A DNA stretch of 64,000 nt from Actinophytocola xinjiangensis (GTDB taxonomy: Bacteria > Actinomycetota > Actinomycetes > Mycobacteriales > Pseudonocardiaceae). This document shows positions 1 to 64,000 of the stretch, piece after piece (positions within the stretch are counted from its first letter, which is position 1; each line of letters starts with the position of its first letter). The stretch lies in contig NZ_MSIF01000003.1 of NCBI RefSeq assembly GCF_001921215.1, forward strand, positions 186,001 through 250,000. Reading direction: 5' to 3'. A program made the position numbers and the translations under genes. The notes beneath the pieces were generated by a model. It saw only the letters and a list, made by a program, of their open reading frames with translations, did no database searches and was not told where the DNA came from.

Positions 1-421
1 CGCGCGGCACCACCGGCTCGGACCCGGTCACCGGCGCGATGCCGGACACCACGATGCTCAGCTCCAGGTCGGCGAACAGACCCTTGATCCGCCGCCCGGA
101 CAGCACCAGCAGCTCGTTCTTGCCCTCGTCGAGCATCGCCGTCAGGTCGCGGACCAGGGTGACCCGCCGGGCACCGCCGGGGGCGTGCAGCAGGCTGGAG
201 AGCCGGCCCTCGTTGGTGCCCAGCCAGCGCAGCTGCGCCATCTCCGCGCCCACCACCAGCTCGGCCAGCACCGCCGAGACGTGCGGGGCGCAGTCAGGCA
301 GGCGGATGGCGCTGCGGCCCGGCTGGTGTTCGCCGTGCGGGGCGCGGCCGAACAGCAGCCGCTCGCCGGTGCCGATCGAGACGGGGTGGATCTCCTTGCC
401 CCGCACCACGACCTTCACCAC
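1..421 (-). CDS. FHA-like domain protein, 3' end outside window
   Basis: The first 140 codons of a gene running off the left edge. The N-terminus reads as a forkhead-associated-like beta sandwich: a GERLLFGR strand-turn, then a stretch ending IRLPD and HVSAVLAELVV, and a later LRWLGTNEGRLS strand, which fit the usual GR / phosphate-loop / N pattern of FHA folds. FHA domains bind phosphothreonine, so a partner role for the kinase encoded immediately upstream is a natural inference. The start is a GTG at 421 (or the next codon, GTG at 418), about 8 nt after a GGGGGAGGG ribosome site. The gap to the kinase stop codon is 21 nt, so the two are almost certainly co-transcribed. The rest of the protein cannot be seen. 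Confidence 0.6.
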   Translation of the reverse strand, partial: MVKVVVRGKEIHPVSIGTGERLLFGRAPHGEHQPGRSAIRLPDCAPHVSAVLAELVVGAEMAQLRWLGTNEGRLSSLLHAPGGARRVTLVRDLTAMLDEGKNELLVLSGRRIKGLFADLELSIVVSGIAPVTGSEPVVPR

Positions 422-442
422 GACGCCCTCCCCCTGTCGGCC

Positions 443-3400
443 TCACCGGCACCCGTCCCCGGTACCGCCCAGATCGTCGCAGACGCGGCGCAGGGCGTCC
501 TCGGGGCGCACGGTCCACAGGCCGACGTCGCTGTCCTCGCCGGCGCTGGCCAGGGTCCGGCCGTCGGGCGAGAACACCAGGTCGTGGATGCCGGCGCCGT
601 GTCCGGTGAGGGTGGCCAGCGGGGTCCCGGTGGTCAGGTCCCACAGCCGCACGACCGGCTCGGTGACCGTCCCGGTCGCCACCAGCCGCCCGTCCGGGGA
701 CACCGCGAGCGCCCGGATCTCACCGGCGTGCTCACCGAACTCCAGGCGCACCGCCCCGGTGTCCGGGTCGCGGACCTGGACGCGGGTGCCGCCGGAGGTG
801 ACCAGAACGCGGCCGTCGGGGGTGAACGTGGGGGTGCCGTGGTCGTTGGTGGCCAACGGTTCCCGCTCGGTGAAGTCCGAGGTGCGCCAGACCCGCAGCC
901 GCCCGCCGGAGCCGCCGGGGTCCTCGGTGGTGGTGGCGTCGGTGACCGACAGCAGCAGCCGCTCCCCGTCCGGGGAGAACACCGGTTGACCGGTGACGTC
1001 GGCGCCGAAGTCCAGCACGGCACGGCGTTCCAGCGAGCGCGCCGCCCAGACGTACACGCTGGTGTCCTTGCCGCCGCCGGGTCCCGCGGTCACGACCTTC
1101 ACCGCGACCAGTTCGCCGTCGCCGGAGACGGTCAGGTCGCCGTCGACGATCCGGTCGGTGGTCCCGATCCCGACCGAGCGTTCCTCGCCGTCGGGCGGCA
1201 CCCAGGTGACGGCACCGTCGACACTGCCGACGACGCGGGTGCCGTCGGGCAGGAACCCGATGTCGAACGGCCCGCCGCCGGCGGTGTAGCCGGCGGGTAC
1301 CGCGCGGCCGGTGCGCGGGTCCCAGTTGTGGAAACCGTCGCCGGCCACCGCCGACACCTGCTCGCCGTCCGGGCCGAACGCCACCCGGTACACCGGCTCG
1401 GCGGGCCCGAAGTACCAGCCGGGGTTGGCCGGCCACACCACCACGTCCCCGTCGACCTGGCCGGCGACCACCCCGGCGGCCGACGCGCCGACCGACACCA
1501 GCACCACCGCACCGACCCCGCCCTCGCCCGGGGCCTGGGCGTAGCCGCCGGCACGGCGCCGGGCCGGCACGTTCCACCGGGTCAGCCCGACGGCCGGTGC
1601 CGCGATGGTCAGCAGGTGGGCGCCGTCGACGGTGAGGTTCAACCCGATGCCCGGGTAGTCGGCCTCCAGGGCGCGGCCCCGGGGTCTGCCGGTGCGGGCG
1701 TCGGCGAACCGGACCCGGCCGTCGAGGTAGCTGGCCGACACCAGCAGGTCGTGGTTGAACGCGACCTCGGGCTCGCGGGTGGGCGGGTCGGTCGACCGCG
1801 CGGTGGTGGCGCCCTCGACGTGGCGGGTGTCGACGCGCAGCCGGGTGCCGGCGGCCGCGTCCCACAGCTCGACCGCGCCGTCGCCCCGGCCCACGGCGAA
1901 CCGGGTGCCGTCCTGGCTGTAGGCGCCGCGCAGCGGGGCGGCGTCGGTGTACGGGCCGGCCAGCCACGCGGTCGCCGCGCCGGTCGCCGGATCCCAGGCG
2001 GACACGCCCAGCCGGGTGCCGTCGGAGGCAGGGGCGGCCAGCGCCTCACCGTCGGCGCGCCAGGCGACGAAGTTGCCGGCGTTGAGCGTGTGCAGCAGCC
2101 GCCCGCCGGGCATCGACCACAGCCGCACGCCCTGGTCGAGGTCGGCGCTCTCGCTCGCGGTGGCCAGCACGGTGCCGTTCGGGGAGAACTCGACGTCGGT
2201 GATGGTGGTGGTGTGCCCGTCGAACGCGGCGTCCACCGGCCGGCCGGTCGCGGTGTCGACCACGGTCAGCTCGCCGTCCGGTCCCCCGGCGGCGACCAGC
2301 CGCCCGTCGGGGCTCACGTCCACGGCGCTGGCCTGGTCCAGGCCGGTGGCGTAGGTGACCGGGTGGTCGCGGGTGGCGGCCGACAGCAGCGCGCCCCTGG
2401 CCTCGGCGGTGCGGCTGGTGTGCCAGGCGGCCAGCGCGCGGCGGGCCGCGCCGTTGGGGTCGGTGCCACTGTCGGCCAACGACTCGGCGGCCAGCAGCCG
2501 CGACCGCGCGGTGTCGGCCTCCCGGGTCGCCTCGCCCCACTTCACCGCCGCCACCGCACCGGCGACCAGCGCCACCACGAGGAACACCGCGAGCCCGGTG
2601 ACCAGCCCGCGCAGCCGGCGGGTGGTGCGCTGCTGGACGCGGCGGCTCTCCCGCAGGAACCCGCGTTCGGTGTCGGTCAGGTCCTCGCGGCCCTGCGCCC
2701 ACTCCAGGGTCGCCGCCAGCCGCGCGCCGCCGTACAGCTCGCCGTGGTCGCGGCCACTGGCCCGCCACGCCGCCGACGCCTGCCCCAGGTGCTGGCGCAG
2801 CACCAGGTCCTGCCGGTCCTGCTCGACCCACTCCCGCAGCCGGGGCCACGCGGTCAGCAGCGCGTCGTGGGCCAACTGCACGCCGTCGGCCTCGGCGGTC
2901 ACCAGCCTGGCGGCGACCAGGTGGGTGAGCACCTGGTCGGGGATCTCGGCCAGCGGCGCCCGCCGCCGGGCCACGCCGCCGCCGTCGAGCACGGCGACCA
3001 TCCGCAACAGCGCCGCCCGCAGCACCGCGCGGTCCCCTTCGGGGAGCCGGTTGTACACGCCGTCGGCGGTCAGCGCGACCGCCCGGTCGACGCCGCCGGT
3101 GTCCTGGTAGCCGCGCAGGGTCAGCATCGACCCGTCGCGGTTCTCCCAGGTCTGGCGCAGCGCGTGGGCCAGGCGGGGCAGCGCGCCAGGGTCGTAGCCG
3201 GCGGCGTCCCCGGCGCCGATGTCGGTGATCAGCCGGTCGACCAGACCTTCCTCCACGCCCAGGCCCGCCGACAACGCCGGCTCGACGATCACCCGTTCCA
3301 GGTCGTGGCGGGTGAGCGGGCCGAGCGGGTAGGGGCTGGCCATCGCCGGGCGCAGCGGCGCGAGCCGCAGGCACTGGTCGACGTGGTCGGCGCGCACCGC

Positions 3401-4825
3401 CACCACCACCAGCGCCGGCCACGCGTTGGCCAGCAGCGTCGCGAACGCCTCCCGCTCGGCCGGCGCCGCCACCGTGAACAGCTCCTCGAACTGGTCCACG
3501 ACCAGCACCAGCCGCGCGCCCCGGTCCTCGGCCAGCCGCGCGGCCAGCGTGCCGAACTCGGCCGGGCTGGCCGACAGCCACGCGGCCAGCCCGTCGGCGT
3601 CCGCGTCGGCGATCGGAGCCAGCCGCGCGGCGAGCGTGCGCATCGGGTGCGGCCCCGGCGTGGTGACCAGCCGCGGCCACGGCTCCCGCGCGGTCGCCAG
3701 CGCCGGCAGCACCCCGGCCCGCAGCAGCGAGGACTTCCCCGACCCGGACGCGCCGACGACCAGCAGCGGCCCACTGGCGGCCGACTGGCGCGACAGACGC
3801 ACCAGCACGTCGGTCACGGCGTGCTCGCGGCCGACGAACAGTTCGCTGTCGGCGGCGGAGAAGCTGCGCAGCCCCGGGTACGGGCACAGGTCCAGGCGGG
3901 CCCGCTCACCGGCCACCCGCCCGGCGGCGACCGCGACGATGGCGTCCATGATGCCGCCCTGCCCGGGTTCGCCGGCCAGGGCCGGCGCGGTCAGCGGCGC
4001 GGTCGCGGCCTGCTGGCGCAACGCCGTGGCCGCCGCGGCCATGAGCTCCCCCGCGCTCGGGTAGCGCCGGTCGGGCTCCTTGTCCATACCGGTCGCCACC
4101 ACGAGGTCCACCGCGCGCGGCACCCGCCAGTCGAACAGCGACGGGGCCGGCGGCGCGTCGTTGAGCTGGGCGGCGAGCTTGCCGGCCGGATCGTCGGCGG
4201 GGAACGGTTTCTTGCCGGTGAGGCACTCGAACAGCACGCACGCCAACGCGTACACGTCGGCGCGGTGGTCGGCCGGGCGGTTCATCAGCCGCTCGGGCGC
4301 CATGTAGTCGAGGGTGCCGATCTCCCCGGAGCGGGTCACGCTGGTCGCCTCCGGAGCCAGCGACTTGGCGATCCCGAAGTCGGCCAGGTAGGCCGTACCG
4401 TCGGCGTCGAGCAGAATGTTGGACGGCTTGACGTCGCGGTGCACCACGCCGGCCGCGTGCGCGGTGTCCAACGCGACGGCGACCTGGGTGAGCACGGTCA
4501 TCGCCCGCGGCGCCGGTAACGGGCCGTCGTCGAGCAGCCGCCGCAGGTCGGTGCCCTCGACCAGCCGCATCGCCAGGTACAGCTGCCCGTCGACCTCGCC
4601 GTAGTCGTGGACGGTGGTGATGTGCGGGCCGTCGAGCGAGGCCGCGATCCGCGACTCGCGACGGAACCGGGCGAGGGCCTCCGCCGCGCCCGAGGTCTCC
4701 CCGGTCAGCGACACGGTCAGCCGTTTGAGCGCGACGACGCGGTCGTGCTCGGTGTCGTGGGCGCGGTGCACCTCGCCCATGCCGCCCCTGCCGAGCAGTT
4801 CCTCGACGCGGTACCGTCCGAACAT
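443..4825 (-). CDS. Ser/Thr protein kinase - nSTAND NTPase - WD40 fusion
   Basis: A 1460-residue membrane-anchored signalling protein. Residues 1-270 are a Hanks-type kinase: glycine loop GRGGMG at 12-17, catalytic Lys34, HRD 129-131 and DFG 149-151, all intact. Residues 314-690 form an nSTAND1-type NTPase opening with CPYPGLRSF and VGRE, with Walker A GASGSGKSS (358-366) and Walker B-like DQFEEL (444-449). A single membrane span lies near 741-762, followed by WD40-type propeller blades from about 830 to the C-terminus (repeated SPDGR...W units). The kinase and NTPase would be cytosolic and the propeller on the far side if topology is simple. I start at ATG 4825, giving the canonical FGRYRVEELLGRG kinase opening; longer forms would run into the divergent gene at 4913. 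The family is known in actinomycetes; its ligand is not evident. Confidence 0.9.
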   Translation of the reverse strand: MFGRYRVEELLGRGGMGEVHRAHDTEHDRVVALKRLTVSLTGETSGAAEALARFRRESRIAASLDGPHITTVHDYGEVDGQLYLAMRLVEGTDLRRLLDDGPLPAPRAMTVLTQVAVALDTAHAAGVVHRDVKPSNILLDADGTAYLADFGIAKSLAPEATSVTRSGEIGTLDYMAPERLMNRPADHRADVYALACVLFECLTGKKPFPADDPAGKLAAQLNDAPPAPSLFDWRVPRAVDLVVATGMDKEPDRRYPSAGELMAAAATALRQQAATAPLTAPALAGEPGQGGIMDAIVAVAAGRVAGERARLDLCPYPGLRSFSAADSELFVGREHAVTDVLVRLSRQSAASGPLLVVGASGSGKSSLLRAGVLPALATAREPWPRLVTTPGPHPMRTLAARLAPIADADADGLAAWLSASPAEFGTLAARLAEDRGARLVLVVDQFEELFTVAAPAEREAFATLLANAWPALVVVAVRADHVDQCLRLAPLRPAMASPYPLGPLTRHDLERVIVEPALSAGLGVEEGLVDRLITDIGAGDAAGYDPGALPRLAHALRQTWENRDGSMLTLRGYQDTGGVDRAVALTADGVYNRLPEGDRAVLRAALLRMVAVLDGGGVARRRAPLAEIPDQVLTHLVAARLVTAEADGVQLAHDALLTAWPRLREWVEQDRQDLVLRQHLGQASAAWRASGRDHGELYGGARLAATLEWAQGREDLTDTERGFLRESRRVQQRTTRRLRGLVTGLAVFLVVALVAGAVAAVKWGEATREADTARSRLLAAESLADSGTDPNGAARRALAAWHTSRTAEARGALLSAATRDHPVTYATGLDQASAVDVSPDGRLVAAGGPDGELTVVDTATGRPVDAAFDGHTTTITDVEFSPNGTVLATASESADLDQGVRLWSMPGGRLLHTLNAGNFVAWRADGEALAAPASDGTRLGVSAWDPATGAATAWLAGPYTDAAPLRGAYSQDGTRFAVGRGDGAVELWDAAAGTRLRVDTRHVEGATTARSTDPPTREPEVAFNHDLLVSASYLDGRVRFADARTGRPRGRALEADYPGIGLNLTVDGAHLLTIAAPAVGLTRWNVPARRRAGGYAQAPGEGGVGAVVLVSVGASAAGVVAGQVDGDVVVWPANPGWYFGPAEPVYRVAFGPDGEQVSAVAGDGFHNWDPRTGRAVPAGYTAGGGPFDIGFLPDGTRVVGSVDGAVTWVPPDGEERSVGIGTTDRIVDGDLTVSGDGELVAVKVVTAGPGGGKDTSVYVWAARSLERRAVLDFGADVTGQPVFSPDGERLLLSVTDATTTEDPGGSGGRLRVWRTSDFTEREPLATNDHGTPTFTPDGRVLVTSGGTRVQVRDPDTGAVRLEFGEHAGEIRALAVSPDGRLVATGTVTEPVVRLWDLTTGTPLATLTGHGAGIHDLVFSPDGRTLASAGEDSDVGLWTVRPEDALRRVCDDLGGTGDGCR

Positions 4826-4912
4826 CACGCGGGCCACCGTAGGCGACGCCCCCACGGGCACGACCGGAACGTTCCGCTCGGCCCTTCCCGGCACCGTCGA
4901 GAGCATGGCGCC

Positions 4913-6139
4913 ATGACGGGAAACTACGAGGTCGACCCCGGTCACATCGCCGGGTACGCGCGGCTGTGCGGCGAGTCGGCCATGGACACCTACGTCCTGG
5001 AGCGCTACCTGACCACCCGGGCCAGCGCGGCCACCGGGTTCGGCGGTGTCCTGATGGGACTGCTCGCGCCGGCCGTCGACGACTACGCCGAGGCCGCCGC
5101 CACCCGGATCCGCTCCCGGGGCCAGGCCCTGCACGACACCGACCGGGCCCTGCGCAACACCGCGTGGAGCTATCTCGGCGCCGACCGGCCCGACCGGTTC
5201 ACCATGATCCAGGACGCCATCGGCCGTGGCTCCTACCGGTTCGAGGCCGACCACCCCGGGCTGGAGCCCTACGACCACACCCCGATCGACGACCTGGGCA
5301 CCCCCGAACTGGCCGACCAGGGCGAGCGGTTCGAGAAGCTCGTCGAGGAGAACGCGAAGGACACCCTCGGCACCATCGACCTGATCGTGCGCACGGTCAC
5401 CGGCCTGATCCCCGGCGTCGACGAGTTCAGCATCGTCGAGCAGATCACCGCACCGCTGACCGGGAACTGGCTGGTGCTCAACCAGAAGGCCGACGCGCTG
5501 GACCGCGCGGCCGACGCCACCGAGGCCCTCGCCTCCAGCCTCACCTCCTCACTGGGCCGGCTCGACGGGCACTGGGAGGGCGGCGCCGGCGCGTCGTTCG
5601 CCGGCTACCAGACGACCCTGGCCGGGGCGATCGCCTACGAGGCGCCGCTGCACCGGGTGACGGCCTTCGCCTACCGGATGGTGTCCGACCTGGTGGAGAA
5701 GCTCGCCGGGGTCGTCGTGAAACTGATCAGCGCCGGCGTCGAACTCCTCAAGAAGTACGCCGGCGGGATCGGCGGCAAGCTCCTCGACGCCGGCGGGGAC
5801 CTGCTCGACGGGAAACCACCGTGGGAGTCGGCCAAGGAGGACTGGGAGGAGGCCAAGGGCTTCTTCGACAACGCCAAGCTCGTCGTCCAGGAGATCCACC
5901 AGCTGCCCGAGGACCTGCGCGCGCTGATCGACGCCACCCGCAGCCCCGGCGCCGCCGTCGACTACTCGCTGGACGTGGCGATCACCGAGCTCGGCGAACG
6001 GGAGGACCTGCCGGAGGGCACGGCCGAGAACCTGTCGCTGGGCATCGACGCCGCCACCGACCTCGCGCCCGAACTCGGCGACCTCGCCAGCGGCGCCGAC
6101 GACTTCCAGACCGCACCCGACACCGGCTGGCGGCGGTGA
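4913..6139 (+). CDS. WXG100-superfamily-like protein, type VII associated
   Basis: A 408-residue, mostly helical protein with no signal peptide. A central GHWEGGAGASFAGY segment has the W-x-G helical-hairpin signature of ESX/WXG100 and related type VII substrates, preceded by a long amphipathic helix (LNQKADALDRAADATEALASS). Hydrophobic helices follow at LVEKLAGVVVKLISAGVELL, then a charged tail. It opens a tightly packed plus-strand operon whose later genes include a PPE-like protein and an EspG-like chaperone, which supports a type VII role. It is divergent from the kinase gene, 87 bp away, so the two may be co-regulated. No enzymatic domain is recognisable. It could be a substrate, a scaffold or the carrier for a toxin encoded elsewhere. 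Confidence 0.7.
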   Translation: MTGNYEVDPGHIAGYARLCGESAMDTYVLERYLTTRASAATGFGGVLMGLLAPAVDDYAEAAATRIRSRGQALHDTDRALRNTAWSYLGADRPDRFTMIQDAIGRGSYRFEADHPGLEPYDHTPIDDLGTPELADQGERFEKLVEENAKDTLGTIDLIVRTVTGLIPGVDEFSIVEQITAPLTGNWLVLNQKADALDRAADATEALASSLTSSLGRLDGHWEGGAGASFAGYQTTLAGAIAYEAPLHRVTAFAYRMVSDLVEKLAGVVVKLISAGVELLKKYAGGIGGKLLDAGGDLLDGKPPWESAKEDWEEAKGFFDNAKLVVQEIHQLPEDLRALIDATRSPGAAVDYSLDVAITELGEREDLPEGTAENLSLGIDAATDLAPELGDLASGADDFQTAPDTGWRR

Positions 6140-6141
6140 CC

Positions 6142-6345
6142 ATGACCATCGAGAACCTTCCCCCCGAACTGGACGACGCGGTCCGCGGTTTCGTCGACCG
6201 GCTCGACGAGGTGCGCACCCGGCTGATCCGCCGCGAGTCCGAACTCGACGACGCGCTCGACGACTCCGCCCGGCGCGGCCCCGCTCCCCGGCCGCACGAC
6301 CCGTTCGACCTCGACCACCCGATCAGTTCGAGCGTGGAGCCGTGA
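6142..6345 (+). CDS. small acidic hypothetical protein
   Basis: A 67-residue, strongly charged protein (ELDD, DRLDE, ESELDDALDD) predicted to be one or two helices with a disordered proline-rich tail. It lies 2 nt after the preceding gene, and its stop shares the A of the next ATG (TGATG), so it is translated within the type VII-associated operon. GTG at 6136 in the same frame is an alternative start. I recognise no family. Size and position are those of a small partner or adaptor, but this is inference only. Confidence 0.6.
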   Translation: MTIENLPPELDDAVRGFVDRLDEVRTRLIRRESELDDALDDSARRGPAPRPHDPFDLDHPISSSVEP

Positions 6346-6716
6346 TGAACCTCGACCCCGCCGCCGACCGGATCGGCACCGCCCACCGCGCCGCCGAGGC
6401 CGGCACCGTGCGCATCGACCTGGACAGCGCCTACCGGCTGCTCGACGAGCTGGCCGCCCTGCGCGAGCACACCGCCGAACTGGTCACCGCCGGCCCCCGC
6501 CTGGACCGGCCGCTGCGCTTCGGCGACAACTGGGTCGGCCACGCGCTGTCCCGGCGACTGCGCGGCGTGGCGGTGAACGACCGGGGACTCACCCCGGCCC
6601 TGGCCGCCTTCCACGCCCTGCTCGACGACGTGGCGGCCACCGTCCGGCTCGCCGCCGGCCTCTACGACACCACCGACCACGACGCGGCCGGCACGATCGG
6701 CAGGGCCGCGCCATGA
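6345..6716 (+). CDS. small helical protein of the type VII operon
   Basis: A 123-residue helical protein with no signal peptide or membrane span. It is rich in Ala, Leu, Asp and Arg, and contains a central FGDNWVGHALSRRL segment whose W-V-G may be a degenerate W-x-G turn between two helices. It starts at ATG 6345 overlapping the previous stop and itself overlaps the next gene by 4 nt (ATGA), indicating translational coupling. Context suggests an ESX-type partner of the following WXG/PPE-like protein. Sequence similarity to a named family is not something I can claim. Confidence 0.6.
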   Translation: MNLDPAADRIGTAHRAAEAGTVRIDLDSAYRLLDELAALREHTAELVTAGPRLDRPLRFGDNWVGHALSRRLRGVAVNDRGLTPALAAFHALLDDVAATVRLAAGLYDTTDHDAAGTIGRAAP

Positions 6717-7627
6717 CCGACCTGGCCACCAGCTTCGACTGGCTGTCGGTGCCGCACGCCACGCTGCACCGGATGGTCACCGAGCGGCTCGACCCCGACG
6801 TCGGCCAGTCCGTCGCCGCCGAGTGGACCGTGCTCGGCGAGCGGCTGTCCGGGGTCGGCGACCAGCTGGCCAGGCTGGCCGCCGCCACCGCCGACGCCTG
6901 GCAGGGCGAGACCGCCACCCTGGCCACCGACGGGATCACCGCCCTGGCCCGCTGGGCCCGCGACGCCGGCGACACCGCCACCGACGTCGCCCACTGCGTC
7001 GCCCGGCAGGCCGACAACGCCGCCCGCGCACGGGAAACCATGCCACCGCCGTCCCCGCCCACGGTGCCCGCCGGCGAGTTCGACGCCGCCCGGGTCCTGC
7101 TCGACGACCAGGCGGCCGCCGCCGACGACCGGCGCACCCAGCACGCCCAGGCGGCCCGGGTGATGGACCAGTTCCAGGCCGCGTCCCGCGAGGTGTACCG
7201 CTCGGTCCCCCGCTTCGCCCCGCCCGACCCCCGCCACCGCCCCACCGAACCGGCGGCGGCGACCGTGACGGCCTCCACGGCCACGGGCATCGCGCCCGCT
7301 CCCGGTCCCGAGGCGTCCGCCGGTGGCGGAGGCGCCGGATCCGCTGGGGTGGCGGCGAAACCCGCGCCCCGGCCCGGGGTGCTCGCCGGGGCGATGACCG
7401 GCCAGCCGCCCGGCGGGGTCGGCGCGGGACAGCTGGCCGCGCGGCCGGGCGCCCAGCCCGGTGGACTGGGCGCGTTCCCGATGGGCGGCGTCGGCGCCGG
7501 CCGCGAGGAGGACCACGAACGACGCGGCCTGTTCCCCGTCGACGACCCCGGCCTGTGGACCGTCGGCGAGCCACCCGGCGGGCTGATGATCAGCGCCTCG
7601 GTGATCGGAGCCCTGCCCGATGCGTGA
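6713..7627 (+). CDS. WXG100/PPE-like type VII substrate candidate
   Basis: A 304-residue protein. The N-terminal ~160 residues are a helical hairpin domain with AWQGETA near residues 63-69 as the W-x-G turn, flanked by long Ala-rich helices, like WXG100/PPE-class proteins. From about residue 175 the chain becomes a low-complexity Pro/Gly/Ala region (many GG, PAP and GVGAG stretches), as in secreted PPE-like proteins. The C-terminus returns to an ordered-looking LWTVGEPPGGLMISASVIG segment. The 8-nt overlap with the EspG-like gene immediately downstream is telling, because EspG chaperones bind PE-PPE type substrates. No catalytic domain is visible. Confidence 0.75.
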   Translation: MTDLATSFDWLSVPHATLHRMVTERLDPDVGQSVAAEWTVLGERLSGVGDQLARLAAATADAWQGETATLATDGITALARWARDAGDTATDVAHCVARQADNAARARETMPPPSPPTVPAGEFDAARVLLDDQAAAADDRRTQHAQAARVMDQFQAASREVYRSVPRFAPPDPRHRPTEPAAATVTASTATGIAPAPGPEASAGGGGAGSAGVAAKPAPRPGVLAGAMTGQPPGGVGAGQLAARPGAQPGGLGAFPMGGVGAGREEDHERRGLFPVDDPGLWTVGEPPGGLMISASVIGALPDA

Positions 7628-8441
7628 GGCCATCCCGCTCGACCCCGTCGAACTGTTCCTGCTGTGGCCGGCCCACACCGACCCGCCGGCGGTCCTCGAC
7701 CTACCCCGCCCGGGACCCACGCCGGCCGAACGTGCCGGGCACGCCGCCGAGGCGTCGGCCGCGCTGGCGGCACGCGGACTCGGCGGCGTCGACCGGCCCG
7801 CCCCGGCGCTGGCCGCGCTGCTGCGCACCCTCACCGACGGGCACGTCACCCTCGAACTGCGCACGCCCGGCGCCGACGGGTTCGGCGCGGCCGGCGACCA
7901 GGACGCGGCGGTGGCGCTGCGCGACGGCGAGCGGATCCGGCTGGCCGCCAGCACTCCCGGCGCGCTGGCCGCCGCCCTGCTCGACCGGCTCCCGCCACTG
8001 CCAGCCGCGCCGGGACTGCCGGTGACCGTCACCGTCGGGGACTACGCCACGGCCTGCCGCGCCGGCGACACCGGCGGCGCCCCCGCGTTCACCCACGCCC
8101 TGCTCGCCGCCGGACTGCGGGAGGCCGACGCCACGACCCTCACCCGCGCCGTCACCACCCGCACCGGCGGCGGACAGATCGGCGCCACCGTCGGCCGCAC
8201 CCGCGTCCCCGGGCCGGTGACCTGGATCGACACCCCAGCCGGGCGGTACGCGCTACGCCGCGACGGCGACTGGGTCAGCCTCACCCCCGCCACCGTCGCC
8301 CGCCTGACCGCGATGACCACCGCCCTGACAGGCAACCGACCCGGGGTGACGCCACGTCCTGGTAGACGTGCGAACCGCGTGGATACTGGTGACCCTGCTG
8401 GCGGCCGGCTGCTCCGCCCCGCCCGCACCGGCCGCCGGTGA
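7620..8441 (+). CDS. EspG-like ESX secretion chaperone
   Basis: A 273-residue protein of the size and composition of EspG family proteins, the cytosolic chaperones that recognise PPE-type substrates of type VII secretion systems. Supporting features are the N-terminal LDPVELFLLW opening, an alternating strand/helix core, and the C-terminal pattern GRYALRRDGDWVSLTPATVARL, which matches the family's closing beta-strands and helix. It overlaps the PPE-like gene upstream by 8 nt. Its last 25 codons overlap the following lipoprotein gene by 74 nt, an unusually long overlap that may mean the C-terminal extension is recent. No secretion ATPase or membrane component is present in the window. Confidence 0.75.
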   Translation: MREAIPLDPVELFLLWPAHTDPPAVLDLPRPGPTPAERAGHAAEASAALAARGLGGVDRPAPALAALLRTLTDGHVTLELRTPGADGFGAAGDQDAAVALRDGERIRLAASTPGALAAALLDRLPPLPAAPGLPVTVTVGDYATACRAGDTGGAPAFTHALLAAGLREADATTLTRAVTTRTGGGQIGATVGRTRVPGPVTWIDTPAGRYALRRDGDWVSLTPATVARLTAMTTALTGNRPGVTPRPGRRANRVDTGDPAGGRLLRPARTGRR

Positions 8442-9117
8442 CGGACTGGTCCTGCTGGCACACCGGCACCCGGGGATGGCGATGAGCCCCGAGATGTTCG
8501 ACCCGCCGGACTTCGTCCTCTACGGCGACGGCCTGGCGATCGCCCGCGACACCGACGATCGCGGCGTCGTGCGGCTGACCGAGTACCACCTGACGCCCCA
8601 ACGGGTCAACGCCCTGTTCTCCGACGCCGACGACGCCGACCTGTTCGACGACGAGGACTACCGGCTCGACGAACAGATCGCCGACGGCGGCGTCCTGGTC
8701 GTCGAACTGCGCACCGCCGGAACCACCCACGTCGTCCAGGTCCCCGCCCCCAGCTCCGACGACTTCGGCGCCCGGGGCGAGGCCGCCGAGTACGCCGAGT
8801 CGCTCACCCCGCACACCTGGCCGGCCGGCGACTTCACCGAAGCGCCCGCGCCCTACCGCCCGGCCACGGTCGCCGTCACCTACTCGATCGACCCGACCCT
8901 CGACACGCCCACCAGCCCGTGGCCGCTGCCCGCCCCGACCGCCGACGGCTGTGTCCTGCTCACCGGACCCGCCGCCACCCTGGCCCAGGAGACCGGCGAG
9001 ACCACCGGCCGGATGACCGCCTGGCGCCACGGCGACACCACGTTCCACGCCTGGGTCCGCCCGCTGCTGCCCGACGAGACCAACTGCGCGGACACCACCA
9101 TCCGCCACACGCTCTGA
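8368..9117 (+). CDS. lipoprotein of unknown function
   Basis: A 249-residue secreted lipoprotein. A short signal peptide ends in the lipobox LAAGC with Cys15 as the lipidation site, followed by a Pro/Ala linker. The mature part is acidic and repetitive in Asp (DADDADLFDDEDY) and looks globular beta-rich, with TYSIDPTLDTP and a C-terminal Cys pair (CVLL, NCAD). I do not recognise a named family. The GTG start at 8368 is fixed by the signal peptide. The gene begins inside the 3' end of the EspG-like gene, so expression is coupled to the type VII operon; an envelope-linked accessory role is possible. Confidence 0.75.
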   Translation: MRTAWILVTLLAAGCSAPPAPAAGDGLVLLAHRHPGMAMSPEMFDPPDFVLYGDGLAIARDTDDRGVVRLTEYHLTPQRVNALFSDADDADLFDDEDYRLDEQIADGGVLVVELRTAGTTHVVQVPAPSSDDFGARGEAAEYAESLTPHTWPAGDFTEAPAPYRPATVAVTYSIDPTLDTPTSPWPLPAPTADGCVLLTGPAATLAQETGETTGRMTAWRHGDTTFHAWVRPLLPDETNCADTTIRHTL

Positions 9118-9127
9118 CCGCGAACCG

Positions 9128-9133
9128 TACGGT
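9128..9133 (+). promoter_or_regulatory. leaderless-type -10 box
   Basis: TACGGT placed 7 nt before GTG 9141, the spacing expected when transcription begins at the start codon. No Shine-Dalgarno is present. This favours GTG 9141 over the alternative GTG at 9132. Confidence 0.4.
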
Positions 9134-9140
9134 GTGGACC

Positions 9141-9569
9141 GTGACGACCCACTGCGTGGAGTGCGGGGCGGTGTCCTGCCCCGACCTGTTCGACACGGTG
9201 CTCGCGCTCGACCACTCGCGCCAACCGCCGTGGGGACCGCTGCACGGCGTGACCGTCGCCTGCTACCTGCTCCAGCACCCCAGCCGGCTGCCCGCCGCCC
9301 ACCGCGCCCGCCCGCTGGCCGTCCTGCGCGCCTACACCACCGGCGGCCTCGACGCCGCCACCCGGCTCACCGAACAGGCCCGCCAGGCCAACAACCACCG
9401 CGCACGCCACGCCGCCGAGGAGCCCGAACCGCCACCGGTCCCGCCACCGGCGGCGTTCGAGGTCACCATCGCCGACGTCGCCGGCGACGGGACCTTTCCC
9501 GCCGCCGGCTTCGCCGACCGGGTCGACGCGTGGGCTCGCGCGACCCTCAGCGCCTGGCGCTGCAGCTGA
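9141..9569 (+). CDS. DUF5946-like small cysteine protein
   Basis: A 142-residue protein with an N-terminal HCVECGAVSCPDLFD segment (CxxC and a further Cys), then LALDHSRQPPWGPLHG and the hydrophobic VACYLLQHP helix. These match my recollection of the DUF5946 family, a small actinobacterial family of unknown function; the cysteines could bind metal. The tail contains a Pro-rich linker and a short folded end. The start at GTG 9141 is preferred because of the -10 box 7 nt upstream. Its 3' end overlaps the convergent cellulase gene by 23 nt. Confidence 0.6.
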   Translation: MTTHCVECGAVSCPDLFDTVLALDHSRQPPWGPLHGVTVACYLLQHPSRLPAAHRARPLAVLRAYTTGGLDAATRLTEQARQANNHRARHAAEEPEPPPVPPPAAFEVTIADVAGDGTFPAAGFADRVDAWARATLSAWRCS

Positions 9570-11484
9570 CCACACGCACCCCGTCGGCCGCGCCGGTCGC
9601 CACGAACCCGAACGTGGTGGCGGCGTTGGGGGACAGCGCGCCGTTGTGCGGGGCGTTGGTCACCGTCGACCCGCTCAGGGTGCCGTTCCACAGGCTGTCG
9701 ATGGTCCGCCCGGCGGCCACCTCCAGCGCGACCGTCCACGCGCCGGTCGCCGAGGTCCCCGTGTTGGTCACCGTGACCTCTGCCTGGAAACCGCCGTTCC
9801 ACGCGTTGACCGTGCGCGCCACCGCCGAGCAGCCGGCGTCACCGCCCTGCCCCGGCAGGGTCGTCGCGGTCGCCGACGCCGAGGACCCCGACACGTTGCC
9901 GGCCGCGTCCCTGGCGCGCACGGTGTAGGTGTAGTCGGTGGCGGCGGCCAGACCGGTGTCGGTGAACGACGTCGCCGCCGACGTGCCGACGATCGCCCCG
10001 TCCCGCAGGACCTGGTAGGCGCTGACCCCCACGTCGTCGGTCGACGCCGTCCAGGACAGCGACACCGTCGACGCGCTGGTCTGGCCGACGGTCAGTCCGG
10101 TCGGCACGGTCGGCGCGGTCACGTCCCCCGGGCCTTCGCCGCCGTAGCGTTCGGCGAGGCTGATGCCGGTGGTGCTGCCGGCACCGCCGAGCGGCACCTG
10201 GTGGTCGAGGCTGACGAACTTCCCGTTGTGCTGCCACAACGCGGGGCGCAGCAACGCGTACTTGGTCTCGTCCCAGGTCCGCCAGTCGTCGAGCAGCAGA
10301 CCGCCGGTGTCCCCGGAGTTCGGGTTGATCGCCCAGAACGTCTGGTGCAGGCCCTCGTCGCGGATCAGGTCGCGCAGCGCGGTCATCCAGCGGTCCTGGC
10401 GCTCGTCCTGGCCCAGACGCCCGCCCCACTCGCCGATCAGCAGCGGCGCGGTGTTCTCCTCGTGCAGGTAGAGCCAGTTCGGCCGCCACACGTCGGTGGT
10501 CAGCGTCTCCCGGGTGAACGGCTTCTGGAACCAGGGTTGATCAAAAACCAGCGGGCCGTAGTCGTGCGGGGAGTAGACGAGTTGGTCGCCCAGGTCGATC
10601 GGGTGGTCGCGCACGCCGCGCAGGTTCCCGCCCCACCAGTTGTAGAAGTAGTTCGGCGACTGGTCGGGGTCGGTGTTGGGCGAGTCCCAGGTCTCGCCCG
10701 GTCGCGGGTAGACCTCGATGCCCTCGCACAGGATCAGCAGGTTCGGGTTGATCGCGAGGATCCGCCGGCCGGCGGTCTCGCACGCGTACCGGAAGTTCTC
10801 GGGGTCGGTGCTGTCGTCCCACTTGGCCCTGGCCGGCTGGTTCGGCGTGCCGTGCGGTTCGTTCTTGATGTCCATCGCGACGATCGTGTCGTTGTCGCGG
10901 TAGCGGGTCGTGATCCACTCCCAGCCATGGTAGAACAGCTCGGGGGTGACCGTTCCCTTGTACCACAGGGGATAGGTGTGACCGGAGTTGTCCGCCTCGG
11001 CGCTGTGCACGTCGATCATGACCTTGATCCCGAGCCGTTCGCACAGCGCGAGCCAGAAGTCGAAGATCTCCAGGTTGTCCATCCCGGCCAGTTCCGGGTT
11101 GGCGTATTCGTTGATGTTGGGGCGGGCCACGGTCTGGCCGGCACGCCACTCCAGCAGCAGCTGGGTGGAGACCGGGACCCGGACGATGTTGATGCCCCGC
11201 TCGGCCAGCGACTCGGTCAGCTCGGTGATGTTCGCCGACCACAGGCCGTGGAAGACCCGTTCGGAGGCGTTGTACCCGAACCAGTTCGCGCCGGTCAGCC
11301 AGACCCGGTTGCCGTCCTCGTCGACGATCTGGTTGCCGGACACGTGCAACCAGTCGTTGTCCGGGGCGGCCGCGGCCGGTGGCGCCGTGACGGCGCCGGT
11401 GGTGAGGGCGGCGGCCAGGGTGACCGCCGAGGTGATGATGGCGGCCCAGCGCCGCAGTGGTCTGTCCGAGTGTGGGTCAGTCAT
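9547..11484 (-). CDS. secreted GH5 endoglucanase with FN3 and CBM2
   Basis: A 645-residue extracellular cellulase. Signal peptide at 1-40 ending AAAA; GH5 catalytic domain about 42-440, with the acid/base in DIKNEP (Glu209) and the nucleophile in LLIGEWGG (Glu352). A fibronectin type III domain follows at about 457-540, then a C-terminal CBM2 cellulose-binding module (546-645) opening with CSAVARTVNAWNGGFQ. The order resembles Acidothermus E1-type endoglucanases. ATG 11484 is preferred over GTG 11493 because GAGGTGA sits 6 nt upstream. The start is immediately preceded by a CebR-like palindrome, so repression relieved by cello-oligosaccharides is likely. Confidence 0.92.
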   Translation of the reverse strand: MTDPHSDRPLRRWAAIITSAVTLAAALTTGAVTAPPAAAAPDNDWLHVSGNQIVDEDGNRVWLTGANWFGYNASERVFHGLWSANITELTESLAERGINIVRVPVSTQLLLEWRAGQTVARPNINEYANPELAGMDNLEIFDFWLALCERLGIKVMIDVHSAEADNSGHTYPLWYKGTVTPELFYHGWEWITTRYRDNDTIVAMDIKNEPHGTPNQPARAKWDDSTDPENFRYACETAGRRILAINPNLLILCEGIEVYPRPGETWDSPNTDPDQSPNYFYNWWGGNLRGVRDHPIDLGDQLVYSPHDYGPLVFDQPWFQKPFTRETLTTDVWRPNWLYLHEENTAPLLIGEWGGRLGQDERQDRWMTALRDLIRDEGLHQTFWAINPNSGDTGGLLLDDWRTWDETKYALLRPALWQHNGKFVSLDHQVPLGGAGSTTGISLAERYGGEGPGDVTAPTVPTGLTVGQTSASTVSLSWTASTDDVGVSAYQVLRDGAIVGTSAATSFTDTGLAAATDYTYTVRARDAAGNVSGSSASATATTLPGQGGDAGCSAVARTVNAWNGGFQAEVTVTNTGTSATGAWTVALEVAAGRTIDSLWNGTLSGSTVTNAPHNGALSPNAATTFGFVATGAADGVRVVSCSARR

Positions 11485-11492
11485 GTGCGTCA

Positions 11493-11520
11493 CCTCTTCT
11501 GGGAGCGCTCCCAGAAGAGG
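11493..11520. promoter_or_regulatory. CebR-type operator within a 28-bp perfect palindrome
   Basis: The core TGGGAGCGCTCCCA (11500-11513) is the classical CebR (LacI-family cellulose/cellobiose repressor) operator of actinomycetes. Here it is extended to a perfect 28-bp palindrome, with arms beginning CCTCTTC and ending GAAGAGG. It lies directly against the ribosome site of the cellulase gene, so a bound repressor would block transcription or early elongation. Confidence 0.85.
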
Positions 11521-11602
11521 AAGTGTAGACGCGACAACGCTTTTCGTACAGGTCTCATCCCGTCAGAGCCTCTTGTCCCGGCCAGGTCCCGCACCAGCCA
11601 GA

Positions 11603-12790
11603 TTATCGGACATCAATATAGTTGTTAGTGGTTTTTATCTGTCCGTTGTCGCGATGGTCGCGCCACACCCCGGCCGCCGAGACCAGCACCACCAGCACCG
11701 CGAAGATCAGGTAGCCGTGCCCGGAGATCCAACGCCACGCCGTCCACGGGTCGTCGCGCTCCCACCACCAGTGCGGCGAGAGCACGAACAGCGCCACTCC
11801 CCCACCGGCCAACCAGAACGACGCCACCGTCGGCCGCCGCCAGAAACCGACACCGGCCACCAGCAGGACCACCACCGCCCACACCCAGTGGTGCGACCAG
11901 GACACCGGCGACACCACCAGCGCCCCGAGCGCGTTGAGCGACAACGCCCACGTGGGACGGCCGGCGGCGAACGCCCGCCACATCGCCACCATCGTCGCCA
12001 CCATCACCAGGGCCGCCAGCGTCAGCCACAACACCGTCGACTCCACCCCGAACCGCGCCAGCAGCGCCGTGATCGACTGGTTCGACCGCGCGTGCGGCGC
12101 GCCGATCCGCCCGGAGTCGAACACCGTCGAGGTCCAGTACTGGACCGAGTTCTGCCAGGAGAGCAGGAAACCCACCGCCGTCACGACCCCGAACGAGACC
12201 ACCGAGGTCAACGCCGCCCGCCGGTCGCCGCGCAGCAGGAAGAACAACACGAACACCGCCGGCGTCAGCTTGATCGCCGCCGCCAGGCCGATCAGCGCCC
12301 CCCGTGGCCAGCGCGGGGTACGCGTCAGCGTGTCCAGCACCACCAACGCCATCAGCACCGCGTTGACCTGACCGAACCCCAGCGTCTCGCGCACCGGCTC
12401 CAGCATCAGCACCACCGCCAGCACCGCCGCGGCCGCCGGCCACGGCGACACGTTCAGCGAGCGCAGCACCGTGACCACCACGACCGCCAGCGCGCCGACG
12501 GTCAGCACGACCATCGCCAGGCTCGCCACCTCGAACGGGACCACCGCGAACGGTGCCAACACAACCGCGGCGATCGGCGGGTAGGTGAACGGCAGGTCCC
12601 CGCCGATGCGCAGCGCCGGGAGCTCGCCGTAGAGCAGACCACCGTCCAGCCAGACCGACCCGCCGATCCGGTAGACGTCCAGGTCCAGGCGGTAGCCGGT
12701 GAGCCCGCGCAGCCCGAACCACCACTCCAGGCCCAACCACACCGCCACCACAAGACCGATCCCGGTCACCCCGACGACCCGTGTTCGCAT
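11603..12790 (-). CDS. GT87-family membrane mannosyltransferase
   Basis: A 395-residue polytopic membrane protein with about ten hydrophobic segments. It has the DUF2029/GT87 pattern: an early acidic-basic LDLDVYRIGG motif in the first external loop, FTYPPIAAVVLAPF, a GFGQVN motif after the third or fourth span, and KLTPAVF. GT87 enzymes are polyprenyl-phosphomannose-dependent alpha-1,2-mannosyltransferases acting on envelope lipids and lipoglycans. ATG 12790 is used; ATG 12826 would add 12 residues but has no better ribosome site. The gene is divergent from the two-component regulator at 12895 and may share its control region. Confidence 0.8.
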   Translation of the reverse strand: MRTRVVGVTGIGLVVAVWLGLEWWFGLRGLTGYRLDLDVYRIGGSVWLDGGLLYGELPALRIGGDLPFTYPPIAAVVLAPFAVVPFEVASLAMVVLTVGALAVVVVTVLRSLNVSPWPAAAAVLAVVLMLEPVRETLGFGQVNAVLMALVVLDTLTRTPRWPRGALIGLAAAIKLTPAVFVLFFLLRGDRRAALTSVVSFGVVTAVGFLLSWQNSVQYWTSTVFDSGRIGAPHARSNQSITALLARFGVESTVLWLTLAALVMVATMVAMWRAFAAGRPTWALSLNALGALVVSPVSWSHHWVWAVVVLLVAGVGFWRRPTVASFWLAGGGVALFVLSPHWWWERDDPWTAWRWISGHGYLIFAVLVVLVSAAGVWRDHRDNGQIKTTNNYIDVR

Positions 12791-12839
12791 GCGCCACAGG
12801 TGTACGGGCGAGGTCGTCGAGATCACCTAAACGCGGCCT

Positions 12840-12859
12840 TTATCCCGCGCTTATCCCGC
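12840..12859 (+). promoter_or_regulatory. OmpR-type 11-bp-period direct repeat
   Basis: TTATCCCGC occurs twice, at 12840-12848 and 12851-12859, with a start-to-start distance of exactly 11 bp. That is the tandem half-site arrangement bound head-to-tail by OmpR/PhoB-family regulators. It sits 35 nt upstream of the response-regulator gene, between it and the divergent GT87 gene, suggesting autoregulation. Confidence 0.55.
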
Positions 12860-12894
12860 AGCCGCTAGAAAAGCGCGCGGGGAGGGGGAACCAG

Positions 12895-13554
12895 ATGCGG
12901 ATACTCGTGGCCGAGGACGAGCGGTTGCTCGCCGACGCGGTCGCGACCGGCCTGCGACACTACGGCTTCGCCGTCGACGTCTGCTACGACGGCGACGCCG
13001 CCGCCGAGCGGGTCACCGTCCACGCCTACGACGTGGTCATCCTCGACCGGGACCTGCCCAAGATCCACGGCGACGAGGTCTGCCGACTGATCATCGCCAG
13101 GAACACCGAGACCCGGGTGCTGATGCTGACGGCCGCCGCGAGCATCCGCGACCGGGTCGACGGACTCGGCCTTGGCGCCGACGACTACCTGACCAAGCCG
13201 TTCGCCTTCGCCGAGCTGACGGCCAGGGTGCAGGCGCTGTACCGGCGCGCCCGCCCGGCCGTGCCGCCGGTGCTCGACGCGGCCGGGGTCGTGCTCGACC
13301 CGGCACGCCGGCACGTCACCCGCGACGGACGGCTGCTCGCCCTCTCGCCCAAGGAGTTCGCTGTTCTGGAGATCCTCATGCGAGGTACCGGTACGGTCAT
13401 CGGCCCCGAGGAACTGCTGGAGAAGGCATGGGACGAGCACACGGACCCGTTCACGAACGCGGTGCGGATGGCGGTGATGACACTGCGCCGGAAGCTGGGC
13501 AACCCGCCGTTGATCCACACCGTCCCCGGCGCGGGCTATCGCTTCGGCACCTGA
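12895..13554 (+). CDS. OmpR-family response regulator
   Basis: A 219-residue two-domain regulator. The receiver domain (1-118) has the acidic pair E7/D8, phospho-acceptor Asp51 (ILDRDLP), a conserved Thr in LMLTA and Lys101 in TKPF. The winged-helix DNA-binding domain (about 128-219) carries LSPKEFAVLEILM, an NAVRMAVMTLRRKLG recognition helix and the closing IHTVPGAGYRF wing. The start at ATG 12895 is preceded by GGAGGGGG. The histidine kinase follows directly. An 11-bp direct repeat upstream is a likely self-binding site. The signal sensed is unknown. Confidence 0.95.
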   Translation: MRILVAEDERLLADAVATGLRHYGFAVDVCYDGDAAAERVTVHAYDVVILDRDLPKIHGDEVCRLIIARNTETRVLMLTAAASIRDRVDGLGLGADDYLTKPFAFAELTARVQALYRRARPAVPPVLDAAGVVLDPARRHVTRDGRLLALSPKEFAVLEILMRGTGTVIGPEELLEKAWDEHTDPFTNAVRMAVMTLRRKLGNPPLIHTVPGAGYRFGT

Positions 13555-14621
13555 TCGGGGCCCAGACGGTCGGCGGCCGGATCGTCCTGCTGTGTCTGGC
13601 CGTACTGGTGCTCGGCATGGTGATTGTCCAGCTCGTGGGGGATCACCTCCACCGGCTGTACCTGTCCCTGCTGAACATCCAGCAGTTGTGCTACGACGAG
13701 TTCGGCCAGGTCTCGGTGTGTGTTCACTACCTGCCCCGGGATCAGCTCATCGGCGTGGTCCTCGTGATCGTCGGCTTGGCGCTGATCGTGCTGATGCTGC
13801 GGCGGTTGGCCCGCTGGGTGCTGGCGCCGGTCACCACGATGACCACCGCGCTGCGCCACCTCGGGCCGCAGAACCTCGGCCAGCGGGTCCGCCTGGACGG
13901 GCCGAACGACCCGCTGCGCGAACTGGCCGACACCCTCGACGCCATGCTCGACCGGCTGGTGGTCGGCTTCGAGGGCCAGCGGCGGTTCGCCTCCAACGCC
14001 TCCCACGAGCTGCGCACCCCGCTGGCCGTGCAGCGCACGCTGGTCGAGGTGGCGATGGTGACCAGTCGCGACGACCCGGACCTCACACGGCTCGCCGAGC
14101 AACTGCTGGTGGTCAACGAGCGCAACGAGCGGCTCATCGAGGGCCTGCTGGTGCTCGCCGAGAGCGACCGGGGCCTGCCCGGCGTGATGCCGGTGCGCCT
14201 GGACGTGGTCGTCGCCGAGGTGCTCGACGCGCACGGCGAACTGGCGGCGCAGCACGAGGTGACGCTGCACCGGGGCCTGGTGTCACGGATGGTGCGCGCC
14301 GACCCGGTCCTGCTGGAACGGATGGTCACCAACCTCGTGCACAACGCGATCACGTACAACGTGCCGGGCGGGACGGTGGACGTCGTGGTCGCCGGGCTGC
14401 CGGCGCTGTCGGTGCACAACACCGGCCCGCACGTCCCGGCGGAGTCGGTGTCCGCGCTGTTCGAGCCGTTCCGCCGGCTCAGCGCCGAGCGCGTCCACCA
14501 GCGCGACGGCGCGGGCCTCGGCCTGTCGATCGTGCGGTCGATCTGCTCGGCGCACAACGGTGTCGTGCAGGCGCGGCCGGGAGACAAGGGCGGCCTGCGG
14601 ATCGAGCTCTACCTGCCCTGA
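13551..14621 (+). CDS. sensor histidine kinase partner
   Basis: A HAMP-containing membrane histidine kinase of about 356 residues. TM1 is IVLLCLAVLVLGMVIVQLV, then a short extracytoplasmic loop with two Cys (LCYDEF, VCVHY), TM2 LIGVVLVIVGLALIVLML, a HAMP segment, the DHp domain with phospho-His152 in SNASHELRTPLA, and an ATPase domain with N box (LVHNAITYN), a DGAGLGLSIV G box and no C-terminal extension. No ATG, GTG or TTG lies near the expected start. The coding frame emerges exactly at the regulator's stop, so I place the start at CTG 13551 (overlapping TGA); the only in-frame ATG (13428) would give a 127-nt overlap. Confidence 0.85.
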   Translation: MIGAQTVGGRIVLLCLAVLVLGMVIVQLVGDHLHRLYLSLLNIQQLCYDEFGQVSVCVHYLPRDQLIGVVLVIVGLALIVLMLRRLARWVLAPVTTMTTALRHLGPQNLGQRVRLDGPNDPLRELADTLDAMLDRLVVGFEGQRRFASNASHELRTPLAVQRTLVEVAMVTSRDDPDLTRLAEQLLVVNERNERLIEGLLVLAESDRGLPGVMPVRLDVVVAEVLDAHGELAAQHEVTLHRGLVSRMVRADPVLLERMVTNLVHNAITYNVPGGTVDVVVAGLPALSVHNTGPHVPAESVSALFEPFRRLSAERVHQRDGAGLGLSIVRSICSAHNGVVQARPGDKGGLRIELYLP

Positions 14622-14668
14622 TCAGGGCCGCGTGCACCCGGCCGTCGGCGCCGGGGGAGGATCGGGCC

Positions 14669-15286
14669 ATGGCACTGATCCACCGGGCCACCCTGCGGCC
14701 GACGAAACTCGAACTGATCGCCGCCTGGCTGCCCGGCCGGCCCTGGTTCGCCGGCCCGGCCGGCGACCTCGAACGACTGGCCGCCTACCGGTTCGACGAC
14801 CCGGCCGGCGAGGTCGGGATCGAGACCATCCTCGTCGGTACCGCGCGGGGAACCTTCCAGGTGGCCCTGACCTACCGGGGCGCGCCGCTGGCCGGCGGCG
14901 AGGACCTGCTGGTCGGCACCACCGAGCACTCGGTCCTTGGCCGCCGCTGGGTGTACGACGCGGTGGGCGACCCGGTGTACGCCGCCGCCCTGACCGCCGC
15001 CGTGCTGGCGGACGCCGGCCAGGCCACCGAGTTCCTCGAGGCCGGCGACCGGCTCGAACCCCGGGACCCGAGCATGACCATCGCCGGCACCACGGCAGGC
15101 GGGTCGGCCGCCCCCACCGCCGTCCGCCGGGTCGTCGACGGCGACCCGACGGTGATCGAGACCGACACGGTCGACCTGGCGCTGGCCCGCCGGCTCGACG
15201 CGCCCCGGCTCACCGGTGCCGTGCTGACCGGCACCTGGCCCGGCCGGGACACGCCGGTCGCGCTGGCCTCCGCCTCGCCGCGCTAG
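14669..15286 (+). CDS. maltokinase N-terminal cap-like protein
   Basis: A 205-residue cytosolic protein containing LELIAAWLPGRPWF, YRFDDPAGEVGIETILV, LTYRGAPL and GTTEHSVLGRRWVYD. I recognise these as the stand-alone cap-like domain related to the N-terminus of maltokinase (Pep2) and to CG0192-type proteins. Such proteins are common in actinomycetes and their role is not established. The start at ATG 14669 follows GGGGGAGG by 8 nt. It lies 47 nt after the histidine kinase gene and may be co-transcribed. It ends on a CTAG shared with the stop of the convergent membrane-protein gene. Confidence 0.7.
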   Translation: MALIHRATLRPTKLELIAAWLPGRPWFAGPAGDLERLAAYRFDDPAGEVGIETILVGTARGTFQVALTYRGAPLAGGEDLLVGTTEHSVLGRRWVYDAVGDPVYAAALTAAVLADAGQATEFLEAGDRLEPRDPSMTIAGTTAGGSAAPTAVRRVVDGDPTVIETDTVDLALARRLDAPRLTGAVLTGTWPGRDTPVALASASPR

Positions 15287-15738
15287 GCGACCGGTTCGGG
15301 GGTGGCGCGCCGGACCGGGGAGCGGTGGGTGGCGGTGTACTCGTTCACCCGCAGCAGCATGGCCACGATCATGGCCGGGGTCATCAGCACGTGCCCGAAG
15401 GTCATCACCGCGCCCTCGGACGCCCAGCCGGCGGCGTAGAGCGGGTACATCAGCAGGAACGGCACGTACATCGCCAGCGCCATCTCCCTGGTCGCCGGCC
15501 AGCCGCAGCCGCGCAGGCGCATCCAGGCGGCCATGCCGATGCTCATGTAGGTGGCCATCAGCAGGGTCGATGGCACCAGGTCGCCGGTGACCGGCGTCCA
15601 GCCCAGTGCCTCGAACAGCAGGTCGGCCGGCATGCCCAGCACGAACATCCCGACGAACATGGCGATCGTCATCTCCAGCAGGTGCTGGACGAAGTTCCGG
15701 ACCGGACCCTTCACCACGATCTTCTCCGCGATCCGCAC
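15283..15738 (-). CDS. four-span membrane protein behind CsoR-like boxes
   Basis: A 151-residue integral membrane protein with four predicted spans (MTIAMFVGMFVLGM, STLLMATYMSIGMAAWM, ALAMYVPFLLMYPLYAAG, HVLMTPAMIVAMLL), notably rich in methionine inside the membrane segments. Similar proteins are sometimes labelled FliP-like, which I would not trust. GTG 15738 is chosen because GGAGG lies 7 nt upstream; an in-frame ATG at 15777 falls inside the upstream operator box. Two copies of a metal-regulator-like box precede the gene, so a role in metal, perhaps copper, handling is a hypothesis. Function is otherwise unknown. Confidence 0.65.
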   Translation of the reverse strand: MRIAEKIVVKGPVRNFVQHLLEMTIAMFVGMFVLGMPADLLFEALGWTPVTGDLVPSTLLMATYMSIGMAAWMRLRGCGWPATREMALAMYVPFLLMYPLYAAGWASEGAVMTFGHVLMTPAMIVAMLLRVNEYTATHRSPVRRATPEPVA

Positions 15739-15776
15739 GACTGACCTCCGGTTCTCCCGCCCACCAGCGAGGTACA

Positions 15777-15824
15777 TACCATCAGGGGGTATCCAAGCCG
15801 GCTCAAGGTACCATCGGGGGGTAT
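15777..15824. promoter_or_regulatory. duplicated CsoR-like operator boxes
   Basis: TACCATCAGGGGGTAT (15777-15792) and TACCATCGGGGGGTAT (15809-15824) are near-identical 16-bp boxes spaced 32 bp apart, three helical turns. TACC...GGGGGTA with a G/C tract resembles operators of CsoR/RcnR-family metal sensors. They lie 39-86 nt upstream of the membrane-protein start and also close to the end of the conservon. The match to CsoR sites is from memory. Confidence 0.55.
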
Positions 15825-15831
15825 GCGGGAG

Positions 15832-16440
15832 TCAAGGTCGGTGGCGGGCGTGTGGCTGGGCTGCCAACGCGATCAGATGCTCCAGCAGGTTGGCCAGTAC
15901 ACCCTTGCTGGACTCCCGCTCGCGCACGTCGCACAGCAGGATCGGGACCACCGGGTCCAGGTCGATCGCGTCCCGCACTTCGTCCACTGTGTACATCTGC
16001 TGCCCGTGGAAGTTGTTGACAGCCAAGATGAACGGAATCTGCCGGCGCTCGAAGAAGTCGACCGCGGCGAAGCAGCCGTCCAGCCGGCGGGTGTCGGCGA
16101 TGACCACCGCGCCCAGCGCGCCCATCGCCAGCTCGTCCCACATGAACCAGAACCGCTCCTGTCCCGGCGTGCCGAACAGGTAGAGGATCAGCGATTCGTT
16201 GAGGGTGATCCGTCCGAAATCGAGGGCTACCGTCGTCGTGGTCTTGGCCTCCACCCCGACCAGGTCGTCCACTCCCCCGCTGACCGTGCTGAGCACCTCC
16301 TCGGTGCGCAGCGGCGGGATCTCACTCACCGAACCGACCAACGTGGTCTTGCCGACACCGAACCCGCCGGCCACCAACACCTTCAGCGCGGAGGTCCCCA
16401 GGGTCGCCTGGGGTGCGGGATCAAAGCCTACGGATGCCAT
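15832..16440 (-). CDS. cvnD: conservon GTPase CvnD
   Basis: A 202-residue small GTP-binding protein, the fourth component of a conservon. G1/P-loop GGFGVGKTT is at 25-33, followed by switch regions (TTTTVALDFGRI), a G3-like LFGTPGQERFWFMW, and an NNFHG segment in place of a canonical NKxD, typical of this family. CvnD proteins associate reversibly with the CvnA membrane kinase in a eukaryote-like G-protein relay. The gene overlaps cvnC by 20 nt, so the operon is translationally coupled. Confidence 0.92.
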   Translation of the reverse strand: MASVGFDPAPQATLGTSALKVLVAGGFGVGKTTLVGSVSEIPPLRTEEVLSTVSGGVDDLVGVEAKTTTTVALDFGRITLNESLILYLFGTPGQERFWFMWDELAMGALGAVVIADTRRLDGCFAAVDFFERRQIPFILAVNNFHGQQMYTVDEVRDAIDLDPVVPILLCDVRERESSKGVLANLLEHLIALAAQPHARHRP

Positions 16441-16792
16441 CGAGTACCGCCTGCAGGATGTTCATGTCCGGGGTCTCCGTGTTCAGGGGCGACGGGGGAG
16501 AGCTGAAGTTCAGACAACCTTGCTCGATCAGGTCGGCGACCAGGATCTTGATCACGGTGATCGGCAGCCCGAGCTTGGCACTGATCTCCGCGATCGAGAG
16601 CGGGTAGTGGCACAGCCGCAGGATGTCGACGTACTCGGGATCCATCGAGGCACTCTCGGCGGCCGCGGTGACCACCAGCGTTATCAGGTTGAGGTCGAGA
16701 CGCTCCGAGTGCGTACGACCGCGCGTCACGGTGTACGGACGGACCAACGGCCCGGCGTCGTCGTCGTACCAGGAATCCCGACCGTGCTTCAT
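16421..16792 (-). CDS. cvnC: conservon DUF742 protein CvnC
   Basis: A 123-residue DUF742 protein: DAGPLVRPYTVTRGRT near the N-terminus, then a winged-helix-like region (YVDILRLCHYPLSIAEISAKL, ITVIKILVADLIEQG), and a C-terminal PDMNILQAVLDGIRRL helix. This family is the third gene of conservons and is needed for the complex on the membrane. ATG 16792 is used; GTG 16807, which overlaps the roadblock stop codon, is a real alternative and adds five residues. It overlaps cvnD downstream by 20 nt. Confidence 0.9.
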   Translation of the reverse strand: MKHGRDSWYDDDAGPLVRPYTVTRGRTHSERLDLNLITLVVTAAAESASMDPEYVDILRLCHYPLSIAEISAKLGLPITVIKILVADLIEQGCLNFSSPPSPLNTETPDMNILQAVLDGIRRL

Positions 16793-16803
16793 GTTCTCGT
16801 GGT

Positions 16804-17211
16804 TCACATGTTGGCGCCAGGAACGCGCGGCAGCGCGACGAGGTACTTGCCGACCTTCTTCACCATCACGTTCATCTCGTAGGCGATCATGCCGATGTCC
16901 GAGTCGGCGGAGGCCACCAGCGCCAGGCACGCACCGTTGCCCGCCGCCGTCACGATCAGGAACGCCTGGTCCAGCTCGACCACCGTCTGCCGCACGTGCC
17001 CGCCGTTGAAATGGCGGCCCACTCCCCTGGCGAGGCTCTGGAACGCCGAGGCCATCGCCGAGAGGTGTTCGCTGTCCTCCCGGTTCAGGCTGCGGGAACG
17101 GCCGACGCACAGGCCGTCGGTGGACAGCACCGCCGCGTGCTGGGCACCGACCGCGCGCATCACCAGATCGTCGAGCAACCAGTTCAGATCGCTCGGGTTG
17201 GACTCCTCCAT
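16804..17211 (-). CDS. cvnB: conservon roadblock/LC7 protein CvnB
   Basis: A 135-residue roadblock/LC7-fold protein: DLNWLLDDLVMRAVGAQHAA, LSTDGL, an AMASAFQSLARGVG helix and LVASADSDIGMIAYEM. Roadblock proteins regulate or scaffold small GTPases and here would bridge the CvnA kinase and CvnD. ATG 17211 has a strong CAGGGGAG ribosome site; GTG 17259, overlapping the kinase stop, would lengthen the N-terminus by 16 residues. Confidence 0.9.
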   Translation of the reverse strand: MEESNPSDLNWLLDDLVMRAVGAQHAAVLSTDGLCVGRSRSLNREDSEHLSAMASAFQSLARGVGRHFNGGHVRQTVVELDQAFLIVTAAGNGACLALVASADSDIGMIAYEMNVMVKKVGKYLVALPRVPGANM

Positions 17212-17255
17212 GGCTCCCCTGTCTTGCTGCTGGACGAACTCGGGTGACCGGCGGC

Positions 17256-19718
17256 TCACGGGGCCGCACGTCCTTCACGGGTACCGCGCTGGAAGGCCGA
17301 CAGCCGGTTGCGCGACTGCTCGGCGTCCGCCTCCGGATTCTCGGACTCGGCCGCCGGCGGGGTGAGGGCGTCGAACTCGCCGGTCAGCTGCGGGGCGAGG
17401 TTGGCCTGGCGGCGCCGGCGCGGCAGCGGCGGGCGCTTGTCGTCGCCGCGGTCGGCCGGTCCTGGCTGGGCCGAGCGGCCACGCTGGCGACCGATCCCGT
17501 TGCCCGGCGGCGGCGCACCGGCGGCCAGGTCCCTGGCCGACCACTGGACGGTCTGCTCGTTGATGTCCTCCGGCCCGGCCAGGTCGTTCGGGAACGGTGG
17601 CTGGGCCTGGGCCGGCACGGCCGGCGGCGGCACAGAGGGTGCCGCCGAGGGGGGTGTCGTGGGCGGTGCCGCCTGCACCGGGATCTCGGGCGGCGGGGCG
17701 GTGTCGAGCTGGCGCTGGCGGGGCAGGCGGGCGGGACCGTCGCCGTTGCGGGCCAGGCCGGCGCGCGGCAGGTCGTCCTCGGGGTCGCTGGCGATCAGCG
17801 CCGAACGCACCAGCACGATCGCCCGGATGCCGCCGTAGACGGAGTCGACCAGGGTCACGCTGACACCGTGACGCGCGGAGAGCTGGGAGACCACGAACAG
17901 GCCCAGCCGCGCCTCCTCGGTCAGCGCCATCACGTCGAAGTCCGGCGGGTTCTGCAGGAACGCGTTGATGTCGTCGCACTCGTCCGACGGGATGCCCACG
18001 CCCTGGTCCTCGACCTCGACGACCACTCCGTTGCCGACCCGGTTGCCGCGCACCTCCACCTTGGCGTCGGGCGGGGAGAACGCGGTGGCGTTGTCCACCA
18101 GCTCGGCCAGCAGGTGGATGAGGTCGGCGACCACCGAGCCGAGCATGTGGACCTCGGGCAGCCGGCCGGTGTGCACCCGCTTGTAGTGCTCGGTCTCGCC
18201 GATGGCCGACCGCACGATCTCCACCAGCGGCACGGGGTTGCGCCAGCGCCGGCCGGGCCGCTCACCGCCGAGGATCAGCAGGTTCTCGGCGTTGCGGCGG
18301 GCGCGGGTGGCGAGGTGGTCGAGCTGGAACAGCGACTCCAGCGCCTCGGGGTCCTCCTGCTCGCGCTCGGCCTTGTCCAGCACCTCCAGCTGGCGGCGCA
18401 CCACGACCTGGCTGCGGTGGGCGATGTTCAGGAACACCGTGCGGAAGCCGTTCTGGATCTCGGCCTCGTGCGCGGCGGCGGCGACGGCGGTGCGCTGCGC
18501 CTTGTTGAACGCCTGGGCGACCTCGCCGAGCTCGTCGCGGCCGTAGTCCAGCGGCGGCATCTCGCGGGCGAGGTCGATCTGTTCGCCGCCGCGCAGCCGG
18601 CCGACGATCATCGGCAGCTTCGTGTCGGCCAGCTCCAGGGTCTCGGCCCGCAGGTTCTTCATCCGCCGGACCACCCGGTTGGACAGCCGGATGGCGACGA
18701 ACGTGGCGATCAGCGTGATCAGCAGGACCGCGCCACCGCCGAGCAGCGAGTTGACGAACGTGGTCTCACCGGTCTCGGCGGCGAAGCCCTCGGCGTAGCG
18801 GTGGTGTTCGGAGTAGATGTCGAGCAGTTCGCCGCTGACCGCCGAGGCGGCCCGCTGCCACTGCTCCAGGTTCAGCGGCAGCGGCTCGCCGTTGCCCGGT
18901 GAATCCTCTGTGGACGGCCCGCGCAGGCGCAGCGCGCTCTCCTGCGCGGCCAGCTGCCGGAACTCCGGGGTCTCGGCGAGGGCGCCGAAACGCTGCTGCA
19001 ACTCCGGGGTGAGGATCGGGATGACCGCCTGCATGTCGACCTGGTAGCGGCCGACCTGGCTGGAGAACTCCTGGTACTCCTCGACCGACAGCCCGCCCCG
19101 GACGACGCCGCCGATGGCCACGGCGTGCGCGCGTGACATCGAGTCGGCGACGGCGAACAGCGTCGTCGCGGTGGACTCCTCGACGGCGGTCTTGGAGTCC
19201 GGCGCGGTCTCCGCGATGCCCTGCAGACCCAGTTTGATCAGCTCGACCACGCCGCTGTAGTACGCGTTGACGTCCGCCCACGGCACGACACCGGCGTCGA
19301 CGCCCTGGCGGATCTGCGGAAGCTGCTCCCCGATGAGCTTGGGGAAGATCTTGTTGGCCTCCTCGATGGCGCCGGGGTTGAGGTCGTTGAGGCCGCCCAT
19401 CAGGCCCTGGATGTTGGCGACCGCGCGGTCGAAGTCAGCGCGGGCCCGCGTCAGCTCGGGAATGACCGAGCGGTCGCCGCCGAGCAGTTGCAGGCTGACC
19501 CGGCGTTCCTCCTGGGCGCCGGCCGCGAACGCGGTGCCAGGGGCGACGGTGTCCTGCATCGTGGTCGCCCATTCCTGGGCGTCGTAGCCGTCCTTCACCA
19601 GGTACCCGGAGGCACCGACACCGATGACGAGAAGCGCCGCACTGGGGATGAGCACGATGGCGAGCATCCGCAGCCGGATGCTCCGGCTCCTTCGTCCCCT
19701 GCTGCTGGCAAGCCTCAC
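17256..19718 (-). CDS. cvnA: conservon sensor kinase CvnA
   Basis: An 820-residue histidine-kinase-like membrane sensor that heads the conservon. TM1 is about 16-40, a large extracytoplasmic nitrate/nitrite-sensing-like helical domain runs to about 320, TM2 is 323-344, then HAMP. The kinase core contains NIAHRSQ (431-437), the N box ELVDNATAFSPP (539-550) and DQGVGIP. The last ~190 residues are a Pro/Arg-rich disordered tail. CvnA-type kinases bind CvnD and set its membrane association. GTG 19718 follows GAGGAG at about 10 nt. Conservons influence development and secondary metabolism in Streptomyces, which makes the adjacent diterpene genes interesting. Confidence 0.92.
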   Translation of the reverse strand: MRLASSRGRRSRSIRLRMLAIVLIPSAALLVIGVGASGYLVKDGYDAQEWATTMQDTVAPGTAFAAGAQEERRVSLQLLGGDRSVIPELTRARADFDRAVANIQGLMGGLNDLNPGAIEEANKIFPKLIGEQLPQIRQGVDAGVVPWADVNAYYSGVVELIKLGLQGIAETAPDSKTAVEESTATTLFAVADSMSRAHAVAIGGVVRGGLSVEEYQEFSSQVGRYQVDMQAVIPILTPELQQRFGALAETPEFRQLAAQESALRLRGPSTEDSPGNGEPLPLNLEQWQRAASAVSGELLDIYSEHHRYAEGFAAETGETTFVNSLLGGGAVLLITLIATFVAIRLSNRVVRRMKNLRAETLELADTKLPMIVGRLRGGEQIDLAREMPPLDYGRDELGEVAQAFNKAQRTAVAAAAHEAEIQNGFRTVFLNIAHRSQVVVRRQLEVLDKAEREQEDPEALESLFQLDHLATRARRNAENLLILGGERPGRRWRNPVPLVEIVRSAIGETEHYKRVHTGRLPEVHMLGSVVADLIHLLAELVDNATAFSPPDAKVEVRGNRVGNGVVVEVEDQGVGIPSDECDDINAFLQNPPDFDVMALTEEARLGLFVVSQLSARHGVSVTLVDSVYGGIRAIVLVRSALIASDPEDDLPRAGLARNGDGPARLPRQRQLDTAPPPEIPVQAAPPTTPPSAAPSVPPPAVPAQAQPPFPNDLAGPEDINEQTVQWSARDLAAGAPPPGNGIGRQRGRSAQPGPADRGDDKRPPLPRRRRQANLAPQLTGEFDALTPPAAESENPEADAEQSRNRLSAFQRGTREGRAAP

Positions 19719-20014
19719 AACAACCCCGACTCCTCACAGGTGAATGCGGATCGGCGCACGCACCGGCTCCGGCGTCGATCATCGGGGCACCATAGTGGAT
19801 TTGCCGGCCACCGTGAACCAGTCAATCGACATTTGCTCCAAAGAACCAGGTAGACCGTCCACAAGAGAGAGAAAATCAGGATTACCAATCCTTCCGGAGC
19901 TGGTCACACGACCGCCGATCACCGGCCTGTCCAATGCCGAACGGGGAGTACTAGTGTGCCGGCCTTAGTTCTTCCGGATATCGACCGCGCCAGTAACCCA
20001 GAACGGGAGTTTCC
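19719..20014. promoter_or_regulatory. divergent control region, conservon / GMC oxidoreductase
   Basis: 296 bp without a gene and clearly richer in A and T than its surroundings, as expected for two divergent promoters. It contains a short inverted repeat GGATT-ACC-AATCC. No convincing -35/-10 pair stands out. Confidence 0.5.
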
Positions 20015-21616
20015 GTGACAGAGTTCGACTACGTCATCGTCGGCGCCGGACCGGCGGGGTGCGCGCTCGCCAACCGCCTCTCGGCGAATCCAGACGTCCG
20101 GGTGTTGTTGGTCGAGGCGGGTGACGAGGACACCAACCCGCTGATCGCGATGCCGAGAGGGTTCGGTGAACTGCTGGGTGACCCGACCACCGCGTGGCAC
20201 CACCCCACCCGGCCCTTCGGTCCGGCGGGACAGGTCGAGCACTGGGTACGGGGCAGGACGCTCGGCGGATCGAGCGCGGTCAACGGCATGATCTACAACC
20301 GGGGTCAGGCGGCGGACTACGACGCGCTGGCCGCCCTGGGCAACCCCGGCTGGGGCTGGGACGACATGCTGCCGGTGTTCCGGACCATCGAGGACAACGC
20401 CCTCGGCGCCTCGGAGTCACGCGGAACCGGCGGCCCGCTCCAGGTCTCGACCGCCGCCGAGGGCGACCCGCTGCTCGACGACGTCCTGGCCGCCGGCGCC
20501 GAACTCGGCTGGCGACGCACCCGCGACCTCAACGAGACCGACGAGGACCGTGTCGGCTACGCCACCGCCACGATCCGCGACGGCCGGCGGTGCAGTGCGG
20601 CGAACGCCTTCCTGCACCCGGTGACCGACCGGCCCAACCTGACCGTCGCGGTGCGCACCACCGTCGACCGGGTCGTGCTCGACGGCGGCCGGGCGGTCGG
20701 CATCAGCGGCCGGCGCGACGGGCAGGCCGTGGAGTACACCGCCGCCCGCGAGGTGATCCTGTCCGCCGGCAGCATCGGCAGTCCGAAGATCCTCCAACTC
20801 TCCGGCATCGGCCCGGCCGACGTGCTGGCCAGGGCCGGTGTCGAGGTCGCCGTGGACAGCCCCAACGTCGGCGGCCGGTTGCGCGAGCACCGCGTGTTCA
20901 CCCTGCAGTTCCGCCTGGCCGAGAACCTCGGCTACAACCGGCTGCTCAGCTCGCCCGAGGGCCAGCAGCAGGCGGCGCGGGAGTACCAGGAGACCGGCGG
21001 CGGGCCACTGGGCGCGCCGTCCTTCGACGTCGTCGGGTTCTTCCGGACCCGCCCGGACCTCGACCGGCCGGACGCGCAGTTCCAGATCGCGCCGTTCTCG
21101 ATGCTGCCGCCGGACCCCAGCGGTGCGATCAGGATCGAGCCGGACCCCGGGATGCTGTGCATCGGCTACCTGCTGCGCCCCGACAGCGAGGGCTCGGTCG
21201 CCATCTCCTCGGCCGACCCGGACGCGCCGATGGACATCGTGCCGAACTACTTCGCCACCGAGCACGACCGGAGCACGGCCGTGGAGATCTTCCGCGTGCT
21301 GCGCCGGCTGTTCGCCACCGGCCCGCTGGCCAAGCGGATCGACCACGAGACGGCCCCCGGCCCGGCGGTGCGCACCGACGAGGAGATCATCGACGCCGGC
21401 CTGGTGATGGGTACCTGCGGGTTCCACGCCATCGGCACCTGCGCGATGGGACCGGCCGACGACGACGTGGTCGACGCGCGGCTGCGGGTGCGGGGCGTGG
21501 CCGGGCTGCGGGTCGTGGACGCCTCGGTGCTGCCGATCATGGTGTCGGGCAACCTCAACGGACCGGTCTCCGCGCTGGGTTGGCGGGCGGCCGACCTCAT
21601 CCTCGACGAGGCGTGA
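20015..21616 (+). CDS. GMC-family FAD-dependent oxidoreductase
   Basis: A 533-residue glucose-methanol-choline oxidoreductase. The N-terminal dinucleotide fold has GAGPAG at 10-15 and the VEAGD end of strand 2; the GMC signature appears as GRTLGGSSAVNGMIYNRG. A second GMC signature lies around SAGSIGSPKILQLSGIGP, and the C-terminal catalytic region GFHAIGTCAMG carries the active-site His. It oxidises an alcohol to aldehyde or ketone. GTG 20015 gives the canonical FDYVIVGAGPAG start. It converges on the P450 of the diterpene genes with a shared hairpin terminator, so it may tailor the diterpenoid; a separate catabolic role is also possible. Confidence 0.9.
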   Translation: MTEFDYVIVGAGPAGCALANRLSANPDVRVLLVEAGDEDTNPLIAMPRGFGELLGDPTTAWHHPTRPFGPAGQVEHWVRGRTLGGSSAVNGMIYNRGQAADYDALAALGNPGWGWDDMLPVFRTIEDNALGASESRGTGGPLQVSTAAEGDPLLDDVLAAGAELGWRRTRDLNETDEDRVGYATATIRDGRRCSAANAFLHPVTDRPNLTVAVRTTVDRVVLDGGRAVGISGRRDGQAVEYTAAREVILSAGSIGSPKILQLSGIGPADVLARAGVEVAVDSPNVGGRLREHRVFTLQFRLAENLGYNRLLSSPEGQQQAAREYQETGGGPLGAPSFDVVGFFRTRPDLDRPDAQFQIAPFSMLPPDPSGAIRIEPDPGMLCIGYLLRPDSEGSVAISSADPDAPMDIVPNYFATEHDRSTAVEIFRVLRRLFATGPLAKRIDHETAPGPAVRTDEEIIDAGLVMGTCGFHAIGTCAMGPADDDVVDARLRVRGVAGLRVVDASVLPIMVSGNLNGPVSALGWRAADLILDEA

Positions 21617-21620
21617 GGCG

Positions 21621-21652
21621 GGGTGGTGGCCGCCGGGTGGCGGCCACCACCC
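21621..21652. terminator. bidirectional hairpin terminator
   Basis: A perfect 14-bp stem, left arm GGGTGGTGGCCGCC and right arm its complement, with a GGGT loop. It lies between the stops of the convergent GMC oxidoreductase and P450 genes. No U tract follows, as is usual in actinomycetes. Confidence 0.8.
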
Positions 21653-21654
21653 GC

Positions 21655-22863
21655 TCAGCTCCGCCAGACCAGCGGCAGGTTCTCCAGCGAGCACACCGCG
21701 CCGCCGTCCATCGCCAACTCCGCGCCTGGCCCGACCGAATAGTCCACAATGGACGTGTGCCAGTCGCGCAGCGCGGCCGCCAGGCCCTGGGTGGCGATCC
21801 GCGCGCCAAGACAGCGGTGCGCGCCGAAACCGAAGGCGACGTGGCTCGCGCTGTTGGCCCGGTCGAAGTCCGCCGACGCCGGATCGGGGTAGTGGTGCGG
21901 GTCGCGCCCGGCCAGCGACAGGTTGAGCAGTACCCGGTCACCCGCCCGCAGCCGCACACCGGCGACCTCGGTGTCCCGGGTGGCGGTGCGGGCGATGCTG
22001 ACCACCGAGTGCAGCCGCAGCAGCTCCTCGGCGGCCGAGGCGGCGATCCCCGGCTCGGCCGCCAGCCGGTGCTGGTGCTCGGGATGCGCCGCCAGGTAGC
22101 GGAAGGTGAAGCTGACCGAGTTCGTCAGGGTGTCCAGGCTCGCCATCCCCATCAGGAACGCCAGATCCAGCGCCTGCTCCCGGCTCAACGGCTCGCCGTC
22201 GACCTCCGCGCTGGCCAACACGTCCAGCAGCCCCGTGCCGTCCCCGCCGCGCACACCGGTCTCGTACTCGCCGATGGCCCGGCCGACGTAGGCCATGAAC
22301 TCCGTCGTCGCGCGGGCACGGCGGCCGGGGTCAACGTCCTGGAGCAGGTCGTCGGCCCACCGCGAGCACGCCTGGGTCTCCTCCTCCGGCACGTCGAACA
22401 ACGCCGCGAACAGGGCGTTCTGCAACGGCCGGGCGAAGTCGAGGACCAGGTCGCACTCGCCGGCCGGGGCCAGCCGCTCGACCAGCCGCGCCGACGCGGT
22501 TTCCAGCGCCCGGGTGATGGTCGAGCCCGCCGCGCCGTTCAGACAGCGCGCCAGCAGCGCGCGGTAGCGGTTGTGGTCGGGCGGGTCCAGTTCGACCGGC
22601 ATCAGCGGACGCGGCCAGCCTGCCGGCGGGATCGAGGTGTGCCGGCTGGAGAACGCGTCGGTGTCCCGCAGCACCGCGCGGATGTCGGCGTGCCGGGTCA
22701 GCACCCAGAAGCCGTCCAGCTCCTCGGTCCAGAACACCCGCTCGTCGCGGAACCGGTCGAACGCGGTGAACGGGTCGACGCGGACCGCCGGGTCGCTGTG
22801 GTGGTTGAAGTCACGGACCGGTGCGTCCACGCCCGATGACGTCCCGGATGACGTCGTGCTCAT
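21655..22863 (-). CDS. cytochrome P450, diterpene tailoring candidate
   Basis: A 402-residue soluble bacterial P450. The I-helix reads MASLDTLTNS, keeping the acid-alcohol Asp-Thr pair with Ser for the usual Gly. EELLR is the ExxR motif, and FGFGAHRCLG carries the heme-ligating Cys351. The C-terminus is short. It is the last gene of the minus-strand terpene run and lies 21 nt downstream of the class I synthase stop, so it is most likely co-transcribed and hydroxylates the hydrocarbon or alcohol made upstream. Electron partners (ferredoxin, reductase) are not encoded nearby. Confidence 0.92.
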   Translation of the reverse strand: MSTTSSGTSSGVDAPVRDFNHHSDPAVRVDPFTAFDRFRDERVFWTEELDGFWVLTRHADIRAVLRDTDAFSSRHTSIPPAGWPRPLMPVELDPPDHNRYRALLARCLNGAAGSTITRALETASARLVERLAPAGECDLVLDFARPLQNALFAALFDVPEEETQACSRWADDLLQDVDPGRRARATTEFMAYVGRAIGEYETGVRGGDGTGLLDVLASAEVDGEPLSREQALDLAFLMGMASLDTLTNSVSFTFRYLAAHPEHQHRLAAEPGIAASAAEELLRLHSVVSIARTATRDTEVAGVRLRAGDRVLLNLSLAGRDPHHYPDPASADFDRANSASHVAFGFGAHRCLGARIATQGLAAALRDWHTSIVDYSVGPGAELAMDGGAVCSLENLPLVWRS

Positions 22864-22884
22864 GCTGGTGGTCCTCCGTTCGGT

Positions 22885-23787
22885 TCAGGCGACGCCGTGG
22901 ACGAGGAACTCGGTGTCGATGTAGCTGCCGAGGTACTGGCTCACGCACCACTGCGCCAGCCGCAGCACGGCCACGGCGTCCCGGTCCCCCGTCGCCAGCA
23001 GCGGCGCGAGCCCGGACCGCACCGACGCCAGCCGGCGCTCCAGCAGGTCGCGCACCCACTCCGGCGACACCCCGTACATGAGGATGTTGTTGTGCCCGTG
23101 GCCCGGCTGGCTCAGCTCGCGCTCGATGGTGCCCAGGTCGTTGGCCAGCCGGCACACGTAGTGCGTGTCCTCCAGCGCCGGGACCAGCACCTCCAGGTTG
23201 TCCAGCAGCGTGTCGGTGCCGAAGGTCAGCCACCTCGGCACGTGCACCTGGCCGATGGCGCTGCTGCCGATGTGCGCCAGGTACTCGTCGACGTCCATCG
23301 CCAGCCCCGGCGGTGTCTCGCCCCGGTCACGGGCCCAGCCGGCGACCCAGTTGTACCGGTAGCCGTCCAGGGTCCTGGCGACGCCGCGTTCCCACAGCGG
23401 CGCCAGGTCCGGGTAGCGCGGCAGTGCGACGGCCTGCCGCTGCCAGTCGGACAGGCTGATCAGCAGCGGGTGCGCGTCGTCCGCCTGACCGGTGCGGACC
23501 ACGGCGTTGCACCGGTCGACCAGCTCGTCGATCTCGGTGAGGTCGGTGGCCTCCTGTTCCAGGTAGTCGTCCAGGACGATCACCCACATGGCCATCAGCG
23601 TCGGCAGGCGCAGCTGCTCGCCGGTGGCCCACGGCGCGATGCCCGCCTCGCTGAAGGCGATCGCGGCCATCGTCCGGCTCTCGTAGCCGGGGTGGTGGAC
23701 GGCCATCCACCGTTCCAGGTCACCGAGGGCGGCCAGTCCTCTGCTCATCACCGACACACACTGGTCGACGGGAGGAAAGTCAGTCAT
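22885..23787 (-). CDS. class I diterpene synthase
   Basis: A 300-residue class I terpene synthase. The aspartate-rich metal-binding motif is D73-D-Y-L-E77 and the NSE/DTE motif is N216-D-L-G-T220-I-E-R223-E224, both complete, so magnesium-dependent diphosphate ionisation should be functional. Its length fits single-domain bacterial diterpene synthases that take a copalyl-type diphosphate. It starts 8 nt inside the end of the class II cyclase gene (23780-23787), giving tight coupling of the two cyclisation steps. Unlike mycobacterial Rv3378c, which as I recall lacks a DDxxD motif, this one has it. The exact skeleton made is not predictable. Confidence 0.88.
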   Translation of the reverse strand: MTDFPPVDQCVSVMSRGLAALGDLERWMAVHHPGYESRTMAAIAFSEAGIAPWATGEQLRLPTLMAMWVIVLDDYLEQEATDLTEIDELVDRCNAVVRTGQADDAHPLLISLSDWQRQAVALPRYPDLAPLWERGVARTLDGYRYNWVAGWARDRGETPPGLAMDVDEYLAHIGSSAIGQVHVPRWLTFGTDTLLDNLEVLVPALEDTHYVCRLANDLGTIERELSQPGHGHNNILMYGVSPEWVRDLLERRLASVRSGLAPLLATGDRDAVAVLRLAQWCVSQYLGSYIDTEFLVHGVA

Positions 23788-25261
23788 CGAGTCCCTTCCT
23801 GCTCAGTACGTAGGCCGACAGCACGGCCGCGCGCACGACCGCCGGCGGGGTGTAGAGGCCCTTGCCGATCCACAGCTGCGCGTGGTCGGTGGCGTCGAGG
23901 TGCTCACGCAGGTAGCCGGCCGCACGGCGCAGGACCTCGGCCGGCACCGGCCCGAGGTGCGGCGCGAGCGTGTCCAGGGCGAGCACGGCGTAGGCGGTCT
24001 CCTCCGGCAGACCGCCGGCCAGACCCCAGGATCCGTTGGCGTGCTGCCCCTCCAGCAGCCAGCGCCAGGTCCCGGCCAGGGTGTCGGCCGGCACCACACC
24101 GGCCAGCCCGAACACCGCCTGGGCGGTGGCGTAGTGCGCCGACAGGTGCCACTTGTCGTACCACCAGGCCGACTCGTGGCGGCTGTCGAGCAGGAAGTCC
24201 CTGGCCTTGGCCAGCTGCGGGCCGAAGCGGTGGGCCTGGTGACCCAACGCCTCCAGCACGCGCCCGTTCGCGCTCACCGGCGCGCCCCGCTCGTGGGCGA
24301 AGCCGACGAAGTGGTCGTCGGTCTCGAAGGACAGCAGCGAGTCCAGCAGCGCGGTGGGGTCGAACCCGAAGGTGTGCGTCAGGTTGGCGACCATGGCGGT
24401 GTCGTCGGAGTCGGGCACCGGGAACTCCTCGCTGACCCCGACGGGCTCCCCGGCGCCGCCGGCCAGCTTCGCCAGCCGCTCGACGTGGCGGCGCGCGGCC
24501 GGCGGCCACAGGCCGGCGCGGCCCAGCAGGTAGATGACCCACGACGGTTCGAACACGTTGATCGGGTAGATCTCCGGCATGCCGCCGTCACCGGTGGACC
24601 GCGCCGCCTCGGTGAGGTAGTCGAGGGCGGACGGGTCGTGGGTGGCCTCCCACAACGCACCGGTGGCCGGCGGGTTGTTGGCCATCGAGCCGTTCACCGA
24701 GGTGAACTTCGCCATCTGTGGCAGCGGCACCAGTTCGCCGAGGGCCTCCAGGGAGTAGAGCAGGCCGGTCGGCTGACCGGCGAGGGCGCCGGGCGGGACC
24801 CGGGAGAGTTTGTCGGCGCGCAGCCGCGCCAGTTCGTCCAGCGAGTCGGCGGTGCCGGCGGGTAACAGCCCGGCCAGCCGCGCCTGCTCGACCAGATGAG
24901 GGGCGACGACCTCGAAACCGATCGGCTCCCCGGTCGCCTGCCGCCAGTCCGACGCGTGCTCGCACAGGTAGGCCACGCCGGAGCGGACCGCGCCGGCCGC
25001 CCAGTCCTGGGGCACCTCCCGCAGGGCGAGCACGGCGGCGGCGGTGGACACCAGCCGGTCGTAGGCGTTGGGCACGCTGCCGCCCCACGACCCGTCCGGC
25101 CACTGGTGGGTGCGCAGCCATTCCCGCGCCAGGGGGAACTCCGGCTCGCCGGTGCCGGTGACCAGGCGGGCGGCCCACGCGGTGGCGTAGGCCATGGCCG
25201 CGACCGGGCGCTCGCCCAGACCGTCGACGAGGTGGTCGGCCTCTTCGATCGTGCTCAGCAT
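23780..25261 (-). CDS. class II diterpene cyclase (copalyl diphosphate synthase-like)
   Basis: A 493-residue alpha-barrel cyclase. The catalytic acid motif DxDD is present as D284-S-D-D287 in VPDSDDTAMVAN, and QW-type repeats are seen (QWPDGSWG at 53-60, HANGSWGLAGG near 400). It protonates geranylgeranyl diphosphate to give a bicyclic labdadienyl, halimadienyl or related diphosphate without losing the diphosphate. Length matches bacterial two-domain class II enzymes such as Rv3377c. It sits between the GGPP synthase and the class I synthase. Product stereochemistry is unknown. Confidence 0.9.
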   Translation of the reverse strand: MLSTIEEADHLVDGLGERPVAAMAYATAWAARLVTGTGEPEFPLAREWLRTHQWPDGSWGGSVPNAYDRLVSTAAAVLALREVPQDWAAGAVRSGVAYLCEHASDWRQATGEPIGFEVVAPHLVEQARLAGLLPAGTADSLDELARLRADKLSRVPPGALAGQPTGLLYSLEALGELVPLPQMAKFTSVNGSMANNPPATGALWEATHDPSALDYLTEAARSTGDGGMPEIYPINVFEPSWVIYLLGRAGLWPPAARRHVERLAKLAGGAGEPVGVSEEFPVPDSDDTAMVANLTHTFGFDPTALLDSLLSFETDDHFVGFAHERGAPVSANGRVLEALGHQAHRFGPQLAKARDFLLDSRHESAWWYDKWHLSAHYATAQAVFGLAGVVPADTLAGTWRWLLEGQHANGSWGLAGGLPEETAYAVLALDTLAPHLGPVPAEVLRRAAGYLREHLDATDHAQLWIGKGLYTPPAVVRAAVLSAYVLSRKGLDD

Positions 25262-25327
25262 CGAGAACTCTCCGTTCGGGGACAGACGTCAGCGACACGG
25301 CGGCCGCCGGAGGGCGAACGCCGTGAC

Positions 25328-25379
25328 GTGGTCGCGGTCGGTGGTCGCGGTCAGTGGTCGCGGTCAGTGGTCGCGGTTG
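25328..25379. repeat. four tandem 13-bp repeats at the GGPP synthase 3' end
   Basis: GTGGTCGCGGTCR is repeated at 25328, 25341 and 25354, with a fourth, slightly diverged copy from 25367. The last copies encode the GGPP synthase C-terminus (VVNRDH) and its stop codon lies in the repeat, so slippage could shift the stop. Confidence 0.85.
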
Positions 25380-26407
25380 ACGACGAGGGCGGCCAGGACG
25401 CCCAGGTCGGCGGTGGCTCCCGGGTCCAGTCCGGTGTCGCGCAGGCAGGCCAGTGCCTGGGCGTGGTGTTCGCGTGCCTGGTCCTGCGCCCAGGCGCGGG
25501 CGCCGGCGGCCTCGATCAGGTCGGCGGCGCGGGCGAGCTCGCCGGGTGAGAGGTGGGCGTCGCGGCGGTACAGCTCGGCCAGTTCCGCGCCGGCCGGGGT
25601 GCCGGCGGTGAGGGTGGCGACGACCGGGAGGGATTTCTTGCGGTTCACCAGATCCGAATGGACCGGCTTTCCGGTGGTCGCCGGATCTCCCCAGATTCCC
25701 AGCAGGTCGTCGACGTACTGGAAGGCCAGTCCGAGATGCCGGCCGAAACCCCGCAGTGCCTCGACCTGGTCGGAGTCACCGCCGCCGGAGATCGCGCCGA
25801 GACCGCACGCGCCGCCGAGCAGCGACCCGGTCTTCCCGGCCGCCATGTGCACGCATTCCAGCAGGGCGACGTCCGATCTCCGTTCGAAGGCCAGGTCGGC
25901 GCTCTGCCCGTCGACCAGTTCGTAGAGGACGGAGGTGAGCAGGCGCAGCTCGGCGGCCAGGTCCTCGCGGCCGGTGTCGGCGAGCACGTCGAAGGCCAGC
26001 GTCAGCAACGCGTCGCCGGCCAGGATCGCCGTGCTGGCACCGAAAACCGACCAGCTGGCGGCGCGGTGGCGGCGGGTGGGGTCGCGGTCCATGACGTCGT
26101 CGTGCAGCAGGGTGAAGTTGTGCACCAGCTCCGCCGCGCAGGCCGCCGGCACGGCGGCCCGCTCGCTGCCGCCGACGGCTCTCGCGGCCAGCAGGACCAG
26201 TGCCGGGCGGACGGATTTTCCTCCGGTGTCAACGGTTTCGGCCGTTCGGCCGTGTTCGTCGGACCATCCGAAGTGGTATTCGGCGACCCGGCGCATCGAC
26301 ACCGGAAGCCGGTCGAGGGCCGCGCGCAGGGCAGGACGGACCAGCCCCCGGCTCCATTCCAGAACGTCGGTCCCCGACCGATCCTCGACGATCTCGAGTG
26401 GCGCCAT
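25364..26407 (-). CDS. geranylgeranyl diphosphate synthase
   Basis: A 347-residue trans-polyprenyl diphosphate synthase. The first aspartate-rich motif is D103-D-V-M-D107 followed by RRHR-type basic residues; the second region is DDLLGIWGD (233-241), the form common in actinobacterial GGPP synthases. GGKSVRP and FQYVDD are also present. It elongates IPP and DMAPP or FPP to GGPP, the substrate of the class II cyclase downstream. ATG 26407 is used. It is the first gene of the minus-strand terpene run. The stop codon lies inside a 13-bp tandem repeat array. Confidence 0.92.
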   Translation of the reverse strand: MAPLEIVEDRSGTDVLEWSRGLVRPALRAALDRLPVSMRRVAEYHFGWSDEHGRTAETVDTGGKSVRPALVLLAARAVGGSERAAVPAACAAELVHNFTLLHDDVMDRDPTRRHRAASWSVFGASTAILAGDALLTLAFDVLADTGREDLAAELRLLTSVLYELVDGQSADLAFERRSDVALLECVHMAAGKTGSLLGGACGLGAISGGGDSDQVEALRGFGRHLGLAFQYVDDLLGIWGDPATTGKPVHSDLVNRKKSLPVVATLTAGTPAGAELAELYRRDAHLSPGELARAADLIEAAGARAWAQDQAREHHAQALACLRDTGLDPGATADLGVLAALVVNRDH

Positions 26408-26887
26408 AGCGCATACACCTTCCCGCCGGAGTGTGATGTGCCGCTCGTCCGATCTTCAAGTGACCTTGGTACACCATGACCTGGCCGGTCCGAAACCAAC
26501 AGTTTTCCCATTGGGACCGTCCCCTTCATATCCATTCCACTGTGGACACTCGTGGCCTGCGAACATCGGATCCGTGACCGGCGTCACGGGTGGGAAAACT
26601 TCCCACAAGGTCGCCGTCAGTGGTCCACCATGTGGTCACCCACAGTGAGAGATCACGGACCGTGATCGGTTCGGCACCGGACGCGTCGCTCTCGGGCCGC
26701 CGGAGAACTGACAGGTCCACCACTCGCGGTCCAGTGGATTTGGACGTTCTCCACAACCAGGGCCGCGTAGTCTGCGGTGATGGCGACATGGCGCGGCTCG
26801 CCGGCAGCCGGAAGTGTTGGGCGCACTGCCGGGGCAGCCCATGTCGCGGCTTGCGCAACCGTCGTCTAGCAGGAGGGGCTCGGTCGG
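26408..26887. promoter_or_regulatory. 480-bp divergent intergenic region
   Basis: Holds the promoters for the terpene genes (minus) and the long acyl-CoA carboxylase (plus). It is less GC-rich than the flanking genes, particularly 26450-26600. I see no credible gene in it and no operator I can name. An AGGAGGGG ribosome site for the carboxylase lies at its right end. Confidence 0.5.
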
Positions 26888-32350
<5,463 letters not shown>

Positions 32351-32356
32351 GCGGAA

Positions 32357-32911
32357 TCAGGTCGTGTCCGGGTCGAAGCGGGCGAAGCCGGGGAGCCGTG
32401 GGAGCTCCTCGGCCTGGTACAGCAGGCTGGCGTAGACCACGGCCAGCGACGCCAGCTCCGGCCCGGACAGCCGCAGCGGCTGGAGGTCGTGCAGCACCAG
32501 GGTGACCACGAAGTCGACCGGCTCGGGCAGGAACTCGGCGACCGACGGGTGCCGGTAGGACACCCACCGGCCGTGGTCGAGGACCAGCAGGCGCTGGTCG
32601 GTCAGCACGACGCGCCGCAGACCCTGTGGCCGCCAGGACGGTTCGACCTCGCCCCGGAGGAACCGCACGGCGTTGGGCGCCCCGAGCAGGCCGGCGGTGA
32701 TCCGCTCCCCCAGCTCCAGGTAGTCGTAGCGGGCGACGTCGACGTGACCGTCGAAGTAGGCGATCTCCTCGACGTCTAGCCGCAGCGACGTCGGGACGCC
32801 CTCGGGATGCGCGCCGCCCACGAGGTGGTGGTAGCGGCGGGCGGCCTCGAACAGCAGGTCCTCGATCTCGTCGGGGTGCATGTCCCCCGGGCGCCAGCCT
32901 GGTCCCCGCAC
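32357..32911 (-). CDS. hypothetical protein
   Basis: A 184-residue soluble protein with no signal peptide. It contains YDYLELGERITAGLLG, RRVVLTDQRLLVLDHGRWVSY (a beta-hairpin resembling pleckstrin-like VLTxxRLLVL folds) and a C-terminal helix (LASLAVVYASLLYQAEEL). I cannot name a family. GTG 32911 is chosen because AGGAGG stands 8 nt before it; ATG 32881 would be ten codons shorter. It lies 41 nt after the gamma-glutamyltransferase-like gene and may be the last gene of that operon. It nearly abuts the convergent carboxylase gene. Confidence 0.65.
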   Translation of the reverse strand: MRGPGWRPGDMHPDEIEDLLFEAARRYHHLVGGAHPEGVPTSLRLDVEEIAYFDGHVDVARYDYLELGERITAGLLGAPNAVRFLRGEVEPSWRPQGLRRVVLTDQRLLVLDHGRWVSYRHPSVAEFLPEPVDFVVTLVLHDLQPLRLSGPELASLAVVYASLLYQAEELPRLPGFARFDPDTT

Positions 32912-32952
32912 GGTGACCACCTCCTCCGGCCGGGACCATAGTGGAGGGTTGG

Positions 32953-34746
32953 TCAGCGGCCCACCGCGTACCCCTGCATGCCGCGCGGGTTGGCCCCGGC
33001 GGAGAGGATGCCGGTTTCCGGGTCCCGGGCCACCGCGCACAGCCGGCCCTCCGACCACGGTTCGCCGACGGTCACGTCGTGGCCCCGGCGGCGCAGCTCG
33101 GCGATGGTGTCCGCGCCGAGCCGGCTCTCCACGGTGAGCGAGCCGGGACGCATCGCCCGGGGGTAGAACGAGCCGGTGAAGCTGTCGTTGTGCCAGTTCG
33201 GCGCGTCGATGGCGCCCTGCAGGTCCAGCTGCCCGCGCACCGGCGCCCGGTGCAGGACGGCCAGGAAGAAGTGGAAGCTCCACTGGTCCTGCTGGTCGCC
33301 GCCCGGGGTGCCGAAGGCCATCACCGGTTCGCCGCCGCGCAGCGCCAGCGACGGGGTGAGCGTGGTCCGGGGCCGCCGGCCGGGGGTCAGCGAGTTCGGC
33401 AGACCGGGTTGCAGCCAGGCCATCTGCAGGCGGGTGCCGAGCGGGAAGCCGAGCGCGGGGATCACCGGGTTGGCGTGCAGCCACCCGCCGCTGGGGGTGG
33501 TGGCGACCAGGTTGCCGTGCCGGTCGACGACGTCGAGGTGGCAGGTGTCGCCCCGGCTGGCGCCGGTGTCCATGACGGTGGGTTCGCCGGCGCCGGCGGC
33601 CACCGGGATGTCGGCGGCCTCGCCCAGGGCGTAGTCGCTCAGTCGCGGGGCGCGTCCGCCGGGGCTGCCGGGGCGCAGTTCGGTCGACGCGCGGTCGCCG
33701 ATCAGTGAGCGGCGCTGCGCGGTGTAGCCGGGGGACAACAACTCGGTCATCGGCACGCCGTCACCGGCGTCGCCGTACCAGGCCTCGCGGTCGGCCATCG
33801 CGAGCTTGGTGCCCTCGACGAGGGTGTGCACGTAGTCGGCGGTGCCCGCCTCGGGCAGGACGTCCGGGGCCAGCGCCAGCTGCTGGAGGAACGCCGGGCC
33901 CTGGGTCCACGGCCCGGCCTTGCACACCGTCCAGCCGTCGCGGTCGTAGGTCAGCGGCGGCTCGTAGGTGGCCTCGTAGGCGGCGAGGTCGTCACCGGTG
34001 AGGGTGCCGGCGTGCCGCTCGCCGGAGGTGTCGAGGACCTCGGTGGCGGCGAACGCGGCCAGTTCCTCGGCGATGAAACCCTCCCGCCACGCGCGCCGGG
34101 CGGCCTCGATCTGGGTCTCGCGGCCCGGTCCGGCCGCCTCGGCCTCGGCGACCAGCCGCCGCCAGGTGCCGGCCAGCGCCCGGTTGGCCAGCAGCTCACC
34201 CGGCGCGGGCGAGCGCCCGCCCGGCAGGTAGACCTCCGCCGAGGAGGGCCACTCGGTCTCGAACAGCTCGCGGACGGTCTCGATGGTCTCGCCGATGCGT
34301 TCCACCGCCGGGGCGCCGTGCTCGGCGTAGCCGATGGCGTAGGAGAGCACATCGGCCAGGCGGCGGGTGCCGTGGTCACGCAGCAGCAGCATCCAGGCGT
34401 CGAACGCGCCGGGGACCGCGGCGGCCAGCGACCCGGTCCCGGGCACCAGGTCCAGGCCAAGCGAGCGGTAGTGCCCGATGGTCGCACCGGCCGGGGCCGG
34501 GCCCTGACCACACAGGACGGTGGGCCGCCCGCCGGCCGGGGCCAGGATCATCGGCACCTCGCCGGCCGGGCCGTTGAGGTGCGGTTCGACGACGTGCAGC
34601 ACGAACCCGGCGGCCACGGCCGCGTCGAAGGCGTTGCCGCCGTCCTCCAGCACGGCCATCGCGGTGCTGGAGGCCAGCCAGTGGGTCGAGGAGACCATGC
34701 CGAAAGTGCCCTGCAGAGTGGGTCTGGTGGTGAAGGACAACGGCAC
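32953..34746 (-). CDS. gamma-glutamyltransferase-family Ntn hydrolase
   Basis: A 597-residue GGT-like protein. The autoprocessing nucleophile is predicted at Thr401 in RGDTCHLDVVDRHGN, where the family normally has a Thr-Thr/Ser-His-x-x-V-V-D run; the second position here is Cys. EDGGNAFDAAVAAGFVLHVVEPH near the N-terminus and GTPGGDQQ near the C-terminus are the other family hallmarks. No signal peptide is seen, so it is likely cytosolic, unlike classical GGT. GTG 34746 is listed, but GAGGAG lies so close that TTG 34740 may be the real start. It is co-transcribed with TctABC, hinting at hydrolysis of the transported compound. Confidence 0.88.
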   Translation of the reverse strand: MPLSFTTRPTLQGTFGMVSSTHWLASSTAMAVLEDGGNAFDAAVAAGFVLHVVEPHLNGPAGEVPMILAPAGGRPTVLCGQGPAPAGATIGHYRSLGLDLVPGTGSLAAAVPGAFDAWMLLLRDHGTRRLADVLSYAIGYAEHGAPAVERIGETIETVRELFETEWPSSAEVYLPGGRSPAPGELLANRALAGTWRRLVAEAEAAGPGRETQIEAARRAWREGFIAEELAAFAATEVLDTSGERHAGTLTGDDLAAYEATYEPPLTYDRDGWTVCKAGPWTQGPAFLQQLALAPDVLPEAGTADYVHTLVEGTKLAMADREAWYGDAGDGVPMTELLSPGYTAQRRSLIGDRASTELRPGSPGGRAPRLSDYALGEAADIPVAAGAGEPTVMDTGASRGDTCHLDVVDRHGNLVATTPSGGWLHANPVIPALGFPLGTRLQMAWLQPGLPNSLTPGRRPRTTLTPSLALRGGEPVMAFGTPGGDQQDQWSFHFFLAVLHRAPVRGQLDLQGAIDAPNWHNDSFTGSFYPRAMRPGSLTVESRLGADTIAELRRRGHDVTVGEPWSEGRLCAVARDPETGILSAGANPRGMQGYAVGR

Positions 34747-34749
34747 TCC

Positions 34750-36267
34750 TCAACTGGTCGGCGCGCTGGCCGCGCGGTCGGTGGCCCGGCGACGACGAGC
34801 CCGGTGAATCGGCACGAGCACGACGACGACCAGCATCGCAGCGTAGATGACCGGCGCTATCGGACCACTGACGAAGTAGGCGAGGTCACCCTGGGCCAGG
34901 AACAGTCCCTCGCGCAGGTGCTTCTCGATCAGCGGCCCGAGGATCAGCCCGAGGATCAGTGGCGTGAGGTTGAACTTCAGCTTGCGCAGGAAGTAGCCGG
35001 CGATGCCGGCGACCGCCAGCGTGTAGGCGCCGAGCATGCTGTTCGTGGCGCTGAAGGCACCGACCGTGGCCACCAGCAGGATGGCGACCGCCAGCACGTG
35101 CGCCGGGATCCGCAGCATGCTCACCCACACGCCGATCAGCGGGATGTTGAGCACCAGCAACATGATGTTGCCGATGTACATCGACGCGATCACGCCCCAG
35201 AAGATGTCCGGGTGCTGGTCGACCAGCAGCGGTCCTGGCTGGATGCCCTGGATCATCAGCGCGGACAGGATCAGCGCCAGCGTCGCCGAGAACGGCAGGC
35301 CAAGCGAGAGCACCGGCACCATGCCCGAGGTGGCCGCCGCGTTGTTCGCGGCCTCCGGCCCGGCGACGCCCTCGATGGCGCCGGTGCCCAGCTGCTTGCG
35401 GTACTTGGACAGTTTCTGCTCGGCGCGGTAGGAGGCGAAGCTGGACATGGCGGCCGAAGGTCCCGGCAGCAGTCCGAACAGGAACCCGATCACCGAGCCC
35501 CGGCCCCACGGCGCCCACGAGCGGCGCCACTCCTCCCGGGAGGGCACCATGTCCCGCACCCGCACCCGCGCCACCTTCGGCGTCCGGCCGCTGTCCTCCA
35601 TCAGCGAGAAGACCTCGGCGATGCCGTACAGGCCGATGGCCACCGCGACCACCGGCAGGCCCGACGCGAGGTCCAGCGAGCCGAAGGTGAACCGGTAGAC
35701 CGAGGTGACCTGCTCCTGGCCGACGGTACCCAGCGCGAGCCCCACCGCCAGCGGGAACATGCTGCTCATCAGGGTGCCGCCGGAGATCCGGGACAGCATG
35801 ATCAGCCCGCACACCATGACGGCGAAGAACTCCGCCGGCCCGAAGTCCAGGCCCAGGTCGGCCAGCGACGGGGAGAACGCGGCGACCAGCGTGATCGACA
35901 CGGTGGCCGCGATCAGCGAGCCGACCGCCATGATGAACAGCGTCGGCCCGGCCCGTCCCTTCTTGGTGAGCTGGTAGCCGTCGATGGTGGTGACCACCGA
36001 CGCGGTCTCCCCCGGCACGTTGAGCAACACCGAGGTCGTCGACCCGCCGTACATCCCGCCGTAGTAGATGCCGGCGATCATGATCACGGCGGCGGCCGGG
36101 CTGAGCGTGTAGGTGAACGGCAGGATCAGCGCGGCGCCGGCCACCGGACCCAGCCCGGGGATGACGCCGATCGTCGTTCCGATGAGGACACCGATGAACG
36201 CCGCGAGCAGGTTCTCCGGTGTGACCGCGACGCCGAACCCGTAGGCGAGTCCTTCCAGCGCGTCCAT
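34750..36267 (-). CDS. tctA: tripartite tricarboxylate transporter large membrane subunit
   Basis: A 505-residue, roughly twelve-span TctA protein. Signatures include GTTIGVIPGLGPVAG, IYYGGMYGGSTTSVLLNVPGE and the second-half repeat GFLFGLLPGPSAAMSSF with GLPFSATLALIL. TctA forms the translocation path with TctB, using the membrane potential or sodium gradient, and takes substrate from the TctC binding protein encoded in the same operon. It is 3 nt downstream of tctB and 3 nt upstream of the GGT-like gene. The substrate of Tct systems varies widely (citrate, other carboxylates, aromatics). Confidence 0.93.
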   Translation of the reverse strand: MDALEGLAYGFGVAVTPENLLAAFIGVLIGTTIGVIPGLGPVAGAALILPFTYTLSPAAAVIMIAGIYYGGMYGGSTTSVLLNVPGETASVVTTIDGYQLTKKGRAGPTLFIMAVGSLIAATVSITLVAAFSPSLADLGLDFGPAEFFAVMVCGLIMLSRISGGTLMSSMFPLAVGLALGTVGQEQVTSVYRFTFGSLDLASGLPVVAVAIGLYGIAEVFSLMEDSGRTPKVARVRVRDMVPSREEWRRSWAPWGRGSVIGFLFGLLPGPSAAMSSFASYRAEQKLSKYRKQLGTGAIEGVAGPEAANNAAATSGMVPVLSLGLPFSATLALILSALMIQGIQPGPLLVDQHPDIFWGVIASMYIGNIMLLVLNIPLIGVWVSMLRIPAHVLAVAILLVATVGAFSATNSMLGAYTLAVAGIAGYFLRKLKFNLTPLILGLILGPLIEKHLREGLFLAQGDLAYFVSGPIAPVIYAAMLVVVVLVPIHRARRRRATDRAASAPTS

Positions 36268-36270
36268 TCG

Positions 36271-36768
36271 CTACACCCCCGTCAGGGACGGGAACGACAC
36301 CTCGAGCAGGACCACGAACAGCAGGTGGACCGCGACACCCAGCCCGCACCCGTACAGCGCCGAGCGCAGCCAGGTTCCGGCCCCGAGCACCCGCAGCGCC
36401 ACCACCGCGAAGGCCGACCCGCTGATCAGCAGGCCCAGCAGCGGCAGTGCGACGAGCAGTCCCACCAGCGCGCCGAGCACGGTCAGCATCCGTCGCCGCC
36501 GCAGCCCGCGCGGCAGGGTGTAGGTCGCGTCCTCGTCGCGTCCGCGCAGCGCCTCCAGCCCGGTCAGCACGCTGATCACGGCGAACGCCAGGCCGACGGC
36601 CACCGGGAACAGCCCGGCGCCCGGACGGTCCTCGGTGCCCAGCGGCAGCAGCAGCGCCTGCCACAGGTAGGCCAGCGACGCCACCAGCCCGGCGATCGCC
36701 GCCATCAGCCGGCCACGCCACAGCGGTAGGGCCGTGCTCTCGTCCCGTTCCACCGCCTGCTCGGTCAT
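36271..36768 (-). CDS. tctB: tripartite tricarboxylate transporter small membrane subunit
   Basis: A 165-residue four-span TctB-type protein. It has the typical GAGLFPVAVGLAFAVISV segment after the first span, a basic cytoplasmic loop (GLRRRRM), and two closing spans. It is needed for TctA-mediated uptake. ATG 36768, 7 nt after the tctC stop codon, is used; an in-frame upstream ATG would overlap tctC heavily and is rejected. Confidence 0.88.
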   Translation of the reverse strand: MTEQAVERDESTALPLWRGRLMAAIAGLVASLAYLWQALLLPLGTEDRPGAGLFPVAVGLAFAVISVLTGLEALRGRDEDATYTLPRGLRRRRMLTVLGALVGLLVALPLLGLLISGSAFAVVALRVLGAGTWLRSALYGCGLGVAVHLLFVVLLEVSFPSLTGV

Positions 36769-36775
36769 CGCCGCC

Positions 36776-37759
36776 TCACCCTTCGACGAGTTCGGCGAAG
36801 GCCTCGGTGTCGGCCTTGATCTTCGCGGCGAAGTCGGCGGCGTCCGAGGGGGCGTAGACGTAGCCGTTCTGGTCGAGGAACTCACGGAACTCGTCGCTGT
36901 CCACGACGGCCTGGTGCGCCTCGGTCAGCCGCTTGCGGGCGTCCTCGGGCAGGCCCTTGGGCGCGATGACGCCCGAGCGGTCGGGGGTCAGCCGCACGTC
37001 GAACCCGGCCTCGGTGATCGCCTCGGACGGCAGGAAGGTGTAGTCCCCGTCGGTGAACACCACCAGCAGCCGCAGATCCTCCGACTGCACCAGGCCGGCG
37101 AGCCCGGCGGGGTTGACCGCCACCGCGTCGACCCGCCCGCCGAGCACGGCGGTGATCGCCTCGGAACCACCGCCGGAGAACGGGACGGTGGTGAACTCGG
37201 CGCCGGAGACCCGCGCGAACTCCTGCAGTTGCAGGTCCTTGACGTTGCCGGCGCCGCCGACGGAGATGGTGCGCTTGCCCGGTTCGGCGCGCATCGCCTC
37301 GACGAAGGCGGCGAAGTCGTCCCACGGCGCGTCCGCCTTGACCGCGACCGCCGTCGGCTCGTCACCGAACCCGCCGATGCACTCGTAGTCGTCGGTGGTG
37401 GCGTAGGACAGGTCGTCGTTGCGGTGCACCTGCAGGGCCAGCGGGGAACTGTGGCCGTAGCCGATGGTGTAGCCGTCGGCCGGGGCGGTGACCACGGCGT
37501 TGGTGCCGATGGTGCCCGAGCCGCCCTCGCGGTTCTCCACCACGATCTGCGTCCCGAGTTCCTTGCCGAGCTGGCGGGCGTACTGCCGCGCGACGGGGTC
37601 GCCGGAACCGCCGGCGCTGTAGGGAACGATGAGTTTCACTGGTTTGGTGGGGTAGTTCCCGCTACCGCCCGCCGCGCCGCAGGCGCCGAGCACGAGGGAC
37701 ATACCGACGGCAGCGACCGCTGCCGCCCGGATCACGCGACTGTTCCTTCCCGTACGCAC
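36776..37759 (-). CDS. tctC: tripartite tricarboxylate transporter substrate-binding lipoprotein
   Basis: A 327-residue TctC/BugT-type extracytoplasmic solute receptor anchored as a lipoprotein: signal peptide with lipobox VLGACG, Cys27. The mature protein begins YPTKPVKLIVPYSAGGSGD, the classical Bug-family opening; VVENREGGSGTIGTNAV and GYTIGYGHSSPLA follow. The binding pocket region carries GGAGNVKDLQL and PFSGGGSEAITAVLGG. It delivers a carboxylate-type substrate to TctAB. GTG 37759 is the start. The neighbouring hydrolases and FAD oxidase suggest an amino- or gamma-glutamyl-containing substrate. Confidence 0.93.
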   Translation of the reverse strand: MRTGRNSRVIRAAAVAAVGMSLVLGACGAAGGSGNYPTKPVKLIVPYSAGGSGDPVARQYARQLGKELGTQIVVENREGGSGTIGTNAVVTAPADGYTIGYGHSSPLALQVHRNDDLSYATTDDYECIGGFGDEPTAVAVKADAPWDDFAAFVEAMRAEPGKRTISVGGAGNVKDLQLQEFARVSGAEFTTVPFSGGGSEAITAVLGGRVDAVAVNPAGLAGLVQSEDLRLLVVFTDGDYTFLPSEAITEAGFDVRLTPDRSGVIAPKGLPEDARKRLTEAHQAVVDSDEFREFLDQNGYVYAPSDAADFAAKIKADTEAFAELVEG

Positions 37760-37795
37760 TGATGGGTCCGCCTTCCTTGTCAGTTCGGTGCGGGG

Positions 37796-39538
37796 CTACC
37801 ACCCCAACGCGTAGGCGACCCGACGTGGATCGGCGGCACCGAAGTACCCGCGACCGTCCACCTCGGCCCGTATGGCGCCGACCGAGCCGGCGACCCCGGT
37901 CAGCTCCGGCCAGCTCTCGACCCGGTGTCCCTTCGCCACGAGGCCGGCGGCCACCTCCCGGCCGGCCCGGCCCTCCAGCCGGACCAGGCCGGCGTGGTAC
38001 GGGTGCGGGTCGTGGGTGCCCGGGTAGCTGTAGGTGGCGGCCCTCGGGACCTCGACGGCGGCCTGCGGGTCGAGCCCGTGGTCCAGGTGCGCGACGAGGA
38101 ACTGCACCATGGCCTGCGGCTGCACGTCCGCGCCCGGTGTGCCGTAGGGCATCACGAACTCGCCCGGCTTGACGACCAGGCCCGGGTTGGGCGTCAGGCG
38201 CGGGCGTTTGCCTGGCCGGATGCTGGCCGGATGCCGCTGGTCGATCCAGGACTGGACGCCCCGGCTGGAGATGATGAACCCGAGCCCCGGCACGATCGGG
38301 GTGCCGGTGACACCGTCGCTGGGCGTCGCGGAGAACGCGTTGCCGGCACTGTCCACGACACACAGGTAGCTGGTGTCCGGTTGCGACGGACCGCCGGCCG
38401 GTGTGGGGAACCGCCACTGGCTGGGCTCCGGCTCCGGGGTGCCGTTGAACGCCCAGGCGTCGCCCGGGGCCGGCATGCCGGGGCTCGCGGCGCCCAGGTC
38501 GATGCCGGCGCGGCGGGTGGCGGCGTACTCCGGGGACAGCAGGCCCTCGACCGGAACCGGCACGAAGCGCGGGTCGCCGTAGTACCGGTCGCGGTCGGCG
38601 AACGCGGCCTTCAGCGCCTCCAGGATGACGTGGTAGTAGTCGGTTCCGCCCAGGGGCAGGGCGGCGAGGTCGTAGCCGGCGAGGATGCCGAGCGTCTGGA
38701 GCACGACCGGGCCCTGGCACCACGGCCCGCAGCCGTAGACCCGCGCCCCCCGGTAGTCCACCGACAGCGCGTCCTCGACCTCCGGCTCGAACCCGGCGAG
38801 GTCCTGTTCGGACAGCCAGCCGCCGCCCTCGCGGCTGAACCGCACCAGTTCGGCGGCGATGTCGCCCCGGTAGAACCGGTCGCGGGCCGCGGCGATCCCC
38901 GCCTCGCGGGTGGTGCCGGTGGCGTCGGCGTCGCCGAGCCGGGTGAGGGTCGCGGCCAGGTCGGTCTGCACGCAGCGCGCGCCGACCGGCAGCGGATCAC
39001 CGTGCGCGTCGAGGAACACCGAGGCGTTGCCCGGCCAGCGGCGCAGGTTGGCCACCGCCTTGGGCTCGGACATCGTGTCGTGCATGACCGCGTGCACCGG
39101 GAAGCCCTCGGCCGCCAGTTCGACGGCCGGCGCGGCGACCGCCCGCAACGACATCGTGCCGAAGCGTTCCAGCGCGGTCAGCCACGCGCCCATGGCCGCC
39201 GGCACCACCGAGCGCGGCAGCCCGACCGGGATGTGGCCGGTGCGGGTGAAGTAGTCGAGGTCGGTGCCGGCCGGCCAGTGCCCGAGCCCGCTGATCGTGG
39301 CGACCCGGCCGGTGTCGGCCTGGTACAGGCAGATCGGGGCGACGCCGCCGATGTTGGTCAGGTCGGGCTGGACCACGTTGAGGCACAGCCCGGCCGCCAC
39401 CCCGGCGTCCACGGCGTTGCCGCCCGCGTCCAGGATCCTGGTCGCGGCGAGGGAGGCGAGGTAGTGGCCGGTGGAGACCATGTAGCGCGAGCCCATGATC
39501 ACCGGTCGGCTGGTGCGCGGCACCCACTTGTCGCTCAT
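37796..39538 (-). CDS. second gamma-glutamyltransferase-family Ntn hydrolase
   Basis: A 580-residue GGT-like enzyme, clearly a distinct paralogue of the one at 32953. The predicted nucleophile is Thr389 in QPDTSYLCVVDSAGN. LDAGGNAVDAGVAAGLCLNVVQPD is the N-terminal family motif and MPYGTPGADVQPQAM the C-terminal one. No signal peptide is seen. It overlaps the upstream FAD oxidase gene by 4 nt (ATGA) and precedes tctC by 36 nt. Two GGT-like hydrolases flanking one Tct system suggests sequential or alternative cleavage of an amide or gamma-glutamyl bond. Confidence 0.88.
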   Translation of the reverse strand: MSDKWVPRTSRPVIMGSRYMVSTGHYLASLAATRILDAGGNAVDAGVAAGLCLNVVQPDLTNIGGVAPICLYQADTGRVATISGLGHWPAGTDLDYFTRTGHIPVGLPRSVVPAAMGAWLTALERFGTMSLRAVAAPAVELAAEGFPVHAVMHDTMSEPKAVANLRRWPGNASVFLDAHGDPLPVGARCVQTDLAATLTRLGDADATGTTREAGIAAARDRFYRGDIAAELVRFSREGGGWLSEQDLAGFEPEVEDALSVDYRGARVYGCGPWCQGPVVLQTLGILAGYDLAALPLGGTDYYHVILEALKAAFADRDRYYGDPRFVPVPVEGLLSPEYAATRRAGIDLGAASPGMPAPGDAWAFNGTPEPEPSQWRFPTPAGGPSQPDTSYLCVVDSAGNAFSATPSDGVTGTPIVPGLGFIISSRGVQSWIDQRHPASIRPGKRPRLTPNPGLVVKPGEFVMPYGTPGADVQPQAMVQFLVAHLDHGLDPQAAVEVPRAATYSYPGTHDPHPYHAGLVRLEGRAGREVAAGLVAKGHRVESWPELTGVAGSVGAIRAEVDGRGYFGAADPRRVAYALGW

Positions 39539-40686
39539 TGCTGTCCCGGCTTCCGTGGGGTTCGGGGTGGGGTGATCTCGGCGGCGCCGGCGAAACGCTC
39601 CGGGCGGAACGCCGCGAACAGCTCCTCCTCGCCGCCGAGCACCTCACCGGCGACCGCCGGGCCGAGGAACGGGGCGAGCGTGACGCCGCTGTGCGTGGCG
39701 ACGACGTAGAGCCACGGCGCGTCCGGGTGGCGCCCGGCGATCGTGCGGCCGTCGGCGGGCATGGCCCGCTGGCCGACGAGGACCCGGTTGATGACGGCGG
39801 CGTCCAGGTCGCGGATCAGCGCCCGCGCCCGGGTGAGCAGTTCGGCGCCGACGGCCGGGTCGGGCGGTACGCCGGGATCGGCGGTGGCGTCCAGGTCCAG
39901 TGCCTGGAGCTGGAGCCGGCCGCCGCCGGCCGGCCGCACGTTCAGCCAGGGGCTGGTGACCAGCCGGGACAGTTCGACGGGCACCGGGTCGGTCTCGGCG
40001 AGGTAGCCGACGGTGACGTCCCCCGGCTCACCGAAACCCAGGACCGGGACGTCCACACCGGCCAGCGCACCGAGTTCGGCGCTCCACCGGCCGGTGCAGG
40101 ACACGACGGTGTCGGCGGTGAGCACCGAGCCGTCGTCGAGGGTGACCGCGCAGCCCGTTGCGGTGGCCCGCAGGCCGGTCACCCCGGTGCGGGTGCGGAC
40201 CCGCGCGCCGGCCTCGCGGGCCAGCCGCAGCTGGTGGGCGAGGTAGGGCAGCGGGTAGCAGTGCGCCTCCTGGGTGAAGTGGGCGATGGTGTCGCAGTCG
40301 TCGGGTATGTTCACGCCCGGCAGCAGCGCGCGGGCGCGGTCCGGCGTGATCTGTTCGACCGGATAACCTCGGCCGGTCAACCGTTCCACGCGGGCGCGCA
40401 GGTCCCGCCGGTGGTTGTCGTCCATGGCGAACTCGACGTGCCCGTTGCCGTGGAACCAGTCCACGCCGCCGGCGGCCAGTTCGTGGTGGGCTCGCAGGCC
40501 GGCGAGGTTCAGGTCGTGGTAGGCGCGCGGCTCCTTGCCGTTGGCGTTGACCCAGGCGTAGGAGGTCGAGGACGTCCCCGTTCCCGGCACGTCACGTTCC
40601 ACCAGCGTCACGGCTGCTCCCCGGCGGGCGAGCGCCGAGGCGACCGACACGCCCACCACTCCGGCTCCGATCACGACCACGTCCAT
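39535..40686 (-). CDS. DAO-type FAD-dependent amine/amino acid oxidoreductase
   Basis: A 383-residue glycine oxidase/D-amino acid oxidase family flavoenzyme. The FAD-binding Rossmann motif VVIGAGVVGVSVASAL begins at residue 4 and the ribose-binding Glu ends strand 2 (TLVERD). STSYAWVNANGKEPRAYHDLN is a conserved substrate-side segment in this subgroup, and the C-terminal FAD loop is THSGVTLAPFLGP. It would oxidise a secondary or primary amine with release of an imine. ATG 40686 is preferred over the upstream in-frame start at 40707. It is the first gene of the GGT/Tct operon and is divergent from the RpiR regulator. Confidence 0.9.
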   Translation of the reverse strand: MDVVVIGAGVVGVSVASALARRGAAVTLVERDVPGTGTSSTSYAWVNANGKEPRAYHDLNLAGLRAHHELAAGGVDWFHGNGHVEFAMDDNHRRDLRARVERLTGRGYPVEQITPDRARALLPGVNIPDDCDTIAHFTQEAHCYPLPYLAHQLRLAREAGARVRTRTGVTGLRATATGCAVTLDDGSVLTADTVVSCTGRWSAELGALAGVDVPVLGFGEPGDVTVGYLAETDPVPVELSRLVTSPWLNVRPAGGGRLQLQALDLDATADPGVPPDPAVGAELLTRARALIRDLDAAVINRVLVGQRAMPADGRTIAGRHPDAPWLYVVATHSGVTLAPFLGPAVAGEVLGGEEELFAAFRPERFAGAAEITPPRTPRKPGQQ

Positions 40687-40702
40687 GCGGCAGAGCGTAA
40701 GA

Positions 40703-40715
40703 TTCACTACATGAA
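40703..40715. promoter_or_regulatory. candidate operator for the RpiR regulator
   Basis: TTCA-CTACA-TGAA, a short inverted repeat in the 44-bp gap between the FAD oxidase gene and the RpiR-family gene. Size and placement are right for a local regulator controlling both directions, but the repeat is short. Confidence 0.35.
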
Positions 40716-40730
40716 GGAGTCAATGACGTA

Positions 40731-41630
40731 GTGGAAACTTCAGATTACGTGGACGAGCCCCTTCACCAGCGCGTCACCGCGCTGGCGGGGAACCTGTCGG
40801 CCAGCGAACGCCGGGTCGCGGAGTTCATGGCCAACCACCCCGAGGTGGTCGTGTCCTGCTCGGCGGCCGAACTGGGGGCGCGCACCGGCACCAGCGACGC
40901 GACCGTCGTCCGCACCACGAAGGCGCTGGGCTACAGCGGTGTGCGCGAGCTGAAACGCAGCCTGCTGCGGGTGTTCACCCGCCAGCGCGACCTCGCCGCC
41001 ACCCTGGACGGCCGGCTGGACCGCGCCGGCCGGACCGGCGACCAGTTCGCCGGCGTCCTCGACGACTCGATCGAACTGCTCGGCCACCTGCGCGACACCG
41101 TCGACCCCGACGCCTGGCGTCGGGCGATCGACGCCCTGCGCGGCGCGCGGTCGGTCATGGTCTACGGCATCGGCCCGGCCGCCTGCGTCGCCGCCTACCT
41201 GAGCCTGTCGCTGACCCGCATCGGCGTGGCGACGCGCGAGGTGACCACCACCGGCTTCCGCCTCGCCGACGAGCTGACCACGCTGCGCGCCGGTGACGTG
41301 GTGGTGGTCTTCGCGCCGCTGCGGGAGTTCCGGGAGATCTCGGTCCTCGTCGACTACGCCGGCGAGGTGGCGGCCCCGGTGGTGCTGGTGACCGAGAGCC
41401 TGGGCATGGCCCTGGAGTCACGGGTGCACGCGGTGCTGTCCACCCCGCAGTCCACCACCGGCGCCGCCAGCGAGATCACCGGCGCCCTGGTCCTGGCCCA
41501 CGCCCTGACCATGACCCTGGCCGCCCACGCCCGCGACGACGCGGTCACCACCCTGCGGCTGGTCAACCAGCTGCGGGCGGCCATCGTCGGCACCGAACTG
41601 GACATGGCCACCCTGCCCCCGCCGGACTGA
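40731..41630 (+). CDS. RpiR/MurR-family transcriptional regulator
   Basis: A 299-residue regulator. The N-terminal HTH_6 domain (about 12-85) has LSASERRVAEFMANHPEVV, ELGARTGTSDATVVRTTKALGYSG and ELKRSLLR. The C-terminal SIS domain (about 125-260) has VMVYGIGPAACVAAYLSLSLTRIG and VVVFAPLREFREISVLVDYA; here Arg-Glu replaces the usual Ser-G-x-T phosphosugar loop, so the effector may not be a phosphosugar. The GTG start at 40731 shares its G with an upstream in-frame-shifted stop. Divergent orientation makes it the likely regulator of the oxidase/GGT/Tct operon. Confidence 0.9.
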   Translation: METSDYVDEPLHQRVTALAGNLSASERRVAEFMANHPEVVVSCSAAELGARTGTSDATVVRTTKALGYSGVRELKRSLLRVFTRQRDLAATLDGRLDRAGRTGDQFAGVLDDSIELLGHLRDTVDPDAWRRAIDALRGARSVMVYGIGPAACVAAYLSLSLTRIGVATREVTTTGFRLADELTTLRAGDVVVVFAPLREFREISVLVDYAGEVAAPVVLVTESLGMALESRVHAVLSTPQSTTGAASEITGALVLAHALTMTLAAHARDDAVTTLRLVNQLRAAIVGTELDMATLPPPD

Positions 41631-41632
41631 CC

Positions 41633-43015
41633 TCAGCCGTCGGCCATCGCGGTCACGACGGTGACCAGCAGACCCATCACCTCGTCCACCGGCACGGCCT
41701 CCAGGTCGCTGTTGCGCACACGGTGGCCGGAGTACTCGATGTCCACATAGGTCTCACCACCGACCACGAACCCGGCCCACAGGATGTTGCCGCAGTACAC
41801 CGCGTAGCCGGTCTCGGCGAAGGGCAACGAGTACAGCGGCGTGCACTCGCGTTTGGTGCTGCTCAGCCGGGACTGCACGTCCCGGGCGAGTTCCTCCGTG
41901 GCCAGTATGTTGCCGGTCGAGGGATAATGGTCGGTCCGCACGGCCAGGTTCATCTCGACGTAGCCCTCGGTGTGGTCACGCCAGTCGTCACTTCCCCGGG
42001 ACAGGGTGCACCCGGCCCCGCCGCCGGTCGTCAGACCGGCCGGCTCGGTCGCCGCGGCGATGGCGGGACAGGCCTGCTGCGCGGTCGGCTTCTCGGGCAT
42101 CCGGAGATCCGCCATGGCGTCGAACAACGGGTTCTTCTCCTGCTCCGGCGGGATGATCCGTGGCGGGCTCGGCTCCCCCTCACCGCTGAGCGTCATGAGG
42201 ATGCCGGTGATCTCGCCGTAGGTCACCTCCGCCGGCAGGGTCGTGGAACTCACCGGGTCCAGCGACACCTTCTCGGTGCCCCACACCGAGATCAGCATCA
42301 GGTACTCGCCGGAACGGAAGTACGCCTCGGTGTCGGTGCGCACGCCCTCGCGGTGGAAGATGAACCCGGCGTCGCCGACCGGGAACCGCTCGACCGCGTT
42401 CGCCGTGTACTCGGGCTTCTGCCTGAGCTGCTCGCTCTGGCTGAGCGCCCCCTCCTGGAGTTCGGCGTAGCGCTGCTCGGCGTTGTCCTTCCAGACCGCG
42501 ATGTCCGCCCGCAGGTCGATCGAGCCCTCCTTGAGCAGCGACAACCCCGGGGTGAGGAACCGGCAGTACAGCCCGGTGCCGTCGGTCCGCTTCCCGCTGA
42601 CCTGCTCGTAACCCCGGGTGCGCATCTTCTCCTTCAGTGCCCCGCACATCGCCTCGGCTCCCTCGCCGTAGCCGAAGGAGTTCGGATCGGGGAACGCCAT
42701 CTCCTGCAGCGACTCGTTCGCCGGCAGGTCCGCGCTCGGGTCACTGCCCGATCCCGTGCCACCTCCCCCTCCCTGCCACAGCCACACGCCCACACCACCA
42801 CCGGCCAGCAGGACCACGACCAGCACCAGCGTCACGACCAGGCCCGTGCGCTTCTTCTTCGGCGTCGGCCACGGGTCCGGCGCGCCACCCTGCTGCTGGG
42901 GCGGATAGGGCTGGTGGTGCGGCTGCTGCGGGAACCGCGACTGGAACTGGGGCTGTTGCTGTGGGTACCCAGAGCCGGCCCGGTTCCAGCCTGGTTGCGG
43001 GTACTGGTTGGACAC
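41633..43015 (-). CDS. membrane-anchored protein with P/Q-rich N-terminus
   Basis: A 460-residue protein with one membrane span. The first ~55 residues are a cytosolic Pro/Gln/Tyr-rich disordered segment ending in KKKR; the span is GLVVTLVLVVVLLAGGGVGVWLW (about 58-80); a Gly/Ser linker follows. The outer part has two similar-looking halves, each with paired cysteines (MCGALK and YCRFL; ACPAI and GCTLS, then ECTPL and YCGNI), suggesting a duplicated disulfide-bonded domain. The layout is common among actinobacterial DUF3558-like envelope proteins, but I cannot assign a family firmly. GTG 43015 has GAGGAG 5-6 nt upstream. Confidence 0.7.
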   Translation of the reverse strand: MSNQYPQPGWNRAGSGYPQQQPQFQSRFPQQPHHQPYPPQQQGGAPDPWPTPKKKRTGLVVTLVLVVVLLAGGGVGVWLWQGGGGGTGSGSDPSADLPANESLQEMAFPDPNSFGYGEGAEAMCGALKEKMRTRGYEQVSGKRTDGTGLYCRFLTPGLSLLKEGSIDLRADIAVWKDNAEQRYAELQEGALSQSEQLRQKPEYTANAVERFPVGDAGFIFHREGVRTDTEAYFRSGEYLMLISVWGTEKVSLDPVSSTTLPAEVTYGEITGILMTLSGEGEPSPPRIIPPEQEKNPLFDAMADLRMPEKPTAQQACPAIAAATEPAGLTTGGGAGCTLSRGSDDWRDHTEGYVEMNLAVRTDHYPSTGNILATEELARDVQSRLSSTKRECTPLYSLPFAETGYAVYCGNILWAGFVVGGETYVDIEYSGHRVRNSDLEAVPVDEVMGLLVTVVTAMADG

Positions 43016-43071
43016 GACAGCTCCTCAAGGGCATGGGGGACGCGAGAGCCACCCTAGGAACCCGCCGTGCC

Positions 43072-43103
43072 GTGCGCTGTCAGGTCAACACCTGACAGCG
43101 CAC
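43072..43103. terminator. perfect hairpin terminator
   Basis: GTGCGCTGTCAGGT, a CAAC loop, then its exact complement ending at 43103: a 14-bp stem. It lies 8 nt beyond the P450 stop codon on the minus strand and upstream of the next minus-strand gene, so it separates the two transcripts. Confidence 0.85.
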
Positions 43104-43111
43104 GATCCCAG

Positions 43112-44284
43112 TCAGACCCGGTCGAACGTGAGGTGCAGTTCGACCGGACTGTTGAGACTGATGCCCGACCGCCTCGGCACCTCGGTGCCCGGCTTGAGCC
43201 GGAAGTTCGTTGCCCTGGCAAGTAATTCCTCGAACGCGATCGCCAGCTGGATACGGGCGAAGTTCAGGCCGAGGCAGCGGTGCACGCCGATCCCGAACGC
43301 CAGGTGCGGGTTGACCGGGCGATCGAAGACCAACTCGTCGGGGCGGTCGAACCGGGCGGCGTCACGGTTGGCCGAGTAGAAGTGCACGGCGATCCGGTCG
43401 CCCGCTTTCAACGCCGTACCACCGAGTTCGGTGTCCCGGGTGACCGTGCGGGCCATGTGGGACACCGTCGGTTCCAGCCGCAGGAACTCGTCCAGCTCGC
43501 CGCGCCACCAGTTCGGCGCGCGCAGGATCGGCTCGATGTCCTCGCGGGTCGCCAGGTGGTAGCCGATGGTGGCGATCATGCCCCGGGTGGTGTCCAGGCC
43601 GCCGAGCAGCAGGGTGGTGACGATGCCCAGCCGTTCCTCGACGGTCAGCGGCCGGCCCTCGACAGTCTCCCTGGTCAACGCGGCCAGCACGTCCTCACGG
43701 TCGGCCGGCGAGTTCTCCACCTCGGCCATGGCCTCCACGGCGAGCGCGGCCACCGCCTCGAACGCCGGCGGCGTGCCCTCCACCGCCACCCGGTTCACCG
43801 CCGCCACTCCCCTGGCGACCAGATCGGCGTTGTCGGTGGCGAACACGATCCTGGCCAGCGAACCGGCGGAGAAGGGAACGGAATACCCGTGCACCAACTC
43901 CACCTCGCCGTCGTCGATGAATCCGTCGATGGCCGCGCGGGCGAGTTCACGCAGCTGGTCCTCGTAACGCAGCAGAAAGGTGCGGGAGAAGTACTTGTTG
44001 AGGAACTGGCGGTAGTGCCGGTGGTTCGGCGGGTCGACGTCCAGCGGCACGAGCCGGACCGGCACCCCACGGATACCGGGCTGCGCCGAGCTGTAGATCT
44101 CCGGGTGCCCGCACACGGTCCGGACGTCCTCGTAGCGGGTGACGACGTAGTAGCCGCCGTCGGCGGTGGTGTGCGCGACAGGACATTCCTCGCGGGCGAC
44201 ACCGAGCGCGTCGACGAGGTGTTCTCGCTGGTCCTCGGCGTAGAGATCGATATTCTCCAGGATGTCCGCGACAGATTTGTCCAT
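43112..44284 (-). CDS. cytochrome P450
   Basis: A 390-residue soluble P450 of the bacterial CYP105/107-like type. I-helix LLLGGLDTTRG with the acid-alcohol pair, ExxR as DEFLRLEPT, and the heme loop FGIGVHRCLG with Cys337. ATG 44284 is used; TTG 44320, which overlaps the methyltransferase stop (TTGA) and has GGAG upstream, is a serious alternative adding 12 residues. It is transcribed after the O-methyltransferase gene, suggesting paired hydroxylation and methylation of a small molecule. A strong terminator follows. Confidence 0.92.
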   Translation of the reverse strand: MDKSVADILENIDLYAEDQREHLVDALGVAREECPVAHTTADGGYYVVTRYEDVRTVCGHPEIYSSAQPGIRGVPVRLVPLDVDPPNHRHYRQFLNKYFSRTFLLRYEDQLRELARAAIDGFIDDGEVELVHGYSVPFSAGSLARIVFATDNADLVARGVAAVNRVAVEGTPPAFEAVAALAVEAMAEVENSPADREDVLAALTRETVEGRPLTVEERLGIVTTLLLGGLDTTRGMIATIGYHLATREDIEPILRAPNWWRGELDEFLRLEPTVSHMARTVTRDTELGGTALKAGDRIAVHFYSANRDAARFDRPDELVFDRPVNPHLAFGIGVHRCLGLNFARIQLAIAFEELLARATNFRLKPGTEVPRRSGISLNSPVELHLTFDRV

Positions 44285-44316
44285 GGACGGATTGTCGTCG
44301 GGTCGTCCTGGGTAAT

Positions 44317-45315
44317 TCAATGGTCCGCTCCGCTCCCGACGAACTCCAGCGCGGACCGGCCCTCGGCGACCGGACCGGAGGACCGCAACGCCAGGCCGAC
44401 ACCGGCCGCCAGCGCGGTCAGTTCCTCGACAGTCCGTTCCCGGCCGCCGAAACACATCAGCATGAACAGGTCCATCGCGGTCCGCGCCCACTGCCCGCGC
44501 ACCGGCTCAACGACCACCACGGTGCCGTGCGGCGCGGCGGCCCGCCGGCAGTTGTCCAGGATCGCGCTCGCGTGCGCGTCGTCCCAGTCGTGCAGGATGT
44601 CGGAGAGCAGGTACACGTCGGCGCCGGCCGGCAGCGGGTCGAAGAAGCTGCCGGGGATCGCACTGGCCCGGTCGTCCAGCCCGGCGGCGACGAACCGCGC
44701 GGTGGCACCGGCGTTGGTCGGCCGCAGGTCGACGACGCGGCCCCGGACACCGGGATGGACCAGCAGGATCGCCTCCAGCAGCGTCCCGTCGCCCCCGCCG
44801 ACGTCGAGGATCTCGGTGAACCGCCCCCAGTCGAACCGCTCGGCGATCTGCGGCGCCTGGACCTGGTAGCGCCAGTTCATCTGCGCGTCGAACGAGCGCC
44901 GCAGCCGGGGTTGCGCGTCGAGGTCGGCCCAGAAGTCCCGCCCGTAGCGACGCGGGTAGGCCGGCTCGCCGGTGGTGACGGTCCCGAGCAGGTCGACGAA
45001 CGCGAGGTCGGCCCGCCCGGCGGCGGCGTTGATGTCGAGAAACCGTCGCAGCCCCTCGTCGACGAGTTCCCCGCCGAGGTCGGTCGCCCGGTACCGGCCG
45101 TCGTCGTCGACGGCGAAGACCCCGACGGTGACCAGGTGGTCGAGCAGGCAGGCCAGGGCCCGCGCGTCGGCCCCGGCGTCGGCGGCGAGCCGTTGGGCGG
45201 TCGCGCCGGTGGTCCCGGCACGCTCGGCCAGGCCCAACGTGGCGGCCACCCGGATGGCCATCGGGGTCGTCAGGTCCGCCATGTCCCGGAGCGACCGGGT
45301 AGTCGTGTGGTCCAC
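44317..45315 (-). CDS. SAM-dependent O-methyltransferase
   Basis: A 332-residue acetylserotonin/hydroxyneurocin-type O-methyltransferase. An N-terminal dimerisation/winged-helix domain (TTPMAIRVAATLGLAE, RYRATDLGGEL) is followed by the SAM fold: ILDVGGGDGTLLEAIL (motif I), GRVVDL, and LSDILHDWDD with the catalytic His-Asp region, then VVVVEPV. GTG 45315 is the most likely start by length. It is probably co-transcribed with the P450 downstream. Substrates of this family are phenolic or enolic hydroxyls, typically in secondary metabolites; no core biosynthetic gene is adjacent. Confidence 0.88.
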   Translation of the reverse strand: MDHTTTRSLRDMADLTTPMAIRVAATLGLAERAGTTGATAQRLAADAGADARALACLLDHLVTVGVFAVDDDGRYRATDLGGELVDEGLRRFLDINAAAGRADLAFVDLLGTVTTGEPAYPRRYGRDFWADLDAQPRLRRSFDAQMNWRYQVQAPQIAERFDWGRFTEILDVGGGDGTLLEAILLVHPGVRGRVVDLRPTNAGATARFVAAGLDDRASAIPGSFFDPLPAGADVYLLSDILHDWDDAHASAILDNCRRAAAPHGTVVVVEPVRGQWARTAMDLFMLMCFGGRERTVEELTALAAGVGLALRSSGPVAEGRSALEFVGSGADH

Positions 45316-45393
45316 CCGTTCCAGACTAGCCAGCGGCGTGGACTGTGCGGTGCGTGTGCGGAGCCTGTGCGCCGGCCGGCACAGACTGCTGAC

Positions 45394-46620
45394 GTGGTCA
45401 CCTTTCAGCAGTTGAAGGACGCCGAACCGGACACCTTCGCCGTCGCGGCGGACGACTGGCTCATGATCGCCAAGGAGGCGGACGCCGCCGCCGAGGACAT
45501 CTACGACCGGGGCGGCGCGAAACTCCGGGAGAACTGGGCCGACGCCGTGGCCGACCTCGTGCAGGGCCACGTCCGCAAGCTGGGCCAGGACTACCAGGCG
45601 GCCGGCATGACCCTGCGCGGCGTGGTGACCACACTGGACGGTCTGGCGGACGCGTTGCGGCTGGCCAAACGCAACCTGACCGACGCCGTCCAGTTCGCCA
45701 CGACCAACGGGCTTGAGGTCGACGACCAGGGTCGGGTGACCGTGCCGAAGGGGTCCGACGACCCGCAGGCCGCCGACCGCGCCCAACGCGCCGGCTGGCT
45801 GATCTGGGACGCCGTCAACGACGCGACGAAGATCGACGAGCAGGCCGCGGCCAGCCTGCGCGCCCTCATCGAGCCGGCGAACATCACCAAGAACCTGAAC
45901 CAGCAGCAGCTCGCCGACCAGACCAACAACGCGTCGGTGAAGGACGCCGGCCGGGCCGCGCTGGACCTGATCAAGCAGACCATGCCGCTCAACGCCGACC
46001 CGGCGACCCAGGCCGCCTGGTGGAACTCGCTGACCGAGGCGCAGCGCGCCGAGTACCAGCGGGCCGCGCCGCTCACCCTGTACGACATGCCCGGCATCCC
46101 CGACCAGGTCAAGCGGGAGCTTGCCGGCACCGGCCCGCTCAACCGCATGGAGATGCTGCGCTGGGCGCAGGCCAACGGCGACACCGAGAACACCGACGTC
46201 AAGGGCATGAACAACTGCACCAACTTCGTCTCCCACGCCATGCGCGACGGCGGCGGCCTCGGTGAACAGGGCGGCTGGGAGGAGCACCGCACCGGCAAGG
46301 ACCCCACTGGCTGGGCCGATGCCCGGCTGGCCGGCAAGGAGTGGCAACTGGCCAAGGCGCACCACCAGTTCATGCTCGACAACGGCGGCCAGTCCGTGCC
46401 GGTCGGCCAGGCCCGCCCGGGAGACATCGTCTACCTGCAGAACAAGGGCGACATCCACCACACGGCGATCGTCACGGCGGTCACGCCCGGCGGGGACGTC
46501 ATGGTCACCCAGCACAACCCCGAACATTCGAACGTGAACGTGGTCGACCGGGTCGAGACCGGCCGGATCTACTCCGGCAACGACGACCAGATCCTCGTCG
46601 TCCGCCCCGGCTTCAACTGA
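45394..46620 (+). CDS. type VII effector candidate with C-terminal amidase domain
   Basis: A 408-residue protein with no Sec signal. Residues 1-150 form an extended helical domain (LKDAEPDTFAVAADDWLMIAKEADAAAEDIY...) of the kind found at the N-terminus of type VII (WXG/LXG-like) substrates. Residues ~265-408 are an amidase_6-type papain-like peptidase domain: nucleophile Cys275 in MNNCTNFVSHAMRDGGG and His355/His356 in DIHHTAIVTAV. Such domains cleave peptidoglycan peptides or related amides. A small WXG-like gene follows. It may be a cell-wall hydrolase used by the cell itself or an antibacterial toxin. GTG 45394 is the only good start. Confidence 0.75.
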   Translation: MVTFQQLKDAEPDTFAVAADDWLMIAKEADAAAEDIYDRGGAKLRENWADAVADLVQGHVRKLGQDYQAAGMTLRGVVTTLDGLADALRLAKRNLTDAVQFATTNGLEVDDQGRVTVPKGSDDPQAADRAQRAGWLIWDAVNDATKIDEQAAASLRALIEPANITKNLNQQQLADQTNNASVKDAGRAALDLIKQTMPLNADPATQAAWWNSLTEAQRAEYQRAAPLTLYDMPGIPDQVKRELAGTGPLNRMEMLRWAQANGDTENTDVKGMNNCTNFVSHAMRDGGGLGEQGGWEEHRTGKDPTGWADARLAGKEWQLAKAHHQFMLDNGGQSVPVGQARPGDIVYLQNKGDIHHTAIVTAVTPGGDVMVTQHNPEHSNVNVVDRVETGRIYSGNDDQILVVRPGFN

Positions 46621-46660
46621 CCCGGTCCACCACCCGTTCCCCACCCCCACGGAGAACCCC

Positions 46661-46981
46661 ATGCCACCACCCGAGATCGAGATGAACCCGCAGGGTGTGC
46701 GGGACGCCGCCGCGCAGCTGCGGGAAAGCGGCCAGACCGCCAAGGACCGCATGGGCTCGCTGTTCACCAGCGGCAACGAGGCCAGCGCCGCCCACCCCGG
46801 CTGGCAGGTGTCGGCCGCCCTGCGGGAATGTGGCCACACGTGGTGGAAGGAGATGACCACGCTCGTCGACCAGACGGCGTGGATCGCCTGGAAGATCGAC
46901 CAGAGCGCCACCACCACCCACCAGGCCGACACCGCCACCCGCGACGACATGACCTCCGTCCTGGGCGGCCTCCACTCGTGA
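46661..46981 (+). CDS. WXG100-like small partner protein
   Basis: A 106-residue helical-hairpin protein (two long helices around HPGWQVSAAL), with no signal peptide, in the size range of EsxA/EspC-like type VII targets. It starts at ATG 46661 with GGAG 8 nt upstream and follows the amidase-domain gene by 40 nt. It is likely to form a heterodimer with the N-terminal domain of that protein for secretion. It does not look like an immunity protein. Confidence 0.7.
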   Translation: MPPPEIEMNPQGVRDAAAQLRESGQTAKDRMGSLFTSGNEASAAHPGWQVSAALRECGHTWWKEMTTLVDQTAWIAWKIDQSATTTHQADTATRDDMTSVLGGLHS

Positions 46982-46994
46982 CCCGACACCACCC

Positions 46995-47086
46995 GACGAT
47001 CCGCCGGCGACAGTTCGTCGGCGATGGTCCACCGCGGGTAGTTCCGGCGGTGGTTCGTCGGCGGTGGTTCGTCGCGGGCTCCGGGT
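46995..47086. repeat. imperfect GTTCGTCGGCGRTG repeats between convergent genes
   Basis: The gap between the WXG-like gene and the convergent gene at 47090 contains three or four degenerate copies of GTTCGTCGGCGRTG and GTTCCGGCGGTG. It reads as decayed tandem repeats rather than a clean terminator hairpin. Confidence 0.5.
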
Positions 47087-47089
47087 CCC

Positions 47090-48136
47090 TCAGTCCCAGT
47101 TTCGCAACCACCGGGGCACGGGCAGGCCGACCTCGGTCGCCAGTTCCCGGGCGTCCTGGCGCAGCCGGGCCAGTTCCTCCTTCGGATCGGCCGCGCCCAT
47201 GACCGTCCGCACGATCTCGGACAGCGCGTAGGAGTCGTGCTCGGCGGCGGCGGTGCGGACCGGGCGGGGCACCGACTTGTCGAAGGACACGTCGAAGCGC
47301 CGCAGCCCCGCGCCCGCCGACGTGCACGCGGCACAGCCGCAGTCGGTGACCTCCGACCCGCGCAGGTCGATGCCCCGCTGCCAGTGCAGCAGCTTCGGCA
47401 CGAACACCTGCGGGCTGCGCCGGGGCCGTGTCCCGTCCGCGCGCCTGGCGACCGGCCCGCCGAGGTTCCTGGTGGAGGTCGACAGCCCGATCGCCGCGAG
47501 CCGTGCCCCGGCGGCGATCGCCGGGATGCCCACCGGGCCGGTGCGCAGCAGTTCCAGCCGGCGCCCCGTGCGGTTGCTCCAGCGCAGCAACCGGCGCAGG
47601 CCCTGGACCTTGTAGGAGGAGTCGACGGGGTCGATCGGCGCGCCGAGCACCAGCGAGACGTCCCGGTCGGCGGCCCGTAGCTGTTCGGCGAGCACACCGC
47701 TGTGCCGGGAGCCCAACCAGCCGCCGTCGAGCACCAGCGTCACCGACACCGACACCGGGTACTCACGGTGCAGTTCGGACTTGAGTTCGTCGACCTGGCC
47801 GACCCGCAGCCGAACCCCGGGCGTGCGCACCACCGGCAGACCGAGTTCGGCTTGCGCCTCGATCCAGTCGAACTCCGGCAGGTCGAGGTCGAAGCCGAGT
47901 TGCCCGGCCACCACCGGTGGACGCGGCCGGCCACGCGCCAGATAGGCGGCCGGGTCGAGGTCGACCCCGGTCAGCTCGCCGGCCCGCGCCAGCGACCGGG
48001 CGATGCGCAACCCGTGCAGTCCCTGCAACGTGACCCCGCCGAACCGGTCCCGGTTGGCGACCGCCTCGGCGGCCGACACCTGGCCGAGGTAGGCCTGAAC
48101 CCGCCCGAGTCCAGCCCGCGCCCGCCGATCGACCAT
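47090..48136 (-). CDS. TGT-like TIM-barrel protein, function unknown
   Basis: A 348-residue soluble protein. Near the C-terminus it carries Cys266-G-Cys268-A-A-Cys271 and then His300, matching the CxCxxC...H zinc motif and its spacing in tRNA-guanine transglycosylases. The strand segments LELLRTGPVGIPAIAAGARLAAIGLST and the PKLLHWQRG segment before the cysteines fit that barrel too. It is shorter than bacterial Tgt and I cannot locate the two catalytic aspartates with confidence, so its substrate need not be tRNA queuosine. It has a leaderless-type promoter. No other 7-deazaguanine genes lie nearby. Confidence 0.6.
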   Translation of the reverse strand: MVDRRARAGLGRVQAYLGQVSAAEAVANRDRFGGVTLQGLHGLRIARSLARAGELTGVDLDPAAYLARGRPRPPVVAGQLGFDLDLPEFDWIEAQAELGLPVVRTPGVRLRVGQVDELKSELHREYPVSVSVTLVLDGGWLGSRHSGVLAEQLRAADRDVSLVLGAPIDPVDSSYKVQGLRRLLRWSNRTGRRLELLRTGPVGIPAIAAGARLAAIGLSTSTRNLGGPVARRADGTRPRRSPQVFVPKLLHWQRGIDLRGSEVTDCGCAACTSAGAGLRRFDVSFDKSVPRPVRTAAAEHDSYALSEIVRTVMGAADPKEELARLRQDARELATEVGLPVPRWLRNWD

Positions 48137-48142
48137 GCCGTA

Positions 48143-48172
48143 ACGGTAGGCGATCGGGGTCGGCGCTAGGGT
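48143..48172. promoter_or_regulatory. divergent pair of leaderless-type promoters
   Basis: TACCGT on the minus strand (48148-48143) is 6 nt before ATG 48136, and TAGGGT on the plus strand (48167-48172) is 6 nt before GTG 48179. Both genes lack a Shine-Dalgarno, so both transcripts probably begin at the start codon. Confidence 0.5.
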
Positions 48173-48178
48173 GCGTCG

Positions 48179-49051
48179 GTGTTCCGTACCGCGTTCGCCA
48201 CACTGTTAGTGCTGCTGGGTTGCCTGCTCGCCGGGCCGGCCGTAGCGGCGTTCGTCCTGGTCAACGAGGTGACCGACGAGGAGAACTATCTCGAGGCCGT
48301 CACCCCGCTCGCCGACGAACCCGCTGTTCAGAACGCCGTCGCCGCGGAGATCTCCGACGCGCTCGGCGAGAAGGTTCCCGAGGCGGCCCGACCGCTGGTC
48401 GACTCCAGCATCAACAACTTCGTCCAGAGCGACGAGTTCCGCACGTCCTGGGTCGAGGTCAACCGCGAGGTGCACCCCCAGGTCATCGCGATGCTCCGCG
48501 ACGAGGGTGACGCGGTCGCGATCGAAGGCGACGCGATCGTGCTCGACCTCGGTGTGGTCGCCGCCGACCTGAAGGCCAGGTTCGTCGCCGACGAAGTGCC
48601 GCTGGCCGAACAGATTCCCGAGGTGGACGCGCGGGTGGAGGTGCTGTCGGGGCCGTCGATCCGGCAGGCGGTCCCCGCGTTCGACCTGTTGGAGAAGCTC
48701 AGCGTCTGGCTGCCGGTGGCGTCGATCGCACTGATCGTGTTCGGTCTGATGCTCTCCGCGCGGCGCGGCCAAACCCTGATCGTCACCGGTATCACACTGG
48801 TGGTGATGATGGTCCTGGTGATGATCGCCGAATGGCTCGGCGGCAGCCAGGTGGCGGCCAAGAGCCCCAACCAGGACATCACCGGCCCGTTCTATGACGC
48901 CCTCACCAGCACGATGTCGGTGTACCTGTGGGCGATCTGCGGGATCGGCGGCGTGTTCGTGATCCTCGGCGCGGTCCTGTCCCGTCGCGCGGCGACCCGC
49001 CCGACGGCACCGCCCCCGCCGCCTCCGCCCCAGCCGGTGCGCTGGGGCTAG
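48179..49051 (+). CDS. integral membrane protein, unknown function
   Basis: A 290-residue membrane protein. The N-terminal span is ATLLVLLGCLLAGPAVAAFVLV, then an extracytoplasmic domain of ~145 residues that is acidic and helical (EENYLEAVTPLADEPAVQNAVAAEISDAL), then three more spans (VWLPVASIALIVFGLML, LIVTGITLVVMMVLVMIAEWL, MSVYLWAICGIGGVFVILGAVL), and a Pro-rich cytoplasmic tail. Similar four-span proteins are widespread in actinomycetes without assigned function. It ends on a CTAG shared with the convergent methyltransferase stop. Confidence 0.75.
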   Translation: MFRTAFATLLVLLGCLLAGPAVAAFVLVNEVTDEENYLEAVTPLADEPAVQNAVAAEISDALGEKVPEAARPLVDSSINNFVQSDEFRTSWVEVNREVHPQVIAMLRDEGDAVAIEGDAIVLDLGVVAADLKARFVADEVPLAEQIPEVDARVEVLSGPSIRQAVPAFDLLEKLSVWLPVASIALIVFGLMLSARRGQTLIVTGITLVVMMVLVMIAEWLGGSQVAAKSPNQDITGPFYDALTSTMSVYLWAICGIGGVFVILGAVLSRRAATRPTAPPPPPPPQPVRWG

Positions 49052-49614
49052 CGCGTGGCGCGGAAGCGGTAGGAACGCCCGCCCAGGCTCGTTTTCGCGT
49101 CCCGGAAACCGGCCGCCCGCAACCGTTCCGGCAGCAGGTCCGGATCGACCGGGACCATCGTGTCCCCGATGTGCAACAACCGGAACCGAAGGCTGAGCCT
49201 GCTGTCCGACCCGGCGAACGTGCCGCCCGAGCCCAACACCCGGGCGGCCTCACCGAACAACCGGTCCTGCTGCGCGGGCGAGGGAACGTGATGCAGCATC
49301 GTGTAACACACGACGACGTCGAAGGACCCGTCGTCGAACGGTAGCTGCGCCCCGTCCCCCTCCCGGACGTCGATCCGCTCGCCGAACTGTTCTCGCAACG
49401 CCCTGGCCAGGTCCGGGTCCACCTCGACAGCCGTGAGCTGAGCGCCCTGTTCCAGCAGCCACGTCGAGGTGATCCCATACCCGGGTCCGAGTTCGAGAAC
49501 GCGCCGTCCGTCGAGCGGAACGTCGCGCATCGCCCACGGCAGGACCTGCGCACGCATCCGCTGCGCCCAGGAGTCCGACCGGCAGAGCCTACGGTGCACC
49601 GCATTCATCGGCAT
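49048..49614 (-). CDS. class I SAM-dependent methyltransferase
   Basis: A 188-residue Rossmann methyltransferase with motif I VLELGPGYGITSTWLL, acidic post-I VEVDPD, motif II FDVVVCYTMLHHV and the ARVLGSGGTFAGSD strand. It is of the UbiE/Methyltransf_11 type; the substrate is unknown. It lies 25 nt downstream of the poly-aspartate lipoprotein gene on the same strand and may be co-transcribed with it. Confidence 0.85.
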   Translation of the reverse strand: MPMNAVHRRLCRSDSWAQRMRAQVLPWAMRDVPLDGRRVLELGPGYGITSTWLLEQGAQLTAVEVDPDLARALREQFGERIDVREGDGAQLPFDDGSFDVVVCYTMLHHVPSPAQQDRLFGEAARVLGSGGTFAGSDSRLSLRFRLLHIGDTMVPVDPDLLPERLRAAGFRDAKTSLGGRSYRFRATR

Positions 49615-49639
49615 ACCACTGACGCTAGCGCGACACCCG

Positions 49640-49816
49640 TCAGTCGGACACCATCATGACGATCGCCGGCGGCGCCATGCCGTCGTCGTCGTCATCGTCG
49701 TCGTCGTCATCGTCGTCCCCACAGGCCGCCAACAGCGGCAACAACGCGAACGCGGCCAGCACGGCCAGCAACCGCGGATGCCGGCGCCCAGGATCAAGCG
49801 ACATCTCGTGTCCCAT
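49640..49816 (-). CDS. 58-aa poly-aspartate lipoprotein
   Basis: A very small gene. The product has a basic N-terminus (GRRHPR), a hydrophobic signal (LLAVLAAFALLPLLAAC) with a lipobox and Cys32, then Gly and twelve consecutive Asp residues, and a short hydrophobic tail (GMAPPAIVMMVSD). Twelve acidic residues directly after a lipid anchor would make a dense anionic, cation-binding patch on the outer face of the membrane. The Asp codons are a mix of GAC and GAT, so this is not one pure trinucleotide run. ATG 49816 or ATG 49804 could be the start. No family is known to me. Confidence 0.65.
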   Translation of the reverse strand: MGHEMSLDPGRRHPRLLAVLAAFALLPLLAACGDDDDDDDDDDDDGMAPPAIVMMVSD

Positions 49817-50134
49817 CGTCGAGTAACTCGGTCCTCGCCCACAGTAGTCACATATCGGTCATAAGACCCGAACAGGTCCCGTCAGTCGAGGGCGCGACAG
49901 CACGGCGAGCGTCGAACGTTCCTTCGTTCTCATGCCCTGAAGACGCGCCGGAGCGATCGAACGTGAGATCGAAACTCGAATCTCACGTTCGCCCGCCCGC
50001 CATCGTCTTCTCAGCGTGCCCCCACCGGGCACACCACCGACGAGGAAGGACCCGAACCATGACCACCACTCCCCCACCCCACACCCGCCCCCACGTAGGC
50101 GCGGAGATTTGCGAAGTTCGGCTAGGTTGGAGTC
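49817..50134. promoter_or_regulatory. 318-bp intergenic region with a strong inverted repeat
   Basis: CGAACGTGAGA (49958-49968) and its exact complement (49981-49991) are separated by 12 bp: operator-like or a hairpin. Downstream, a good ribosome site (GAGGAAGG) precedes an ATG at about 50059 with the short peptide start MTTTPPPHTRPHV, which then runs out of frame into the acyltransferase gene. It looks like a relict of a lost gene. TAGGTT (50123-50128) is a leaderless-type -10 box 6 nt before the acyltransferase ATG. Confidence 0.5.
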
Positions 50135-50848
50135 ATGGAGTTCGTGTACCCGCCGGTGATCGCGGCCTGCAAGACCCTCTTCCGGGCGCTGGACATGCGG
50201 CTGGACCTGCGGGGCACCGAACACGTGCCGACGTCGGGCGGAGCGGTCTTCGCCTGCACGCACGTCAGCTACCTCGACTTCATCTTCTGCGGGCTCGCCG
50301 GGCTGCCGGCCGGCCGGCGCACCCGGTTCATGGCGAAGAAACAGGTCTTCGACAACCGGATCTCCGGACCGCTGATGCGTGGCATGCGACACATCCCGGT
50401 CGACCGCTCGGCCGGTCAGGGCGCCTACCAGCACGCCGTCACCGCACTGCGGTCCGGGGAACTGGTCGGTGTCTTTCCCGAGGCGACGATCAGCCAGTCG
50501 TTCACCGTGAAGTCGCTCAAGACCGGCGCCGTGCGGATGGCCACCGAGGCGAACGTCCCGATCGTCCCCGTGACCGTCTGGGGCAGCCAACGCCTGTGGA
50601 CCAAAGGCCACCCCAAGAACCTCACCCAACGGCATCTGCCGATCCTGATCCGCGTCGGCGAGTCCTTCCAACCCACCCCCGAGGACGACCTGGAAGCCCA
50701 GACCGCCGATCTGCACACCCGCCTCAGCGCCCTGCTCGACGGCGCCCAGCGCGATTACCCCGATTCCCCCAAGCCCGGCGAGGACCCGTTCTGGCTTCCC
50801 GCCCACCTCGGCGGCACCGCACCCGCACCGGAGCCGATCACCGCGTGA
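50135..50848 (+). CDS. 1-acyl-sn-glycerol-3-phosphate acyltransferase-like protein
   Basis: A 237-residue PlsC-type acyltransferase. The catalytic HX4D motif is H43-VSYL-D48 and the glycerolphosphate-binding motif is FPEAT (114-118), with KTGAVRMA further along. It would acylate lysophosphatidate or a related acceptor at the membrane face. It lacks the long N-terminal membrane segment of some relatives. The start is ATG 50135, with a leaderless-type -10 box 6 nt upstream. It is transcribed alone and ends before a hairpin shared with the convergent P450. Confidence 0.9.
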   Translation: MEFVYPPVIAACKTLFRALDMRLDLRGTEHVPTSGGAVFACTHVSYLDFIFCGLAGLPAGRRTRFMAKKQVFDNRISGPLMRGMRHIPVDRSAGQGAYQHAVTALRSGELVGVFPEATISQSFTVKSLKTGAVRMATEANVPIVPVTVWGSQRLWTKGHPKNLTQRHLPILIRVGESFQPTPEDDLEAQTADLHTRLSALLDGAQRDYPDSPKPGEDPFWLPAHLGGTAPAPEPITA

Positions 50849-50871
50849 CCCCCCTCGGGTCTGGATCTGGC

Positions 50872-50888
50872 CCGAAAGCACGTTTCGG
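50872..50888. terminator. small hairpin between convergent genes
   Basis: CCGAAA-GCACG-TTTCGG, extendable by GG/CC pairs across one bulge, in the 83-bp gap between the acyltransferase and the P450 stop codons. Confidence 0.5.
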
Positions 50889-50931
50889 CCTGACCGTGCG
50901 TTGACGCCTCGCGAGCGACGCGGCAACGCGG

Positions 50932-52215
50932 TCAGCGAGGGCGGACCACGGCCAACCCACCCCGGCCGGGGGCGTTGGCGATACCTCGCGATCGCCAACG
51001 TTCGGCGGGTTCGGAGGTGGGGACCAGTGTTCGGTCGCGCAGGATCGTGCGGAGTACCACGTTCATCTCCATCGTGGCGAAGGCGGCGCCGATGCACCTG
51101 CGGTTCCCGCCACCGAACGGGATCCACCGGTAGAGGTCGGGGCGGGCGTTGACGAAGCGGCTCGGGTCGAAGGTGTGCGGGTTGGGGAAGATCGCCTCGT
51201 CGTCATGGATGAGGCTGATTCCCACGACGATCGAATAGCCCCGGGGCACCGACCAGCGGCCTATCTCGAATCGTTCGGCCTTGACCTGACGGCCCACGAC
51301 GTCGATGGAGGGGCGGTTGCGCTGCACTTCCAGGACCGTGGCCTCGCGCAGGGTCTTGCCGCCGGCGTCCACCTCGTCGACCAGGTCGGCCAGGACCGTG
51401 GGGTGGCGGCGCAGGCGCTCGACCGCCCAGGCCAGGGTCGTCGCCGTGGTCTCGTGGCCGGCGGCGAGGAGGGTCAGCAACTGGTCGGCGATGTCGGTAC
51501 GGCTCATCTGGTCGCCGTCCTCGTAGCGGCTCTGCACCAGCATGGCCAGGACATCACCGCGTTCGTCGAGATCGGACTTCTCGGCGATGTCGATCAGTCG
51601 GTCGATGATCACGTCGTAGGCGCGGCGCATCGACCAGAAACGGCCCCAGGGCGTCCATCCGCCCACGTCGATCTTGGGGACGGGGACCACCGAGAGGTGT
51701 GAGCCCAGGCTGATCAGCTTGGGCAGCAGCACCAACAGTTGGTCGTACTCGCGGCCCTGGGCACCGAACACGGTGCGCAGAATGACGTTGAGGGTGATAC
51801 GCATCGTCGACGGCAGGACCGGGAACGGCTCGCCCGTTGGCCAGGACGCCAACTCGCGTACCGTTTCCTCCTCGACGATCCGTTCGTAGGCGGCCAGGCG
51901 TTTGCCGTTGAACGGTGGCACGAGCAGCCGGCGGCGGCGCTTGTGCTCCTCCCCGGCAAGGGCGAACAGCGACCCGGGGCCCAGCACCCGGCCGAGGTTC
52001 TGCTCCAGGTTGTCGACCTCGTCGGGGCCGGCGGTGAACAGCCGCTTGATGTCGACCGGGTCGCTGAGGACGACGGCCCGGCCGAAGACCGGGATGTTGA
52101 CGGTGAAGGTGTCGCCGTAGCGGCGGCGCATCCGGTCCATTCCGCGTCGCGGCATGGACAGTGCGTACACACCCTGAATGAACCGGGAGGCCGACGGACC
52201 GGGTGGAAGCGTCAC
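50932..52215 (-). CDS. cytochrome P450, TetR-linked
   Basis: A 427-residue P450 of the eukaryote-like class with the AAGHETT I-helix, ExxR as LEVQR, and heme loop FGGGNRRCIG with Cys374. LPPGPSASRFIQGVYAL opens the protein. Such enzymes in actinomycetes often act on lipids or terpenoids, but nothing here fixes the substrate. GTG 52215 sits 7 nt after a TACCGT -10 box; GTG 52218 is equally possible. The gene is divergent from a TetR regulator, and a GGTAC-N6-GTACC palindrome overlaps the -10, so repression by that TetR is likely. Confidence 0.92.
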   Translation of the reverse strand: MTLPPGPSASRFIQGVYALSMPRRGMDRMRRRYGDTFTVNIPVFGRAVVLSDPVDIKRLFTAGPDEVDNLEQNLGRVLGPGSLFALAGEEHKRRRRLLVPPFNGKRLAAYERIVEEETVRELASWPTGEPFPVLPSTMRITLNVILRTVFGAQGREYDQLLVLLPKLISLGSHLSVVPVPKIDVGGWTPWGRFWSMRRAYDVIIDRLIDIAEKSDLDERGDVLAMLVQSRYEDGDQMSRTDIADQLLTLLAAGHETTATTLAWAVERLRRHPTVLADLVDEVDAGGKTLREATVLEVQRNRPSIDVVGRQVKAERFEIGRWSVPRGYSIVVGISLIHDDEAIFPNPHTFDPSRFVNARPDLYRWIPFGGGNRRCIGAAFATMEMNVVLRTILRDRTLVPTSEPAERWRSRGIANAPGRGGLAVVRPR

Positions 52216-52224
52216 CACGCGAAC

Positions 52225-52240
52225 GGTACGCCGACGTACC
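52225..52240. promoter_or_regulatory. TetR operator candidate GGTAC-N6-GTACC
   Basis: A 16-bp palindrome, GGTACGCCGACGTACC, in the P450/TetR divergent gap. It overlaps the P450 -10 box (TACCGT, minus strand 52228-52223). The TetR gene has its own leaderless-type -10 box, TAGCGT (52256-52261), 6 nt before GTG 52268. The same GRTAC-N6-GTAYC design recurs beside the other TetR at 58420-58469. Confidence 0.65.
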
Positions 52241-52267
52241 ACCGGTGACAACAGCTAGCGTTGGGTA

Positions 52268-52885
52268 GTGCACCCAGTCTCGACCACTACCCCCGACGAC
52301 GGGGGCGGTTTCCGCCAACGGCTGCTCGACGGGCTCGCCGCGTCGATCGCCGAGCACGGCTACCGCAACACCACGGTCGCCGGGATCGTGCGGCATGCCC
52401 GCACCTCGCGGCGGACCTTCTACGAGCATTTCGCCGACAAGGAGGCGGCGTTCGTCGCGCTGATCACCGAGACCAACGCGGAGCTCATCCGGTGGATCTC
52501 GGCCGCCGTCGACCCGCACGCCCCGTGGGAGCATCAGGTGCGTCAGGCGATCGAGACCTGGATCGAGCGCGCTGAGGCAGCCCCGGCGATCACCCTGAGC
52601 TGGATCCGGGACGTCCCGGCGCTCGGCGAGGCGTCCCGGGCTCTGCAACGGGACGTGCTGGAAGCGTTCGTCACGATGGTGCAGACCCTGTGCGACACCG
52701 AGGAATGGCGCGCGCTCGGCGTCGTGCCGGTGCCGCGCCCGCTGGTGATCATGCTGCTCGGCGGTCTGCGTGAGCTGATCGCGACCGTTGTCGAGGACGG
52801 CGGCCGGGCCAGCGACATGACCGAACTCGCGGTCCGCGCGTCGATCGCGTTGCTGGGCCTGCACCTGGCCGTGGCGACGCGCTAG
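52268..52885 (+). CDS. TetR-family regulator
   Basis: A 205-residue TetR protein. The N-terminal HTH (about 15-62) is RLLDGLAASIAEHGYRNTTVAGIVRHARTSRRTFYEHFADKEAAFVAL in pattern: the TT-V-xxI-VxxA-xTSRxTFYxHFxDKE signature is complete. The C-terminal ligand domain is helical and unlike a named subfamily. Divergent placement and the palindrome between the genes make it the probable repressor of the P450. GTG 52268 is the start. Confidence 0.92.
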   Translation: MHPVSTTTPDDGGGFRQRLLDGLAASIAEHGYRNTTVAGIVRHARTSRRTFYEHFADKEAAFVALITETNAELIRWISAAVDPHAPWEHQVRQAIETWIERAEAAPAITLSWIRDVPALGEASRALQRDVLEAFVTMVQTLCDTEEWRALGVVPVPRPLVIMLLGGLRELIATVVEDGGRASDMTELAVRASIALLGLHLAVATR

Positions 52886-52975
52886 CGCCCTGAGCGCGCA
52901 CCGCTGGGTCCGCCGCTTCCGTCACGAGGGCACGGCCGGTTTGGCTGGTCACCAACATGAACGGCCAAATACAGC

Positions 52976-52981
52976 TAGGGT
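52976..52981 (+). promoter_or_regulatory. -10 box of the penicillin-binding protein gene
   Basis: TAGGGT, 42 nt before GTG 53024, would give a short leader. It is the only -10-like element in the 138-bp gap after the TetR gene. Confidence 0.35.
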
Positions 52982-53023
52982 CGGACCCAGGACCGGGTCG
53001 GGGGATGACGTCCTGGGGGTTGT

Positions 53024-54619
53024 GTGCGCACCGGTCAGAAGCGACTGGTGGTGGCCGTGGGTTTCGTGCTGGTCGCGGCCATCACCACCGTCGGCGTGTT
53101 CCAGTTGCTGCCGAACGGGACCGACACGTCCGGGCCGGCGCCGACGACCACGGCGGAGCCGGCGCTCACGCCGTCCGGTCTGGCCGACCAGTTCCTCGAC
53201 CGGTTCACCGCCGGCGACCCGCAGGCCGCCGGCGCCCTGACCGACGATCCCGCCGCCGCCACCACCGTCCTGTCCGACCTGTGGCGCACGCTGCTGCCGA
53301 AGTCGGTCACCGCCACCCGCGACGGCCTGGTCGAGGCACCGGCCGGGGCGAGCACCGTGGACCAGCCGTTCACCATCACCTGGGACTTCGGGCAGGAACG
53401 GACCTGGACCTATCCGAGCGTCCTGCGCGTGGTCCGGGACGAACGCGGCTGGCTGGTGGCCTGGCGTTCGGAACTGGTGCACCCCAAGCTGACCGCCGGC
53501 CGGGGCCTGGCCTTCCGTGACCTGACCGGCAAGCCCGCGGTGCTCGGCAGCGACGACGCGCCGCTGCTCACCTGGTCGCCGACCGGACCGGTCGCCGAGT
53601 GCCCGGCATCCCTGCTGACCCCCGCGCTGGGTCGGGTGGCCGCCGGCCGAGCCGGCACACCCGGTTGGTTCATCGCCCTCACCGACGGAGCCGGCCAGGA
53701 CGTCAGCGCACTGCACGGCAGCGGAACCGCCCCGCTCAGGACCAGTCTCAGCGGCGCCGTCCAACGGGCCGCCCAGTCCGCTGTAGACAGTGACCGGTAC
53801 GCGGCCGCGGTGGTGGCACTGCGCCCGTCGACCGGTGAGCTGCTGGCAGTGGCGCAGAACGCGTCAGCCGGCGACCAGCCGATAGCGCTGAGCGGCCTCT
53901 ACCCACCCGGTTCGACGTTCAAGGTAGCGACCGCCGCGGCGATGATCAGCGCCGGCCGGGCCGATGTCGGCACCGTGCTCCCCTGCCCCGGTTCGGTGAC
54001 CGTAGGCGAGCGAACCATCGACAACGCCAACTTCGCCCTGGGCGACGTGCCCCTGCGAACGGCCTTCGCCAGATCCTGCAACACCACTTTCGCCCTGGGC
54101 GCGGCAGATCTGTCGCCCGACGCCCTCCCCGCGGCCGCCACCCAACTCGGCCTGGGCGCCGACTTCGAGATCCCCGGCATCGTCACCGAACTGGGCACCG
54201 TGCGCCCGGCGGCGAACACCGCCGAACAGGTGGAGAACAGCATCGGCCAGGGCACGGTGAGAGCGAGCCCTCTCGGCCTGGCCCTCATGGCCGCAACCGT
54301 CGCCCACGGCGCCCCGGTAACCCCCACCCTGTGGGCCGCCCTGGACACGAAGACCGTAACGGCCTACACCGCCCCACCACCCGAGGTACTGACCTCCCTA
54401 CGAACCCTGATGCGCGCCGTCGTCACCGACGGTCTGGGCGCCCCACTGGCCAGATTCGGTGAGGTGCACGGCAAAACCGGCACCGCCGAAGTGTCCGGCG
54501 GCGCACACGGCTGGTTCATCGGCTACCGGGACGACCTCGCCTTCGCGACACTGGTGATCGACGCCTCAACCTCATCAGCGGCAGTCGACCTCACCGCCAG
54601 ATTCCTCGGCGCCCTGTAA
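53024..54619 (+). CDS. penicillin-binding protein (transpeptidase, MecA_N-type)
   Basis: A 531-residue class B-like penicillin-binding protein. An N-terminal membrane anchor (LVVAVGFVLVAAITTVGVFQLL) is followed by an NTF2-like MecA_N-type domain (ALTPSGLADQFLDRFTAGDPQAAG...). The transpeptidase domain carries SxxK at Ser297-TF-Lys300 (PPGSTFK), SxN at Ser351-C-Asn353, and KTG at 484-486 (HGKTGTAE). All catalytic motifs are intact, so it should cross-link peptidoglycan and bind beta-lactams. The dimerisation domain is reduced compared with PBP2-class enzymes. Its last ~400 nt are noticeably less biased in codon use (more A/T-ending codons) than its start. Confidence 0.92.
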   Translation: MRTGQKRLVVAVGFVLVAAITTVGVFQLLPNGTDTSGPAPTTTAEPALTPSGLADQFLDRFTAGDPQAAGALTDDPAAATTVLSDLWRTLLPKSVTATRDGLVEAPAGASTVDQPFTITWDFGQERTWTYPSVLRVVRDERGWLVAWRSELVHPKLTAGRGLAFRDLTGKPAVLGSDDAPLLTWSPTGPVAECPASLLTPALGRVAAGRAGTPGWFIALTDGAGQDVSALHGSGTAPLRTSLSGAVQRAAQSAVDSDRYAAAVVALRPSTGELLAVAQNASAGDQPIALSGLYPPGSTFKVATAAAMISAGRADVGTVLPCPGSVTVGERTIDNANFALGDVPLRTAFARSCNTTFALGAADLSPDALPAAATQLGLGADFEIPGIVTELGTVRPAANTAEQVENSIGQGTVRASPLGLALMAATVAHGAPVTPTLWAALDTKTVTAYTAPPPEVLTSLRTLMRAVVTDGLGAPLARFGEVHGKTGTAEVSGGAHGWFIGYRDDLAFATLVIDASTSSAAVDLTARFLGAL

Positions 54620-54656
54620 AAACTTCTCCGCACGTCGACTGGCCGAGCACGTTGGG

Positions 54657-54679
54657 GTGCCGCACCGTCGGCGCGGCAC
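54657..54679. terminator. hairpin after the penicillin-binding protein gene
   Basis: GTGCCGC, a 9-nt loop, GCGGCAC: a 7-bp GC-rich stem 38 nt past the stop codon. Confidence 0.45.
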
Positions 54680-54750
54680 GCTCTGTCGAAACGTTGCGAC
54701 CGCGACGGCTCGTCCATGAGGCGCGCTGGTGACGTTGGCACACTGATCAC

Positions 54751-56260
54751 ATGACAGGTTTGACCGCTGAACTCGTGGTCGAAGGGTGCGTCCCGCAGAC
54801 CCCTGCCCTCGCTCCGAACGGGCGTCTGCTCTGCTACGTCCTCGCTCCCACCAGCCGAATCGGCGACCACCTCGACACCGCACTCTGGCTGGCCGACATC
54901 GAAGGCGACGGTGTGTGGAGTCGGGTGACCACCGACACCGCGACGGAGTCCCGACCCCGCTGGTCGGCGGACTCGCGCTCGTTGTACTTCCTGTCCGACC
55001 GCGCCGAACGGGGCACTCCGCAGCTGCATCGCCTCGTTCCCGCCGACGGTGTGGTGATCGCGGTGACCAGTTGGCGCGCCGGCATCATCGACCATCTGCC
55101 GCTCGCCGATCCCGACCTGGTCGCTCTGCTCGCCGAGGACGAGCCCACCGAGCAGGACATGCGCCGCGCCCAGCACCGCGACGACGCCATTGTCGTCGGT
55201 GAGCACGAACCGCACGCCCGGTTGCGCCTGCTCGACCTGCGTACCGGTCAGGTCACCACGCCGAGCGTGTTCGGTGACCGGCACGTCGTGGAACTGCGGC
55301 AACGACCCGACGGTGGCCCTCGACTCCCTCATCAGCACTCCCGCGGGCACGATGATCGCGGCCCTGACCGGTACCCGCTACGAACCCACGAACGTTCACC
55401 TCGGGCCACCGACCGGGCCGCTGCGGAAGGTCACGAACATCCGCCCCGAACTGGACGGCATCGCCTTCGGCACCCAACGACCACTGGCTTACCGCGCCGC
55501 CGACGGACTCGCGCTGGACGGTCTGCTCGTCCTGCCCGTCGGAAGATCCGCTTCGGACGGCCCGTTCCCACTGGTCACACTTGTCCACGGCGGCCCATAC
55601 GACCGGTACGCCGATCATCTTCAGCTGTTCTGGTTCCCCAGCGCGCAGTGGCTGGCCACCGTTGGCTACGCGGTGTTCCTTCCCAACCCGCGAGGCGGCC
55701 AAGGCCACGGTCACGAGTTCGCTGCCAGCGTCGCGGGCAGGGTCGGCCGGGAGGAGTGGACCGACGTCCTGACCGGGATCGACCTGCTCATCGCCGAGGG
55801 CATCGCAGATCCCGATCGGCTGGGCATTGCCGGTGGGAGCCACGGCGGGTTCATGGCCGCCTGGGCCATCGGGCAGACCGACCGGTTTCGCGCCGCGCTG
55901 GTCAGCGCCGGTGTCACCGACTGGGGAATGCTCGCCGCGACCGGGGAGAACGGCCAGTTCGAGGCCGCGCTCGGTGGCAGCACCGGTTGGGACGGAATCG
56001 GTCCACACCCACATGACGCGCTCAGCCCGGTCTCCTTCGCCGGCCGCGTCCGCACCCCGGTGCTCATCCTGCACGGTGCGGAGGACACCAACGTCCCCGT
56101 CGGCCAGGCCGTGTACTTCCACCGGGCGTTGCGCCACTTCGACGCCGAGCACGAGTTCGTGATCTATCCGAGGGAGGGCCACTTGATCCGGGAACGCAAC
56201 CACCAACTCGACATGCTGCGCCGCACCCGTGCCTGGTTCGACCGCTGGCTCCGACCCTGA
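54751..56260 (+). pseudogene. S9 prolyl oligopeptidase-family peptidase, frameshifted and deleted
   Basis: Two frames together encode an S9 peptidase. From ATG 54751 the propeller start reads well (PALAPNGRLLCYVL, ESRPRWSADSRSLYFLSDR) as far as DRHVVELRQRPDGG near 55315. Beyond that, sense resumes in the +1 frame with LDSLISTPAGTMIAALTGTRYEPTNVH and continues to 56260 as the alpha/beta-hydrolase domain, with nucleophile GGSHGGFMAAW, Asp in LHGAEDTNVP and His in REGHLI. The total is about 500 codons against 600-700 usual, so part of the propeller is missing at the junction as well as the frame being shifted. The catalytic triad survives, but a full-length product cannot be made. Confidence 0.8.
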
Positions 56261-56360
56261 CCGGGGAATTCCCAGGCTGACGACGACAAAGGATCGGAGG
56301 CCAGGGAGCCACTGCTGGGACTCGTGCTTCACACCGCCGACACGTTCGTCACCCGCGACG

Positions 56361-56580
56361 GCGGAGGCATTGCTCCGGCGTCAGGACGCGGCCGGGTTTG
56401 CTGTGGTCGCCGCTGCTCTCGCCGCCGCCGACCCCCACCACGCTGATGGGATCCATACTGCTGCGCTCGACGTATTCGGGATGATCGCCAGCGACCGGGA
56501 CGCCGCCGTGCGGGAGTGCGAGGTATTGGGACGGGATGCTGATGAGCGGGCGCGCCACGACGCGGGCCCATTGACCGCCA
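56361..56580 (+). pseudogene. helical-repeat protein fragment
   Basis: An open stretch reading AEALLRRQDAAGFAVVAAAL, then DPHHADGIHTAALDVF and DRDAAVRECEVLGRDADERA. The protein-like, helix-rich sequence has no start codon or ribosome site at its left end and loses sense at its right end. I take it as the middle of a lost gene, possibly HEAT-like; the family is not identified. Confidence 0.5.
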
Positions 56581-56623
56581 TGCTGTTCGTTGTGCTTCCC
56601 CTCAAACCGGGCGCTGGTGGGCA

Positions 56624-56755
56624 TTCTGGATCTCGACCGGGGTGCGTGCCTCCGGGTTGCTGGGCGTACGGCAGTGCGACATCGACCCGGGACGACAGCT
56701 GATCACCGTGGTGCGCAAGGAATCCCGGGCAGTCCAGCAGGTTCCGACGTCGGGG
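56624..56755 (+). pseudogene. tyrosine recombinase (phage integrase) fragment
   Basis: In one frame the sequence reads FWISTGVRASGLLGVRQCDI, then DPGRQLITVVRKESRAVQQVPTS. This matches the start of the catalytic core of tyrosine recombinases: T-G-x-R-x-S-E-L-L, where the conserved Arg is kept but the usual Glu after Ser is Gly, followed by the K-bearing beta-hairpin (VVRKxSR). The H-x-x-R and Tyr parts are absent. About 44 codons remain. Confidence 0.65.
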
Positions 56756-56793
56756 CGGGGTGTCTCCGGCACTGGCGCGCTCCCACGCCTCGA

Positions 56794-56799
56794 TACATT
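56794..56799 (+). promoter_or_regulatory. leaderless-type -10 box
   Basis: TACATT placed 6 nt before GTG 56806, with no Shine-Dalgarno, implying leaderless transcription of the SUKH-4-like gene. Confidence 0.45.
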
Positions 56800-56805
56800 T
56801 GCCCG

Positions 56806-57492
56806 GTGTCGTCCGTTGAAGATCGCGTCGCCGCGGTGATGACTCGCCCGCTGGACGAGGTGCTCGCCGCGGGGCAGGCGGTGAGGCCGCCGGAGGACCT
56901 GGTCCGGCGGTGGGACCTCCCTGAACGCGACCGGCAGGCGCTGCTGCGGTGGGGACTGCCGGACGACGATCACCTGCGGCCGCTTTTCCAGCCGGGGACC
57001 GACCCGGAGCTGGTGCCCAACCTGGCCGGAGAACGGGAGCGGAAGGCGGCATCGCCGGGCGACCGGCTCTACACGCTGGTCCAGTGGGGCCAGCAGGAAC
57101 TCCAGCTGCGGATCGGCGCCGTCGCCGGTACCGGACGCGTGTTGAAGATCCAGCCGAAGCCGACCACGGCCGACGACCTTCACCCCGCGCTGCGCGAAGC
57201 CAACGCTGGCCTCTACCACCCGTCCGTCGAGTTCTTCAGCTCATCCGTGGCCCAGTTCACCGAGACGTCCTGGCGCTGCCACGCGGCGCTACGGATCGCC
57301 TTCGAACTGTGGGAGCAGACGCCCGGCAACGACAGGCCCTGGGAAGAACACGGGGCATGGTTCAGCCGCCTCCACGACTGCGAGCGCATCATTCTCCAGC
57401 ATGTCGAGCGGATCGACAGTCACGTCCGCGCCGACGACAGCGGCACCCTCTGGACGACAGTCGTCACAGAACTCACCCACGCGGGCAACTGA
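56806..57492 (+). CDS. SUKH-4-like protein, possible immunity protein
   Basis: A 228-residue soluble protein. RPPEDLVRRWDLPERDRQALLRWGLP near the N-terminus, then VQWGQQELQLRIGAVAGTGRVLKI, and VEFFSSSVAQFTETSWRCHAAL fit the SUKH-4 pattern, in which a strand-rich core is followed by a helix beginning with a conserved hydrophobic/Ser run. SUKH proteins are immunity proteins against polymorphic toxins in many bacteria, but stand-alone actinobacterial members are common and not all pair with a toxin. No toxin gene is adjacent; the neighbouring region is decayed. GTG 56806 has a leaderless-type promoter. Confidence 0.6.
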   Translation: MSSVEDRVAAVMTRPLDEVLAAGQAVRPPEDLVRRWDLPERDRQALLRWGLPDDDHLRPLFQPGTDPELVPNLAGERERKAASPGDRLYTLVQWGQQELQLRIGAVAGTGRVLKIQPKPTTADDLHPALREANAGLYHPSVEFFSSSVAQFTETSWRCHAALRIAFELWEQTPGNDRPWEEHGAWFSRLHDCERIILQHVERIDSHVRADDSGTLWTTVVTELTHAGN

Positions 57493-57494
57493 GA

Positions 57495-57512
57495 AGCACG
57501 CATTCTCGTGCT
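57495..57512. terminator. small hairpin after the SUKH-4-like gene
   Basis: AGCACG-CATTCT-CGTGCT, a 6-bp stem 2 nt past the stop. Weak but well placed between convergent genes. Confidence 0.4.
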
Positions 57513-57624
57513 GGCAAGGGGTTCCGTGGTCGAGTCCACAGGTTCCGATGGCTCAGCAGCGGTACCCGCGCCTGGGCCCGGGTGCGGCGCGAATCACTGA
57601 GGGACACCCACACCTACGGACCAG

Positions 57625-58383
57625 TCAACCGCAGCCAACAGGACAGGAACCAGCCGGCGGACGCAACTCCCGGTTGACCTCGGTCAACTCGGCCACCACC
57701 GCCTGACAGTCCGCGCATTCGCCGACGTGTGACGTGATCGGCCCGGCTCTTCTCGGCTCCAGTCCGTTGCGCAGCCACGCCCCCATCCGGGTCCGCGCCG
57801 CACGGCACCCCGGCACCCCGGTCTCGGGCACCTGAACCTGCAGGTAGGCCTTGCGCAGCCCTTCCCGCGCGCGGACCGCCAGCGCGGACACGGCGTTCGG
57901 GGTCAGGTCCAGCAGCGGCGCCAACGCACTCGGCGACTCGCCGTTGACCTCCAGGTGCCACAGCACCAACCGCCACCGCGCGGGCAGCGCGCGAAAGGCC
58001 AACCGCACCAACTGATGGCGCCAGTGTCGCAGGGCGATCTCGTCGCTGCCCGCGTGTGCCGGGCCCGGCAGTGGTTCCAGCACTCGGGCGTCGAGCCGGC
58101 GTTGGTCGTTCCACCGGTTGGTGGCCAGGTTGCGGATGGCGACTTGCAGGTAGGGGCGCAGGTTGTCCCGGGGACCACCACCGCCCCGGATGGCCGTCAG
58201 CACCCGGACGAACGCCTCGGACACCAGGTCCTGCTGGTCGGCGTGGTCGGCGGCGCACTGGCGGGCCGTGCGCTGGGCCGGCTCGGCGTAGCGCTGGTAG
58301 AGCGCGGCATACGCCCCGAGGTCGCCCTGGCGCACGGCGTCGATCAGCTCCTCGTCCGAGCTTCCCGTGCCTGGTGCTGTCAC
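57625..58383 (-). CDS. ECF sigma factor with C-terminal zinc-finger domain
   Basis: A 252-residue sigma-70-family factor. Region 2 is about residues 25-95 (AYAALYQRYAEPAQRTARQ, DLVSEAFVRVL, YLQVAIRNLATNRWND) and region 4 about 125-180 (LPARWRLVLWHLEVNGESPSALAPLLDLTPNAVSALAVRAREGLRKAY). After a linker the chain ends in a small domain with His219-x3-Cys223-x2-Cys226 (HVGECADC), the zinc motif of anti-sigma ZAS domains. The factor thus carries its own regulatory finger rather than a separate anti-sigma. GTG 58383 has GAGAGG upstream. Its promoter overlaps the operator array shared with TetR. Confidence 0.85.
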   Translation of the reverse strand: MTAPGTGSSDEELIDAVRQGDLGAYAALYQRYAEPAQRTARQCAADHADQQDLVSEAFVRVLTAIRGGGGPRDNLRPYLQVAIRNLATNRWNDQRRLDARVLEPLPGPAHAGSDEIALRHWRHQLVRLAFRALPARWRLVLWHLEVNGESPSALAPLLDLTPNAVSALAVRAREGLRKAYLQVQVPETGVPGCRAARTRMGAWLRNGLEPRRAGPITSHVGECADCQAVVAELTEVNRELRPPAGSCPVGCG

Positions 58384-58419
58384 TGGCCTCTCCCCGTACG
58401 CGCTGCCACGCAGATAACC

Positions 58420-58469
58420 GATACACGAATGTACCCGATACATGAGCGTATCCGGTACTCCTCTGTACC
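58420..58469. promoter_or_regulatory. array of three TetR-type palindromes, 17-bp period
   Basis: GATAC-N6-GTACC (58420-58435), GATAC-N6-GTATC (58437-58452) and GGTAC-N6-GTACC (58454-58469) follow one another at exactly 17 bp. The second and third are perfect 5-6-5 palindromes, the first has one mismatch. They fill the gap between the sigma factor and TetR genes. TAGGCT at 58487-58492 is a likely TetR -10, which would put site 3 over its -35. Confidence 0.7.
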
Positions 58470-58525
58470 TCTAAGCCGTGCGCGTATAGGCTCGGCACGC
58501 GACCTCCTCAGCTCCCGGACAGCGC

Positions 58526-59194
58526 GTGGACGGACGGGCCGCCCGCTGGGCGGGCCAGCGGGAACGCCGGCGCCGCGAGTTCGTCGAGGCGGCGCTGCGG
58601 GCGATCGCCCAGCACGGCGCCGAGGTGACCACCGAGCAGATCGCCGAGGCGGCCGGTGTCGCGCGCACCCAGGTCTACAAGCACTTCACCGGGGCGGACG
58701 ACCTGCGCCGGTCGATCTCGGACCAGGCGGTCGAGCTGATCAACGCGACCCTGGCTCCACTGTGGAACCTCCAGGGCACGCCGATGGAGATGATCCGCAG
58801 CGCGGTCGGCTCACACGTCGCGTTCCTGGCCGACCACTACAACCTCTACTGGTACCTGAGCGTGCGTGGCTCCCAGGGCGCCATCACCGACGTCAAGACC
58901 GCTGTCGCGCGGCATCTCACCTTGCTGTTCGAGTTCTACCTCTCCGCGTTCGGCATCGACAAACGAGTCGCCGAGCCGCTCGGGTTCGGCGTGGTCGGGC
59001 TGGTCGACCTCAGCACCATCCGGTGGCTGGAGAACGCGAACGAGATGGACCAGTCCGAACTCGCCGACCTGCTCTCGACGTGGGTGTGGCGGATCGTCGA
59101 CGACGTCCTGCGCAGCCACCAGGTCGTGCTCTCACCGGACGTCCCGCTGACGGCGGCCGGTCTCACGTTCACCGGCGAGTCGGGCGAGAACTGA
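58526..59194 (+). CDS. TetR-family regulator
   Basis: A 222-residue TetR protein. The HTH region (about 12-58) has RRREFVEAALRAIAQHGAEV, TTEQIAEAAGVARTQVYKHF and GADDLRRSI. The ligand domain is helical with an aromatic-rich segment (HYNLYWYLSV) that could line a hydrophobic pocket. It is divergent from the ECF sigma factor gene across the triple palindrome array, which it probably binds. GTG 58526 is the only reasonable start. Confidence 0.92.
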   Translation: MDGRAARWAGQRERRRREFVEAALRAIAQHGAEVTTEQIAEAAGVARTQVYKHFTGADDLRRSISDQAVELINATLAPLWNLQGTPMEMIRSAVGSHVAFLADHYNLYWYLSVRGSQGAITDVKTAVARHLTLLFEFYLSAFGIDKRVAEPLGFGVVGLVDLSTIRWLENANEMDQSELADLLSTWVWRIVDDVLRSHQVVLSPDVPLTAAGLTFTGESGEN

Positions 59195-59195
59195 G

Positions 59196-59236
59196 ACAGG
59201 GACGACCAACCGGGGGCATCGGCTGATCGTCCCTGT
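59196..59236 (+). terminator. hairpin terminator after TetR
   Basis: ACAGGGACGA (59196-59205) and its complement (59227-59236) around a 21-nt loop, directly after the TetR stop. The remaining gap to 59350 contains no gene. Confidence 0.65.
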
Positions 59237-59349
59237 GCTCCGCCAGTGGTCCGGACCCCGCACCCATGAGCATCACCGGAGGCGACGTCGATGACGCGGC
59301 GGGACGAACCCCGTTCGGTAAATCCCCCACATGAGGGATGTGTGACCCC

Positions 59350-59622
59350 TCAGAGGGAGCCGACGGTCATCCGCCACGCACGCAGCCAACGATCCTTGGT
59401 CACGTCCGCGATCGTGTACGGGTCTCCGGCCAGCAGCGCCTCGGCGGCGGCCTGGTCCTGCGCCCGGTAGATGATCAGGCCGCCGGACAGGTCGTCGTAG
59501 GGGCCGGCGGCGGCCAGCGAACCCTGCTCGGCGAGCGTGTTCAGGTACGCCAGGTGCTCCTCGCGGCGCGCCGCGCGCTGGTCGGTCTCGTTGTAGCCAT
59601 AGGTCAGGATGAACAGGGCCAT
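59350..59622 (-). CDS. YciI-like protein
   Basis: A 90-residue YciI/DGPF-superfamily protein, a dimeric alpha-beta ferredoxin-like fold: MALFILTYGYN first strand, RREEHLAYLNTLAEQGSLAAAGPYDD with the conserved His and the Gly-Pro turn, GGLIIYRAQDQAAAEALLAGDPY, and a closing strand. Members act as small hydrolases or dehalogenase-like enzymes in aromatic breakdown. ATG 59622 is the start. It lies 13 nt after the amidohydrolase gene and is the last gene of the operon. Confidence 0.88.
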   Translation of the reverse strand: MALFILTYGYNETDQRAARREEHLAYLNTLAEQGSLAAAGPYDDLSGGLIIYRAQDQAAAEALLAGDPYTIADVTKDRWLRAWRMTVGSL

Positions 59623-59635
59623 GCTCGTGTTTCTC

Positions 59636-60535
59636 CTAGTGGGCGGTGGTTTCCGGCAGGTTGTAGACACGGCGCGCGGTGGCGGCGAACACCGAGACAC
59701 GCTCGGCCTCCGACAGCGACGCCAGGGCGACGCGCCACGCCCCGACGAGGTCGGGCATGGTGGTCCAGAGCTTCTCGACCGGGAAGTTCGTGCCGAACAT
59801 CGCCCGCTCAGCGCCGAACCAGCCCACCGTCTCGGTGGCCACGAACGCGATGAACTCCGGGTCGAGCCGGCGCACGAACGTGCCCTGCCCGGTCAGCTTC
59901 ACCACCACGTTCGGCAGGGCCGCCAGCGCGGCCATCCCGGTCCGCCACGGGCCGACGTCGGCGTCGTCGAGGCTGGTCAGCATGCCGGCGTGGACCAGGA
60001 CAAAAGTAATGTCCGGGAAGGCGGCCACCAACTCGGCCGCGTGGGCCATCTGGCCGGGGAACACCTGGAGCTCGAACAGCCAGCCGAGGTCGGCCAGCGC
60101 CGCCAGGTTCTCCCGGAACACCGGGTCGGTCATCCGGTCGGGCGCCGAGGCGAAGCGGAACTCCTCCCGCTCGTGCCAGTGCAGTTGCAGGCGGGTGCCG
60201 CGCAGCACCGGCAGCCGGGCCTGCTCGCGCATGACCTCGACCGCGCCGGGGCTGAACAGGTCGGCCGAGCCGATCACCGCGGTCGGCCAGCCGGTGCGCT
60301 CGTGCAGGTCGGCCAGCCAGCGGACCTCGGCGAGCACCTGGTGCAGCGGCCAGTTCGCCTGCACGTACACCGACTGGGTGATGCCGCCGGAGCGGGCGTC
60401 GTCGATGTACTCCTCGATCAGGTAGTCCCGTTTGATCGGCTCGTACGGGCCGAAGATGCGCGGCACCATCGGCCCGGACAGCCACGGCATGTCCCGTGTG
60501 CGCCAGACGTGGTGGTGCGCGTCCACTATCTCCAT
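59636..60535 (-). CDS. amidohydrolase-family metal-dependent hydrolase
   Basis: A 299-residue TIM-barrel amidohydrolase_2 protein. The metal-binding HxH motif is His7-x-His9 in VDAHHHVW; a later His lies in FVLVHAGML and the closing Asp/Asn region is FGTNFPVEKLW. The family includes lactonases and decarboxylases (2-pyrone-4,6-dicarboxylate lactonase, L-rhamnono-lactonase types). ATG 60535 has GAGGAG upstream and overlaps the VWA gene by 10 nt. Substrate unknown; it presumably follows the molybdenum hydroxylase step. Confidence 0.9.
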   Translation of the reverse strand: MEIVDAHHHVWRTRDMPWLSGPMVPRIFGPYEPIKRDYLIEEYIDDARSGGITQSVYVQANWPLHQVLAEVRWLADLHERTGWPTAVIGSADLFSPGAVEVMREQARLPVLRGTRLQLHWHEREEFRFASAPDRMTDPVFRENLAALADLGWLFELQVFPGQMAHAAELVAAFPDITFVLVHAGMLTSLDDADVGPWRTGMAALAALPNVVVKLTGQGTFVRRLDPEFIAFVATETVGWFGAERAMFGTNFPVEKLWTTMPDLVGAWRVALASLSEAERVSVFAATARRVYNLPETTAH

Positions 60536-61629
60536 GACGCTCCTCTCGTGAGCTGGTCGTGGGCGGTCACGAGATCGGTGACGCCGGCCAGCGCGTGCAC
60601 GTGCGGCACGACCGCCGCCATGCCCCGGGTCAGCGGCCGGTAGTCCGGGTCGGCGGCCAGCGGGGACCACCACACGAGCCGGTGCCCCAGCAGCGCGAGA
60701 CGCCGCACGGCGGTGGCCAGCGCGGTCGGGTCGCCGCGTTCGAGACCGTCGGAGAGCACCAGGACCAGCGCGTCGCGGGCCAGGCCCAGGTGGCGGGCGT
60801 TGTCCAGCAGCGCCAGCAGCGACGGGCCGATCCGGGTGCCGCCGCCGGAGTCGCGCACCACCGCCGCCAGCGCCGCCAGCGCGGTGTCGACCTCGCGGGC
60901 GCGCAGCGCGGGAGTGACGTGGGTGAGGGTGGTGCCGAAGGTGAAGACCTCGGCGCGGGCGCAGGTGTGGACCACGGTGTGCGCCAGGCGCAGGTAGTCG
61001 GCGCTGTGCCGGCGCATCGACCCGGAGACGTCGATGAGCACCAGCACCGGGCGTTGCCGGCGTGGGGGCCGGCGCCAGCGCAGCCGGACCACCTCGCCGC
61101 CGGTGCGCCAGGCGTCGCGGTGTACCCGGCGCACGTCGAGCCGGTCGCCCCGGCGGGCCGGGCGGCGGCGCCGGGACCGGATCGTCGGCACGGCAGCCGG
61201 GACGGCGTGGCGCAGCCGGGCCAGTAGTTGGTGCTGGTCGGGGGTGGTGGCGGCGAACGCCGGCTTTCTGTCCACTTCGGACCAACTGGCCCGGTGGCCG
61301 GTGCCGGCGGTCGCGACCAGGTCCGGTGGGGCACCGCCGCCGGGCTCGGTTCCGGCGTCGGGCTCCCCCGCGTCGTCGGGCTCGGTGAGCCGGACCGGCG
61401 GGGGCGCGGACCCGAACCAGTGGGCGAACACCGGGTCGAACACGCGAGCGTCGGTGACCGTGCCGGTCAGCGTGGCGCGGGCGATCCAGTACAGGTGGCG
61501 GGGGTCGCGTGGCGGCACGGCGGCCAGCGCGCGCAGGAAGTCGCGCTGGCGGGTGACCGGGACGTCCAGGCCGTGCTCGCGCAGGGAACGGAGGAAGCCG
61601 CGCAGGTGTCCGGCGGCCGGCGCGCTCAC
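60526..61629 (-). CDS. VWA domain protein, CoxE-like
   Basis: A 367-residue protein. The N-terminal half is helical and Arg/Pro-rich; the C-terminal half is a von Willebrand A domain with the MIDAS motif Asp200-V-S-G-S204, a Thr in GGGTRIG and LVLSDGLERGD. CoxE-like proteins act with MoxR/CoxD ATPases in maturing the CuMo or Mo active site of CO dehydrogenase-type enzymes. Start GTG 61629 overlaps the ATPase stop (GTGA). Confidence 0.9.
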   Translation of the reverse strand: MSAPAAGHLRGFLRSLREHGLDVPVTRQRDFLRALAAVPPRDPRHLYWIARATLTGTVTDARVFDPVFAHWFGSAPPPVRLTEPDDAGEPDAGTEPGGGAPPDLVATAGTGHRASWSEVDRKPAFAATTPDQHQLLARLRHAVPAAVPTIRSRRRRPARRGDRLDVRRVHRDAWRTGGEVVRLRWRRPPRRQRPVLVLIDVSGSMRRHSADYLRLAHTVVHTCARAEVFTFGTTLTHVTPALRAREVDTALAALAAVVRDSGGGTRIGPSLLALLDNARHLGLARDALVLVLSDGLERGDPTALATAVRRLALLGHRLVWWSPLAADPDYRPLTRGMAAVVPHVHALAGVTDLVTAHDQLTRGASWR

Positions 61630-62480
61630 GGCGCGATCAGCTCGTCGAAGCCGGCGTGCACGGTCGCCAGGTCCTCCTCGTCCTTGACCAGCAGGCCCAG
61701 CGCGCGGCGCAGCGCCACCGGCCACGGGTCGCCGCCGCCGGCCAGCACCGCCGCGCCCCGCGCCCACTCCACCGACTCGGCGATCCCCGGCAGTTTGAGC
61801 AGGCCCAGCCGGCGGGCGCCGGACACCGCGCGGACCAGGACGTCGGCCGCGTCGGCCTCGATCTCCGGGACGTGCGCGCACACGATCGCCCGCTCCCGCT
61901 CGGGGTCCGGGAACGGGATCCAGTGGTAGAGACAGCGGCGGCGCAGCGCGTCGTGCAGCTCGCGGGTCCGGTTGGAGGTGAGCACGACCACCGGCGGCAC
62001 GTCGGCGCGGACGGTGCCCAACTCCGGCACGGTGATCTGGAAGTCGCCGAGGAACTCCAGCAGGAACGCCTCGAACTCGCTGTCGGCGCGGTCCACCTCG
62101 TCCACCAGCAGCACCGCGCCGCCCGGGTGGCGCAGCGACCGCAGCAGCGGCCGTCGCAGCAGGAACTCCTCGGCGTACACGTCGCCGACGGCGGCACCGC
62201 CGGCCTCGGCCGCGCGCAACGCGAGCAACTGCTTGGGGTAGTCCCACTCGTAGAGCGCCTGCCCGGCGTCGAGGCCCTCGTAGCACTGCAACCGGACCAG
62301 CTCGCGGTCCAGCACCCGGGCGAGCACCGCCGCGATCTCGGTCTTGCCGACCCCCGGCTGGCCCTCCAGCAGCAGCGGCCGGCCCAGCACCAGCGCGAGG
62401 TGGACGGCGGTCAGCAGCCCGTCGTCGGCGAAGTACCGGTTGGCCCGCAGGCCCTGGGAGAGCGCTGCCTCATCCAGCAT
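61626..62480 (-). CDS. MoxR-family AAA+ ATPase, CoxD-like
   Basis: A 284-residue AAA+ ATPase. Walker A GQPGVGKT at 40-47, Walker B LLVDEVDRAD around 124-133, sensor 1 VVVLTSNRTREL, and arginine-finger region RRRCLYHW. MoxR ATPases with VWA partners act as chaperones for metalloenzymes; in CO dehydrogenase operons the CoxD equivalent matures the active site. ATG 62480 overlaps the preceding dehydrogenase gene by 11 nt, tying expression together. Confidence 0.92.
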   Translation of the reverse strand: MLDEAALSQGLRANRYFADDGLLTAVHLALVLGRPLLLEGQPGVGKTEIAAVLARVLDRELVRLQCYEGLDAGQALYEWDYPKQLLALRAAEAGGAAVGDVYAEEFLLRRPLLRSLRHPGGAVLLVDEVDRADSEFEAFLLEFLGDFQITVPELGTVRADVPPVVVLTSNRTRELHDALRRRCLYHWIPFPDPERERAIVCAHVPEIEADAADVLVRAVSGARRLGLLKLPGIAESVEWARGAAVLAGGGDPWPVALRRALGLLVKDEEDLATVHAGFDELIAP

Positions 62481-63474
62481 GCAGCTCGTCGATTCCACGC
62501 AGGACGCGCTCGGGGGTGAACGGCATGTGTTCCAGGCGGACGCCGCAGGCGTCGAAGATCGCGTTGGCGATGGCCGGGATGGGTGAGTTGGCGGTCATCT
62601 CGCCGATGCCCTTGGCGCCGAACGGGCCGGTGGCCGCCGGGCGTTCCAGCAGGACGCTGTGCTGCACCGGGATGTCACCCGCGCCCGGCATGAGGTACTC
62701 GGTGAAGTCGCGCGGGCCGTGGTCGCGGACCGGGTAGTACGGCTCGGTGGTCTCGAACAGCGCGTGCGAGATGCCCATCCACGCGCCGCCCTCGACCTGC
62801 TGGGTGGCCATCGCCGGGTTCAGCGCGCGGCCGACCTCGTAGACGCTGTACATCGCCAGCACCTCGACGATCCCGGTCTCGTCGTCCACCTCGACCTCGG
62901 CGACCGTGCAGGCGTGCGCCTGGCAGGAGTCGGGGTCCATCTCGCCGGTCTCCGGCACGACCTCGCTCTTGTCCTTCATGTACACGCCGCGCCCGGAGAT
63001 GGTGCGGCCGTGGGTGAAGTGCGCGGCCATCGCCAGGTCGGTGATGTGGATCTTCCGCTGCTCGGAGCCCTTGAGCTTGACGTAGCCGGTGCCGTCGGTC
63101 TCCAGGTCGGCCGCGTCCACCTCCAGTTCCTCGGCGGCGACGTCCAGCAGGACCGCCCGCGCCTCGGTGGCGGCCATGATCACCGCGTTGCCGATGCGGT
63201 GGGTGCCCCGGCTGGCGAAGGTGCCCATGCAGTGCGGGCCGGTGTCGGTGTCGGCGGTGTCCACCAGGATGTTCTCGATCGGCAGGCCCAGGGTCTCGGC
63301 CGCGCACTGGGCGACCACGGTCTTGAGGCCCTGGCCGAGGTCGACCGAGGACAGCGAGATGACGAACGTGCCGGTGGTGGTCGCGTGGATCAGCGCCTGC
63401 GACGGGTCACCGCCCAGGTTCATGCCCGTCGGGTAGTTCACCGCGGCGTAGCCCCGCCCGAACAGCCGTGCCAT
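62470..63474 (-). CDS. xanthine dehydrogenase-family Mo subunit, C-terminal part
   Basis: A 334-residue protein equal to the C-terminal half of a molybdopterin-binding large subunit (XdhB/CoxL type). It starts at the second Mo-cofactor domain (SLSSVDLGQGLKTVVAQCAAE, matching the conserved GQG motif), then FASRGTHRIGNAV, and ends with GAKGIGEMTANSPIPAIANAIFDACG, the family's closing motif with the catalytic Glu (GxGE). The rest of the large subunit is encoded separately just upstream. ATG 63474 starts 2 nt after that gene's stop. Confidence 0.88.
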   Translation of the reverse strand: MARLFGRGYAAVNYPTGMNLGGDPSQALIHATTTGTFVISLSSVDLGQGLKTVVAQCAAETLGLPIENILVDTADTDTGPHCMGTFASRGTHRIGNAVIMAATEARAVLLDVAAEELEVDAADLETDGTGYVKLKGSEQRKIHITDLAMAAHFTHGRTISGRGVYMKDKSEVVPETGEMDPDSCQAHACTVAEVEVDDETGIVEVLAMYSVYEVGRALNPAMATQQVEGGAWMGISHALFETTEPYYPVRDHGPRDFTEYLMPGAGDIPVQHSVLLERPAATGPFGAKGIGEMTANSPIPAIANAIFDACGVRLEHMPFTPERVLRGIDELHAG

Positions 63475-63476
63475 GG

Positions 63477-64000
63477 TCAGCGTCCCTTCCGGTCGGTCGA
63501 CGACATCGAGCGGTACGGCTCCGGCAGGTCGTGGCCGACCAGGTCGGCCGCCTTCTGGATGACCTCCACCAGCGCCGTGCCCTCGGCGAGCTTGCGGTGG
63601 GCCTTCATGTCGCCGTCGCGGTAGGCGTTGATCAGCCGCAGCCGCAACGGGTCCAGGTCCAGCGCGCGGGCGATCCGGTCCATCTGGGACTCCAGGGCGA
63701 AGTCGCCGATGGTGACGCCGAAGCCGCGCATGGCGCTGGAGGGCGTGCGGTTGGTGAACACGCAGTGGCAGTCGATCGACACGTTCGGGATGGCGTACGG
63801 GCCGGGGAAGTGCGCGGCGGCCTTGGTCGTGCCGTACGGGGTGTGCCGGGAGTAGGCGCCGGCGTCGATGTAGGCGCGGACCTGGCGGGCGAGGATCCGG
63901 CCGTCGGCGCTCACCCCGTCCTTGAGGTAGATCCGTTCGGCGGCGCGCGGCGAGGACACCTGCATCTCCTCGTACCGCCCGTAGACGAACTTCACCGGGC
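63477..64000 (-). CDS. xanthine dehydrogenase-family Mo subunit, N-terminal part (5' end outside window)
   Basis: The last 173 codons of a gene that begins beyond the right edge. The visible part belongs to the first molybdopterin-binding domain: KFVYGRYEEM, AYIDAGAYSRHTPYGT, and SSAMRGFGVTIGDFALESQMDRIA, where A-M-R-G-F-G is the conserved cofactor loop. It ends in a normal stop codon right before the next gene, so the large subunit is split in two polypeptides by design or by an old nonsense change. The small FeS and FAD subunits would be expected further upstream. Confidence 0.85.
   Translation of the reverse strand, partial: PVKFVYGRYEEMQVSSPRAAERIYLKDGVSADGRILARQVRAYIDAGAYSRHTPYGTTKAAAHFPGPYAIPNVSIDCHCVFTNRTPSSAMRGFGVTIGDFALESQMDRIARALDLDPLRLRLINAYRDGDMKAHRKLAEGTALVEVIQKAADLVGHDLPEPYRSMSSTDRKGR

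Follow-up and report, generated by a model that had tools for sequence, protein, structure and literature searches.

Results

Organization of the locus

The window, a 64,000-nucleotide stretch of the Actinophytocola xinjiangensis genome, carries a conservon (cvnABCD) and a compact group of five enzyme genes (Table 1). ORF analysis and domain searches confirmed that all five enzyme genes are intact open frames with the positions and families given in an earlier note on this DNA, and that the two cyclase genes overlap by 8 nt (23780–23787). The conservon core genes cvnA, cvnB, cvnC and cvnD lie in order on one strand, and cvnA stands back to back with the GMC gene across a region that is indeed AT-richer than the surrounding kilobases (66–74% GC). 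This gene order is more than chance, since the same block was found in two further genera.

Table 1. Genes and intergenic region of the conservon-linked diterpenoid cluster.
Feature	Position	Strand	Domains, scores and motifs
cvnD, small Ras-like GTPase	15832-16440	-	PF03029 (E 4.9e-29)
cvnC, DUF742 protein	16421-16792	-	PF05331 (E 5.8e-36; scanned as 16421-16810)
cvnB, Roadblock/LC7 protein	16804-17259	-	PF03259 (E 7.6e-23); 4-nt overlap with cvnA
cvnA, sensor-kinase-like protein (NIT, HAMP, HATPase)	17256-19718	-	PF08376, PF00672, PF02518
Divergent cvnA/GMC intergenic region	19719-20014		296 bp, 58.1% GC
GMC oxidoreductase, choline-dehydrogenase-like	20015-21616	+	PF00732, PF05199
Cytochrome P450	21655-22863	-	PF00067
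Class I diterpene synthase	22885-23787	-	PF19086 (32.6 bits, cut-off 23.7); DDYLE, NDLGTIERE
Class II diterpene cyclase, Rv3377c-like	23780-25261	-	PF13243 (34.3, cut-off 26.1); DSDD, Gly466/Tyr470
GGPP synthase, putative family-2-encapsulin-cargo polyprenyl transferase type	25364-26407	-	PF00348

The GGPP synthase carries the motif DDVMD and a second site, DDLLG, and it scored 455.7 bits against NF041169 (cut-off 450); no encapsulin shell gene was found among the cluster genes. Shell genes occur with another GGPPS, on C34. The P450 has its nearest solved relatives in CYP101 (camphor 5-monooxygenase; 4jws, E 3.4e-58) and is 62% identical to the Herbihabitans P450. The GMC oxidoreductase, which is 69% identical to its Herbihabitans counterpart, scored 444.9 bits against PRK02106, under the cut-off of 605 for that model.

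According to the available text of PMC13343842, a CvnE (P450) or CvnF (GAF) accessory occurs only where CvnA has no sensor domain. CvnA of the window has a NIT domain and, as this rule would predict, the gene beyond cvnD (15283–15777) did not match any Pfam family, leaving that position without a GAF accessory. The cluster P450 was considered as a CvnE accessory, a reading that is not favoured on gene position, the P450 following the class I gene, and on the presence of the NIT domain in CvnA. The promoter regions upstream of the cvnA genes have little in common: they aligned weakly in a three-way comparison and had no repeat in common, and the idea of a common regulatory motif was dropped.

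The class I synthase

Both metal motifs of the class I enzyme are complete, as previously noted. Together with the Asp-rich and NSE motifs, an alpha-helical bundle, the latter seen in the AF2 model (pLDDT 88.5), places the protein among the class I synthases. Stt4548 and Sat1646 were the nearest solved structures by both sequence and Foldseek (TM about 0.8), at an identity of only 23–26% in the Foldseek alignments. A scan of the genome contigs with the class I protein gave ten stretches that matched a pattern, none of them a relative; the scan with the class II cyclase covered two peptide patterns and is therefore non-exhaustive. The window enzyme is 49% identical to unlinked copies and 46–48% identical to conservon-linked ones, and the tree did not separate the two groups. 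We therefore do not claim that the class I genes are strict orthologues, and co-inheritance with the conservon could be established for the class II cyclase and not for the class I synthase.

The class II cyclase and the diterpenoid skeleton

The DSDD motif reported for the class II cyclase was found at residues 284–287. This motif, the PF13243 match above the cut-off and the best solved match (6vpt, E 1.6e-53, residues 19–485) identify a DxDD cyclase of the squalene-cyclase-type fold; an AF2 model (four sequences) reached a pLDDT of only 61.3 and was discarded, so the fold is assigned from sequence. The cyclase scored 185.8 bits against Rv3377c, 114 against PtmT2 and 112 against Tpn2, and the corresponding profile scores were 243.5 versus 169.3 and 129.1. 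Moreover, the protein combines the three features of the Rv3377c type: closest similarity to Rv3377c, a non-Asp residue at 475 and Tyr at 479. In the residue table these positions are held by Gly466, at the switch, and Tyr470.

The switch residue bears directly on the skeleton. The Tpn2/CPP synthase family has Asp at the position of Tpn2-485/PtmT2-502 in 84.1% of cases (PMC9814783), and this mark of labdane-forming (ent-)CPP synthases is absent from the window cyclase. Among 41 aligned class II rows, which are those with loci and thus a subset of the class II matches (L042 and L025 being one gene), 24 have Asp, and Gly or Ser occupies the position in the other 17; the window cyclase's three close relatives carry Gly, Ser and Gly. 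In a quick tree, which carried a long-branch warning, a branch with SH-aLRT 100 divided the Asp rows from the Gly/Ser rows. Given the Rv3377c-type scores and the Gly where the CPP synthase family has Asp, a halimane or clerodane intermediate appears at least as likely as a labdane-type one. Of the 'full labdane-type route' proposed earlier, the compact two-cyclase diterpenoid cluster thus stands, and the labdane type is doubtful.

The cluster could instead make a labdane or pimarane diterpenoid via copalyl diphosphate, as do Salinispora terp1/sat and Streptomyces stt. Sat1646 and Stt4548, the closest matches of the class I enzyme by both sequence and fold, are CPP-using isopimaradiene synthases according to the available text of PMC9814573, the content of class II, class I and P450 genes resembles that of terp1, and Gly at the switch also fits some ent-CPP synthases (PMC9814783). 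However, the class II cyclase is nearest to Rv3377c, it has no Asp at the switch, and the quick tree separates the Asp rows from the Gly/Ser rows; we therefore regard a copalyl diphosphate route as rather unlikely.

Co-occurrence of the conservon and the cyclases

In Herbihabitans and Labedaea, the cyclase pair adjoins an orthologous conservon, and the remaining called genes at both loci match no window gene, i.e. the flanks are not in common. The Labedaea conservon adjoins the cyclases and shares its strand with the class I gene; neither a P450 nor an orthologous GMC gene was found in the Labedaea locus DNA compared. The cluster cvnA genes form one clade (support 100/99), and across 13 genomes the next-best cvnA by score was 48% identical (one partial match, 50%). 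Cluster-type cvnC (E ≤ 1e-42) was detected in 4 of 386 family genomes, including that of A. xinjiangensis, and a class II cyclase more than 60% identical was found in the same four among 390 genomes searched. Class II orthologues have been retained in four genera. In G183, the fourth genome, the cyclase and conservon parts are on separate short contigs and linkage is not visible. Within the locus DNA compared, none of 16 other class II loci had a conservon, and both the cyclases and cluster-type cvnC are absent from the five same-genus genomes. A single ancestral event may account for the linkage in all three genomes.

The adjacency on which the earlier note had based the relevance of the conservon was thereby upheld, and conserved synteny, a single cvnA clade and matching distribution turn it into evidence for a link. 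This repeated linkage, like the enzyme families and their motifs, is a direct observation. Since the conservon is found beside the cluster here and in other genera, it probably belongs to the diterpenoid pathway.

Alternatively, the conservon may be a mere neighbour that was carried along and regulates something else, such as development or stress. Conservons are numerous, with 11 cvnA-like matches (E ≤ 1e-20) in this genome. In the window as in Herbihabitans, cvnA and the GMC gene point away from each other and the remaining four enzyme genes follow on the far side of GMC, so the conservon and the enzyme genes do not form a single transcript. Against this, the conservon clade is at the cluster in all three checkable genomes and no copy was seen elsewhere, G183 aside; the Labedaea conservon stays beside the cyclases even though the P450 and orthologous GMC genes were not found; and the flanks around the cluster-adjacent gene are not kept even within the genus. 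Chance carriage is accordingly the weaker explanation, and we rate it as rather unlikely.

An empty-site test was attempted with the neighbouring acetyl/propionyl-CoA-carboxylase-like gene, using stretches on the left from G001–G004, Labedaea and Herbihabitans and on the right from G002, G003 and G004 (G005 has no full-length orthologue). In these stretches, no gene flanking it was closely related to a window gene, leaving no comparable empty site.

In its NIT sensor, CvnA shares 48% identity with the Herbihabitans protein, only 36% with the Labedaea protein and 26–39% with paralogues, whereas cvnD is 78% and 75% identical to its Herbihabitans and Labedaea counterparts. Because the identity to Labedaea falls within the paralogue range, a signal common to the cluster CvnA proteins is not supported by these comparisons.

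Discussion

Proposed pathway

We consider it reasonably likely that the nine genes form a co-inherited cluster for an oxidised halimane- or clerodane-derived diterpenoid, with cvnABCD as its dedicated regulator. The skeleton, the order of oxidation and the regulatory role of the conservon are what we infer. The GGPP synthase would supply GGPP, which the class II cyclase would protonate and close into two rings, probably giving a bicyclic diphosphate of the halimane or clerodane type. The class I synthase is predicted to ionise this diphosphate to the final hydrocarbon or alcohol; the P450 would then hydroxylate that product, and the GMC flavoenzyme may further oxidise an alcohol. The actinobacterial G-protein system encoded by cvnABCD, whose NIT sensor is extracellular, would set cluster expression as a member of the cluster.

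It is very unlikely that the cluster is silent or broken, with motifs retained by enzymes that make no product: in Herbihabitans the class II cyclase has DSDC and the class I enzyme has DKFVD where the window has DDYLE, from which some members of the cluster family may be decaying, yet all five window frames are intact with the expected motifs and class II orthologues persist across the four genera.

We also speculate, as a long shot, that the nine-gene cluster is a closed signalling unit in which CvnA would respond to a cue from outside the cell, which might be the diterpenoid itself or the product of a competitor, and CvnD would switch the cluster. Rapid change in the NIT sensor and the class I synthase, set against strong conservation of the transmitter and the GTPase, would fit such a unit, with sensor and product diversifying and the output held constant.

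According to the available text of PMC13343842, conservons occur widely among actinomycetes, and little is understood of the path their signals take. A conservon found repeatedly with one small pathway has a likely target named in advance, which makes its function testable, and it points to a possible means of activating a silent diterpenoid cluster. If the closed-unit reading is true, bacteria would have here a G-protein circuit that is both dedicated and transferable and that serves a terpenoid signal or weapon. To our knowledge, halimane and clerodane diterpenoids are rarely reported from bacteria. Single cases are described in the available text of PMC10301674.

Comparison with known systems

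The description of the product as unknown stands in the records searched, where no characterised close orthologue was found. Likewise, the literature searched, with few subscription papers in it, contained no report of a conservon-linked diterpenoid cluster and none of a diterpene from Labedaea or Herbihabitans.

The Salinispora terp1/sat system (SaCPS/Sat1645, SaDTS/Sat1646 and CYP1051A1; isopimara-8,15-dien-19-ol) also combines a class II cyclase, a class I synthase and a P450, and Sat1646 is a homologue of the window class I enzyme and one of its two nearest solved structures. However, the class I identity is only 23–25% in the Foldseek alignments, SaCPS makes CPP, whereas the window cyclase has the switch Gly, and the available text of PMC9814573 names neither a GMC gene nor a conservon for terp1/sat, both of which are present in the window.

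In the Rv3377c/Rv3378c system (tuberculosinol/tuberculosinyladenosine), Rv3377c is the nearest solved relative of the window class II cyclase and shares its Tyr, but has Ala where the window has Gly (PMC9814783). Rv3378c is an adenosine prenylation enzyme (PMC9814783). The second enzyme of the window is not of this type, as judged from PF19086 and the predicted fold; it is an alpha-helical class I synthase with Mg motifs, which bears out the view that the cluster is not simply a copy of the tuberculosinol system. The window additionally has the P450, the GMC oxidoreductase and the conservon.

The terpentecin (clerodane) cluster with Tpn2/Tpn3 likewise contains a GGPPS, class II and class I enzymes and a P450, and shares the switch Gly (PMC9814783). 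Nevertheless, Tpn2 is distant from the window cyclase by score, and a conservon is not listed for the tpn cluster (PMC9814783).

Finally, cvnABCD of Cvn8 in Streptomyces coelicolor also adjoins a biosynthetic cluster. As far as the available texts of PMC8510531 and PMC13343842 describe it, deletion of cvn8 genes raises the adjacent lanthipeptide cluster, so that Cvn8 acts as a repressor, which gives a precedent for the regulatory role proposed here. In contrast to Cvn8, the window conservon has a CvnA with a NIT sensor, no GAF accessory after cvnD, and a diterpenoid cluster as its neighbour.

Organization of the diterpenoid–conservon locus

The window corresponds to positions 186001–250000 of contig C23 in a 9.5-Mb genome of 72 contigs, which the genome-set grouping assigns to the family that also contains Labedaea and Herbihabitans, both Pseudonocardiaceae according to NCBI. 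Six genomes of the window's genus, this one included, are present in the set. Gene calling and domain searches recovered every gene named in the earlier note, and the coordinates bore out the 8-nt overlap it described between the two cyclase genes. Moreover, cvnA and the GMC oxidoreductase gene form the proposed back-to-back pair, diverging across an AT-richer spacer of 296 bp (58.1% GC). As the enzyme families imply, the route would lead from GGPP synthase (GGPPS) through the two cyclases to the oxidising enzymes. The closest solved chain to the P450 is camphor 5-monooxygenase, and the GMC protein scores under the choline dehydrogenase cut-offs.

Genes of the diterpenoid cluster and adjoining conservon (window coordinates)
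Gene	Position	Strand
GMC oxidoreductase	20015-21616	+
P450	21655-22863	-
class I synthase	22885-23787	-
class II cyclase	23780-25261	-
GGPP synthase	25364-26407	-
cvnA	17256-19718	-
cvnB	16804-17259	-
cvnC	16421-16792	-
cvnD	15832-16440	-

The window GGPPS also scores above the cut-off of the family 2 encapsulin cargo polyprenyl transferase model. On contig C34 of the same genome (locus L026, 7108–11406), two genes match the family 2B shell model and adjoin an IspH-type gene and a GGPPS 57% identical to that of the cluster. Separately, 14669–15286 encodes a 205-aa protein whose sole domain is a maltokinase N-terminal cap, adjoining a two-component system at 12895–14621.

Related blocks in other genera

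In Herbihabitans rhizosphaerae (G211, loci L019/L097), two polyprenyl synthases (34% and 39% identical to the window GGPPS) are followed by class II, class I, P450, a divergent GMC and cvnA-cvnB-cvnC-cvnD. Identities to the window were 66% for class II, 48% for class I, 62% for P450 and 69% for GMC, and 60, 78, 76 and 78% for CvnA to CvnD, respectively. The tandem polyprenyl synthases, class II and class I lie in L019 at 6078–7988, 8012–9484 and 9483–10388, respectively. As one polyprenyl synthase showed no second DDxx[DG] match, and class II and class I carry DSDC and DKFVD, the Herbihabitans chemistry may differ.

Labedaea rhizosphaerae (G227, loci L020/L103) has GGPPS (63%), class II (62%), class I (46%) and then cvnABCD (52, 74, 66 and 75%), all on the same strand. 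Neither a P450 nor an orthologous GMC was found within the approximately 30 kb examined; GGPPS is separated from the cyclases by genes for a cholesterol-oxidase-like GMC, an F420-dependent reductase and a methyltransferase. The remaining genes of both loci, called by a simple script, gave no match to window genes at E ≤ 1e-6. In a fourth, fragmented genome (G183), GGPPS and class II (67%) share one short contig and the conservon lies on another, where cvnA runs off the contig end, and linkage was not seen.

Association of the conservon with the cluster

The conservon is probably part of the diterpenoid cluster. In a cvnA tree of 30 rows, the four cluster copies formed one clade (support 100/99), and the next-ranked cvnA by score in 13 genomes was 48% identical, with one partial match at 50%. 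Cluster-type cvnC, defined by a cut-off of E ≤ 1e-42 that was fixed in advance so as to leave out paralogues, was found in 4/386 family genomes when up to 11 candidates per genome were scored (G000, the window's own, G183, G211 and G227). The same four, among 390 family genomes, hold a class II cyclase more than 60% identical; any class II at E ≤ 1e-20 was present in 88, the next best identity being 46%. Since the two samples overlap without being identical and the genomes are related, this co-distribution is an association and not independent replication. One record, CAJCJE010000575.1 (L096/L058), is titled Candidatus Melainabacteria, yet the grouping puts its genome with the window in an actinomycete family, and the title looks wrong.

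No conservon match at E ≤ 1e-8 was detected in the flanking sequence of 16 further class II loci, namely L021, L022, L024, L025 and L059–L063 and seven from Actinomadura (L098–L102, L104, L105). Some of these flanks are short, and L024 and L025 start at the cyclase itself. In family-wide searches, the five other genomes of the genus yielded no class I gene, class II gene or cluster-type cvnC. For a carboxylase-like neighbour gene, stretches from four of the genus, Labedaea and Herbihabitans contained no close relatives of the window's flanking genes. A paralogous conservon has conserved neighbours in three genus members, counting the window's own genome; therefore, synteny is detectable here, and the diterpenoid–conservon block does not belong to the general synteny.

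Co-inheritance is shown for class II and the conservon; for class I the result is limited to its presence at the same position, because unlinked copies are equally close (49% for own-genome C34 and Herbihabitans C17; 48% and 46% for the linked Herbihabitans and Labedaea copies) and all five remained unseparated in the tree. Class I relatives are rare (8/390 family genomes at E ≤ 1e-10). The unlinked genes lie at C34:281046–281870 (L017 9025–9882) and in L018 at 9273–10163, and the 19–20 kb examined around each showed no class II cyclase. The class II search gave one match in each of these genomes, and the second class I might use the same bicyclic diphosphate in trans.

Skeleton of the product

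The class II protein carries DSDD, and its closest solved structure is 6vpt (185.8 bits), identified as Rv3377c in PMC9814783, ahead of PtmT2 (5bp8, 114) and Tpn2 (7xkx, 112); a four-sequence profile left this ranking unchanged (243.5, 169.3 and 129.1). According to that paper, the outcome is switched between clerodane and labdane by the residue at Tpn2 position 485; this is typically Asp in the Tpn2/CPP synthase family (84.1%), and the Rv3377c family has mostly Gly/Ala there and a conserved Tyr four residues later. The window enzyme aligns Gly466 and Tyr470 to these positions, and we favor a halimane/clerodane-type product. Among 41 aligned class II rows (those with fetched loci, which do not comprise all of the family-wide matches), 24 have Asp (L042 and L025 being one gene) and the other 17, among them the window and its three close relatives, have Gly or Ser; a quick tree, which raised a long-branch warning, separated the two sets with an SH-aLRT of 100.

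A labdane formed via copalyl diphosphate (CPP) could still be the product, because Gly is also usual (91.1%) in the group with gibberellin-associated ent-CPP synthases (PMC9814783). The only strong solved relatives of the class I synthase (metal motifs DDYLE and NDLGTIERE), Stt4548 and Sat1646, convert CPP to isopimara-8,15-diene, as shown in PMC9814573. This evidence for a labdane is weakened by their distance from the window enzyme: its AF2 model (pLDDT 88.5) again matched both best, with TM ~0.8 (query-normalised) at 23–26% identity. The seven Actinomadura loci encode Gly-type class II cyclases 44–51% identical to the window's, adjoined by GGPPS in five, and no conservon was seen in the sequence examined there.

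Comparison with known systems

The cluster had been described as one of unknown product, and no locus examined showed all five genes more than about 70% identical to those of a cluster whose product is known. A literature search of limited coverage found no report linking a conservon with a diterpenoid cluster; the combination of parts is new, although no single part is.

Besides the probable halimane/clerodane-type pathway, the locus encodes its own candidate regulator. The CvnA transmitter (residues 411–640) is 74–85% identical between the window and other cluster members vs. 49–72% for paralogues, and the NIT domain (residues 68–298) is 48% identical to Herbihabitans and 36% to Labedaea vs. 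26–39%. Judged from these identities, high in the transmitter and low in the sensor, output appears conserved and input changing, although extracellular domains drift faster in general. By analogy with Cvn8, whose deletion raised the adjacent lanthipeptide cluster (PMC8510531, PMC13343842), the conservon would control the adjoining diterpenoid cluster. The NIT sensor of CvnA, together with the absence of a CvnE/CvnF gene after cvnD in the window, would be in line with the pattern reported in PMC13343842.
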